Assembly (NCBI GenBank): GCA_947628185.1
Contig: CANQYW010000013.1
Coordinates: 1-43,354, forward strand
Direction of reading: 5' to 3'
Source: an uncultured Oscillospiraceae bacterium
GTDB taxonomy: Bacteria > Bacillota > Clostridia > Oscillospirales > Oscillospiraceae
Length of the DNA: 43,354 bases
Each line of letters starts with the position of its first letter. Within the stretch, counting starts at the first letter, position 1. Below, piece after piece: positions 1-43,354 of the stretch. The notes under the pieces are model-generated. The model had not been told where the DNA came from and searched no databases. It saw nothing but the letters and a program-made list of their open reading frames with translations. A program made the translations under genes and the position numbers.

Positions 1-68
1 ATAAGCTCGATTCCTCGTTTCTGGCTTTCGTTTATGTTGGCGCTATTTCTATCTTGTTGAAATAGCAC
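1..68 (-). CDS. 5' end of an unidentified gene leaving the left edge
   Basis: A minus-strand frame opens at a GTG (bases 68-66) and stays open for 22 codons to the window edge. It is preceded by AAGGAAGG, a plausible ribosome site, and by an extended -10 promoter about 45 bases upstream. The short peptide is hydrophilic and I do not recognise it. The frame is too short to judge coding character, so this could also be chance. Confidence 0.28.
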   Translation of the reverse strand, partial: MLFQQDRNSANINESQKRGIEL

Positions 69-119
69 TATCCTTCCTTATTTTTAAAACAAGCCATAGT
101 ATAAGTCGGAAACAGTCAC

Positions 120-128
120 ATTATATCA
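120..128 (-). promoter_or_regulatory. Extended -10 promoter element (TGATATAAT)
   Basis: Read on the minus strand, TGATATAAT is a perfect TGn extended -10 box. No good -35 hexamer lies 17 bases upstream. It would drive transcription leftwards into the partial gene at the window edge. Confidence 0.4.
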
Positions 129-183
129 CACCCCTCCCGGCTCCGCCAGTGTCGCAAGCATTTTTTCCGACAATATAATCTGA

Positions 184-207
184 GGGCGGGAGCCGCAGCT
201 CCCGCCC
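184..207 (-). terminator. GC-rich hairpin after the Cys-repeat surface protein
   Basis: GGGCGGGAGC and GCTCCCGCCC form a perfect 10-bp stem with a 4-base loop, about 20 bases past the stop codon of the surface protein. There is no clear U-tract on the minus strand, so termination efficiency is uncertain. Confidence 0.5.
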
Positions 208-226
208 TTGATATATGGGTATTTAA

Positions 227-3200
227 TTAATGTCTTATCTTTTTGCGTCTCGCGAGGTACGCTCCAACGCCCGCCGCCGCCACTATCAGGGCTGCCGCGA
301 ATATCGCCGCGACGTCCTGGGCGGTCTGGGGTGACTGGGGCAGGTCAGAGGGCTCCTTCTCGCCGCAGACCGTGCACTTGCCGTTCTCGAAGACGTGTTT
401 CCCGGTGGCGGGGATGACCTCCGTCCGCTCCTCTCCGCAGACGGTGCACTTAAATGTCCTCACACCGTCCTCCGTGCATGTCGCCGGGGTGGTGACGGTG
501 CCCTCGTCCCAGGTGTGGCCGCCGAGGGAGGGGATCACTTCCGTCCGCTCCTCGCCGCAGACCGTGCACTTAAATGTCCTCACGCCCTCCTCCGTGCATG
601 TGGCCGGGGTGGTGACGGTGCCCTCGTCCCAGGTGTGGCCGCCGAGGGAGGGGATGGGCTCGGTCCTCGTGACGCCGCAGCCGGTGCAGGTGTAGAGCAT
701 GACACCCTCGGTGACGCACCCGGCGGGGGTGACTACCACGCCCTCGTCCCACATGTGTTCGCCGGTGGCGGGGATCTCCTCAAGAAGTTTCTCGCCGCAG
801 ATGGTACATGTGTACTCCTTCTCGCCTGGCATCTCGCCCCGGGCGGGGACGGTGACGACGCCCTCGTCCCAGGTGTGCTGGCCGGTGGCGGGGATGGTCT
901 CGGTGCGCTCCTCGCCGCAGATGGTGCAGACGAAGTGCCTGGCGCCGGGCTCGGCGCAGGTGGGGTCCACATCGGGCCTATTCTCATCTGGCACCCAGTT
1001 GTGGTTCTCGGTGGGCGCCAGCTCCCTGGCGAAGTTGGCTCCGCACTCGTGGCAAGTGGCGACCTCCACGCCCACATCGCCGCAGGTGGGCTCACGGCGG
1101 CGCTCAAAGCCGCCGAAGGCGTGCTGGTGGCCGGAGTAGGGGTTGATGTCGCCGCAGTAGACGCAGACCTCCTGGACGGCACTGGTGTCCCCGTAGGCGC
1201 GGTAGCCGTTGGCGGTATTAACGTTTATGTAGGAGTGGGGGTTGTAGCTCCCGCTCTCCCGGTAGCCGCAGAGCTTACAGGCCTTCCAGCAGTAGTTCTC
1301 GTCGTACTCCGTCACGAACTCGTGCTCCCGCTCCCCGGTGGGGATGGAGCGGCCCTGGGCGATTGTGGCGCCGCAGCTAAGGCAGAATGCGTCGCCGGTG
1401 TAGCCGGTGATCTCTTCGGTGGGGTCGCGGTAGCCCAGAATGACCTCGCCGCCTATGTGGTTCTCGGGGTCCATCTCGCCGTAGACCGCGCCGCAGCCCT
1501 CGCAGATTGCGGGGCTCAGGCACGTGGCCACGCCGCCGGAGTGCTCCTCGGTCTCGCTGACCTGTGAGCAGTCCGGGTTCTGGCACACCCTGTGGTGTCC
1601 GCCCTCGGTGGTGATGCAGGGGCCGGTGAAATTGTGTCCCTCCCGGGCCGTGGTCACGGCGTAGCCGCAGACGGTGCAGAGGATGGATGTGGTGCAGTCG
1701 TGGTCGTCCTCGGCGGGGGTGTGGGCCTCGTGCTGGGTGTAGCCGCATGTCTTGCAGACCCGGTAGTGGTCCGCGGCGTCCCGCTGCCAGTCGCCGAAGT
1801 CATGTTCATCGTAGTCGGTCCGCGTGCGGCAGTTTACGCACTCGTGCCAGTGGTGGGTGCTGTCGCTGTGCCAGTCGGGGCCGATGGTGTGCTCATTTGT
1901 GAGTTTCGGTATGACCTGACCCTCAGAGAGAACTTTCTCACAGCCGAGGCAGTAGGTGTCGCCGGTGTAGCCCTCGGTGGTCTCGGTGGGTGCCTTGTAG
2001 TTCCTGACCTCCGTCTCGCCTGTGTGGTTCTCGGGGTCCTTCTCGCCGTAGTCCGAGTTGCAGACCGTGCAGTGGGCCGGGGCGGCGCAGGTGGCGGCGC
2101 CGTCGTGGACGCCCTCCTCGCCGATGACGGAGCAGTCCGGATTCTCGCACTCCCTATAGTGTACCCGCTCGTCGCCGTACTTCCAGGCGGACCAGTTGTG
2201 GCCCTCCTCGCCTTTCAGCAGTACAAAGTCACAGGTGACGCAGTAGGTGGCGGTGGTGCAGTCGTGGTCGCCATCATTTACGTATGTGTGGGCGTAGAGG
2301 ACGCTCTTCTCGCAGCCCTCGTTTGAGCAATACTGATAGTGTCCGTCGCTGCCGGTATAGTGGAACTCACCCGCCGGGGCGTGGGCCTTGGCGCGGATGT
2401 ACTCCATCTTGCAGACGTCGCAGTAAACAGGCGTGGAGCAGTCGCCGTCGTCGGTGCCGGTGTGGTCCTCCTCACGGCTCGATGTACAGCCGGGGTTCCG
2501 GCAGACGCTCCTGTGGGTCCTGTAGTTGTCCTCGACTTCCGTCCAGGGGCCGTAGTCGTGGCTCTCCTTCGCCGCCACGGTGACGAGGCCGCAGACGGAG
2601 CACTTCGTCTCCGTGAGGCAGTCGCCATCCTCCTGGGCGTCGTGGTGGCCGCTCTCAGTGGCGCCGCAGACGGTACAAGTCCTTGTGTGGGACGTCTCGT
2701 CGGTGGTCCATTCACCGAACTTGTGGCCCTCGGTGACGGTGTAGGAACAGCCGGTGTGCTGGCACTTGCCGGTGTGGGTGCCGTCGGCGTTCTGGACCCA
2801 GTTCATATTGTGGCTATCCTGTTTCTCCTCCATGACGTGGCCGCAGAGCTCACACTTCGTCTCGGTGAGGCAGGAGTCATCGGCGGAGGCGTTGTGGGTG
2901 CCGGTCTCCTCAAGGCCGCAGACGGAGCAGACGCGCTTGTGGGTGCTCCCGTCAACCGATTCCCAGTCGCCAAAGCTGTGCTCGTGGTTCGCGGTGTCCG
3001 TGACCGTGCAGCCCGGCGTCTGGCAAGCGCGGGTGCATTGGGTCTTATCCGCGTTGTATTCCCACTCGCCCCAGTTGTGCTCGCCGGTTGCCGTGACTAA
3101 GGGGTGATTACAGACCTCGCAGAATATCCCCTTGGTGCAATCGGCGTCGGAGGCTGTCTTGTGCCGTTCCTCATAAATGTGCACACTACAGCCATAATTC

Positions 3201-4924
3201 GTGCAGTCGTACCAATGTTTTTCACCGTCGGCCATATATACTCCTCGGGTATATGCGTGGCCGCTCTGTGCCCTGGTGAACACATAGTTGCAGTCAGGGC
3301 ACACATTAGCCGTGAGGCAGTTTCCATCATCGGCCATGTGTGTCTCATCATGGTAAATCGTCTCGGACTTCTGACACACCGTGCATGTGTGGGTGTGACT
3401 CTCTAACTTCCCTTTCCATTCGCCCCAGGTGTGATCCACAAGTCCTTCTGTGTGACCACAGTTCTGGCATTTATACCAGTGCTGGGTGTAATCTGACATC
3501 AGGACAAGATCGTGTTTTTCCTTTACCTCTGTGTCATTAGCGTCCTCAATTCCGCAGTACTTGCATGTTTTCTTCGTAGTGCAGTCGTCGTCAGCATCTA
3601 TGTATAAGTGGTCGCCCTGGGCCGGAATCTCGACTTGGGAGCCCGGCTTTATGGTGTCGCAGTTAATACAGTGGTATGACTGCTTTCCGGGCGACGTGCA
3701 TGTGCTGGGCACATCTATGACATAGACATAGCGCCAGGCGTGGGAGTACGGAACCGGAGCTGTTTCTGATGCCGTGCAACCATCAGTTTTACAGTGGCGC
3801 ACCTTTTCACCATTGGTTTGGGTCTTGCAGTCGGAGGCCTTAGTGCTCTCCCAGCCGCCCCAATTGTGGGACCAAGGTATCACTCTCTCGTAGCTATCAT
3901 CACAGAGGACGCACTTGTACCTCGTCACGCCGTTCTTCTCCTCTGCGCAGTTGGGGGACTCTATCACTGTTCCGTTGAACGGATACATATGCCCCAGGGC
4001 GGAGAGGGCCACGGCGTCCTTCACGGCCCCGCAATCTTTACACTCATAATATGCGGAACCTATTGTGCCATTGTGATCCGCCGGTTTAACCACAAGTTTC
4101 CACTCGTGATCATAATCATTCCCAATGTCGGAACCTTCCGTCATCTGGGCAAAACCGCAACGGGAACAAACCTGTTTCGTCCCGGCGTGCCCGCAGGAAT
4201 CTTTAACCGTCTCTTCCTTAAGATCATGTTTTAGAGGATTTTTCAGAGGCCGTGTCGCATAGGGGAATCTTGCGTTGCCGCAGTTCTTGCAGTAGTAGAC
4301 AGTCTGTCCGTTGTACTTGCTCATAACGCAGTCAGCGTCCTTTGTGGTGAGTGAACAGGCTATCTCGTCATGGGCTTTGTAGACTGTAATTGTGAGGTTG
4401 GAGGTGTTGCCATTTACATCAGTCGCTGTGATTTCGAGATTGCCTACGGATGGGGTGAAAACATATTCTTTCTCACCTTCACCGAAGTTCTTCTCCTCCC
4501 CTCCAACCTTTACGCTCTTCAGACCATCTTTGTCTGAGACGGTCACCTTCACGTCGTCGGAGAGGCAGAACTTTGTGTAATCCTTTCCGCTCTTGAAGTT
4601 GTAGTTCTCCGGCATATAGCCGCCCTTGGGCGCCGCGCTGACCGTGATGTTCGGCCCCTTGCCGTCCGCGGCGGGCTCGGAATTGGGCTCCTGGGCAGGT
4701 TCAGCCACGGGCTCCGTCACAGGTACTGCATCGGATACTTCATCAGGTACTTCTTCGGGTACTTCCTCCGTCTCGGCGGCGTCGGTGATCTCAGCCGCCG
4801 GCTCGGCCTCGTCGTGTACGTGCTCGTGGGGCTCCTCCTCCACGGCGGCGGCCGGCATGGTGAGGCACGAGGCCACCATCACCAGGCACAGCAGCATAGA
4901 GATAGCGCGTCTTATGTTTTTCAT
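227..4924 (-). CDS. Cell-surface protein with about thirty CxxC repeat motifs
   Basis: A secreted, probably wall- or membrane-anchored protein of 1565 residues; ligand unknown. I start it at the ATG at 4924, 22 codons inside the longest frame, because GGAGG lies just upstream, a consensus promoter overlaps the longer frame, and the new N-terminus (MKNIRRAISMLLCLVMVAS) is a typical signal peptide. A Glu/Pro-rich linker and an Ig-like segment follow. Most of the protein is repeats carrying CxxC pairs (about 32 counted), often in the form TCTVCG. The last units are regular 40-residue repeats containing HTWDEG and IP(A/S)(T/L)G. The C-terminus has one hydrophobic segment and RRKK. The residues before it, SPQTAQD, resemble an SPQTG sortase signal in which the essential Gly is Ala. 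The CxxC pairs could bind zinc or form disulphides; the sequence does not decide this. Confidence 0.85.
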   Translation of the reverse strand: MKNIRRAISMLLCLVMVASCLTMPAAAVEEEPHEHVHDEAEPAAEITDAAETEEVPEEVPDEVSDAVPVTEPVAEPAQEPNSEPAADGKGPNITVSAAPKGGYMPENYNFKSGKDYTKFCLSDDVKVTVSDKDGLKSVKVGGEEKNFGEGEKEYVFTPSVGNLEITATDVNGNTSNLTITVYKAHDEIACSLTTKDADCVMSKYNGQTVYYCKNCGNARFPYATRPLKNPLKHDLKEETVKDSCGHAGTKQVCSRCGFAQMTEGSDIGNDYDHEWKLVVKPADHNGTIGSAYYECKDCGAVKDAVALSALGHMYPFNGTVIESPNCAEEKNGVTRYKCVLCDDSYERVIPWSHNWGGWESTKASDCKTQTNGEKVRHCKTDGCTASETAPVPYSHAWRYVYVIDVPSTCTSPGKQSYHCINCDTIKPGSQVEIPAQGDHLYIDADDDCTTKKTCKYCGIEDANDTEVKEKHDLVLMSDYTQHWYKCQNCGHTEGLVDHTWGEWKGKLESHTHTCTVCQKSETIYHDETHMADDGNCLTANVCPDCNYVFTRAQSGHAYTRGVYMADGEKHWYDCTNYGCSVHIYEERHKTASDADCTKGIFCEVCNHPLVTATGEHNWGEWEYNADKTQCTRACQTPGCTVTDTANHEHSFGDWESVDGSTHKRVCSVCGLEETGTHNASADDSCLTETKCELCGHVMEEKQDSHNMNWVQNADGTHTGKCQHTGCSYTVTEGHKFGEWTTDETSHTRTCTVCGATESGHHDAQEDGDCLTETKCSVCGLVTVAAKESHDYGPWTEVEDNYRTHRSVCRNPGCTSSREEDHTGTDDGDCSTPVYCDVCKMEYIRAKAHAPAGEFHYTGSDGHYQYCSNEGCEKSVLYAHTYVNDGDHDCTTATYCVTCDFVLLKGEEGHNWSAWKYGDERVHYRECENPDCSVIGEEGVHDGAATCAAPAHCTVCNSDYGEKDPENHTGETEVRNYKAPTETTEGYTGDTYCLGCEKVLSEGQVIPKLTNEHTIGPDWHSDSTHHWHECVNCRTRTDYDEHDFGDWQRDAADHYRVCKTCGYTQHEAHTPAEDDHDCTTSILCTVCGYAVTTAREGHNFTGPCITTEGGHHRVCQNPDCSQVSETEEHSGGVATCLSPAICEGCGAVYGEMDPENHIGGEVILGYRDPTEEITGYTGDAFCLSCGATIAQGRSIPTGEREHEFVTEYDENYCWKACKLCGYRESGSYNPHSYINVNTANGYRAYGDTSAVQEVCVYCGDINPYSGHQHAFGGFERRREPTCGDVGVEVATCHECGANFARELAPTENHNWVPDENRPDVDPTCAEPGARHFVCTICGEERTETIPATGQHTWDEGVVTVPARGEMPGEKEYTCTICGEKLLEEIPATGEHMWDEGVVVTPAGCVTEGVMLYTCTGCGVTRTEPIPSLGGHTWDEGTVTTPATCTEEGVRTFKCTVCGEERTEVIPSLGGHTWDEGTVTTPATCTEDGVRTFKCTVCGEERTEVIPATGKHVFENGKCTVCGEKEPSDLPQSPQTAQDVAAIFAAALIVAAAGVGAYLARRKKIRH
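398..877 (-). repeat. Four tandem 120-bp units in the surface-protein gene
   Basis: Units at 398-517, 518-637, 638-757 and 758-877 each encode 40 residues with HxWDEG, CT(V/I/G)CG and an IPxxG end. The first two in genome order are nearly identical at DNA level, which points to recent duplication or gene conversion. Older, less regular units continue through most of the gene. Confidence 0.85.
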
Positions 4925-4961
4925 GATGCGTCCCTCCATAATAGATTTGACTTCTGCGTGT

Positions 4962-4990
4962 ATTCTACCAGAGAGGACGTATAATGTCAA
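4962..4990 (-). promoter_or_regulatory. Sigma-A promoter of the Cys-repeat surface protein
   Basis: On the minus strand, TTGACA (4990-4985), a 17-base spacer and TAGAAT (4967-4962). The expected transcription start near 4955 leaves a leader of about 30 bases before the ATG at 4924, which supports that start over the longer frame. Confidence 0.8.
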
Positions 4991-5082
4991 TCTGTTTTAC
5001 TCCAAAAGACGCCACAAAAAGTTTTGGAAAATGCCCTTTTTTGCCAGTATTACATTATATTTTGTCTAATTAATTAGCTAAT

Positions 5083-5874
5083 TCAGCCGCGGCCCCGGGC
5101 GCTGTCGAAATCGCTGACGACTGAGAGCATGTCCCCCGGCAGACGGGCCCTCATCTGGAGGACAAGCTCCTCCGGCACGCCGTACATGGCCTCCGCCACG
5201 CTCCCCGCGATGCACGTGAGGGTGTCGCAGTCGCCCCCCAGGGAGACGGCGGTGCGGATGACGTCCTCAAAGCTCTCCCCCTCCAAAAAGGCGGTGAGGG
5301 CCTCCGGCACAGTCTCCTGGCAGCTCTCCACGTGGCGGTAGGCGGGGCGTATCTCGTCGCATGTGCGGGAGAGGTCGTAGCCGAACTCCCGCTCCACATA
5401 GGCGCGGATCTCCGACTTCCCGGCGCCGGTGCGGGCGAGGAAGATAGCGGCGGCTGTGGCCTCCGCGCCCTTCAGCCCCTCCGGGTGGTTGTGGGTGACC
5501 TGGGCAGTCACGCGGGCCACGGCCCTCGTCCGCTCAATGGTGGGGTAGAGCCACCCCGCCGGGGAGACGCGCATGGCGGAGCCGTTGCCGTAACTCCCGT
5601 AGGGCTCCGGGTGGGATGAGCGCAGCCATCTGCCGAACCTGTAGCCGTAACCGGCCCTGGGGTAGCGGCGGCCCCAGCGGCGCATGGACTGGATGAGATT
5701 TTGCTCCATCTCCTCCTCCGGGGCGAGGCACAGCGCCTCCGCCACGGCGATGGTCATAACGGTGTCATCTGTGTAGGTGCAGCCCCTATCGAAGAAGGGG
5801 AAGTCCTTCGTCTTGCCGCCCCTGTCAAACTCGTAGGGCGAGCCTATGATGTCGCCAAGTATAGCTCCGTACAT
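5083..5874 (-). CDS. ADP-ribosylglycohydrolase family protein (DraG-like)
   Basis: A 263-residue cytoplasmic enzyme of the ADP-ribosylglycohydrolase fold, which removes ADP-ribose from proteins or small molecules using two metal ions. Diagnostic motifs are the N-terminal GAILGDIIGSPYEF, the metal-binding YTDDT near residue 36, NHPEG in the middle, and the C-terminal SLGGDCDTLTCIAG, which supplies the second metal-binding Asp pair. The key acidic residues are all present and the length is normal for the family. AGGAGG lies 7 bases before the ATG. It sits alone between two differently expressed units. The actual substrate (modified Arg, Ser, nucleic acid end or a small metabolite) cannot be told from sequence. 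The TIR protein nearby is another possible NAD-linked enzyme, but a functional link is only a guess. Confidence 0.93.
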   Translation of the reverse strand: MYGAILGDIIGSPYEFDRGGKTKDFPFFDRGCTYTDDTVMTIAVAEALCLAPEEEMEQNLIQSMRRWGRRYPRAGYGYRFGRWLRSSHPEPYGSYGNGSAMRVSPAGWLYPTIERTRAVARVTAQVTHNHPEGLKGAEATAAAIFLARTGAGKSEIRAYVEREFGYDLSRTCDEIRPAYRHVESCQETVPEALTAFLEGESFEDVIRTAVSLGGDCDTLTCIAGSVAEAMYGVPEELVLQMRARLPGDMLSVVSDFDSARGRG

Positions 5875-6015
5875 ATCCTTTACCTCCTGTAAATTAATTT
5901 ATGCTCATATTATGCCATATTTCCGCCGCTACGGGGTCGCCTCCGGGGCGACATATGTCCTGTCCCCATATTACACCGGGAGAAGGGCAATTTCAAGCTC
6001 GCGGGGTGATTCTCC

Positions 6016-6044
6016 TTGAAACCGTGGACTACCTGTGATATCCT
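6016..6044 (+). promoter_or_regulatory. Candidate promoter of the oxidoreductase-TIR-PP2C run
   Basis: TTGAAA, a 17-base spacer and TATCCT lie 35 bases before the ATG at 6079. The match is 5/6 and 4/6 to consensus. Its position inside the longest possible reading frame argues for the downstream ATG as the true start. Confidence 0.5.
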
Positions 6045-6078
6045 TATCTCATCACAAACGAGAAAGCGGGGTCATCAC

Positions 6079-7356
6079 ATGAAAAAGGTACGTGTCGCCA
6101 TAATCGGTCTCGGCAACAGGGGACTTCACGCTTACGCCGCCTGCGTGAAACTCTACCCGGAGAAGATGGAGATAGCCGCCGCGGCGGACATAAGCCCGGA
6201 GAGGCTGGAGCTGACCCGAAAGCTCTACGGCCTCCCGGAGAGCGCCTGTTACCCATCCGCGGAGGCGCTCTTGGAGCGGGGGAAAATAGCCGACGCGGCC
6301 TTCATCTGCACCCAGGACCGACAGCACTTCGCCCACGCCTCCCGGGCTCTGGAGCTGGGCTACGACCTCCTGCTGGAGAAACCCATCTCCCCGGAGGTGG
6401 AGGAGTGCCGCCGTCTCGTGGAGCTGGCGGAGAAACTTGGGCGGCGGGTCTCCGTCTGCCATGTACTGCGTTACACCCCTTTCTACGGGGAGCTCAAGCG
6501 GCTCATTGACGAGGGCGCCGTGGGGGACGTGGTGAACGTCCAGCACGTGGAGAACGTCATCTACTGGCACCAGGCCCACAGTTTCGTCCGGGGGAACTGG
6601 CGAAATAGCGGCGAGTCCAGCCCCATGATACTCCAAAAGTGCTGTCACGACACGGACCTCCTGGTGTGGCTCCTGGGCCGCCGGGCGGCGAAGGTCTCGA
6701 GTTTCGGCGGGCTCTATGAGTTTAGGCCAGAGCGGGCGCCAGAGGGGGCGGCCCTCAGGTGCGTTGACTGCCCCGTGCGGCGGGACTGCCCCTACGACGC
6801 GGAGAAAATATACCTCACGAACCCCGGCACGGGCCTCCTGCGCGGCAACACCGGCTGGCCGGTGGACGTGCTGGCCCCGGAGCCCGACGAGCCCAGCATC
6901 CGCCGGGCCATAGAGGAGGGCCCCTATGGCCGGTGCGTCTACCGCTGCGACAACGACGTCTGCGACCACCAGGTGGTGAACATAGAGCTCGAGGGGGGCG
7001 TCACGGCCCAGCTCACCATGTGCGCCTTCACGAAACGCGGCGGCCGGGACACCGTCCTCATGGGCACGAAGGGGCAGATAATAGCGAACCTCTCGGAGCA
7101 GATGATACACGTCCTCCCCTACTCCGGCGAAAATTACGACGTAGACGTCCGCAAACTCGCCCACGACCTCTCCGGTCACGCCGGCGGCGACACGCGGCTC
7201 GTGGAAGACTTCTTAGACATCGTCTCCGGCGCGCCGGAGAGTCCCCGCACCACCACCCTCGCCCAGTCCGCCGAGAGCCACTACATAGCCTTCGCGGCGG
7301 AGCTCTCCCGGCTCCAGGGCGGGAGGGCCGTGGACATGCGGGAGTTCCGGGAGTGA
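6079..7356 (+). CDS. Gfo/Idh/MocA family NAD(P)-dependent oxidoreductase
   Basis: A 425-residue cytoplasmic dehydrogenase of the Gfo/Idh/MocA family, which oxidises or epimerises sugars and related polyols with NAD(P). The N-terminus VRVAIIGLGNRG is the Rossmann GxGxxG, and LLEKPISPEVEEC carries the conserved EKP lysine. The C-terminal half is the usual mixed beta-sheet domain. An odd feature is a set of cysteines around residues 230-310 (CVDCPVRRDCPY and CVYRCDNDVCDH), which could bind a metal; similar Cys-rich versions occur in family members, but substrate is unknown. The ATG at 6079 was preferred over an upstream TTG because a promoter-like sequence overlaps that longer frame. The TIR gene follows after 22 bases, so the two are probably co-transcribed. 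Confidence 0.9.
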   Translation: MKKVRVAIIGLGNRGLHAYAACVKLYPEKMEIAAAADISPERLELTRKLYGLPESACYPSAEALLERGKIADAAFICTQDRQHFAHASRALELGYDLLLEKPISPEVEECRRLVELAEKLGRRVSVCHVLRYTPFYGELKRLIDEGAVGDVVNVQHVENVIYWHQAHSFVRGNWRNSGESSPMILQKCCHDTDLLVWLLGRRAAKVSSFGGLYEFRPERAPEGAALRCVDCPVRRDCPYDAEKIYLTNPGTGLLRGNTGWPVDVLAPEPDEPSIRRAIEEGPYGRCVYRCDNDVCDHQVVNIELEGGVTAQLTMCAFTKRGGRDTVLMGTKGQIIANLSEQMIHVLPYSGENYDVDVRKLAHDLSGHAGGDTRLVEDFLDIVSGAPESPRTTTLAQSAESHYIAFAAELSRLQGGRAVDMREFRE

Positions 7357-7378
7357 ACATCCCCCCAGGAGGTATAAA

Positions 7379-8626
7379 ATGGGCAAGGACATATTCATAA
7401 GCTACCGCCGGGAGGACGGCTACCTCTTTGCAAAGGCGCTGGAGTCCGAGCTCACGGGCCGGGGGTTCTCCGTCTTCTTCGACCGGGAGGACCTGCACAC
7501 CGGGGACGTCTTCCCCGAAAAGCTCCGTTCTGCCGTCGAGGAGTGCCGCGACTTCATAGCCGTCTGCTCACCGGCGTATCTGGGGGTGAGCCGGCGCGGC
7601 GTCCGGCGCATCACGGACCCGGGGGACTGGGTACGGCAGGAGCTCTCCTCCGCGCTGACCCTTGGCTGCAGGGTACTGCCGGTGCTCACCGACCCCTCCG
7701 CTTTCCCGGGAAGGGACGAACTTCCGGGGAATATAGCGGCGCTGGCCGACGTAAACTACATAGAATATAGTCAGGACGTCACCATTGACGAGTTCGTCCC
7801 GAAACTCATCCCCCGCCTCTCCCCCGAGACCATTGAGAACAGCCGCCGGAACCTCCTCCTTGAGCGGGTGCGGGGGGTCTCGGACGAGGACACCCCAAAT
7901 TACAATATCCTCGTGCAGCGGACGGCCATGAGCTGCACGGAGAAAGAGATCAACGAGAAGATCCTCCCCATACTCTCCTCCCAGGAGGAGGCGCGGGTGA
8001 GGTTCACGGCCTACTACACGGCCTACACCTTCTTCCGCCGTTTCCACTACCACGAGCGGGTGAAGGGCCTGGTGGAGGAGCACTGCAGGGAGTTTGAGGA
8101 TTTCAAATTCAGCAACGTAATAATGTCCCAGTACTACCGGTTCCGCTTTGAGGACACCACCGGCGAGCGGGAGGACCTGGCCCGGGCCATTGAGTACGCC
8201 CGCCGGGGCGCGGAACTCATACCGGGCAACTCCGGGGTGCTACTCACATACGCGGAGCTCGTGGCCATCGCCCTGGAGTCCGGTTTCCGGGAGTACCGGC
8301 GTCAGCTCTCCCCCGCCGTCGAGGCCGTCCGCCGGGCCATGGAGATGAACAAGGGGTACGCCAAACAGTTTTGCATCTACGGCCGGCTCCTCTTCCACTG
8401 CGGAAGGGAGCGGGAGGCCATACTTGAAATCAAGAGGGCAATCGACTTGGAAAATAGTGAAAATAGAGACTCATTCATACGCATAACTCAGTATTACGAC
8501 TATATAAATCAGATAAAGATAAGCTCCGCCTACTCAAGGGCCAAACGGTTGGGGGCGATGTCGCTGGCGCTGGGCGCGCTGGCCCTGGCGCTGTCACTTC
8601 TCGCGCTAATGGGGGTGGGACTATGA
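7379..8626 (+). CDS. TIR-domain protein with helical repeats and a C-terminal membrane anchor
   Basis: A 415-residue protein. Residues 1-150 form a TIR domain: KDIFISYRREDG at the start, a BB-loop-like FFDREDLHTGD, and DWVRQELSSAL, whose Glu sits where catalytic TIR domains place the NAD-cleaving Glu. The middle (about 150-385) is helical with TPR-like character (ARAIEYARRGAELIPGNS, KQFCIYGRLLFHCGREREA). The last 25 residues are one hydrophobic segment, so the protein is probably tail-anchored with TIR in the cytoplasm. Bacterial TIR proteins are often NAD hydrolases or signal producers in anti-phage defence, but some are scaffolds. AGGAGG precedes the ATG. The stop overlaps the PP2C-like gene by ATGA, so the two are translationally coupled. 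Target and trigger are unknown. Confidence 0.9.
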   Translation: MGKDIFISYRREDGYLFAKALESELTGRGFSVFFDREDLHTGDVFPEKLRSAVEECRDFIAVCSPAYLGVSRRGVRRITDPGDWVRQELSSALTLGCRVLPVLTDPSAFPGRDELPGNIAALADVNYIEYSQDVTIDEFVPKLIPRLSPETIENSRRNLLLERVRGVSDEDTPNYNILVQRTAMSCTEKEINEKILPILSSQEEARVRFTAYYTAYTFFRRFHYHERVKGLVEEHCREFEDFKFSNVIMSQYYRFRFEDTTGEREDLARAIEYARRGAELIPGNSGVLLTYAELVAIALESGFREYRRQLSPAVEAVRRAMEMNKGYAKQFCIYGRLLFHCGREREAILEIKRAIDLENSENRDSFIRITQYYDYINQIKISSAYSRAKRLGAMSLALGALALALSLLALMGVGL

Positions 8627-9420
8627 AGGTCAGATACGCGATAGTTGACTCCTGCCACCCCGGCTGGGGCGAGGACAGGATAATCCGTGGTCCCGGTCTC
8701 TGGGGTGTGGCGGACGGCGCGACACCCGTGGACCCCATCCCCTCCGGGGGGTTCCACTCCCAGGCGGAGAGGATGGTCGCGTCCTTCGCCGAGATGGTGG
8801 CGCGTCTCGAGGTGCCCATCGACTACCCCGCCGCCTGCGCTAAGTTCGTGAACGCGACAACGGACTCCCCCTGGCTCGCGGGCCTCGGGGAGGTGAACTC
8901 CCCCTCCTTCACCACGGCAGCTGTGACAGTGCGGGACGGTGAACTGGAGGTCTCCGTGCTGGGGGACTGCTCCGCGTACATCGAATTTGAGTACGAGGAC
9001 TTGCGGCTCATCACCGACACCCGTGTGGAGGCATTCTCCGCAAAGACCCGCCGGGCCATGTTCAGCGCCTCCGGCGACCCCCAGGGGGAGGCGGAGGCTG
9101 TGCGACGGCAGAAGAGCCTCAACCGCCGAAACATGAATGTGCCCGGCGGCTACTGGACGGTGGCCTACCGGGGCAACTTTGAGGCGGAGTTCCTGCGGGC
9201 CCGGTTCCCCCTCTCCTCCCTTCACCGGGTGCTCCTCTGCTCTGACGGGTTCTCCCGGCTCTTTGATCTCACGCCGATAACGCCCTGGGACGTGCTCTCC
9301 GGCGGGATAGAGCTCCGGGATGCCGTAACTCTCCTGCGCTGGGCGGAGGACAGTGCCACCGGCGACGCCCGGCAGATAAAGCGCCACGACGACGCCGCCG
9401 CCATACTCTTATGGGCCTGA
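8623..9420 (+). CDS. PP2C-like serine/threonine phosphatase
   Basis: A 265-residue protein with the order of motifs of metal-dependent PP2C phosphatases: GWGEDR (first acidic metal ligand region), GLWGVADGAT (Asp-Gly metal motif), VSVLGDCSAYI (equivalent of the GDSRAY strand), VLLCSDGFSRLF (SDG motif) and KRHDDAAAILL at the C-terminus (equivalent of the DDNT strand). The metal-binding Asp residues appear to be kept, so catalysis is likely. It is shorter and more divergent than housekeeping PrpC/Stp, and no partner kinase lies beside it. Its start codon overlaps the TIR gene stop, which suggests the two products act together, for example with the phosphatase resetting a phosphorylated TIR protein or a shared target. 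That role is inference. Confidence 0.8.
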   Translation: MKVRYAIVDSCHPGWGEDRIIRGPGLWGVADGATPVDPIPSGGFHSQAERMVASFAEMVARLEVPIDYPAACAKFVNATTDSPWLAGLGEVNSPSFTTAAVTVRDGELEVSVLGDCSAYIEFEYEDLRLITDTRVEAFSAKTRRAMFSASGDPQGEAEAVRRQKSLNRRNMNVPGGYWTVAYRGNFEAEFLRARFPLSSLHRVLLCSDGFSRLFDLTPITPWDVLSGGIELRDAVTLLRWAEDSATGDARQIKRHDDAAAILLWA

Positions 9421-9451
9421 CGCCCACACTAATTTTGGAGGTAAAATACTC

Positions 9452-9994
9452 ATGAAGGTCATGAAAAAGGCCGGACGGCCCGTCATCGCCTACGAGCTGG
9501 GCACGGACTCCCCCCAGATAACGGAGCTCATAGCCCAGGGCAAGGTGCGCCGGCTGGACGGGGACACCTACGAGGTCTTCTCCCTGGAGGCCGTGAACGG
9601 CGGCGGCGAGATCGCCCGCGCCGGGGACTTCATAAAGCTCGACACCAGCGGCGCGCCCTACCCCGTGGGCCGGGACTTCTTCCTCGCGAACCACAAACAC
9701 CTCTCCGGCAGCACATACGAGCAGATACCCCGGGAGCTCTCCGCCTGGACCACGAGCGAGCCCGTGACGCCGGAGATAGCGTTCCTCATGGAGCGCAAGG
9801 GGCTCGTCCTCGACCCCGCCGACCCCCGGCGCTACTTCACCGCGCCGCTCTGGGGGACGCTGGAGTCCGCCGCCAGCGACGCCGTCATAGTCCTCTATAG
9901 CGTCACCCGAAACATGGACGGGGAGATAACGGACATCTCCTTTAACTTCGTGGCCCGGAGGGAATTTGACGACACATATATAGTGCTATCCTGA
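9452..9994 (+). CDS. Unknown 180-residue cytoplasmic protein
   Basis: No family recognised with confidence. GGAGG precedes the ATG, and it lies 31 bases after the PP2C-like gene in the same direction, so it is probably the last gene of that run. No signal peptide or membrane segment is seen. Residues about 50-75 (GEIARAGDFIKLDTSGAPYP) resemble the short beta-rich PGDYG-type motif found in some small bacterial proteins; this is weak. A Trp/Pro-rich central part (ELSAWTTSEPVTPEI) and a C-terminal strand (ITDISFNFVARREFDDTYI) follow. Codon use matches the neighbours, supporting a real gene. It may be an adaptor or substrate of the TIR/PP2C pair. Confidence 0.75.
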   Translation: MKVMKKAGRPVIAYELGTDSPQITELIAQGKVRRLDGDTYEVFSLEAVNGGGEIARAGDFIKLDTSGAPYPVGRDFFLANHKHLSGSTYEQIPRELSAWTTSEPVTPEIAFLMERKGLVLDPADPRRYFTAPLWGTLESAASDAVIVLYSVTRNMDGEITDISFNFVARREFDDTYIVLS

Positions 9995-10035
9995 CCGGAA
10001 ACTTGCGTTTTTTCACAGGGAAAGGGAAAAAAGTG

Positions 10036-10064
10036 TTGACTTCCGGGGTCCCCGATGGTAGAAT
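10036..10064 (+). promoter_or_regulatory. Sigma-A promoter of rplU-rpmA
   Basis: TTGACT (10036-10041), a 17-base spacer and TAGAAT (10059-10064), one mismatch in each box. The transcription start is expected near 10071, about 80 bases before rplU. Confidence 0.85.
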
Positions 10065-10065
10065 A

Positions 10066-10149
10066 GATAAGCCGCTTTGAGCTGGCGCCTAAGAGGCACA
10101 TCTGCCCGCCTGCGAGAGCGAGTCTCTACTTATTAAGAGGTGAAAAAGA
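10066..10149 (+). promoter_or_regulatory. Structured 5' leader of rplU, L21-leader-like
   Basis: The leader between the promoter and rplU holds several short complementary blocks, for example GAGA/TCTC around GAGAGCGAGTCTC, and AGAGGTG just before the start. An autoregulatory L21 leader RNA is known at this place in Firmicutes. I recognise the position and general form, not a full consensus match. Confidence 0.5.
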
Positions 10150-10464
10150 ATGACAGCAGTAATCGAGGCATGCGGCAAGCAGTACCGCGTCAACGTGGGG
10201 GACGAGCTCTACGTTGAGAAACTTGGCGCAGAGGACAACTCCACTTACACCTTTGACAAGGTCCTGGCCATGTACAATGACGACGGCACCACCGTCATTG
10301 GCCGTCCCCTGGTGGAGGGCGCCACTGTCACCGCAACCGTGGTGAAGAACGGCAAGTCCAAGAAGATAATCGTCTACAAGATGCGCCCCAAGAAGAACTA
10401 CCGCCGCAAGCAGGGCCACAGGCAGCCCTACACCAAGGTGCGTATCGACGCCATCAACGCCTGA
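10150..10464 (+). CDS. rplU: 50S ribosomal protein L21
   Basis: A 104-residue L21 protein of normal length, binding 23S rRNA in the large subunit. The family pattern is clear: [14 protein letters not shown] near residues 12-25, a conserved [15 protein letters not shown] centre, and the basic C-terminal [23 protein letters not shown] that contacts rRNA. AAGAGGTG precedes the ATG. It is the first gene of a two-gene unit with rpmA 51 bases downstream. In most Firmicutes a small protease gene (prp/ysxB) separates the two; the 51-base gap here cannot hold it. Confidence 0.98.
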
Positions 10465-10515
10465 CTTCCCGGCACAAAACCTGACTTAACTCTCTAAACT
10501 GGAGGTGTAAACAAT

Positions 10516-10779
10516 ATGGCACATAAAAAAGGAATGGGCTCCACCAAGAACGGCCGCGACTCCGAGTCCAAGCGGCTGGGCGTCAAGCGTGCGGACGGTC
10601 AGTACGTGCTGGCCGGCAACATTCTTGTCCGTCAGCGCGGCACCAAGATCCATCCCGGCGTAAACGTTGGCAAGGGCAAGGACGACACCCTCTTCGCGCT
10701 GGTGAGCGGCAAGGTCCACTTCGAGCACATCGACCGTCAGAACAAGCGTGTCTCTGTTTACGAGGAGCTTGCTCAATAA
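10516..10779 (+). CDS. rpmA: 50S ribosomal protein L27, without an N-terminal extension
   Basis: An 87-residue L27, whose N-terminal arm reaches the peptidyl-transferase centre. The start [22 protein letters not shown] and the core [19 protein letters not shown] are diagnostic. In many Firmicutes L27 is made with about nine extra residues (ending in QLFA or QFFA) removed by the Prp protease. Here the frame begins directly with MAHKKG, after a good GGAGGTG site, as in Proteobacteria. Together with the missing prp gene this means no processing is needed. A strong terminator follows. Confidence 0.98.
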
Positions 10780-10797
10780 CTACTGACTTAAAAAACG

Positions 10798-10831
10798 CTA
10801 TCGCGGCCAAAACTGGCCGCGATAGTTTTTT
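10798..10831 (+). terminator. Intrinsic terminator of rplU-rpmA
   Basis: CTATCGCGGCCA and TGGCCGCGATAG form a perfect 12-bp stem with an AAAC loop, followed by six T. A textbook rho-independent terminator 18 bases after the rpmA stop. Confidence 0.95.
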
Positions 10832-10852
10832 ATACCTTTTTACCCATCTGCG

Positions 10853-10888
10853 GCAAAAGCCGGGCCCAAAACGAGGCCCGGCTTTTGC
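10853..10888 (-). terminator. Bidirectional terminator between rpmA and the protease gene
   Basis: GCAAAAGCCGGGCC and GGCCCGGCTTTTGC form a perfect 14-bp stem. The A-run on one side and T-run on the other let it act on either strand. It lies 8 bases after the stop of the minus-strand protease gene and probably ends that transcript. Confidence 0.8.
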
Positions 10889-10896
10889 GTTAAACT

Positions 10897-13800
10897 TTAA
10901 TGATTGCGCTTTTTCCGGCCTGCCAGCAGTACCAGCAGTACCGCGCCGGAGGAGAGCATGAGGAAGAACCAGATGGAGAGAGTCTCGTCGCCGGTGGAGG
11001 GGATTTCGTCGTCCTTCCCCTCGTCGGGCTTGGCGGGCGCGGTGTCCTTCACCGTCACGGTGAGGACGGTCTCGACGCCGCCGTAACTCACCTTCACCTC
11101 GCGCTCACCGGGGACGCTGAAGTCATACTCCGCCGTCCAGCCCTCGGTTATCGTCTCCACGGTGCCGTTGTCGTAATAGAGCGTGAGCTCCATGCCGGCG
11201 CCGTCGAACTTATCACCCTTCGTGTACTCCGTGTTGTCCGGCAGTTTCGTGACTTCGATCCGGGTGAGGGACTTTGCCACAACCGTCACCGTCAGGGCCG
11301 CCTCGTGGCCCGCGTAGGAGACCTTCACGGCGCTGGGCCCGACCTTGTCAAAGGCGTAGACGACCTCCCAGCCGCCGGTTATGACCTCAGTCTGGCCGTT
11401 GTTGTAGTAGATGGTGACCTCCATCCCCTTCGGGTCAAACTCCGTGCCCTCCACGTACTCCATCTTGTCGGGGGCGCGGGTGACCGCGATGTGGTCGATG
11501 TCCTTGGCCCTCACCGTCACCTCGAACGTGGCGGTGAATCCACCGTATGTCACGGTGACAGTCTGCTTGCCGGGTTTCGTGTTGTCGAACCCGGAGATCA
11601 TATCCTCCGTGAGGTCGATCTCCTCCGTTGTGCCGTTATCATAGCGGAGCGTGAGCTTGCCGCCCCGGACATCCAGCTCCTCCGAGGCCTCGAGGTACAC
11701 AAGTTTCTCCGGCAGCGCCGTGAGCTCAATACCGGTGAGGGACTTCGGGACGACTTTCACCGTCAGTGTCGCGGTCTTACCCTCATATGTCACCGTGACG
11801 ACTGCCTCGCCGGGGGCGGTGAAGTCGTACTCCACCTCCCAGCCCTCCGTGATGGTATCGGTAGTACCGTTATCATAGGTGAGCGTCAGCTCCATGCCGG
11901 TGCCGTCAAACTCCGTGCCCTCGATGTACTCCATCTTGTCGGGATCTTTGCTGATGGAGATTGAGACAAGGGACTTCGGGACGACTGTCACCGTCAATAT
12001 TGTTGTCTTGCCGCCGTATGTCACCGTGACGACTGCCTCGCCGAGGGCGGTGAAGTCGTACTCTACCTCCCAGCCCTCCGTGATGGTCTCGGTGGTATCG
12101 TTGTCGTATGTGAGCGTCAGCTCCATGCCGGTGCCGTCGAACTCCGTGCCCTCGATGTACTCCATCTTGTCAGGATCCTTCGTGACAGCGATGGAGACGA
12201 GGGACTTGGCGACAACTGTCACCGTCAGTGTCGCGGCCTTGCCCTCATAGGTCACCGTGACGGTTTTATCGCCAGGTGTGCTAAAGTCATAATCGACCTT
12301 CCAACCAGTCTTTACTACCTCGTTGGTGCCGTTGTTGTAATAGAGCGTCAGCTCCATGCCGGTGCCGTCGAACTCCGTCCCCTCGATGTACTCCATCTTC
12401 GTGGGGTCCTTCGTGATCTCGATGGAGACAAGGGACTTCGGGACGACTGTCACCGTCAGAGTCGTTGTCTTGCCCTCATAGGTCACCGTGACGACTGCCT
12501 CGCCGGGGGCGGTGAAGTCGTAACTGACCTCCCAGCCCTCTGTGATGGTCTCGGTGGCGCCGTTATCGTATGTGAGCGTCAGCTCCATGCCGGCGTCCTC
12601 GAACTCCGTCCCCTCGATGTACTCCATCTTGTCGGGGTTCTTGCTGATAGTGATTGAGACAAGGGACTTCGGGACGACTGTCACCGTCAATGTCGCGGTC
12701 TTGCCGCCGTAGGTCACGGTAACGACTGCCTCACCGGGGGCGGTGAAGTCGTACTCTGCCTCCCAGCCCTCCGTGATGGTCTCGGTGGTGCCGTTATCAT
12801 ATGTGAGGGTCAGCTCCATGCCGGCGTCCTCGAACGCCGTGCCCTCGATGTACTCCATCTTGTCGGGGTTCTTGCTGATAGTGATTGAGACAAGGGACTT
12901 CGGGACGACTGTCACCGTCAATGTCGCGGTCTTGCCGCCGTAGGTCACGGTAACGACTGCCTCACCGGGGGCGGTGAAGTCGTACTCTGCCTCCCAGCCC
13001 TCCGTGATGGTCTCGGTGGTGCCGTTATCATATGTGAGGGTCAGCTCCATGCCGGCGTCCTCGAACGCCGTGCCCTCGATGTACTCCATCTTCTCGGGGT
13101 TCTTCGTAATCGCGATGGAGACAAGGGACTTCGCCACGACTGTCACCGTCAACGTTGTTGTCTTGCCGCCATAGGTCACGGTGACGACTGCCTCGCCGGG
13201 GGCGGTGAAGTCGTACTCCACCTCCCAGCCCTCTGCGATGGTCTCGGTTGTGCCGTTATCGTATGTGAGGGTCAGCTCCATGCCGGCGTCCTCGAACGCC
13301 GTACCCTCGATATACTCCATCTTGTCAGGGTCCTTCGTGATAGCGATGGAGACAAGGGACTTGGCGACGACTGTCACCGTCAGTGTCGTTGTCTTGCCCT
13401 CATAGGTGACTGTGACATCAGTCTTGCCGGGGGTGCTGAAATCGTACTTTACATCCCAACCCGTCTTTATTGTCTCGTTTGTGCCGTTGTTGTAATAGAG
13501 CGTCAGCTCCATGCCGGTGCCCTCGAACTTTGTGCCCTCGATGTACTCCATCTTCTCGGGGTTCTTCGTGATTGCGATGGAGATAAGGGACTTCGCGACG
13601 ACATTCACCGTCAGAGTCGTTGTCTTGCCCTCATATGTCACCGTGACGACCTTCTTGCCGGGAGTGCTAAAGTCGTAACTGACCGTCCAGCCCGTCTTAA
13701 CTACTTCGTTGGTGTCGTTGTTGTAATAGAGCGTCAGCTCCATGCCGGTGCTGTCGAACTCCGTCCCCTCGATGTACTCCATCTTGTCAGGGTTCTTGGT

Positions 13801-16800
13801 GACAACGATGGAGACAAGGGACTTCGCCACGACTGTCACCGTCAATGTCGCGGTCTTGCCGCCGTAGGTGACTGTGACGGGTTTCTGTCCGGGGGTGCTA
13901 AAGTCATAATTGACCGTCCAACCGCTGGTGACTTTCTCCGTGGTGCCGTTGTCATAGGTGAGCGTCAGCTCCATGCCGGTGTCCTCGAACTTTGTACCCT
14001 CGATGTACTCCATCTTGTCAGGATTCTTGGTGACGGCAATAGAGACAAGGGACTTCGCGACGACATTCACCGTCAATGTTTCGGTCTTGCCGCCGTAGGT
14101 CACGGTGACAGGTTTCTGTCCGGGGGTGCTAAAGTCGTAACTGACCGTCCAACCCGTCTTGACTACCTCAGTGGTATTGTTGTTGTAATAGAGGGTCAGC
14201 TCCATGCCGGCGTCCTCGAACTTCGTGCCCTCGATGTACTCAGTCTTCGTGGGTTGTTTGGTGATCTCGATACTCTCAACGCTCTTGGCCTTGACCGTCA
14301 CCTGGAATGTGGCGGTGAGGTCATTATACGTCACCGTCACGGTCTTCGTGCCGGGGGTGGAGAAGTCAGAGGGGATAGAAACTTCATACTCCCCTTCTTT
14401 AAGCGTCTCTTTTGATCCGTCGCTGTAGACCGCCTGCACCTCAAGCCCGGTGGTGTCAAGGGTCTGGCCCTCGATGTACTCAGTCTTCGTGGGCTGCCTG
14501 CTAATCTCGATGGACTCCAGTTCCCGCGCCGCGGGTATCTGGGGCAGCGTCACCGTCTCCTGACGCGGGACCGGAGTGTGAGTCTTCGGATCACCATTTT
14601 CCACCTCAGTGACGGTGATATTCGTGGTCTGCTCCGTCTCCTGGGGCTCGTAGGTGAAGGTGAGCTGGGCCGAGGGGGTGATCTCGGCGGCGTCGGCGAA
14701 GGCGATGGTGACTGTCCCGGCCGTGGCGTCAACGTGGTAGGAATCGAACGTCATTCCCATGGTGCAGCTCTTGAAGGTCAGCACCTCCGGGTCGTACTTA
14801 ACGGTCACCTTGCCGTTGGTGGTGTCCGCGCCCGTGAGGTCGTAGGTGACGGTCTTCGTCTCCTCGGCCACGTCGACGCTGGGGGTCACGGCGTAGGTGC
14901 GGACCGCCTCAGTTGTGGCCGCCGCGTTCATGTCGGGGTAGTCGGAGTAGTCGTACTGGTAGAGGACGCCCACCTGACGCACGTCGTCGTCAAACTCGCG
15001 GGTCATCACGAGGGAGTGGGTCGCGGGGTCGATGACCTGCACCTTGGCGGCGCCGTTGCCGACCTTGCTGACGAGCACGAGCAACTTTGAGTCGCTATCG
15101 TAGATCATGGAGGACGTGGCGTAGTTTTGCATCTGGCTCACGCCGGGGAGGCTGACGCCGTCCACGTGGCCCAAATGTTTGGTGTATGTGAGTTCTGTTT
15201 CGTAATAAGCATCCGGGATACTCGGGATACTGCTCTTTGATAAGCGGGGCGCCACATAGCAGTAGAGCTCGTAGAGGTCGCCGCCCTCGTTTATCACATA
15301 GTAGACGTCGGCCTCGTATTTTTTGCCTTCGTTTTCAGGATTTTTGTTTTCGGGCTTGTATTCACAAAGATCCTCGGTTTCCTCAACGCCCTTGTAGGCG
15401 ATGCCGCCCATGGCGCCGACGTTAGCGTAGCCCGTGCTAAATGACACCGACACCGTCTCAAATCCACTTTGAGATCCGCCAAGTCTCGAGCCCAACAGAA
15501 GGGTTTCATTTTTTGACACAGTCAGATAACCAAATTGGGTGAAATTACCCATGGTCCTGCCCGGCGCGCCGTCGGCGTGTGCGTGCTGGGCGTCCACGGA
15601 CGCCTCCAGGGACTCCCGCGTAAAATCTTTGGGGTTCACCCTGTAGGCCCAGGTGCCGCTAAAGAGGTAGAGGCAGTCCCCATCGTGGTTCAGCGTGCCT
15701 ACGGTGTAGGCCCCGGCGGAGGCGAGGCGCTTGCGGTTGTTGGGCGTGGCCGTGTTGAAGTTCTCCCAGTAGTAGAGGCCGTTGCCCTCGCAGAAGACGG
15801 CGGTGACGTCGATACTCGGCGCGGCTTTCACGTTGACCTCGAACTCACTGCTGACGCTCTCGCCGTTCAATGTAAGCGTAGCGGTGACGGTTGCCGTGCC
15901 CTCATTGACAGCCGTGACGAGCCCGCTTGCGCTCACAGTTACTGCGTTGCTGCTTGACTGCCACTTCACATCCGAGGAGGTATATTCCACATTCCAGGGG
16001 ACTACCACGGCGCTGAGCTGGGCCGTGTCCCCCACTACCATATCGCTCTTCGCGCCGATGATATTGATTTTGACGTCCGGGGTCTGTTCGCCGCCGACGA
16101 TGTTCAGCGTCGGAATTGCGGGGATACTCACCAGTCCCCGTACTGCATTGAAGAGGAGTGATGCTTCGTTTATGGTACCTTGATTGGTTTTCTGTACGAG
16201 GCACGCCCCATGCTCTAAATTAATCGAGGTAATTTCGTAGAGATGGTTGCTGGTGTTCGGACTGTTGAGATCGGCGGCATAGGCGGCGTAAAGGTCACTG
16301 CGGGACGTAGTTTTCCAGCTCAGACTGATAAAGCGTGACTTGGAGAGGTTACTGAGATTTCCAGTTGTTTCCACAGCCGTGTCTACGTCATCTTTAATTT
16401 CCCAGGAGATGAGTACGCTATTCCCCTTCGACTCGTCGTAGTGGGTGGCGACGGCAGTTCCATAGTTGTTGACGGCGAGGCCGTAAAGCGCGGCGGGCTT
16501 TCCTTTCACCGTCACCTTCTGGACGGACTTCACGTCCCCGCTCATCGGGTCTATCCGCCAGAGCGTATCCGTACCGTCCGTGGCGTAGAGCATCTTATCC
16601 TTTGTGTTGAAGGCGAGGTCTCGCACAACTTCCATATCTGAGGGGAGGTCGCAGACAAGACGTTTCTCTGTCACGTTGTCAAGGGGTGCAACGTAGAGGC
16701 GGCCATCCTCAAAAGCCTGCCAGAGGTAATTGTCCGCCGCGTCCGCGCCGGCGAGAAGATCCGACGCGCCGGCGTTGGCGAAGACGAACCCATTGCCATA

Positions 16801-19800
16801 TTTATTGTCCCTAAAGGAGAAACGGTCAGGCCGAACGGCGACCCAGTCGCCTCGGTTTGTCTCCGCGCTGCGGTCTGAGGATGAGCGGACGTTGGCGATG
16901 ACCATTTGGCTGAGATCCCGTTTCGCTCCGTAGGTGAAACTGTACATGCTCCTGTTGCCGGCATAGTCGCCCACGACGACGTTGTAGGCCCCGCCGTTTT
17001 GGAGTTTGCTGGTGTCAAACTCCACAACGATATTTTTGGTCGACTCGTCATCCACAGGAATATATCTCTCTATCTCATAGGTGCCGCTGCCGCTGTAGAG
17101 GCCCACGAAGGCCACGTTCTGTCCGTCCTCCGCGGTGACTTGAAGTTTTGTGCTGTCGGTCGCTGACTTCTCGATCTTCGTGACCTCCGGCGCCGTGCTG
17201 TCGAGCGCAACAGTGGTGGTCATATAGGCGCCCTCGCCCAGCGCGCCTTTCTCAATAAGTTCTTTTATCCGAGTGCCGTTTATTGGGCGGCCCGGCGTGG
17301 CCTCGTAGTACTCCGGCAGGGCCACGACACCGAGCTCGATCTTGTCACCCTCTTTTACATCGGTGCCCGCAAGGAGCTTTTCCAGCGTGACGCGGACGGG
17401 CAGGCTGGTGGAGGCGCGGCTCCAGCCGCCAAGGCTCCTGGGACTCGGGAAAGCGCAGGTCTGGTGGATGTAGACGGCGTCCAGGCGCGCCACCTTGCGG
17501 TTGCCGTCGGCGTCCCTCGTCATGATGGCGAAACAGAACGCGCCGGCGGGGCGGATGAGGGTGACCGTGACGCTGCGTATGGTGTCCTCGAGGCTCAGGG
17601 CCAGGTTATCGAGGGACATGTGGATGTTATTGTCGTAGGGGTTGACGGTCTGCTTTAAGAGGTTCCCGGCCTCGTCCTGGTATGTCATGTAGTTCATGTC
17701 GTAGACGCCGCTGGGGCCCTGGGTGTAGGGGACGGTCTTATTTAAGCCGTTGAAACTCTCAATAAAGCTGTTGCGGTCGAACATGGAGGGGGCGGACCAG
17801 TTGCCGCAGAACCCGAGGATGGGGATGGTGTGGGTGACGTCCGGCTCCGCGCCGTCGAGGGCTATGGGGATAACCGAGGTGAAACCCTCGAGGTACGCCC
17901 CCTTGGGGTAGTCCTCTGAGAGATCTTCGGTGACGTGGATATGTACCTTCACGGTGACGCTGCTGTTGGCCGGGACATTGACGGCGGAGGTCTTGAGCCC
18001 CTTTAAGATGAGGTGGGCGTCGTAGGTGGTGATCTTCCCGTCGTTGTCGAGGTCTGCGGTCTTGGGGGTCACGTCGAAACCGTCCCCCTTATTTTCGCCG
18101 GAGATGTAGTCGAGAAGGGCCTGGGCGTCCGCAACGTCCGTCTTCTTGTCCCTATTTACGTCGGCGCTGCGCTCGGACTCAAAGTCCACCGGCTTGCCGT
18201 CGATGGTATAGGTCACCGCCCCCACGAGGGCGCGGGTCCTGTCAGCGAGGTATGTGACGCCGCCCTCAACAACGGTGTCCTCGGTGAAAAGGTCCGTCTT
18301 GAATACGTAATCCCTCGCGGTGTCGCTCACGTTGTGGAGGGTGAAGGTGTAGTCAAAGGTGTTGGCGCCGCTGGGGCAGTCCCCCACCTCCGCCTTCACA
18401 CGGCCCCGGGTCTGGCCCGCGACCTCCAGGAACGATTTGGCCTCGGTGGCGCTCTTGGTGTTCAAAAGTCCGGCGCCCTGACGCAGCAGTGAGTAGTAGT
18501 TGCCGCTCGGGTCAGTCATGGGGTCCGCGGTGGACATGAGGAGCCCGCCGACGATCATGCCCTGGTTGAGGCTATTATTCATTTTACGCGCCCGGTCCAT
18601 GATGGACTGGCCGTTGTTAAACTGCGCCGTGTTGACGTACTGGGCCACAACTGCCGCCGCGCCCGCCACGTCCGGCGAGGCCATGGAGGTGCCGGAGAGC
18701 TCGGTGTAACCGTCATTTGTGTTACCATTTACGGAGTTCACCTTTGTGCCGTAGGCGGTGATCTCCGGCTGGAGCATGAGGCTGCTGGGGATGCCGTAAG
18801 AACTGCTCTCATTCACAGTGGAGGGGACAGACGCGCCGTCCGCCCAGGCCACGCCCATGAGGTCCGCGTAGGAGGAGGGGGGCGTGCAGAGGGAGAGGTT
18901 CACGTCGTCGGAGTAGAGTTTCTTCGGACGGCCGTCTCTATTCTCGTCTATCCAGGAGCCGTCGTTGCCCACAGCGCCCATGATGAGGACGCCCTTGGCG
19001 GTGAGCATATCAAAGACTTCGCCGAAGACGCTGTCGGCGCAGGAAAAACCCACCTCGGCGACGCCCAGGGACAGGTTCAGCACGTCCGCGCCCAGGATGA
19101 GCGCGTCCTCCACCGCCATGGCGATGACGGCGTCAGTACAGAGGGAGTTCCCCATGACCTTGAGGTTCAATATCTGGGCGTCGGGGGCCGTGCCGGAGAT
19201 GGCGCCGGCGTCCTCCGCCTTGACGTATGTGGTCTCCCCGCCCTCGCTCTCATGGGGTATGTAGGCGTTGGCCGCCGCGATGCCCGAGACGTGGGAGCCG
19301 TGGATGCCCGCGCTGCCGTTCTTCGTGAAGAGGCTGTAGTCGGAGTAGTTGTAGGCGAAGGGGATCTTGTCGTTTATGTAAAGTTCCTTCGGATCCGCGC
19401 CGTTAAGTCTAACGTGCAGTTTATCTGTGTTCTCGGCGGTGAGAACGTCTTGGAGCGTCATGAAATCGAGTGATTCCTTGTACGCTTTGAGCTCGTTATC
19501 GTCGATTTCGCCGTCCTCGTCGGTGTCCGGGGCGGACTGCCTGAGGGAGTAGTTGAGGGCGTCGGCGCTGAAGGACTGGTGCTCGTCGTTGACGCCGGAG
19601 TCGATTATGGCTATGCGGGAACCGGCGCCGGTATATTCGGTGGCCTCCTTCACGATCTCCTCAATGTCCTCATCGGTGGTCTGGACGCCCGTCAAAGGCT
19701 CATAGATCCGCTCCAGGACCACGTCCTTTACGCCCTCGATCTCCTTTATCTCCTCGATCTGGGAGTATTTCACCTCCGCGGAGATGAGGTTCGCCACCAG

Positions 19801-20199
19801 CGTCAGGTTCGTGACTACCTTGAGCTCACCGCCGCCCAGAACCTCCCGCTCGATCCTGTCCGTGACCTTCTCCTGCTCACGGCAGAGTCTATTCTGATAG
19901 GCCGAGGCCGCTTTGTTTGTCCCGATGGTGGCGATGGGGTAGCCCCTATCGAGGGCGGACTCGCCCTCCAGGATTATCGAGACGCGCACGATGTCCTCCG
20001 GCGCGTGCTCCGGGTCCTCCGGCTCCTCCTCCTCGAAGAGCTCCGGGAGGCGCGGGTCAATGGTGGGCTCTACCTTGGTGAACGCGATGCCGCCGTCGCC
20101 GTCCTCTTCCGGCGGCGCGGCGAAGGCGACCGTGGGGACGGTCCCAGCCAGCAGAACGACCGCCAGGAGGATCGACAAAATTGACCTCAGATGTTTCAT
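10897..20199 (-). CDS. Giant secreted subtilisin-like protease with dockerin and Ig-like repeats
   Basis: A 3100-residue wall-anchored S8 peptidase. Order: signal peptide (1-27); I9-type propeptide (about 68-168); catalytic domain with Asp200 (RIAIIDSG), His300 (HGSHVSG), oxyanion Asn412 (GAVGNDG) and Ser505 (SGTSMASP), so active; an EF-hand loop (225-236) in the insert between Asp and His; Fn3-like segment (about 590-675); dockerin-like pair (679-737); propeller-like region with WR-rich strands; Big2-type Ig domain; cohesin-like stretch; 15 Ig-like repeats (Big_3-like, 77 residues each); IPSTGDE sorting signal, membrane span and RKKRNH tail. AAGGAG precedes the ATG. It resembles C5a-peptidase-type surface subtilases, but substrate is unknown. 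No strong promoter is visible in the 66 bases upstream, so read-through from the RyR-like gene is possible. Confidence 0.93.
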   Translation of the reverse strand: MKHLRSILSILLAVVLLAGTVPTVAFAAPPEEDGDGGIAFTKVEPTIDPRLPELFEEEEPEDPEHAPEDIVRVSIILEGESALDRGYPIATIGTNKAASAYQNRLCREQEKVTDRIEREVLGGGELKVVTNLTLVANLISAEVKYSQIEEIKEIEGVKDVVLERIYEPLTGVQTTDEDIEEIVKEATEYTGAGSRIAIIDSGVNDEHQSFSADALNYSLRQSAPDTDEDGEIDDNELKAYKESLDFMTLQDVLTAENTDKLHVRLNGADPKELYINDKIPFAYNYSDYSLFTKNGSAGIHGSHVSGIAAANAYIPHESEGGETTYVKAEDAGAISGTAPDAQILNLKVMGNSLCTDAVIAMAVEDALILGADVLNLSLGVAEVGFSCADSVFGEVFDMLTAKGVLIMGAVGNDGSWIDENRDGRPKKLYSDDVNLSLCTPPSSYADLMGVAWADGASVPSTVNESSSYGIPSSLMLQPEITAYGTKVNSVNGNTNDGYTELSGTSMASPDVAGAAAVVAQYVNTAQFNNGQSIMDRARKMNNSLNQGMIVGGLLMSTADPMTDPSGNYYSLLRQGAGLLNTKSATEAKSFLEVAGQTRGRVKAEVGDCPSGANTFDYTFTLHNVSDTARDYVFKTDLFTEDTVVEGGVTYLADRTRALVGAVTYTIDGKPVDFESERSADVNRDKKTDVADAQALLDYISGENKGDGFDVTPKTADLDNDGKITTYDAHLILKGLKTSAVNVPANSSVTVKVHIHVTEDLSEDYPKGAYLEGFTSVIPIALDGAEPDVTHTIPILGFCGNWSAPSMFDRNSFIESFNGLNKTVPYTQGPSGVYDMNYMTYQDEAGNLLKQTVNPYDNNIHMSLDNLALSLEDTIRSVTVTLIRPAGAFCFAIMTRDADGNRKVARLDAVYIHQTCAFPSPRSLGGWSRASTSLPVRVTLEKLLAGTDVKEGDKIELGVVALPEYYEATPGRPINGTRIKELIEKGALGEGAYMTTTVALDSTAPEVTKIEKSATDSTKLQVTAEDGQNVAFVGLYSGSGTYEIERYIPVDDESTKNIVVEFDTSKLQNGGAYNVVVGDYAGNRSMYSFTYGAKRDLSQMVIANVRSSSDRSAETNRGDWVAVRPDRFSFRDNKYGNGFVFANAGASDLLAGADAADNYLWQAFEDGRLYVAPLDNVTEKRLVCDLPSDMEVVRDLAFNTKDKMLYATDGTDTLWRIDPMSGDVKSVQKVTVKGKPAALYGLAVNNYGTAVATHYDESKGNSVLISWEIKDDVDTAVETTGNLSNLSKSRFISLSWKTTSRSDLYAAYAADLNSPNTSNHLYEITSINLEHGACLVQKTNQGTINEASLLFNAVRGLVSIPAIPTLNIVGGEQTPDVKINIIGAKSDMVVGDTAQLSAVVVPWNVEYTSSDVKWQSSSNAVTVSASGLVTAVNEGTATVTATLTLNGESVSSEFEVNVKAAPSIDVTAVFCEGNGLYYWENFNTATPNNRKRLASAGAYTVGTLNHDGDCLYLFSGTWAYRVNPKDFTRESLEASVDAQHAHADGAPGRTMGNFTQFGYLTVSKNETLLLGSRLGGSQSGFETVSVSFSTGYANVGAMGGIAYKGVEETEDLCEYKPENKNPENEGKKYEADVYYVINEGGDLYELYCYVAPRLSKSSIPSIPDAYYETELTYTKHLGHVDGVSLPGVSQMQNYATSSMIYDSDSKLLVLVSKVGNGAAKVQVIDPATHSLVMTREFDDDVRQVGVLYQYDYSDYPDMNAAATTEAVRTYAVTPSVDVAEETKTVTYDLTGADTTNGKVTVKYDPEVLTFKSCTMGMTFDSYHVDATAGTVTIAFADAAEITPSAQLTFTYEPQETEQTTNITVTEVENGDPKTHTPVPRQETVTLPQIPAARELESIEISRQPTKTEYIEGQTLDTTGLEVQAVYSDGSKETLKEGEYEVSIPSDFSTPGTKTVTVTYNDLTATFQVTVKAKSVESIEITKQPTKTEYIEGTKFEDAGMELTLYYNNNTTEVVKTGWTVSYDFSTPGQKPVTVTYGGKTETLTVNVVAKSLVSIAVTKNPDKMEYIEGTKFEDTGMELTLTYDNGTTEKVTSGWTVNYDFSTPGQKPVTVTYGGKTATLTVTVVAKSLVSIVVTKNPDKMEYIEGTEFDSTGMELTLYYNNDTNEVVKTGWTVSYDFSTPGKKVVTVTYEGKTTTLTVNVVAKSLISIAITKNPEKMEYIEGTKFEGTGMELTLYYNNGTNETIKTGWDVKYDFSTPGKTDVTVTYEGKTTTLTVTVVAKSLVSIAITKDPDKMEYIEGTAFEDAGMELTLTYDNGTTETIAEGWEVEYDFTAPGEAVVTVTYGGKTTTLTVTVVAKSLVSIAITKNPEKMEYIEGTAFEDAGMELTLTYDNGTTETITEGWEAEYDFTAPGEAVVTVTYGGKTATLTVTVVPKSLVSITISKNPDKMEYIEGTAFEDAGMELTLTYDNGTTETITEGWEAEYDFTAPGEAVVTVTYGGKTATLTVTVVPKSLVSITISKNPDKMEYIEGTEFEDAGMELTLTYDNGATETITEGWEVSYDFTAPGEAVVTVTYEGKTTTLTVTVVPKSLVSIEITKDPTKMEYIEGTEFDGTGMELTLYYNNGTNEVVKTGWKVDYDFSTPGDKTVTVTYEGKAATLTVTVVAKSLVSIAVTKDPDKMEYIEGTEFDGTGMELTLTYDNDTTETITEGWEVEYDFTALGEAVVTVTYGGKTTILTVTVVPKSLVSISISKDPDKMEYIEGTEFDGTGMELTLTYDNGTTDTITEGWEVEYDFTAPGEAVVTVTYEGKTATLTVKVVPKSLTGIELTALPEKLVYLEASEELDVRGGKLTLRYDNGTTEEIDLTEDMISGFDNTKPGKQTVTVTYGGFTATFEVTVRAKDIDHIAVTRAPDKMEYVEGTEFDPKGMEVTIYYNNGQTEVITGGWEVVYAFDKVGPSAVKVSYAGHEAALTVTVVAKSLTRIEVTKLPDNTEYTKGDKFDGAGMELTLYYDNGTVETITEGWTAEYDFSVPGEREVKVSYGGVETVLTVTVKDTAPAKPDEGKDDEIPSTGDETLSIWFFLMLSSGAVLLVLLAGRKKRNH
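11041..14523 (-). repeat. Array of 15 tandem Ig-like repeats, mostly 231 bp
   Basis: Thirteen units are 231 bp (77 residues); units 1 and 13 in protein order are 240 bp. Each begins near SLVSI and contains KMEYIEGT, GMELTL, a Trp in GW, and VTVTYGGKT. Bases 12611-12861 and 12842-13092 are identical over 251 bases (offset 231), showing a very recent unit duplication. The array probably projects the protease away from the wall. Confidence 0.95.
17989..18165 (-). other. Dockerin-like module inside the protease
   Basis: Two calcium-loop repeats: DVNRDKKTDVADAQALLDYI and DLDNDGKITTYDAHLILKGL (residues 680-735). Both keep the DxNxDxxxxxxD spacing of type I dockerins. It is internal, not C-terminal as is usual. 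Dockerins bind cohesins, suggesting assembly with another surface protein or with the cohesin-like region of this same protein. Confidence 0.75.
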
Positions 20200-20265
20200 A
20201 ACTTTTCTCCTTATAATTTTTTATTTATTTATGGAGTAATGGGGTCACGCGCAAATTTTGGGTGT

Positions 20266-22290
20266 TCAGTCCTTGGCCCTGTCCCAGCGGGAGAGCTCGC
20301 TCCAGTTCTTGAGGTCGATGTGGAGCCGCGCCCTGTCGGAACGTTTGGCGCCGTAGGAGTACCCGACGGAGCGCATGTAGGCGTTCCACCTGTTGTGCTC
20401 CATCTTCTTCCGGCGGACGCAGTTCTCGCACTCGCAGAGCTGTGAGTGGCCGCCGTTGAGACAGGTGGTCTTTGCCGTCATATCCTTGGAGGTGGCCTTC
20501 AGCCTCTGGTGCATCTCCTTGGCTATGGAGGAGTGGCGGAAGTACTCGTACCGCTCGTAACTCGTCCTCTGCTTGAGCTCATCCTCCGGGGTCTTGAGGT
20601 AATAGGAGAAGTTATCCATGTCCTCCTGGCTGTAGCCGCCGTCCGCCTGCATCTCCTCATAGGCCCGCTTGTTCACCTCGGACCAGGAGATGTGATGGTG
20701 AAACGCCGACTGCTCCAAGTCGGAGTCGTAGATGTTGCCGTAAGAGAACTGCTCAGACACGCTCCCGATGAAGTTTATGTTGTAGGGCACGCCCTTATGA
20801 TCCCGGAGGGCCGCCCTACCGGCCTTGCCGTTCACCTCGCCGGACTTCTTCTCGTTGTAGACCACCGAGAATATGGAGGGCCGCTCCTGCTCGGGCTTTA
20901 TCTCCGTCCCAGCCACAACCTTGTTCACCCGGTCAAAGAGCGAGCGGAGGTAGACAGCCGTCTCGATGTTCTGGTCGTCGTCGCCCAGCGCCACGATGAC
21001 GATGGATGTGCGCCGCAGGCGCTCCGCCTCCTCGCCGTCCCCTAAGAGCATGTTGGCGAAGGTGTCGAGCTCGAAGTCCACATTATCGAAACAGCGGATG
21101 TCATAATTCGCGTCGCCGTCAATATTTCTGGGGTTCTTCTCGATGAGCTCCGGGCACTGGCGGTGGAGCATGGCCTCCAGGGCGTTCCCCGGGCGGCCCG
21201 CCTCCATGTGGGATTTGTCGAAGAGGTTAAACTCCAACCGGCAGCCGTCCAGCTGGCAGTACCACACCAGGGTCTTTAAAAACTCCATGCCGTAGGAGCC
21301 CATACCGGCTATCATGACGGATATGACGCCGCTCTCGGCAAGTTTCATGATCTCCATCTCCGGCACGGTGTTCCAGACAAGGTTCTGCACCTCGTCCACC
21401 CGGCGGAGCTTGAAGGTCCCGTTGTCAAAATGGTCCTTCGCCGCCTTTGAGAGCAGCGATGGGTAGTCAAGGGAGTCGATGGTGTACCGGCTGCCGGTGC
21501 TGGTGGCGAAGACGAAGACCTTCACGTTCTCCTTCTTGCCGTAGGCGTCCAGCGTCTCCGTTATGCGTGCCGCCTGGCTCACGTTCTCGGTCTCGTCGTC
21601 ACCTATTAGGAACATCTCCACGTCGCACTTCTTATTTTTGATGTTGAGGTGCGCCGCGTCCTTTTTTAGGCATATGGCGTTGAGGTTCCGGGCCTCCAGG
21701 AGGAGCTCGTACTCCTCCTCCTCGTTCTTCTCGAAGACGTCGGTGAAGACTATGACGGGCCGCTTGTCGCCGAACTTCTCAAGTATGCTCTTCGAGAGCG
21801 TCACGGACCGCTCGTTGAGGGCGGACATTATGTAAATCGGCCTATTCTGGCACAGGGTGAAACGCATCTCCGAGCGGAAATTCTGAAATAGGGAGAGGAC
21901 GTTCCCGAAGGTCAGCACCGGGGCCGTGACGTACAGCGCCGCGCAGTAGAGGGAGAAGATCACTCTAAAGGGCACACTGCAGCCCGAGACCGCGTCGCGG
22001 ATGATGTCGAACTCGCCGTCCAGTATGAAGACCCTCATGGAGTTGTGGACCGCGATGAGGAGGGGCCGCAGGATGGCCGCGCCGTCGCCGAAGTCGTAAC
22101 TTAAATAGTATATCGGTATGAACACCAATAGCGTCGCCAGGAACACCCCGCCGGTGAACACCACCATGGAGGAGGTGACCCGCTCGGCCCGCTCCCTCTT
22201 TCTATAGCCCAGCGCGAAGATGAGGGTGGAGAGGAGCGCCGCGGCGGACAACACCAGGAATATCCATCCAGTTATCTCACTTTTTACCAT
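20266..22290 (-). CDS. Membrane protein with RCK/TrkA-N-like Rossmann domains and a RyR-like C-terminus
   Basis: A 674-residue protein. Three hydrophobic segments (about 8-29, 39-65, 105-135) are followed by two nucleotide-binding-like Rossmann halves; the second starts with SVMIAGMGSYGMEFL, a GxGxxG motif near residue 330. The C-terminal part has a Cys cluster (CLNGGHSQLCECENC) and then KMEHNRWNAYMRSVGYSYG (629-647), which fits the HxxW...GYxYG pattern of prokaryotic RyR domains. Such domains join RCK-like regions in some predicted ion channels or nucleotide sensors. Only 24 bases separate it from the AAA-M41 gene upstream, and GGAGGG precedes the ATG, so the two form an operon. Likely role: a membrane sensor or channel working with that protease. 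Channel function is not proven, as no selectivity filter was recognised. Confidence 0.72.
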   Translation of the reverse strand: MVKSEITGWIFLVLSAAALLSTLIFALGYRKRERAERVTSSMVVFTGGVFLATLLVFIPIYYLSYDFGDGAAILRPLLIAVHNSMRVFILDGEFDIIRDAVSGCSVPFRVIFSLYCAALYVTAPVLTFGNVLSLFQNFRSEMRFTLCQNRPIYIMSALNERSVTLSKSILEKFGDKRPVIVFTDVFEKNEEEEYELLLEARNLNAICLKKDAAHLNIKNKKCDVEMFLIGDDETENVSQAARITETLDAYGKKENVKVFVFATSTGSRYTIDSLDYPSLLSKAAKDHFDNGTFKLRRVDEVQNLVWNTVPEMEIMKLAESGVISVMIAGMGSYGMEFLKTLVWYCQLDGCRLEFNLFDKSHMEAGRPGNALEAMLHRQCPELIEKNPRNIDGDANYDIRCFDNVDFELDTFANMLLGDGEEAERLRRTSIVIVALGDDDQNIETAVYLRSLFDRVNKVVAGTEIKPEQERPSIFSVVYNEKKSGEVNGKAGRAALRDHKGVPYNINFIGSVSEQFSYGNIYDSDLEQSAFHHHISWSEVNKRAYEEMQADGGYSQEDMDNFSYYLKTPEDELKQRTSYERYEYFRHSSIAKEMHQRLKATSKDMTAKTTCLNGGHSQLCECENCVRRKKMEHNRWNAYMRSVGYSYGAKRSDRARLHIDLKNWSELSRWDRAKD

Positions 22291-22314
22291 ATTCCCTCCT
22301 TGCCGTCACACGGC

Positions 22315-25300
22315 TCACTTCTCCTGCCCGCCGCAGGCCTTGGTGAATATAGCCGCTATCTCGTCGCCGGTGAGGTGGTTATTGCGCATTAGCTCCTCGA
22401 CGATGGCGTCGATGGCGGGCCTGTTGGCGCTAATGAGCGCTATGGCGTTCTCCATCTCCTGGGCCAAGATCTTGTTTACGGCGTCCCGGACACGGCCCGT
22501 GAGTTCGCTGTTCCTGGCCGCCTGCTGGTCTATCACCGCGAGGCCGAACTCCTCGTCCATGCCGTAGGTGCAGATTATGCGCCGGGCCACGTTCGTGGCG
22601 TTCTCCAGATCCCCGCTGGCGCCGGTGGAGATGCCGTCCCGGTCGCCGTAGTAGACTATCTCGGAGGCCCGGCCGCCGAGGGACGTGCGGATCCTGGCCA
22701 AAAGCTCGTCCTTTGTATATAGGGCCTTGCCCTCGTTGTCGCCGTGCTGCATGTAGCCGCCGTGGTTGGCCCGGGCGACTATGGTGAGGTAGGAGGGCGT
22801 CTCCCCGCTCTTCCAGCAGAGGAACGCATGGCCGGCCTCGTGGCGGGCGGTGCGCTGGAGGAGGGATATGTCCCACTTCTTCTCCTCGCCGCTGACGAAT
22901 GTCTCAAACGCCTCCTCAAAGATGGCGTCCGTCACCTTGAGGCCCCCGTCCCTTATGGCGGTGCGCAGCGAGAGCTCCATAATGGACGCGAGCTCCGCGA
23001 GACTCATGCCGGTGGAGCGGATAGCTATGTTCTCCACCTCGGCGTCGCTTATCTCAAACGCCTTGTTGCCCTGGAACCTGAGGCGCAGGTAACGCACCCG
23101 CTCCTCCCGCTTGGGGAGATCGATATAGACGCGCCTGTCGAACCGGCGCATGAGGGCCGGGTCCAGGCTCTTCTCCCCGCCGGGCTCCACGTCAAAGTTC
23201 GTGGCGGCCAGGACGAACACCGGTTTTGTGGAGTCGATGTTGAAGCCGTCCATCTCCGTGAGGAACGCCGTGAGGGTGGCGTCCACCCCCTCCGCCCTGT
23301 CGCCGCTGCGGCGGTCCCGGGCTATGGCGTCTATCTCGTCCACGAAGAGTATCGCCGGGGCGTACTTGCGGGCCGTGCGGAAGAGCTCGTGGACGTTCTC
23401 GGGCCCCTCGCCCACGTACTTCTTGAGGAACTGGTTCCCCTCCGCCGTTATGAAGGTGACGTCGGACTCCCTGGCCATGGCCTTTGCCAGCATAGTCTTG
23501 CCCGTGCCCGGAGGGCCGTAAAGCAGGACGCCCCTGGGGGCGCTGACGCCCGTGCCCCTAAAGCGCCTGGGGTTCTTTAGATATTCCACAAAGTACCTGA
23601 GCTCCTTTTTGGCGTCCTCCGCGCCGATCACCTCGTCAAAGGTGACGTCCGGCTTTGAGACGCTGCTCAGGATGTTCTTCTTGTCCTCCGCGTCAATGGC
23701 CACGGCCATCTCGAAGTCAAAGAGTTTTATCTCCGCCGTCCGGCCGTCGGGGGAGAGGCTCTGGGCGGTCTCGAAGGTGACGAGCTTATTGGATCTCGCG
23801 AGCTCCGCCATACTGCGCTGCTGGTGGATCATCTCCGCCACGGTGCGGATGCCCTCCGCGAAGGCGCCGCCGTCCTCCGTGAGCTCCATGACACCCCTGA
23901 CGCCCTGGCGCAGGAAGGATATCTCCTCCTCGGCCTTCAGGCCCTTGCCGGGGTGCTGGAGTATGTAGATGGGTATCTCGGGGTAGCGCTCCCGCACGAA
24001 CCAGAAGAAGTCCCTGGCGGCGGAGTCCACGTCCTCCACGTTGAGGTACTGCCGCTCCTCCGGGCAGCCGTAGCCTAAGTCGATGAGGATGAAACTCACA
24101 TCCCGCTCCCGGAGGAGTTCGTTTGCGGTGTCGATGGTCTGGGCGCCGGTGAATGTCACGTCCCCGCAGAGCTCCCGGCAGTCGTTCACCGTCGCCTCGT
24201 CGGCGAACACCAGCACCTCCTGGCGCTCGCTGTCGGTGAAGAGGGCCATTATATCGGCGTCCGCCTTGGGCAATTCCACGCCCATGCGGATCTTCTCAAT
24301 ATTCTCAATACCGCCGGAGGAGTTGCCGGAGGCCATGAGCCTGAAGAGCTCAAAGAGCTCGCCGTCAAAGAACGTCTCCGCCCGGCTCTTGATGGTCCTG
24401 GCGTCGGCGGAGCCGCCCTCCGCGAAGAGGAGCGCCGTGTAGACCTGCTCGTCTATGTCCACGTCGATGCCGATCTCCCCCTCGAAGTTCTTGGCGTGGC
24501 GCAGGACCTCCTTCCGGGCTATGGCCCGGAGGTTGTGGGCCGTCATGTGGTTGAACATCACAACGTTGCCGGAGGCGAACCTGGAGCACAGCGCCGGCGG
24601 GAAGAAGGGCACGCCGGTGTCCTCGCGGATATCGTTCTGGAGGGCGTTCAGTATGACCTTCCGGGACACACCGGAGAAGTCCCCGGCGTCCGGGGTGTCG
24701 TAGAGCTGTTTGCCGGCGTTGGTGGTGAAGATGATTATGGCGTCGGTGAAGGAGACCTCTTTGTCGGTGTAGTTATCACGGAGCCTGCCGGCGTCCAGCA
24801 TCTGGAGGAAGAGGTGTATGACGTTTATATGCGCCTTCTCTATCTCGTCGAATAGGAGCACGCACTTGCTGTTCTTCGCCACGAAACTTGTGACGTTCCC
24901 CTCCTTCGCGCCCTTGTAGACCCGGTCGGAACCGCAGAACTCGATGTTCGCCTCCTTGTCGGAGTACTCGCTCATGTCAAAGCGCATGAAGGGCAGCCCC
25001 AGGACGTTTGCCGCCGTCTCGGCGAGGAACGTCTTGCCCACGCCCGGAGGGCCGGCGAAGAGGAAGGTGGCCCGGGGCTTCACCCGGGACTTGTCCGTCA
25101 TGGCCAGCAGCTCCGCCTGGAAGTACCCGGTGGTGAAGACGCTTATGGCGTTGTCCTGCCCGTATATGGTCTCCTTTAGGAGGTCGTGGGTGGACTTCAC
25201 CTTCTCCGTGAGTTTGGCAACCGCCATTTTCGGGCTCTCGGCGGCGTCGTCAACATCGTCAAGGCCGTCCCAAATGACGTCGTCTTCCTCGTCAATAGTG

Positions 25301-25869
25301 TCGTCGTCAAGGCCGGTCTCGGCGGAGGCGGTGGTCTCCGTCCCGGTGCCGGACTTCTTCCCCCCGCTCACATAGTCCTCAAAGGAGGTGGAGAGCAGGC
25401 CCTCAAAAAGCGCCGCCATGTCGTCGTCGGAGTCGTCCCCCGAGTCCGCCTTCTGCCCCTTGGCGATGACCTTCTTTATGAAGTCGCTGGGGTCGGAGAC
25501 TATGCTCTCCAAGAGCACCCCGGGGGTCAGCGCCTCCAGACCCCTCTCCTTGGCCCTCTCCCGGGCCTTGTAGATGTGCTGCTGCATGTATATCCCGTCG
25601 ATGAAGTCCCCATTCCCGCCGGTGACCCGCTCCAGGATGAAGTTCTTTATGTCCGCGTAGTTCTCCCCGGCGGAGGGCAGCAGTTTCGTCAGCATCCCAG
25701 CCAGGGCCCCCTTCTCGCCCTCGCTTATGTCGTACTGGGTGGAATCCGACACGAAGTCGATGAGGGAGACTATATATCTCTCGGCGGTGAAAGCCACGTT
25801 CATACCGCCGATGGTCTTGGAGTGCTCTATAAGTTTCTCCAGAAGCCTGTCGTTTTTCATGTCAGCCAT
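22315..25869 (-). CDS. Soluble double-AAA+ / receiver-like / M41 protease fusion
   Basis: 1184 residues, no membrane segment. Order: helical N-domain (1-135); acidic low-complexity linker (140-210); ClpB-D2-like AAA+ with Walker A GPPGVGKT (273-280), Walker B LLFDE (338-342), sensor FTTNAG (381-386) and sensor-2-like DARTIKSR (489-496); a receiver-like domain (551-665) with ILIDLGYG holding a possible phospho-Asp (597); FtsH-like AAA+ with GPPGTGKT (785-792), LFVDEID (841-847) and MRRFDRR (907-913); M41 metalloprotease with HEAGH (1010-1014) and the third-ligand motif ASGDLENAT (1084-1092). FtsH normally has one AAA domain and membrane anchors. All catalytic motifs look intact. It should unfold and degrade proteins, perhaps gated by the receiver-like part. 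A perfect consensus promoter lies upstream; the RyR-like gene follows after 24 bases. Confidence 0.9.
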   Translation of the reverse strand: MADMKNDRLLEKLIEHSKTIGGMNVAFTAERYIVSLIDFVSDSTQYDISEGEKGALAGMLTKLLPSAGENYADIKNFILERVTGGNGDFIDGIYMQQHIYKARERAKERGLEALTPGVLLESIVSDPSDFIKKVIAKGQKADSGDDSDDDMAALFEGLLSTSFEDYVSGGKKSGTGTETTASAETGLDDDTIDEEDDVIWDGLDDVDDAAESPKMAVAKLTEKVKSTHDLLKETIYGQDNAISVFTTGYFQAELLAMTDKSRVKPRATFLFAGPPGVGKTFLAETAANVLGLPFMRFDMSEYSDKEANIEFCGSDRVYKGAKEGNVTSFVAKNSKCVLLFDEIEKAHINVIHLFLQMLDAGRLRDNYTDKEVSFTDAIIIFTTNAGKQLYDTPDAGDFSGVSRKVILNALQNDIREDTGVPFFPPALCSRFASGNVVMFNHMTAHNLRAIARKEVLRHAKNFEGEIGIDVDIDEQVYTALLFAEGGSADARTIKSRAETFFDGELFELFRLMASGNSSGGIENIEKIRMGVELPKADADIMALFTDSERQEVLVFADEATVNDCRELCGDVTFTGAQTIDTANELLRERDVSFILIDLGYGCPEERQYLNVEDVDSAARDFFWFVRERYPEIPIYILQHPGKGLKAEEEISFLRQGVRGVMELTEDGGAFAEGIRTVAEMIHQQRSMAELARSNKLVTFETAQSLSPDGRTAEIKLFDFEMAVAIDAEDKKNILSSVSKPDVTFDEVIGAEDAKKELRYFVEYLKNPRRFRGTGVSAPRGVLLYGPPGTGKTMLAKAMARESDVTFITAEGNQFLKKYVGEGPENVHELFRTARKYAPAILFVDEIDAIARDRRSGDRAEGVDATLTAFLTEMDGFNIDSTKPVFVLAATNFDVEPGGEKSLDPALMRRFDRRVYIDLPKREERVRYLRLRFQGNKAFEISDAEVENIAIRSTGMSLAELASIMELSLRTAIRDGGLKVTDAIFEEAFETFVSGEEKKWDISLLQRTARHEAGHAFLCWKSGETPSYLTIVARANHGGYMQHGDNEGKALYTKDELLARIRTSLGGRASEIVYYGDRDGISTGASGDLENATNVARRIICTYGMDEEFGLAVIDQQAARNSELTGRVRDAVNKILAQEMENAIALISANRPAIDAIVEELMRNNHLTGDEIAAIFTKACGGQEK

Positions 25870-25926
25870 GTCTCTTCTCCTTTTTCCATGTATATTTGTC
25901 GGTGAAATCCGATGATATTCACAAAA

Positions 25927-25955
25927 ATTATACTTCTACCAGGCCCGCTTGTCAA
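25927..25955 (-). promoter_or_regulatory. Consensus sigma-A promoter of the AAA-M41 / RyR operon
   Basis: On the minus strand, TTGACA (25955-25950), 17 bases and TATAAT (25932-25927): a perfect match in both boxes. The leader is about 50 bases. A 20-bp box also found upstream of the toxin promoter lies 11 bases before the -35. Confidence 0.9.
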
Positions 25956-25966
25956 GGCGCAGCAAT

Positions 25967-25986
25967 CGAAAGGTCAAAGAGGCGGA
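25967..25986. repeat. 20-bp direct repeat, copy 1
   Basis: cgaaaggtcaaagaggcgga, repeated exactly at 26924-26943. The two copies flank the toxin gene and its leader. Each copy is preceded (plus strand) by gcgcagca at a different distance. Confidence 0.85.
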
Positions 25987-26019
25987 AGTGAGATATTTGA
26001 CGCCCCATAAACACCGCAG

Positions 26020-26034
26020 CCGCCACCCTGGCGG
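26020..26034 (-). terminator. Short hairpin after the toxin gene
   Basis: CCGCCA and TGGCGG with a 3-base loop, 18 bases past the toxin stop. There is no U-tract, so its role as a terminator is weak. Confidence 0.3.
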
Positions 26035-26051
26035 ATGACGGCCGTATGTAT

Positions 26052-26711
26052 TCATTTTTGGTTGAACACGGTATCCAAAATCATTTGGCAATTATCATCG
26101 TCGCTATGCTCGCCCAGTAGTCTCATAATTAGGTCCAGTTTTTCCTGCACTTGAGAGTTTTGCTGTCTTAGCTGATTGTACTGATAGGAATACGACGGGA
26201 AGTGTCTGGAAAAAGCGTAATATTCGATCGCCCTATATGTATCGGAGGATGGGTCTATATACCCGTCGTTTTGTCTGTATTTTATTCTCGATACGCTGAC
26301 AGACCTCAAATCATTCAGTTTCAGTACAGAGTCGTGCGTGAGAAACGGATAATCCGCACCTTTGAGCAGGAAGTAATTACTTTTGCCTTGCGGATTGTCT
26401 TTCGGGTGTATCGCGTTTACGTGTTCCGGGATTTGAGGATTAAAGGAGCAGATCGGTAGCACATATAAAAGCAGTTTTCCGGAAACTCCGATAACAAGCC
26501 CTCTGTGCTCGTAAGACATCTCAGGAACGTAGTTTTTGCCAAACTCAAATTGATATATCTCGCCCTTTAAAACTCGCCTATTCTGCTTAGCTCGTTTCCT
26601 GCTTGCGGCCCAAAATATATCGGACTCCGCGTATCTGTCTATTTTACCTTGGTTTTTGATAGTTAATGTCACGTCATTGAGGGCGCTTATTGATTTTATA
26701 TACTTATCCAT
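26052..26711 (-). CDS. PemK/MazF-like toxin, possibly of a type III-like toxin-antitoxin locus
   Basis: A 219-residue protein. The core VLKGEIYQFEFGKNYVPEM followed by EHRGLVIGVSGKLLLYVLPI matches the first strands of the PemK/MazF fold, and HDSVLKLNDLRSVSVSRI matches its later part, so an RNase-like toxin is likely. An extra N-terminal helical part (1-45) and a C-terminal coiled-coil-like tail (NQLRQQNSQVQEKLDLIMRL) are unusual. The gene is visibly AT-richer than its neighbours, a sign of transfer. No protein antitoxin gene adjoins it. Instead a consensus promoter, a hairpin-rich leader and a perfect intrinsic terminator stand before the ATG, the layout of type III systems in which an RNA inhibits the toxin. 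GGGGAT lies just before the start. An alternative is a solitary toxin with attenuated expression. Confidence 0.72.
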   Translation of the reverse strand: MDKYIKSISALNDVTLTIKNQGKIDRYAESDIFWAASRKRAKQNRRVLKGEIYQFEFGKNYVPEMSYEHRGLVIGVSGKLLLYVLPICSFNPQIPEHVNAIHPKDNPQGKSNYFLLKGADYPFLTHDSVLKLNDLRSVSVSRIKYRQNDGYIDPSSDTYRAIEYYAFSRHFPSYSYQYNQLRQQNSQVQEKLDLIMRLLGEHSDDDNCQMILDTVFNQK

Positions 26712-26724
26712 GTCTTATCCCCAC

Positions 26725-26754
26725 AAGAAAAGGCCATAGACACCTCTATGGCCT
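26725..26754 (-). terminator. Intrinsic terminator/attenuator just before the toxin start
   Basis: AGGCCATAGA and TCTATGGCCT form a perfect 10-bp stem with a GGTG loop, followed on the minus strand by TTTTCTT. It ends 14 bases before the toxin ATG, so most transcripts should stop before the coding region. Confidence 0.85.
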
Positions 26755-26848
26755 GGACCGGGTACCATGCCGTACCCGGGCGGTCTCATCGACCTAAATT
26801 CCTTTCTCGATCGCGGCCTCATCGGCCAAAAGCAGTTACAAACCGCCT
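26755..26848 (-). ncRNA. Candidate leader RNA (possible RNA antitoxin)
   Basis: The stretch from the promoter start point to the terminator encodes two 13-base hairpins with the same loop: GGCC-GATGA-GGCC (26827-26815) and GGTC-GATGA-GACC (26794-26782), 33 bases apart. The stem difference is a compensatory C-G to T-A change. A third hairpin, CCGGGTAC-GGCATG-GTACCCGG (26779-26758), follows. Repeated hairpins before an attenuator and a MazF-fold toxin resemble type III antitoxin RNAs, though the repeats are short. Confidence 0.5.
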
Positions 26849-26854
26849 GGTATT

Positions 26855-26883
26855 ATTATATATAAACGTAGGAGGATTGTCAA
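26855..26883 (-). promoter_or_regulatory. Consensus sigma-A promoter of the leader RNA and toxin
   Basis: On the minus strand, TTGACA (26883-26878), 17 bases and TATAAT (26860-26855): perfect in both boxes. Such a strong promoter ahead of a terminator fits production of an abundant short RNA. Confidence 0.9.
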
Positions 26884-26923
26884 TGGATTTTTACGGAAAG
26901 ACGGCAACGCGCAGCACGGACAC

Positions 26924-26943
26924 CGAAAGGTCAAAGAGGCGGA
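26924..26943. repeat. 20-bp direct repeat, copy 2
   Basis: Exact copy of the repeat at 25967-25986. It lies 40 bases upstream (minus-strand sense) of the -35 of the toxin promoter and 38 bases past the stop of the CARF-nuclease gene. Confidence 0.85.
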
Positions 26944-26981
26944 GTAGTCAGTCTAAAGTAAAACAAACCGCAAAAAATACA

Positions 26982-28238
26982 TTATGCCGTCTCTGGCCGC
27001 CAGAAGGAGCGGACGCTCCGGACGAGCTCGTCCTCGTCCATGGACTGCACGCCCTCCACGAGCTTAATGCCCATGTCCCGGGCCCGCTGCCTCACGTACT
27101 CCGAGGCGTCGGTATTCCCCAGGGCCGTGGCCACAAGGACCTTCCGCGCGTACTTGCCCCCGAACCTCTCCGCCACGGTGCTCAGTTTATAGAGCTCGTT
27201 TATATCGACGCACCCGTTTTTGCAGGAGACGAACACCGGCAGGAAACCCCGCATCATCATGACGTCCACCTCGTTCTCGGTGTCGTGACTGCCGGGCTCT
27301 AAGTGGATCTCGCCGTCCCAGTCGATGAAAACGCCGCTGAGCACGTCGTTATATGTGTATGAGCCGTCCTTCTCCACGGCGTTGAGGGCGGCGGAGAATA
27401 TCTTGAGCTCCAGTATCTCCCCCGCTTTCGTGAGGCACCGTTTCACCTGCTCGTCCTTGTAGGTTATGGTGAAGACGTCCTCATAGTCGTGGGCGTCGAT
27501 GAGTCCCGCGTGGTAGAGGCGGTTTATGAGCCTCCGGCTGAATATGTACTTCGCGCCGATGGACTCCAGCGCGCCCACGAGATAGTCCTTGGGGGCCGTC
27601 GTGGTGAGGGTGTCGTCCGCCGGGTCCCGAAACTGCTCCGCCAGCATAAATACGCCCAGCTGTGTGTTCCAGAGCCGCACGTCCTGGCGGCATATATCCC
27701 ACATGGTGTCCACGTCGTCAAGGAGATCCCCATCGAGATCCCATAGATGGGTGGTGTAGGGTATGAGGTCGTCGTAGACTATCTCCCCGCCGTAGATCCT
27801 TATGTTCTCCTCCAGCGTCAGCACCGGGAGCTCAGATTCAAGTATCGTCCTGCCGTCCAAATCGCAGTCCTGGACAGTGTTATTTTGTATGTTAAAGCGG
27901 TGCATCTGGATGTTCCTGTCCCTGTAGCGCTCAAAGACTATACCGGTGGCCACGAGAAACGCCTCGTCCCCGCCGGTGACGTCAAATACGCAGTCATCGT
28001 ACGTCTCCACGATGGAGGACAGCACCTCCACCACCCCCGCCATGTCGCCCCGGTTCACCGACCGGGCTATGAACTCCACCTCCACGCCCCGTTCCCGGAG
28101 GATCCCGGCGTACCTCTCGGCGTGGGCCGTCAGCGTCTTTAGCTTGTCCCCCACCAGTATCACCCTGTCAGGGGGGTTCGTTATGCTGGCGCAGATATTC
28201 TCTATGAGCGCCCTGTCAAAATACTCTATGTATGTCAT
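26982..28238 (-). CDS. CARF-domain nuclease, Card1/Can2-like (DUF1887)
   Basis: A 418-residue protein. The N-terminal part (about 25-125) is a CARF-like Rossmann domain: VILVGDKLKTLTAHAERYA, then CVFDVTGGDEAFLVATGI with the TGG ligand loop at 88-90. CARF domains bind cyclic oligoadenylates in type III CRISPR signalling. A winged-helix-like middle (about 215-280) follows. The C-terminus is a PD-(D/E)xK nuclease: Glu278 (GEILELKIFSAAL), Asp325 (ENEVDVMMMRG) and VSCKNG with Lys340. The residue normally acidic in the ExK pair is Ser338; whether this weakens cutting is unknown. GGGGAG precedes the ATG. No cas gene or array is within the window, so the activating nucleotide must come from elsewhere. 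Confidence 0.82.
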   Translation of the reverse strand: MTYIEYFDRALIENICASITNPPDRVILVGDKLKTLTAHAERYAGILRERGVEVEFIARSVNRGDMAGVVEVLSSIVETYDDCVFDVTGGDEAFLVATGIVFERYRDRNIQMHRFNIQNNTVQDCDLDGRTILESELPVLTLEENIRIYGGEIVYDDLIPYTTHLWDLDGDLLDDVDTMWDICRQDVRLWNTQLGVFMLAEQFRDPADDTLTTTAPKDYLVGALESIGAKYIFSRRLINRLYHAGLIDAHDYEDVFTITYKDEQVKRCLTKAGEILELKIFSAALNAVEKDGSYTYNDVLSGVFIDWDGEIHLEPGSHDTENEVDVMMMRGFLPVFVSCKNGCVDINELYKLSTVAERFGGKYARKVLVATALGNTDASEYVRQRARDMGIKLVEGVQSMDEDELVRSVRSFWRPETA

Positions 28239-28284
28239 ACTTATCTCCCCACAACGGCCTCCAGGTCTTGCGTATGTAAGTTCA

Positions 28285-28315
28285 GCGGGAAACCCCGGAG
28301 ACCGGAGTTTCCCGC
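28285..28315 (-). other. Hairpin between the YbjN-like and CARF-nuclease genes
   Basis: GCGGGAAAC and GTTTCCCGC form a 9-bp stem with inner CCGG/CCGG pairing. There is no U-tract on either strand, so it may be a processing or stability element rather than a terminator. Confidence 0.45.
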
Positions 28316-28329
28316 GAAAAGGCTTAAAC

Positions 28330-28812
28330 TTAGCAGTTCTTTATGAAGTCATCAAGGCTCATGATGCCCTTGTCAAGCGCTAAGAACTTGTCGTTATACT
28401 CATCGACCGTGGCGCAGGAGCAGGATATCATGTACTGGAAGAGCCCGTCGCCGAAGTTGCTCTCCCTGTAGGAGGCGGTCATCCTGAAGGCTATGCGGCC
28501 GTCGGACATGTCGTAGTCAAAGCTGCCGTCCGCCAGTCCGAAAGTGGCAACGCAGGTGGCGATGGCGCCCTCCATGCGCTTGGCCTCGGACATCTTGAAG
28601 GACATGGGGGACATGAGCCTAACGAGCTGCCTTGCGGCGTCCACCATGATTATGAACTGCATGGGGATGTCCTCGCCGGTGACTCCGAAGTACGCCACCA
28701 GGTTCTCCTCGTCCTTGTTGTAGTGCCAGTTCCTGTTCTCAATGGCGGTGCAGAGTTTCTTGTAGATCTCCTGGGCCTTCGCGGCTTTCATCTCGTCTGT
28801 CATTTCTGCCAT
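28330..28812 (-). CDS. YbjN-like protein, copy 2
   Basis: A 160-residue cytoplasmic protein of the YbjN family, related in fold to type III secretion chaperones. It has the helix-then-sheet pattern, with NRNWHYNKDEENLVAYFGV, IMVDAARQLVRLMS, GSFDYDMSDGRIAFRM and a C-terminal EYNDKFLALDKGIMSLDDFI. It is a clear paralogue of the next gene upstream, sharing the same motif order and similar ends. No signal peptide or enzyme motif is seen. YbjN proteins in other bacteria affect stress tolerance and may bind client proteins; here they may serve as chaperones or adaptors for the surrounding ATPases, but that is inference. Confidence 0.78.
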   Translation of the reverse strand: MAEMTDEMKAAKAQEIYKKLCTAIENRNWHYNKDEENLVAYFGVTGEDIPMQFIIMVDAARQLVRLMSPMSFKMSEAKRMEGAIATCVATFGLADGSFDYDMSDGRIAFRMTASYRESNFGDGLFQYMISCSCATVDEYNDKFLALDKGIMSLDDFIKNC

Positions 28813-28863
28813 AGTATTATACCATTCCTTTCTTATTACTCTAAAAATTACTGCGTTGGTCTG

Positions 28864-29334
28864 TCACTCGGACAGGAACTTCTCCAGGGACATCAGGTCC
28901 TTCGCAAGCATGAGGAACTTGTCGTTGTAGGCGTCTATTGTCTGGCAGGAGCAGAAGAGCATGTAGCTGAAGGCGTCCCTGCCCATATCGTTCTCCAGGA
29001 TGCTGTTGGTCATGCGGAAGAACATGTGGCCGGACTTCACGTCGTAGTCAAAGCTGCCATCCACGAGCCTGTCGTTGACGACGCTGACCGCCACCGCGAG
29101 ATCCAGGCGCTTATCCGCGGGCACAACGAAGGGCAGGTGGGAGAGGAGCATAACGAGCTGCCTCTCGGCGTCCACCCTGATGGTGATCTTCATGGGGAGG
29201 TCGTCGCCCTGGGCTCCGCACTCGATCTTCAGGTTCTCGTCGTCCTTGCTGTAGTGCCAGTCGTGGCTGTCAAGGGTGCTGCACAGTGTCGCGTACGCGG
29301 CCTGCGCGTTTCTGAGTTTCTTCTCGTCTGCCAT
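28864..29334 (-). CDS. YbjN-like protein, copy 1
   Basis: A 156-residue paralogue of the downstream gene, 51 bases away. Matching segments are DSHDWHYSKDDENLKIECGA, IRVDAERQLVMLLS, GSFDYDVKSGHMFFRM and AYNDKFLMLAKDLMSLEKFL. AAGGAG lies before the ATG. The two copies have diverged considerably, so duplication is not recent and each may have its own partner; a heterodimer is possible. It follows the anti-sigma gene after 112 bases, which hold a hairpin. Confidence 0.78.
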   Translation of the reverse strand: MADEKKLRNAQAAYATLCSTLDSHDWHYSKDDENLKIECGAQGDDLPMKITIRVDAERQLVMLLSHLPFVVPADKRLDLAVAVSVVNDRLVDGSFDYDVKSGHMFFRMTNSILENDMGRDAFSYMLFCSCQTIDAYNDKFLMLAKDLMSLEKFLSE

Positions 29335-29390
29335 GTGATAAATCTCCTTTACACATAATTTTGCTGATGCGCAATTTTTGCGGTATTATC

Positions 29391-29423
29391 ACCGCCGCAA
29401 GATTTTACCGGGCGGCGGTTTTT
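29391..29423 (+). terminator. Hairpin with T-run in the anti-sigma/YbjN gap
   Basis: ACCGCCGC and GCGGCGGT form an 8-bp stem with a 13-base loop, followed on the plus strand by TTTTT. Plus-strand orientation would stop antisense transcription. On the minus strand it is a hairpin without U-tract between the anti-sigma and YbjN genes. Confidence 0.4.
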
Positions 29424-29446
29424 AACTTTTTAAGTCCCAGCTAATT

Positions 29447-29716
29447 TCACTTATCGAGCTCCAGGGACCCCTGCTCCAGCTCCGCGCCGTCGCCGCCGGA
29501 TCGCTCAACCACCCTGTAGACCGCCCGGCCCCGGGCGCCGGCAGTTCCGAGACGTGTAAACTCGTCATAGATAAGCTGGAACGCTTTCAGCCTCTCAAGA
29601 CAGCTCCCGCAGGAGCCTATGTGCCCGTTCACCTTGGAGGCCAGTTTAAGTGACGGGCCGTCAAGCCTGTCCATGGACACGAAGGCGATGAGCTCGTCAT
29701 TAGTCAGATGTTCCAT
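29447..29716 (-). CDS. Zinc-finger anti-sigma factor (zf-HC2 type), soluble
   Basis: An 89-residue protein with LTNDELIAFV at the N-terminus and the zinc motif HIGSCGSC (His-x3-Cys-x2-Cys), the signature of ZAS anti-sigma domains. No membrane segment follows, so it is a cytoplasmic version that may respond to redox state or to partner proteins. Its start overlaps the end of the sigma gene by 17 bases, so the pair is translationally coupled. It should bind and inhibit the neighbouring sigma factor. Confidence 0.75.
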   Translation of the reverse strand: MEHLTNDELIAFVSMDRLDGPSLKLASKVNGHIGSCGSCLERLKAFQLIYDEFTRLGTAGARGRAVYRVVERSGGDGAELEQGSLELDK

Positions 29717-30551
29717 CGTCCATCATCCGTCCCTTCGCCGCGCTCTCACACATGGCACGATTCACAAGGCCGTTCATCCGATTTACCCAGTCGCTGATCG
29801 TAGCCTTACCACCTTTCCTCATAAAGAACTCCCTATATGGGATCTCATAGTATCTGCGGCCGCCCCCAAACTCCCGCATGAGCTGTTTTTTTATCTTCTC
29901 GTCCTCCTCCGGGGTTATGACGAGCCAGGGTATGTTCCCGGCGGCGGCGCGTATCATCTCGTACATCTCCCCCAGGGTCCTGCTCTCAAAGGACTCCAGG
30001 AGCATGGAATTTGACTTTATCTTCGTCACGTCCAGGTCCAGCATCATGATGGACTGGGCGAGCCAGGTTAGTATCTTGTAGACCTGGGACCTTGAATTTA
30101 TGACGATGGAGAATGCCCGGGCGAGGGCCTCCACCCGCTCCTCGGTTATGTCCAGCGTCTCGTCCTTGGCGGGGACACGCTCCTCCTCTCCCTCATCAAA
30201 GCCCCGGACTTTCGCGTTCACGCGCCGGAGGGCATTCGCGAAGTCGCACTTTATGTTCCAGGCCAGCTTGAACATCCACCTCTTGAACCACTCCTGGTCC
30301 CGGTTGACGCCGCCCTCCACGCCCTCCCGCAGGAGGAAGGACGCCTTACAGGTCTTTATGAGCCGGAGCTGTATCTCCTGCATGATGTCGTCCTCCAGCA
30401 TCCGGCCCCGGAGCTGGATGTCGTCGGAGCACCAGCGCCTCACCTGTCTCCTCAGGGTCTTCTCCGCGATGGCGCAGAGCATGTCGAAGGACGATCCGTC
30501 CCCGCAAAGCAGCTCATCGACCATGATGTCAAACTCTTCCGAAGTAAACAT
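29700..30551 (-). CDS. ECF-like sigma factor, divergent
   Basis: I start this 283-residue protein at the ATG at 30551 rather than the longer frame to 30767, because the extra 72 residues look non-coding and overlap promoter-like sequence and iterons. Region 2 is visible: RMLEDDIMQEIQLRLI (core-binding) and WFKRWMFKLAWNIKCDFANALRR (the -10 recognition helix pattern). Region 4 is not clear; the C-terminal KGGKATISDWVNRMNGLVNR might be a helix-turn-helix. The overlapping anti-sigma gene supports the call. It is longer than ordinary ECF factors. It may direct expression of this island. Confidence 0.68.
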   Translation of the reverse strand: MFTSEEFDIMVDELLCGDGSSFDMLCAIAEKTLRRQVRRWCSDDIQLRGRMLEDDIMQEIQLRLIKTCKASFLLREGVEGGVNRDQEWFKRWMFKLAWNIKCDFANALRRVNAKVRGFDEGEEERVPAKDETLDITEERVEALARAFSIVINSRSQVYKILTWLAQSIMMLDLDVTKIKSNSMLLESFESRTLGEMYEMIRAAAGNIPWLVITPEEDEKIKKQLMREFGGGRRYYEIPYREFFMRKGGKATISDWVNRMNGLVNRAMCESAAKGRMMDDGTSD

Positions 30552-30603
30552 GCTCCGCCTCGCCCCACTCTCCCCTCGGACTAATACCAGTTTAGAGTAC
30601 CAT

Positions 30604-30622
30604 ATTATAGGGCGATTGTCAA
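30604..30622 (-). promoter_or_regulatory. Promoter-like elements before the sigma gene
   Basis: On the minus strand a perfect TTGACA (30622-30617) is followed after only 7 bases by TATAAT (30609-30604). The spacing is too short for one promoter; each may pair with weaker partners (TTGACA with TACTCT at 17 bases). About 50 bases remain to the start codon. Confidence 0.35.
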
Positions 30623-30690
30623 TACACACAGTTAAAGTGCCGGCACTGCGGACATTATGGACCACATTGACAAATGGTTTCGGGTCCCCG

Positions 30691-30730
30691 GAGCGCTCCA
30701 GCGTCCTCCACCGGCCTCCACTGGGCTCCA
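30691..30730 (-). promoter_or_regulatory. Four TGGAG elements at exact 10-bp spacing
   Basis: Read on the plus strand, each of four successive 10-base blocks ends in CTCCA (30696-30700, 30706-30710, 30716-30720, 30726-30730). One helical turn between copies puts all on one DNA face, as for cooperative binding sites. They lie just after a TATAAT (30740-30735, minus strand), upstream of the sigma gene. Confidence 0.55.
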
Positions 30731-30786
30731 CACAATTATATAACGGGGCGCTGGGGAATTTTCGCACATCCCCGGCGGGAAATCAT

Positions 30787-31953
30787 TTAGTTTTCGATGT
30801 GCACCTTCTGTCCCCAGGGTGGCTCCACGCCGCTATTGACGATTATCCACACCACCGGCACGCCCATGGCCGCGGACTCGTCGGGGAAATTGCAGTAGCC
30901 GTCGGTGAGGATAATGACGAGGCTGGGAAGTCTCTCCGCCATGTGCTGGCGCATGTACCTGAATATGGCGGCGAAGTTCGTCCCGCCGCCCCCCACGGGC
31001 TTCACGCGCCGAAGTTCCTCCACCGTCTCAAAGGGCACGGGGTCGGTGACGGCGGTGTCGAAGAAGGATATCTCCCCGCGCAGGGTGTCTATCTGCTCCA
31101 CGGCGTCCTGCACCTCGCCGAATGCCTGGGCCAGGGCCTTATCGGATATGGAGCCGCTGGTGTCCACCAGGAACCAGAGGTTCTCCACCATCTCCCCCGA
31201 GATGTCCGCCTGGAAGGAGGGCATTATGACGTCCCCCTGGTAGCGCCTGTCGGGGGATAAGTAGGTAAAGTCGCTGGAGTCGTTTCTTATGTAGTCCTGC
31301 AGGAGCTGCCGCCAGTTCGTCTTCGGGGTGTGGGATATCTCCTTGAGGTAGCGTTTCAGCGCCCCGGGGACCCCCGAGCCCCAGTTGGAGCTCCGGGAGG
31401 CCTCCCGGATGTTCGCCTCCCACACGTCCGAGAGGCTCGGGTCCTTTATGCTGTCCCAGACGGCGTGGGAGTCCAGCGTCCCACTGAGCTCTATCCCCTC
31501 GGGACTGCCGCCGTCTTTGAGGAACATATAGTATATCTCCTCGGCGGTGTAGCGGTTCCCCTCGTTGCCGTCCGGCGCCCGGTGGAAGACCTGACAGCCG
31601 TCCACCGTGAACTCCTCCCGGCCATAAACTTCCAGTATGCAGGAGTTCACCACCGTGTCGCAGGCCACGTTATATAGGCGGTGGAGGAGCGTCCTGCCCC
31701 GGAGGCAGTGTTTCAGGACGCAGTGCATCACCTCGTGGAGCATGACGAACTTCAGCTCCTCGTCCGATATTCTCCACACGAACTCCGGGTCGAAAACTAT
31801 GCTCTGCATGTCGGTGTAGGCCGTGCCGCACTTTGAGAGGCCGAAACGGAGCCTCAGCAGGAGCCGGCCGAAGAAGGGGAACTCCTCCAGTAGCTCCGCC
31901 CTGTTGCGGGTGAGCCGCGCTGATATGGCGGCGGCCGTGGCTCTATTCTCCAT
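30787..31953 (-). CDS. vWA-domain protein with HEVMH metallopeptidase-like domain (DUF2201)
   Basis: A 388-residue protein. The N-terminal domain has LHEVMHCVLKHCLRG (His73-Glu74-His77) and a later VACDTVVNS with Asp99, the pattern of putative zinc peptidases of the DUF2201 family. The C-terminal domain is a von Willebrand factor A fold with a complete MIDAS: DTSGS (Asp264, Ser266, Ser268), Thr325 in GGGGTNF and Asp351 in LTDGY. Such proteins are encoded beside MoxR ATPases, as here with a 9-base gap, and are thought to work as metal-dependent partners of the ATPase, comparable in principle to ViaA with RavA. Both active sites look intact. Confidence 0.9.
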   Translation of the reverse strand: MENRATAAAISARLTRNRAELLEEFPFFGRLLLRLRFGLSKCGTAYTDMQSIVFDPEFVWRISDEELKFVMLHEVMHCVLKHCLRGRTLLHRLYNVACDTVVNSCILEVYGREEFTVDGCQVFHRAPDGNEGNRYTAEEIYYMFLKDGGSPEGIELSGTLDSHAVWDSIKDPSLSDVWEANIREASRSSNWGSGVPGALKRYLKEISHTPKTNWRQLLQDYIRNDSSDFTYLSPDRRYQGDVIMPSFQADISGEMVENLWFLVDTSGSISDKALAQAFGEVQDAVEQIDTLRGEISFFDTAVTDPVPFETVEELRRVKPVGGGGTNFAAIFRYMRQHMAERLPSLVIILTDGYCNFPDESAAMGVPVVWIIVNSGVEPPWGQKVHIEN

Positions 31954-31962
31954 AACGCCGCC

Positions 31963-33069
31963 TCACAGATACCGCTTGTTGCGGGCTATCCAGATCTGGA
32001 AGGATGAGCACTTCATGAGTTTCAGTTTCAGCGTCTCCAGACAGTTGAGGTCCTTGAAGAAGGGGAAGGCGAAGTCCGGCGGGAAACGGCTGGCGTAGGC
32101 GCAGACGTTCTCCAGCTCCTGGCCGGATATCCTCTCCGCCCGCTCCCGCACAGCCGCCACGAGGCTGGAACTGAGGGCGTAGAGCGTGTCCTGCCGCTTG
32201 GGGTATATCCGGCACCTGCCGGCGATTATGTCCGCCACCGGGGGCATGTCGGAGTTATTTTTGCACCAGGCCTCGAACTCCACCGCCGTGTCCGTCCCCA
32301 CGCAGCCGCTAATTAACTGGTGGAGCTCCGCCGGCTGGCGTTTCGTGACGCCCAGGAGCGTGCTCACAAATACCCAGCTCCGGGGCGTGGGGTAGGCGAT
32401 GTCGCTGGACTCCGGCTCCAAGCAGAGCTTATCGTTATTAAAGGAGAGGTACCCCACCACCCGGCTGTCAACGCCGTTTTGCACCGCCCACTCCCGCCAG
32501 GACTCAAAGTCCGTGCGGATCTCAAAGTGCATGAGCCTGTTGCACAGCGCCTTCGGCATCTTGTAGGCCACACTCTGGTCCGTGGTCCTATTTCCGGCGG
32601 CTATGACTATGCAGTTCTCCGGCAGACGGTGCTCGCCCACGGTCCGGTCGAGGCATATCTGATACGCCGCCGCCTGCACCGACTGGGGCGCCGCGGAGAG
32701 CTCGTCGAGAAAGAGAAGGTTAATGGTGTCCCTCCCCTCGGGCATGTCGAATACCCTGGGCTTCAGCCAATTTGTGAACTGCCTGTTGGCGTCCGCCACC
32801 GGCACGCCCCTGAGGTCCACCGGGGAGTAGAGGAGGAGCCGCACGTCCGTGACGGCCACCTTCTTCCCGGTCCGGCGGCGCAGCCCCTCCGCAAGCTGCC
32901 TCACGCCCTCGGACTTGCCTATCCCCGCAGGTCCCCAGAGGAACGGCGTGGGCACCAGGCGGAAGGGCGTCCCCATCCTGTCGGCGCTCTGGTAGAGCTC
33001 TGCGAGCTCCCTCACCATCCCCGTCACCGTGACGGAGGGCAGATTCGTATTCTTGTTCTCCACACTCAT
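31963..33069 (-). CDS. MoxR-family AAA+ ATPase
   Basis: A 368-residue cytoplasmic ATPase. Walker A is GPAGIGKS (46-53), Walker B LLFLDE (118-123), and a sensor-1 position is in CIVIAAGNRTTDQS. Between Walker A and B, RLLLYSPVDLRGVPV fits the MoxR insert. The C-terminal part is helical. MoxR enzymes act as chaperones that assemble or activate protein complexes together with vWA partners; the vWA gene follows directly. The ATG overlaps the stop of the helicase gene (ATGA), so helicase, MoxR and vWA are made together. Confidence 0.93.
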   Translation of the reverse strand: MSVENKNTNLPSVTVTGMVRELAELYQSADRMGTPFRLVPTPFLWGPAGIGKSEGVRQLAEGLRRRTGKKVAVTDVRLLLYSPVDLRGVPVADANRQFTNWLKPRVFDMPEGRDTINLLFLDELSAAPQSVQAAAYQICLDRTVGEHRLPENCIVIAAGNRTTDQSVAYKMPKALCNRLMHFEIRTDFESWREWAVQNGVDSRVVGYLSFNNDKLCLEPESSDIAYPTPRSWVFVSTLLGVTKRQPAELHQLISGCVGTDTAVEFEAWCKNNSDMPPVADIIAGRCRIYPKRQDTLYALSSSLVAAVRERAERISGQELENVCAYASRFPPDFAFPFFKDLNCLETLKLKLMKCSSFQIWIARNKRYL

Positions 33070-36000
33070 GAGGCCTCACGGCTCCCTTCCGATAGTTTCT
33101 TGTCGATCTCCGCAAGCTGGGCGGTGAGGATATCTATCCTCTCCTCAAAGGGGTTGCCCCTCTCGATGTCGGCTTTCGCGTCCACCACCTGGTTCTCTAT
33201 AAGCGCCCTCTGCCGCCCCAGGGCCTCCAGCCGGTCGCCGAACCCCTCCAGAAGCGCGTCTATCTTCTTCGCACACCCCAGGGGACGCTCGGTGTCCATC
33301 TCCAGGTAGTAACTGCCGCCCCCCTGGCGCCGCACCAGGACGTGGGGCCGGTCCGCCGCCATACCGGCGGGCAGGACTATGGTGAACCCCTGGTACTCGT
33401 CAAAGACCCGCTCCCGGGCCTCCATCACGTTGTCCCGCAGCGCCTCGATTAGCTCCTCACCGAACGCCTCCCTCTCCGAGAGGCGTACCCTCCCCCGGCT
33501 CCGGGCGTAGAAGGCCATGTCCGCCTGCACCGCGGCTATGGAGTCCTCCACCTTCTGCATACGCCAGGGGGCGTTCTCCAGCACCGTCCTGAGGCTAATT
33601 AGCTGTTTCTGCCGCTGACGGCTGGCTATCTTGGCCCGCTCCAAGAGGTTCGCCGTCTCCACCCTATTCTTGATGAGGGGGTTGCCAATGGCCAGGGCCT
33701 TCACCTCCGCGTAGGAGAGGACGGCGTCGGCTATGTCCTCCATCTCCCGGCCGGAGTAGGTGCCGGAGAGGAAACTACTTATGAACCTCTGCTTATTCTC
33801 CAGTAGCTGCCAACTGTAGGCGTCAAAACTCCCCTCAGTTATGTAGCGGTAGATGAAGACCTCGGGGCATGTGTTGCCGGGCCTTATTATCCGGCCCTCC
33901 CGCTGTACCATGTCCGCGGGACGCCAGGGCACCGAGAGGTGGTGCACGGCGATGAGCCGCTCCTGGACGTTCACGCCTATCCCCAATTTCGCGGTGGAGC
34001 CGATGACGACCCTCAGCATTCCCCTGTTCATGGCGAGGAAGAGTTTTGCCCTGGCGGCCTCGGAGACCGCGTCGTGGACGAAGGCTATCTCCTGCTCCCG
34101 GACCCCCGCGCTCACTAACCTGTCCTTCAAGCTGTTATACACGTTGAAGGCCGACTTGGGGGTCCCGATGTCGCAGAAGACTATCTGGCAGCACCCGGGG
34201 TAGCGGTGGTAAAGATCCATTATCTCCCTGGAGCAGACGCCCACCTTACTGCTGTAGACCCCCTCGCTCTCAAGGCCCACTAACCGCACGTCCAGGGCGC
34301 ACTTGCGGCCGTCAGTGGTTATCTTGAGGAGGTTATCCTCCGTGCGGCCAACTATCCCCGCCCTTATCTTCTCCGTGCGTTTCGCGAGATCCCTTATATA
34401 GTCCGTCTGCGCCCGGCTCCTAGGCACCCGCACGTCGGTGTAGCCCCTGAAACGCGGCAGTTCCGAGTCGCCGGTGGCGCTGTGGTGGAAGTCGCAGACC
34501 GAGGAGAAGAGGCCCATGAGCTCCGTGAGGTTGTGGAAGGTGCTAAAACGGGTCATCTCCCGGAGACCGTTGGTGTCCACGTCTATCTCGAAGTTCGTCT
34601 CCCGCTCCCCGAAACAGTTTATCCACATGTCGAAGGAGTCTATTTCCCTGAATCTCAGCTCCTGGGGCTGGAGGTACGTCTGCATTACGAATAGATCCGC
34701 TAAGGAGTTCGTCAGGGGCGTGCCCGTGGCCATCACGAGGTGGCGGACGGAGTGGGCCTTCTCCAGCATCTCCACGCACTTCCGGCTGCCGGAGCCGTGC
34801 ATCCCCACTATGTTCTCCGTCCGGGAGTAGAGGGGTATGTTCTTATAGTTGTGGGCCTCGTCCACCACCAGGGTGTCTATGCCCAAATCGTCAAATGTGG
34901 GCCAGGGGGTGTCCCGGGCCTCCACGGCGTAGTTGGCGAGTTTCCGGGAGAGGACCTTCTCCTCCCGCTTGAGCTGTCCCTGCTCCGCGGCGCACTCGGC
35001 GTTGGCTATGGCCTTTCTGAGGGCCCGGAGCTCCCTCTGCCACTTATCTATCCAGTAGTCCTTGGACATGACTATCATGTCAAAGGAGGAGTAGGCCATA
35101 TATACGGCCACGTGGTCCTCGTCCCTCACCCGCTCTAAGACCCTCGCCCGGTCCTTCGGAGTGAAGTTCCGAGGGTAAATGACGAGGATATCGTCCTCCG
35201 GGTAGAGGTACCTGTGGGCGTCCACCGTGGCTTTCAGAACGGGGTTCGGCACCACCACCAGGTTCTTCCCCGAGAGGCCCATCCTCTTCAGCTCGTGGAC
35301 GCTCGCTATTATCTCGTACGTCTTGCCGGTGCCCACGTCGTGGGAGAGGAGCACGTTCTGCCCGGAGAGGAGTATCCTGGCGATGGCGTTCCTCTGGTGG
35401 GGGTAGAGCGTCACCTCCGGATTCATGCCGGGGAAGGTGAGGAAGGAGCCGTCATAGGCGCTGCTGGCGTAGCCCACGAAGGCATCGTTATATAGTTCCT
35501 CCAACTGGCGTTTTCTTATGACGTCCTTATAGACCCACTTGCTGAACTCATCAATAATGGCCCGCTGTTTCTCCTGGGCCGCGAGGGTCGCGGACCTGTC
35601 CACCCGGCGCTCGCTGTCCGCCCGGTAACTGTAGCTGTAGTCGTATACACGCACCGTCTTGGCGTTCATGGTCTGCTCGATGATCTTTATCGCGGAGAGG
35701 TCCGCCGTGCCGTAGGTGAAGTTATTGTACACCGAGTCCTTGGCCTCCATGGGCGGGTCTATCTTCCAGACGGCCAGCTCCCGGTTGTAGCTGACGTAGG
35801 CGTATGTGCTCATGTGGAGGAGCTCCCTTATGAACTCCGAGTACATCTCCGCCGGCACCCACGTGGCCCCCAGGGAGACGTGTACGCTCTCCAGCACAAG
35901 CGTGGAGGGCAGGAGTTTTCTAAGCTCCTCCGCGTTGGGGGCGAAGTGGCCGGGGAACCGCTCCCGGGCCTTCTCCGCATCCTCGACCTTTTTGAGTATG

Positions 36001-36362
36001 TTCCCCCGGCAGTACTGGGCCCGCAGGAGCCACCCGGTGTAGGGGTCCCACTCCTCGCGGCCCTCGAAGACGGCGGGGTCCTGAAATATGGCGGAACCCT
36101 CCAGCTCACTTATGAGCTCCCCCGCCCTGATGCCGGACATCTCCTCCATGAGCCCGATGTCCACCCGCCCGCAGGTGTTGACGCACTCAATAAGCGCCTC
36201 TCCGGCGGAGTATGTCCCCCGCCGTCCGGCGGTATCCTCAAGGGAGTAGTCCGGGGCGTAGTCCAGCCCCAGCTCCGTGACGCTGAATATGTCCTCCTCG
36301 CCTTCCCCGCCGTAATAGCCCGTGTCCTCCGGCGGGACGCCGAACCTATCTATGTCATTCAT
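33066..36362 (-). CDS. Large SNF2/DEAD-like superfamily 2 helicase
   Basis: A 1098-residue protein. A 310-residue N-terminal region without recognised domain precedes a helicase core: YPHQRNAIARILLSG (Q-like motif), HDVGTGKT (341-348, Walker A), TLVVDEAHNYKN (DEAH box), MATGTPLTNS (motif III) and, in the second half, VPWRPADMVQREGRIIRPGN (motif VI with the arginine finger). This form resembles helicases carried on phages, plasmids and conjugative elements, sometimes fused to DNA methylases; no methylase part is present here. The C-terminal 200 residues are coiled-coil-rich. Co-translation with MoxR suggests a DNA-directed step in this system, for example recognition or remodelling of foreign DNA, which is inference. 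Confidence 0.9.
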   Translation of the reverse strand: MNDIDRFGVPPEDTGYYGGEGEEDIFSVTELGLDYAPDYSLEDTAGRRGTYSAGEALIECVNTCGRVDIGLMEEMSGIRAGELISELEGSAIFQDPAVFEGREEWDPYTGWLLRAQYCRGNILKKVEDAEKARERFPGHFAPNAEELRKLLPSTLVLESVHVSLGATWVPAEMYSEFIRELLHMSTYAYVSYNRELAVWKIDPPMEAKDSVYNNFTYGTADLSAIKIIEQTMNAKTVRVYDYSYSYRADSERRVDRSATLAAQEKQRAIIDEFSKWVYKDVIRKRQLEELYNDAFVGYASSAYDGSFLTFPGMNPEVTLYPHQRNAIARILLSGQNVLLSHDVGTGKTYEIIASVHELKRMGLSGKNLVVVPNPVLKATVDAHRYLYPEDDILVIYPRNFTPKDRARVLERVRDEDHVAVYMAYSSFDMIVMSKDYWIDKWQRELRALRKAIANAECAAEQGQLKREEKVLSRKLANYAVEARDTPWPTFDDLGIDTLVVDEAHNYKNIPLYSRTENIVGMHGSGSRKCVEMLEKAHSVRHLVMATGTPLTNSLADLFVMQTYLQPQELRFREIDSFDMWINCFGERETNFEIDVDTNGLREMTRFSTFHNLTELMGLFSSVCDFHHSATGDSELPRFRGYTDVRVPRSRAQTDYIRDLAKRTEKIRAGIVGRTEDNLLKITTDGRKCALDVRLVGLESEGVYSSKVGVCSREIMDLYHRYPGCCQIVFCDIGTPKSAFNVYNSLKDRLVSAGVREQEIAFVHDAVSEAARAKLFLAMNRGMLRVVIGSTAKLGIGVNVQERLIAVHHLSVPWRPADMVQREGRIIRPGNTCPEVFIYRYITEGSFDAYSWQLLENKQRFISSFLSGTYSGREMEDIADAVLSYAEVKALAIGNPLIKNRVETANLLERAKIASRQRQKQLISLRTVLENAPWRMQKVEDSIAAVQADMAFYARSRGRVRLSEREAFGEELIEALRDNVMEARERVFDEYQGFTIVLPAGMAADRPHVLVRRQGGGSYYLEMDTERPLGCAKKIDALLEGFGDRLEALGRQRALIENQVVDAKADIERGNPFEERIDILTAQLAEIDKKLSEGSREAS

Positions 36363-36384
36363 GATATTCTCACTCCTCTCCGCC

Positions 36385-37827
36385 TCACTCGCCGTCCTGC
36401 ACTAACGGGGGCTCGCCGCCCGCCATCACGTCCCACCCGTCGTCAGGGCGCTCTATGTAATAGATGTACAAGTTCTCCACCCTGTAGTTCGACCAGCCGC
36501 GGCTGTCTCTCTCCGTCGCCTGGCTCAAGTACTCCAAGATGTCGTCGGTGGTGTAATTATCCATGCTCTCCCTCATGGAGGCGGCGTACTGAAACATCTC
36601 CAGCCGTAGGCTCTCCTCGTCGAGCTGCCCCTCCACCTTGTTGAACATGTCCACCACAGCCCCCTGGTAGAGGTGCCGGACCTCGTGGAGGACCGTCTCC
36701 ACCACGTCCCGCACGTCGTCCTCCATGAGGTGGTCCGCGTTCACCATGATGCCGCCGGTGGTGTAGTTATACTCCCCCAGCAGCTGCCGGCTCTCCATCT
36801 CCCCGGCCCGCACGGCGGTGGTGGAACAGCCGAGATCCACAAGGCACTCGTAGTCGCAGATGGCCTGGAGGTGATCAAGTCTCTCCTGGGCGGTGAGCCC
36901 CTCCCAGACGTCCCGTTTCAGACTGTTTAGTGCCGCGTTATACCGGTCCGTCAGCTCCTCGCCAACCTCATCGACCACCTTCGAGGGCTCGTAGGAGTAG
37001 CCCCTAAGGCCGAAGATGTTGACCGCCGCGAAACACACCAGGGCGCAGAGCATCGCCTGACCGTATATGCCCTTGAACGCCCGCCTGACCCTCCGGGACC
37101 TCCCGCGCCGTGCAAACATGGCGCGGCACAGCGTCAGCAGCCTCGGGGCAAGTGTCACCGCCACAAAGACGGCGACAATCCACCTGGCGGTGGAGTTCCC
37201 TATGGCGAGGCCCGCCGCGGTCACCAAGTTGAGCGGTATGAAGGCGTTTAGTACGAGGTCAAATAGAGTCCTGTCCTCCCGCCGGGAGAAAAAGATGACC
37301 ACCGTGCCGGTGAGCTCTATGAGGAATAAGAGCTTTAAGAGGTCAGCCCGCAGCATCCCCGCAAAGAGGACCTGGGCCCAGGAGAAGTGGTGGGTCCTGA
37401 CGTATATGTAGGTCATGATCACAGATATAATGACCGCCGCCGTCAGGCGCACCGGGGTGCGGAGGTCCATGCAGAAGGGCGTCAGGTACTTTGATCTCCC
37501 GCGCCTCTTTATGCCGAAGCCCTGCACGCCGCCCCGGTCGATGGCCGTCACCTCGTAGTGCTCGCCCTCCAGGGGGTACGCCTCCGGGTCGTCCTGGGAG
37601 GCGCTCAAGAGCATCTGGGCCGCCTCCTCCGCCCGTTTGCTGGGGTCGTCCATCTCCTGGTACGGGCCGCTCCAGATGCTCCAGCGCCACTGACGGCACA
37701 CCGTCTCCCCGAACTCCTGGTCCACCGCCACGAGGAACCTCTCCCCCTCGAAATCGAAGGTACACAGGAGTTCCAGCTCGTCCTCAATGTCGGGCTTGAA
37801 TGGTATGTTGATAAGTTTTCCGGCCAT
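36385..37827 (-). CDS. Membrane protein with C-terminal HEVRH metallopeptidase-like domain
   Basis: A 480-residue protein. Residues 1-120 are soluble and unrecognised. Four or five membrane segments lie between about 127 and 275. The C-terminal domain contains TVLHEVRHLYQGAVV (His381-Glu382-His385), a zinc-peptidase HExxH, preceded by GGIMVNADHL. A third zinc ligand could be a Glu or His further on. It is the first gene of the run into helicase, MoxR and vWA (22-base gap), with GAGGAG before the ATG. A possible role is a membrane-bound protease activated on stress or infection; no homologue of known function was recognised. Confidence 0.75.
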   Translation of the reverse strand: MAGKLINIPFKPDIEDELELLCTFDFEGERFLVAVDQEFGETVCRQWRWSIWSGPYQEMDDPSKRAEEAAQMLLSASQDDPEAYPLEGEHYEVTAIDRGGVQGFGIKRRGRSKYLTPFCMDLRTPVRLTAAVIISVIMTYIYVRTHHFSWAQVLFAGMLRADLLKLLFLIELTGTVVIFFSRREDRTLFDLVLNAFIPLNLVTAAGLAIGNSTARWIVAVFVAVTLAPRLLTLCRAMFARRGRSRRVRRAFKGIYGQAMLCALVCFAAVNIFGLRGYSYEPSKVVDEVGEELTDRYNAALNSLKRDVWEGLTAQERLDHLQAICDYECLVDLGCSTTAVRAGEMESRQLLGEYNYTTGGIMVNADHLMEDDVRDVVETVLHEVRHLYQGAVVDMFNKVEGQLDEESLRLEMFQYAASMRESMDNYTTDDILEYLSQATERDSRGWSNYRVENLYIYYIERPDDGWDVMAGGEPPLVQDGE

Positions 37828-37927
37828 AGTACCGCGCTCCTCTCGATATCCCGCATATCCCTTACTCTGAGCTTAACACTTTCTCCCGCGGATTTTCGCA
37901 GAGGGGCGTCATTTTTTCCCTCAGTAG

Positions 37928-37963
37928 AATAAAACGGCGCACACCCCTTGCAGGTATGCGCCG
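37928..37963 (-). terminator. Intrinsic terminator of the kinase/solute-binding operon
   Basis: CGGCGCATACC and GGTGTGCGCCG form an 11-bp stem with one T-G pair and a 7-base loop, followed on the minus strand by TTTTATT. It lies 15 bases after the stop codon and separates this operon from the island downstream. Confidence 0.88.
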
Positions 37964-37978
37964 CAACGTAATGGGCTG

Positions 37979-39244
37979 TCAAAAGCCCGGTATTCCCCGG
38001 TCCTTGGCCTCCCCTATCCGCTTTTCGTCCATCATCGCCACACAGCCCTCCGGGTCGGTCTTGCCGGTGAGGAGACTGTTTATGCACTCGCTGACGTCCA
38101 CGTCGCTGTAGCCGTAGACCCTGGTGGAGGCGGTGGAGACCCGCTCCAGCGCCGCGATGGAGGGTTTCGCGTTCGTCACCATCTGGGACTCTATGTTCGT
38201 GTTCTGCCCCACAAAGGTGCTGACGGTGGATATCCCCTCAAAGGCCACGTTGTAGTTCTCGGGCGTGGCGCAGAACTTGAGGAAGTCAAGCGCCTCGTCC
38301 ACCCTGTCGCCGTTTTTATTGACCATCATCATATTGAGGTTCCCGCCCTCGTATGTCCCCTTGTCCGCCGTGCCGAGGAATGCCGGCATCAGGGCGAAGT
38401 CCTCAACGGTGTACTCCCCGCCCTTGAAGTCCGTATAGAACCAGGTGTCCCATATGAAGGTCATGACAGCCTTGCCGGAGCTGAGCATGGGGCTTATCTG
38501 GTCCCAGCCGGTGTCCATGTAGTCGCCGCCGAACCAGCCCCGCGCCGCCGCCGAGTCTATCCACTCCGCCATACCAAGGACGGCGGGTATCTGGGCGTAG
38601 GTGGTCTCGTTGGCGTTTATCTTACTTAAAAGCTCCGGGTCGTCCGCGAACACCGGGTCCAGGGCGAACTGGAACATCCAGCAGCAACCGCTGGCGGGCC
38701 AGCAAATGGGGGTGTAGCCCGTCTGGGCCAGCACCTCGCAGAGGGTGTCAAACTCCGCCTGGGTGGCGGCGGGCTTGAGGCCAAGGGAGTCGAAGATCGT
38801 CTTGTTGTAGTAGCAGCCGGACACCGAGCTCTCCCAGTAGGGCAGCCCTAAGAGGTTCCCCTCCCCGTCGAGGCAGTAGTTCCTGGCGCTGTCGGTGAGC
38901 TCCCCGGCCCAGGGCTGGTCGTTGAGGTACAGAAAGTCCTCCGCCACGTCAAAGCGCGAGAGGTCCGCGTTATTGAAGTGCATGAGTATGTCCGGGCCCT
39001 CGCCGTTCTCGAACCGGCGGGCGGCCTCCACCTCAAACTCCGCGTCCTCGACGGATATGAGCTTTATCTTCCCGCCGGTGGAGGACTCGTAATGGCGGAA
39101 TATCTCCTGCATGTAGCTCTTGTCGAGGTCGCTCTTCTTGCCCATTATGGTTATCGCTCCGCCGTCCCCGGAGTCCCCGCAGGCGCACAGCGCCAGCGCC
39201 AGGATGAGGGCCAGCACAAGGCAGAGCATCCTTCTTGTCTTCAT
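37979..39244 (-). CDS. Family 1 extracellular solute-binding lipoprotein
   Basis: A 421-residue lipoprotein. I use the ATG at 39244 (MKTRRMLCLVLALILALALC), with GGGGTGG upstream, since it starts a lipoprotein signal ending in the LALCACG lipobox. The mature part is a carbohydrate-type substrate-binding fold: EIFRHYESSTGGKIKL, GPDILMHFNNADL, and the C-terminal LDFLKFCATPENYNVAF are typical of family 1. It binds a sugar or oligosaccharide outside the cell. No permease or ATPase gene adjoins it; it lies just behind a hybrid sensor kinase, so it may present the ligand to the kinase rather than to a transporter. Confidence 0.92.
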   Translation of the reverse strand: MKTRRMLCLVLALILALALCACGDSGDGGAITIMGKKSDLDKSYMQEIFRHYESSTGGKIKLISVEDAEFEVEAARRFENGEGPDILMHFNNADLSRFDVAEDFLYLNDQPWAGELTDSARNYCLDGEGNLLGLPYWESSVSGCYYNKTIFDSLGLKPAATQAEFDTLCEVLAQTGYTPICWPASGCCWMFQFALDPVFADDPELLSKINANETTYAQIPAVLGMAEWIDSAAARGWFGGDYMDTGWDQISPMLSSGKAVMTFIWDTWFYTDFKGGEYTVEDFALMPAFLGTADKGTYEGGNLNMMMVNKNGDRVDEALDFLKFCATPENYNVAFEGISTVSTFVGQNTNIESQMVTNAKPSIAALERVSTASTRVYGYSDVDVSECINSLLTGKTDPEGCVAMMDEKRIGEAKDRGIPGF

Positions 39245-39275
39245 GATATCCACCCCAAAACTCACATTTTATTAC

Positions 39276-42212
39276 TCAACTTTGTTTCTTATCGTCACCC
39301 AGGAGTCTCCCGATGAGCTCCCGCACGGCCCCCATGTTGAGGGGCTTCGCCAGGTGCCCGTCCATGCCGGCGTTCAGGGCGTCGCGGACGTCCTCCGCGA
39401 AGGTGTTGGCCGTCATGGCAACGATGGGTATCGTCTTGGCCTCCGGATGGCCGGAGGCCCGGATCTGCCGGGTGGCGTCGTAGCCGTTCATGATGGGCAT
39501 CTGCACGTCCATGAGGATCATGTCGTAGTAGCCGGGCTGGGACTTTAGGAACATGTCAACCGCCTCCCGGCCGTTCACAGCCAGCTCGCAGGAGGCGCCC
39601 TCCAGGTCCATCACCTCCAGAAGGATCTCGGCGTTGAGCTCGTTGTCCTCCGCCACTAAGAACCTCCGGCCCTCCATGACGCCGGCGTGGTGCTCGGGTC
39701 TCGTCTCCTTCGCCCCGCCGGAGCCGGTGAACAGCGGCTCCACCGTCTGCCAGAAACTCGTCACGAAGAAGGGTTTCGACATGAAGGCGTTTATGCCGGC
39801 GCTCCGCGCCTCCTCCTCGATCTCGCCGCAGTCATAGGAGGTCAGCGCCAGGATCGGCACGCCGTTCCCTATCTGCTCCCGGATGGCTCTCGCGGTCTCC
39901 GCGCCGCCCATGCCGGGCATCTTCCAGTCCAGCACTATGACGTCAAAGTCCCGGCCGCTCCCGTGGCGCTCCACGGCGGCCTCCACAGCCGCCTCGCCGC
40001 TGGTGGCGTAGGATACCTCCACGCCCTCGCCCTCCATGAGCTCGCGGATGTCGAGGCAGATCTCCTCCTCGTCGTCGGCCACAAGGATACTCGATACCCT
40101 CTGCCGGGCCGCGTACTCCGCCTCCCGGTGCTCCGGGAGGGCGAAGGTGAGCTCCACGGTGAAGGTGCTGCCCTTGCCCGGGGCGCTCTCCACACTTATT
40201 ATGCCGCCCATCAGATCCACCAGGCTCTTGGTTATCGCCATACCCAGGCCCGTGCCTTGGATCTTGTTGGTGACGGAGCTTATCTCCCGGCTGAAGGGGG
40301 CGAATATCTCCTTCTGGAACTCCTCGCTCATACCGATGCCGTTATCCCGGACGGCGAACCGGAGTTTCGCGTACTGGGGCGCCGCCGGAGGCAGGTCCTG
40401 GATGCTGAACTCTATCTTCCCGCCAGCCGGTGTGTACTTCACGGCGTTGGAGAGCAGGTTAATTAGTATCTGGTTGAGGCGCAGTTTGTCGCCGATCATG
40501 ACCTCCGGCGGCGCGCCCTGGACGGTTATCTTGAACTCCTGCTCCTTGGCCTTGGCCTGGGGCAGCAGGATTATGCTGAGCTCGTCGAGGATCTGCGGGA
40601 GGCTGAAGGTGTCAAGATTTAATGATGTCTTGCCGCTCTCTATCTTGCTCATGTCGAGGACGTCGTTAATGAGGCTCAGGAGGTGCTGGCTCGAGGCCTT
40701 TATCTTCCGCGTGTACTCACGCACCTTGTCCGGGTTTGCGGCGTCCTTGTCCATGAGCATGGAGAACCCAACGATGGCATTCATGGGGGTGCGGATGTCG
40801 TGGGACATATTGGAGAGGAAGTTGGACTTCGCCTCATTCGCGCTCTTGGCCGCCGATAGAGCCTCCTGGAGTTTCTGGTTCATCTGCCGCTCCAGGGTCC
40901 TGTCGGAGAGGACTATTATGTACTTCCCCACGCCCTCGATGGCCACGTGGTAGACGGTCATCCTGTACCACCGGCGCTCGCCGGTGTTCTGGTGCATATA
41001 CTCGCACTCCCGGTAGATGTTCCCATTGAGGGGTATGGCCTCCAGCTGGGTCTTCGGGAACACCACGTCGTCATTCACGACGCACTTCTCCATGACCCTT
41101 ATGCCCCGCCGGGCCTCATCCACCGGTATCCCGATGAGCCGCTCAAGGTTGGGGCTTATGTAGTCCACGTGCTGGTCCGAGGCGTTGAGCATTATGAAGA
41201 TGTCGTCGATGCTGTTAGAGAGCACCTCGAACATCCGGTCCCGGGAGAGTATCTCCACACGGCTCCTGCGGGAGAGCCTGTAGCTGCGCAGTATGATGAG
41301 CGCCACCACCGTGAGCCCCACCAGGAGGAATATGACAACGAGCACATTTGTGGTGGTCCGCTGCACCGAGAGGAACCCGGCGCTCACCACGTTCTGGGGC
41401 ACCACGCTGAGAAGCACGTAGTCCTGATACCCCACCGGCTGGTAGAGCACGCAGTTCGTGACGCCCGCTATCTCGCACCGGAGCACCCCGGACACGCCGT
41501 CCCGCCAGTCCTGGGTCATCTTGTCTATGGCCTCCGCGCCTATGTCCGAGGCCGCCTTCAGGTAGACGAGGTAGTTACTGAAGATGTTGCCCCCCGCCAA
41601 GGTGGAGAGCAGCACGTCGCCGTTGCTGTGTATGACAAAACACTTGGCTTTCCCGGAGAAGGCGTCCACATTGAGGGAACTGGCCAGATCCGCGTTGGTG
41701 AAACTTATGGCCAGCACCTCGTAATCAAACCCTCTGAATGTCCCCGGCTCCACCGGCACGGCGTAGACGGTTATATCCTGGCCCGTGTCCAGCGCCTCGC
41801 CCACCATCACCGGCTCCCGGCCGTACACAAGCTGTCCCAGGTCGTCGCCCAGGTCAGCGACGCCCGTCCTGCCGCCCAACGTCATGAAACTGCCGTCGTC
41901 CGTCAGGAAATAGAATTCCGTAAATCCCCAGTTCTCCTGCTCCTCCCTCAGATATTCCTCCACCTGGGCGTCCCGCCCCTCGCCGATGAGCCGAAGATAG
42001 TCGCCCCAATCCTCGAGGAGTTTCCAGTTTCTCTCTAAAAACGCGCCGAAAGCCCTGTTCACCTGCCCGTATATCTCGCTCAGATGCCCGGTGCTGTCCT
42101 CAAATATCCTATCGGAGATGTAATCAAAATATATATTCCCTATGATCAGGGTGGCCGCCGCCACGGCGCAAACCAATAAAAGCAGCAACAGCCGCTCCAG
42201 CCACTTCTTCAT
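39276..42212 (-). CDS. Hybrid histidine kinase with extracellular sensor and two receiver domains
   Basis: A 978-residue membrane kinase. Membrane segments at about 10-32 and 285-310 enclose a Cache-like extracellular sensor. A PAS domain follows (MFEVLSNSIDDIFIMLNASD), then HisKA with the phospho-acceptor His in FLSNMSHDIRTPMNAIVG, an HATPase domain (NLLSNAVKYTPAGG, GIGMSEEF, GTGLGMAITKSL), receiver 1 (DVIVLDWKMPGMGG) and receiver 2 (DMILMDVQMPIMNG), both with the phospho-Asp. There is no HPt domain or DNA-binding output, so phosphate must pass to another protein, or the output is within the receivers. It is first in an operon with the solute-binding lipoprotein, with a promoter upstream. 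Confidence 0.95.
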   Translation of the reverse strand: MKKWLERLLLLLLVCAVAAATLIIGNIYFDYISDRIFEDSTGHLSEIYGQVNRAFGAFLERNWKLLEDWGDYLRLIGEGRDAQVEEYLREEQENWGFTEFYFLTDDGSFMTLGGRTGVADLGDDLGQLVYGREPVMVGEALDTGQDITVYAVPVEPGTFRGFDYEVLAISFTNADLASSLNVDAFSGKAKCFVIHSNGDVLLSTLAGGNIFSNYLVYLKAASDIGAEAIDKMTQDWRDGVSGVLRCEIAGVTNCVLYQPVGYQDYVLLSVVPQNVVSAGFLSVQRTTTNVLVVIFLLVGLTVVALIILRSYRLSRRSRVEILSRDRMFEVLSNSIDDIFIMLNASDQHVDYISPNLERLIGIPVDEARRGIRVMEKCVVNDDVVFPKTQLEAIPLNGNIYRECEYMHQNTGERRWYRMTVYHVAIEGVGKYIIVLSDRTLERQMNQKLQEALSAAKSANEAKSNFLSNMSHDIRTPMNAIVGFSMLMDKDAANPDKVREYTRKIKASSQHLLSLINDVLDMSKIESGKTSLNLDTFSLPQILDELSIILLPQAKAKEQEFKITVQGAPPEVMIGDKLRLNQILINLLSNAVKYTPAGGKIEFSIQDLPPAAPQYAKLRFAVRDNGIGMSEEFQKEIFAPFSREISSVTNKIQGTGLGMAITKSLVDLMGGIISVESAPGKGSTFTVELTFALPEHREAEYAARQRVSSILVADDEEEICLDIRELMEGEGVEVSYATSGEAAVEAAVERHGSGRDFDVIVLDWKMPGMGGAETARAIREQIGNGVPILALTSYDCGEIEEEARSAGINAFMSKPFFVTSFWQTVEPLFTGSGGAKETRPEHHAGVMEGRRFLVAEDNELNAEILLEVMDLEGASCELAVNGREAVDMFLKSQPGYYDMILMDVQMPIMNGYDATRQIRASGHPEAKTIPIVAMTANTFAEDVRDALNAGMDGHLAKPLNMGAVRELIGRLLGDDKKQS

Positions 42213-42267
42213 CCCTGAAAGTACTCCTTAGACCTCTTTTTTTGCCAATATCCAGTTAGACATTGTT

Positions 42268-42296
42268 ATTCTATCACATGCGCCCCCATAAATCAA
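42268..42296 (-). promoter_or_regulatory. Sigma-A promoter of the hybrid kinase operon
   Basis: On the minus strand, TTGATT (42296-42291), 17 bases and TAGAAT (42273-42268). It leaves a leader of about 50 bases, with AAGGAG before the kinase start. Confidence 0.75.
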
Positions 42297-42352
42297 TGAT
42301 GTCCTTTCAAAAACCGAATGTCACAAGGTGACGAAGATTTTGACATAGGGTC

Positions 42353-42381
42353 TTTACAAACAGACCGCCCTGTGATATGAT
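42353..42381 (+). promoter_or_regulatory. Sigma-A promoter of the Fur-family regulator
   Basis: TTTACA (42353-42358), 17 bases and TATGAT (42376-42381), each one mismatch from consensus. The -10 overlaps the palindrome described next, so the regulator probably controls itself. Confidence 0.75.
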
Positions 42382-42396
42382 ATAAATAAGAATCAT
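42377..42396 (+). promoter_or_regulatory. Palindromic operator-like site at the Fur-family promoter
   Basis: ATGAT-N10-ATCAT overlaps the -10 box and the start point. It is AT-rich like Fur/PerR boxes but does not match a standard consensus closely. Confidence 0.45.
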
Positions 42397-42416
42397 TCCT
42401 GTTAGGAGGTCCCACC

Positions 42417-42794
42417 ATGGCCATCGCCAGGCACAGCAAAAAGCGCGACGCCATGCTCGCCCTCCTGCGGGGCACTGACGTCCACCCCGGGGCCGACTGG
42501 GTGTTCCGGGAGCTCCGGCCCTCCTTCCCGGGGCTGAGCCTGGGCACGGTGTACAGGAATCTCCGCCAGCTCACCGAGGAGGGGTACATCCGCAGTATCG
42601 GCGTCATCGGCGGGCAGGAGCGGTTTGACGGCCGCGTCACCCCCCACGCCCACTTCGTGTGTGAGCGCTGCGGCCGGGTGCTGGACGTGGAGCTCCCGGA
42701 GGACTTCAAGGCGCCCCCGGCCGCCGGTATATACCGGGTGACGGGCGGCGAGGTGCGTCTCCGGGGCATCTGCTCTGAGTGCGGGGAGAAGTAG
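42417..42794 (+). CDS. Fur-family regulator, PerR-like
   Basis: A 125-residue dimeric DNA-binding repressor. A winged-helix N-terminal half (DWVFRELRPSFPGLSLGTVYRNLRQL) is followed by the metal-binding half: RFDGRVTPHAHFVCERCGRV and CSECGEK, giving two CxxC pairs for the structural zinc and the His cluster of the regulatory site. It is somewhat short compared with typical PerR (about 140). GGAGG precedes the ATG. The neighbouring rubrerythrin gene with a Per-box-like site argues for peroxide sensing (PerR) over iron (Fur) or zinc (Zur). Confidence 0.9.
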   Translation: MAIARHSKKRDAMLALLRGTDVHPGADWVFRELRPSFPGLSLGTVYRNLRQLTEEGYIRSIGVIGGQERFDGRVTPHAHFVCERCGRVLDVELPEDFKAPPAAGIYRVTGGEVRLRGICSECGEK

Positions 42795-42837
42795 GATATG
42801 CGGGCGCGAGAGCGCTCTGTATATACAATTACATAAG

Positions 42838-42852
42838 TTATTATGATTATGG
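42838..42852 (+). promoter_or_regulatory. Per-box-like operator before the rubrerythrin gene
   Basis: TTATTATGATTATGG matches 11 of 14 defined positions of the Per box TTATAATNATTATAA. It overlaps the ribosome-binding GGAGG, so binding would block expression. Confidence 0.5.
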
Positions 42853-42863
42853 AGGTAATTCAC

Positions 42864-43202
42864 ATGAAGAAATGGGTATGCCCTGTCTGCGGTTACGTTT
42901 ACGAGGGAGAGAATCCCCCCGAGTCCTGCCCCGTCTGCAAAGTTCCAGGTTCCAGGTTCACCGAGATGAAGGCCGACGCCAAGCTGGCGGCCGAGCACGT
43001 GTACGGTGTGTACGCCGATACCGTCAAGAATAACCCCGACGTCCCCGAGGAGGACAAGAAGTACATCTACGATCAGCTCCTGGCCAACTTCAACGGCGAG
43101 TGCAGCGAGGTCGGTATGTATCTGTGCATGGCGCGCATCGCCCACCGGGCAAAGCCGGAGCGAATGGCACCCGTCGACACGTATCGCAAGCGGAGAAAAT
43201 AA
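42864..43202 (+). pseudogene. 3'-truncated reverse rubrerythrin (rubredoxin part plus first helix)
   Basis: 112 residues from the ATG at 42864 with GGAGGT upstream. The N-terminal rubredoxin domain is complete (WVCPVCGYVYEG, SCPVCKVPGSRF). It continues into the ferritin-like domain (LLANFNGECSEVGMYLCMARIAHR) and then abruptly changes to unrelated AKPERMAPVDTYRKRRK and stops. Full-length proteins have about 180 residues and carry EExEH iron-binding motifs absent here. So peroxidase function is probably lost, though a free rubredoxin-like electron carrier might remain. The break near 43142 may be the edge of an inserted element or an assembly join. Confidence 0.75.
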
Positions 43203-43203
43203 T

Positions 43204-43234
43204 TTGCCCAGCGGTGTAGCAGACCGCCGGGCAA
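43204..43234 (+). promoter_or_regulatory. Large imperfect palindrome before the right-edge gene
   Basis: TTGCCC-A-GCGGT, 7-base loop, ACCGC-C-GGGCAA: an 11-bp stem with one mismatch. It could be an operator, a terminator without U-tract, or part of a recombination site. Confidence 0.5.
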
Positions 43235-43252
43235 GGAAAGGAGATGTAATGG

Positions 43253-43354
43253 ATGACGATTCCTTCCAGCCCCATTGTACCAGTTTCGCCGGCCAAAGTC
43301 AAGGCCGACAATCCGCTCCAACGTCTCCGCCTTGAGCGGGGCATCCCGGTGAAG
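43253..43354 (+). CDS. 5' end of a possible XRE-type regulator at the right edge
   Basis: 34 codons open to the window edge (MTIPSSPIVPVSPAKVKADN, then PLQRLRLERGIPVK). PLQRLRLERGIPVK looks like the start of an XRE helix-turn-helix. GGAG lies 9 bases upstream. An overlapping start 4 bases earlier, in another frame, closes after 28 codons and is less likely. Too short for a firm call. Confidence 0.38.
   Translation, partial: MTIPSSPIVPVSPAKVKADNPLQRLRLERGIPVK

Follow-up and report, generated by a model that had tools for sequence, protein, structure and literature searches.

A predicted soluble protease joining two AAA+ motors and an M41 peptidase in one chain, and its recurring neighbour genes, in uncultured Clostridia

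Introduction

ATP-dependent proteases normally keep unfoldase and peptidase as separate subunits, as in ClpAP, or use a single kind of motor ring, as in FtsH and Lon. One gene in a 43,354-nucleotide stretch of DNA from an uncultured Oscillospiraceae bacterium (assembly GCA_947628185.1, contig CANQYW010000013.1; the whole stretch is called the window here) appears to place two different AAA+ motors and a zinc peptidase in one polypeptide, which raises the questions of whether such a chain is genuine, how it relates to known proteases and what it may be for. Two different motors sharing one chain with a peptidase would offer a natural system for testing how substrates pass from motor to motor. 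The fused architecture of the dual AAA+ and M41 chain is well supported by sequence comparison and a predicted model. The preferred reading of its role, with a probability of roughly 0.45, is that it is a soluble dual-motor ATP-dependent protease in a nucleotide-signal cassette serving stress or anti-phage responses in gut Clostridia, and this is suggested because its neighbours resemble parts of nucleotide-signal systems.

Architecture and Integrity of the Fusion

The predicted domain order is an N-domain, a disordered linker, a ClpA/ClpB-D2-type AAA+ domain (motor 1), a receiver-fold domain, an FtsH-type AAA+ domain (motor 2) and an M41 peptidase (Table 1). Pfam placed AAA_2 at residues 265–395, AAA at 781–917 and Peptidase_M41 at 1006–1173, while the best NCBIfam Clp model for the first motor was ClpA (residues 210–480, 165.7 bits) and the top model for residues 734–1171 was FtsH (TIGR01241). 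The predicted single-chain model had a pTM of 0.60. The sequence-only reading had proposed a soluble fusion of 1184 residues and named a frameshift joining two genes as its refutation. The fusion is confirmed by an unbroken frame and, because 42 further near-full-length copies align collinearly with it, a frameshift or assembly error as its origin is ruled out, these many independent copies aligning end to end.

Table 1. Coordinates of the fusion gene, its domains and its neighbours in the window.
Feature	Residues or length	Position	Strand	Basis or remark
Fusion protease gene	1184 aa	22315..25869	-	Unbroken ORF from ATG
Helical N-domain	1-141	25447..25869	-	Possibly diverged Clp_N
Acidic linker	142-210	25240..25446	-	Predicted disordered, pLDDT 28-38
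ClpA/ClpB-D2-type AAA+ (motor 1)	213-530	24280..25233	-	Walker A G276-T280
Pseudo-receiver	545-692	23794..24237	-	(beta-alpha)5 fold, predicted model
Beta-hairpin connector	693-735	23665..23793	-	Predicted structure
FtsH-type AAA+ (motor 2)	736-995	22885..23664	-	Pfam AAA, invariant motifs
M41 zinc peptidase	1000-1180	22330..22872	-	H1010 E1011 xx H1014, D1087
RyR/TrkA membrane protein	674 aa	20266..22290	-	Pfam TrkA_N-like and RyR-like, both under cut-off
Card1-like CARF and PD-(D/E)XK protein	418 aa	26982..28238	-	Pfam Card1_endonuc, under cut-off
YbjN-like protein	160 aa	28330..28812	-	Under Pfam cut-off
YbjN protein	156 aa	28864..29334	-	Pfam, E 6.3e-7
Small zinc-finger-like protein, occasional partner		29447..29716	-	Read by eye, without Pfam match
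Sigma-factor-like protein, occasional partner, weak		29700..30767	-	E 8.5e-4, under cut-off

The maximum 19-residue Kyte-Doolittle mean of the fusion is 1.06, against 2.41 for the genome's ordinary FtsH, which served as a control; the protein is therefore taken to lack membrane segments, and no N-terminal transmembrane anchor of the FtsH type was found in it by this measure. The genome (83% complete) encodes this ordinary membrane FtsH separately from the fusion. A naturally soluble FtsH would be useful in its own right. Compared with FtsH, the fusion lacks the anchor, carries an additional N-terminal motor and receiver and scores 347.6 bits against a TIGR01241 cut-off of 600, so that on sequence criteria it falls outside the definition of FtsH.

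Both motors and a complete FtsH-type protease had been described as intact, and this holds across the family, with the Walker A/B pairs and HExGH kept in the 43 aligned members. The invariant residues of motor 1 are K279, T280, the Walker B pair D341 and E342, R430 and R491, the last two of which we take to be the arginine finger and sensor 2; a pore-loop-like position (318) is Tyr or Phe in 42/43. On this assignment motor 1 has what is expected of a Clp/Hsp100 unfoldase: a D2-type AAA+ domain whose Walker A/B motifs are intact, together with the arginine finger and sensor 2. Motor 2 is likewise invariant at K791, T792, D844, E845, R908 and R909 (43/43), and its pore-loop-like YVGEG begins with Tyr or Phe in 35/43. 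H1010, E1011, H1014 and D1087 of the peptidase are each kept in 43/43; they presumably serve as zinc-site residues, with D1087 as the third zinc ligand, and the FtsH-type combination of an AAA+ domain joined to an M41 peptidase with HExxH and that ligand is present. The fusion differs from ClpA and ClpB, of which it resembles the D2/NBD2 ring, in that it has no D1 ring (matches to Clp models start at the second ring), has its protease built in and has no IGF/L-type ClpP-docking loop in any of the 43 members (pattern search, residues 384 to 424). As far as this loop tells, it is probably not a Clp partner of ClpP.

The N-domain is the least conserved part of the fusion. Its best matches are to the ClpA N-domain (E 0.025) and Pfam Clp_N was matched in only 2/43 members, and it is possibly a diverged Clp_N; comparison of the full-chain fold barely tests this domain. 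A second, divergent branch (L084 and L111) has a different N-domain and in one further relative (L110) it is absent, and the core is therefore considered to be motor 1, receiver, motor 2 and peptidase.

Distribution and Origin of the Family

A scan of genome contigs gave 79 loci, 45 of which (L003–L047) carry the fused chain; L048 is a 319-residue piece, and in the remaining 33 the match is confined to stretches between residues 132 and 516. All 45 fused loci have MAG or uncultured titles that name Clostridia or Clostridia genera, many being from herbivore guts. The alignment used for residue counts (A2, from L003–L048) comprises the window protein and 42 relatives that are 45–67% identical to it, and was made without L015 and L035, at which ORF selection had picked longer frames on the antisense strand, L039 and L048, which are fragments, and a second, shorter L016 copy; L083 and L084 are in alignment A1 only.

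The distribution is patchy. Of 300 genomes in the window's family, four have matches spanning both motors, and in one of the four (G095) the copy is split into two frames. A profile of the receiver region matched 12/345 genomes in the order, 2/391 in the class and 3/398 in the phylum, each count including the window's own genome; the matches sit in open frames of 881–1206 aa, with L110, L111, L083, L084 and L085 read as proteins. In a tree of the FtsH part, 21 sampled fused rows (every third A1 row and six more, with L126, on a wild branch, left out) were split from 17 unfused FtsH rows by a 100/100 branch, where the tree tool warned of long branches meeting (the second fused branch and ordinary FtsH). 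The simplest reading of this sequence tree is one origin for the fused FtsH parts. An origin from a phage or plasmid was rejected: no copy was found in viral contigs by a search able to find close relatives only, and no phage or plasmid record matched as much as 80% of the query at a single site.

Neighbouring Genes

Judged by sequence comparison, what is new about the fusion, besides its architecture, is the company it keeps. When genes of the window were compared by tblastn with the 45 fused loci, YbjN was found at 23, RyR/TrkA at 20, Card1-like at 15 and the sigma-like and zinc-finger-like genes at 7 each, every best partner match lying on the strand of the fusion. These counts are taken from tblastn, as ORF clustering misses genes through antisense frames (cluster c5, for instance, runs antisense to YbjN). 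Of the 26 loci with more than 4 kb on both sides, 23 have YbjN, RyR/TrkA, Card1-like or sigma-like, singly or together; tblastn found no partner genes at L035, L040 and L047, which have long flanks. The Snf2, MoxR and VWA genes of the window and a 219-aa gene (26052–26711) were rejected as partners, with 0/45 relatives' loci matched. The sequence-only reading had mentioned neither the N-terminal domain (perhaps Clp_N) nor the recurring RyR/TrkA, Card1-like and YbjN neighbours.

A small ORF lies near the fusion at 14 loci, and the one copy checked consists of a Pfam RyR domain on its own (E 5.5e-39). TIR proteins are enriched near the fusion: TIR_2 was matched by 10/111 near-flank ORFs (+ strand only) and by at most 1/111 far-flank ORFs (among the first 25 of 150 families listed; the set being 111 of 210 ORFs, from both strands). 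A TIR profile of our own found 14 TIR ORFs across 8/45 loci, and the sole TIR gene identified in the window lies 14 kb from the fusion on the opposite strand. Card1 relatives carry an ECK motif. The Card1-like proteins found here carry SCK instead, and for this reason their nuclease activity is unsure.

Across genomes, the RyR/TrkA protein was present in 14/15 with the fusion and 4/70 without it (4/45 in the window's family and 0/25 elsewhere), a comparison confounded by kinship, as 11 of the 15 positives lie outside the family and 45 of the 70 negatives inside it. Within the family, the figures are 3/4 with the fusion vs. 4/45 without (p 0.007). The Card1-like protein was found in 8/15 fusion genomes vs. 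4/45 without. Five of the 15 positives hold the divergent second branch only, one of these five (G095) as a split copy, and the negatives came from lists at hand and are non-random. In 5 of the 14 genomes (G000, G245, G314, G319 and G482) the RyR/TrkA gene and the fusion are no more than 5 kb apart; in 2 the gene is on the same contig but more than 10 kb away, and in 7 it is on another contig, these being draft genomes. By these comparisons RyR/TrkA is recurring company; Card1-like, YbjN, sigma-like and TIR proteins are linked more loosely. The tie to RyR, CARF and TIR raises the question of whether regulated proteolysis could be an output of bacterial nucleotide second messengers.

Comparison with Known Systems

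The architecture had been proposed as new, and no description of it was found in the libraries and literature searched, where coverage of subscription papers was limited. The nearest functional parallel, by analogy, would be the ClpK/ClpG and FtsH pair of heat-resistance loci, in which the FtsH is membrane-bound. The fusion could be a general enzyme of protein quality control that does in one chain what the ClpG/ClpK disaggregase and FtsH do as a pair, clearing aggregates under stress. Plasmids encode ClpK/ClpG and FtsH-type enzymes close together and the fusion matches such pairs in tblastn, two listed plasmid records annotating the matched pair as clpK and ftsH; ClpG islands carry FtsH, bringing both enzyme types within one locus (PMC8024975). 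However, the two are separate proteins there, with other neighbours, and no ClpG-type N-domain match was obtained for the fusion. The 25 flank families listed, out of 148, include none for small heat-shock proteins, DegP, HtpX or thioredoxin, and the recurring RyR, CARF, YbjN and TIR neighbours are unlike those of heat-resistance loci. This explanation is considered unlikely.

A two-component switch, in which phosphorylation of D597 would control the protease, was judged very improbable on the pocket of the domain between the motors. The receiver-like assignment in the sequence-only reading stands for the fold, as predicted, and for the phospho-Asp equivalent, D597 being Asp in 42/43. The rest of the pocket does not follow: the first acidic position is acidic in 0/43 (the second in 14/43), so the Mg2+ acidic pair is complete in 0/43; Lys is found in 0/43 at any of the four positions (660–663) around the conserved-Lys site; and position 638 is Thr or Ser in 1/43 (the next position in 16/43). 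A canonical phospho-receiver is disfavoured by these residues, and the domain is best described, from sequence and model, as a pseudo-receiver, a receiver fold without the full phosphorylation pocket; it also has a conserved insert, LNxEDVxSxxRDFF, at 609–622. Gating by a signalling-type domain, as first written, is not upheld, since with the acidic pair and Lys missing phosphorylation gating is unlikely. A hybrid-kinase-like ORF, read by eye, does occur in the window (39276–42212), but 13 kb from the fusion and beyond the stretch of ORF clustering. Fold matches of the pseudo-receiver model include NtrC1, NtrX and RssB, and NtrC-type regulators and RssB resemble the fusion in coupling a receiver to an AAA+ machine, which the receiver controls or supplies; in the fusion, however, the receiver sits between two motors and lacks the full pocket. 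RssB is an adaptor for ClpXP turnover of sigma-S (PMC7226468).

The Card1-like neighbour, which PADLOC matches to CARF4--CARF_PDDEXK (E 2.6e-24), could make the fusion an auxiliary effector of type III CRISPR, yet a CARF gene is near it in only 12/26 long-flank loci. As for Cas10, Cmr2 was not found in the window's genome (83% complete) and Csm1 exceeded its cut-off in 0/15 fusion genomes (incomplete), with five sub-cut-off matches that reach no further than the first ~110 of 753 positions; membership is unsupported and has hardly any probability. Weakest of all, and to be set aside, is a place among the FtsH-type vWA-MoxR ternary conflict systems described by Kaur et al. (2020; PMC7159879), which share with the fusion two AAA units in an FtsH-related protein and conflict-type neighbours and have MoxR and VWA counterparts 5–7 kb upstream of it in the window, but whose first AAA unit is a dead FtsH copy without P-loop and Walker B beside a MoxR/vWA core, whereas motor 1 is intact and ClpA/B-D2-type and MoxR/vWA are unconserved near the fusion. 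Among defence proteins, the fusion scored 139.6 against the NCBIfam cut-off of 510 for IetA (IetAS defence), the PADLOC IetA match covers residues 679–990 of 1184 only, and PADLOC matches in general were to generic AAA parts only. A Thoeris-like TIR/ADPR system would combine a TIR enzyme with a sensor for its product; around the fusion, what was observed is the enrichment of TIR genes nearby.

Proposed Mechanism

Under the preferred reading of a soluble dual-motor protease in a nucleotide-signal cassette, the chain would assemble as a hexamer whose ClpA/B-D2-type ring draws in a client that then goes to the FtsH ring with its zinc peptidase chamber. Selection of clients or adaptors may be the task of the N-domain, and the pseudo-receiver between the rings may act as a spacer and as a protein-docking or ligand switch rather than a phospho-switch. 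Client choice would follow the binding of a nucleotide signal, perhaps TIR-made, by the RyR/TrkA and CARF proteins, and the cassette would be accessory to the housekeeping FtsH, with a stress-response or anti-phage role. The specific proposal that RyR and CARF proteins read a TIR-made signal and thereby switch the protease, with the pseudo-receiver docking a partner or binding a ligand, is rather doubtful; if true, this would be a new machine of immunity or stress in gut Clostridia, in which nucleotide signalling has regulated proteolysis as its effector arm. Phage RyR-domain proteins cleave or bind cyclic ADP-ribose signals of TIR enzymes (PMC13232231). A same-genus relative without the fusion encodes one 1412-aa protein that combines kinase, RyR/TrkA-like and Card1-like parts and that by its sequence ties these putative functions together and adjoins a TIR-kinase gene.

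Nuclease site of the Card1-like protein

The Card1-like proteins of the fusion neighbourhood family, to which the window copy belongs, were found to carry SCK at positions 338–340 in all 15 of the sequences aligned. The usual residues at this site in Card1 relatives are ECK, and judging from the sequence the nuclease site with SCK is perhaps altered or dead.

Other genes of the window and of related loci

Features of the window
Feature	Position	Strand	Basis
TIR protein, PP2C-like protein, 180-aa protein (consecutive)	7379–9994	+	Pfam
3100-aa surface protein, subtilase-like, numerous similar repeats	10897–20199	-	by eye
219-aa protein, PemK/MazF-like	26052–26711	-	by eye
Card1-like protein	26982–28238	-	
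Snf2-type helicase, MoxR-like AAA, DUF2201 VWA protein (consecutive)	30787–36362	-	
480-aa ORF, HEVRH zinc-peptidase-like motif, hydrophobic stretches	36385–37827	-	by eye

The Snf2/MoxR/VWA row, in which the MoxR-like AAA falls slightly below the Pfam cut-off, does not recur among the relatives of the fusion and for this reason perhaps represents a separate system. On the plus strand, the TIR protein matched TIR_2 in Pfam (E 6.7e-19), with a match below the cut-off for its PP2C-like neighbour and none in Pfam for the 180-aa protein; this row is a possible TIR signalling locus. In a same-genus genome without the fusion (L129, 2015–6253, minus strand), a protein kinase part is linked to RyR/TrkA-like and to Card1-like CARF-nuclease parts in one chain of 1412 aa, whose gene is adjoined by those of a TIR-kinase and of a 211-aa protein similar by eye to the protein at window 9452–9994.

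G+C is lower around the gene of the 219-aa protein (0.52 over window 26001–28000); the protein had no Pfam match and was unmatched near the 45 relatives of the fusion. The 480-aa ORF likewise gave no match in the Pfam search. The second-branch copy (divergent, with another N-domain) of genome G095 occupies two overlapping frames of 324 and 738 aa (L085, 617–3756, plus strand), the result of either gene disruption or misassembly. The subtilase-like gene lies immediately downstream of the cassette formed by the fusion and its same-strand neighbours.
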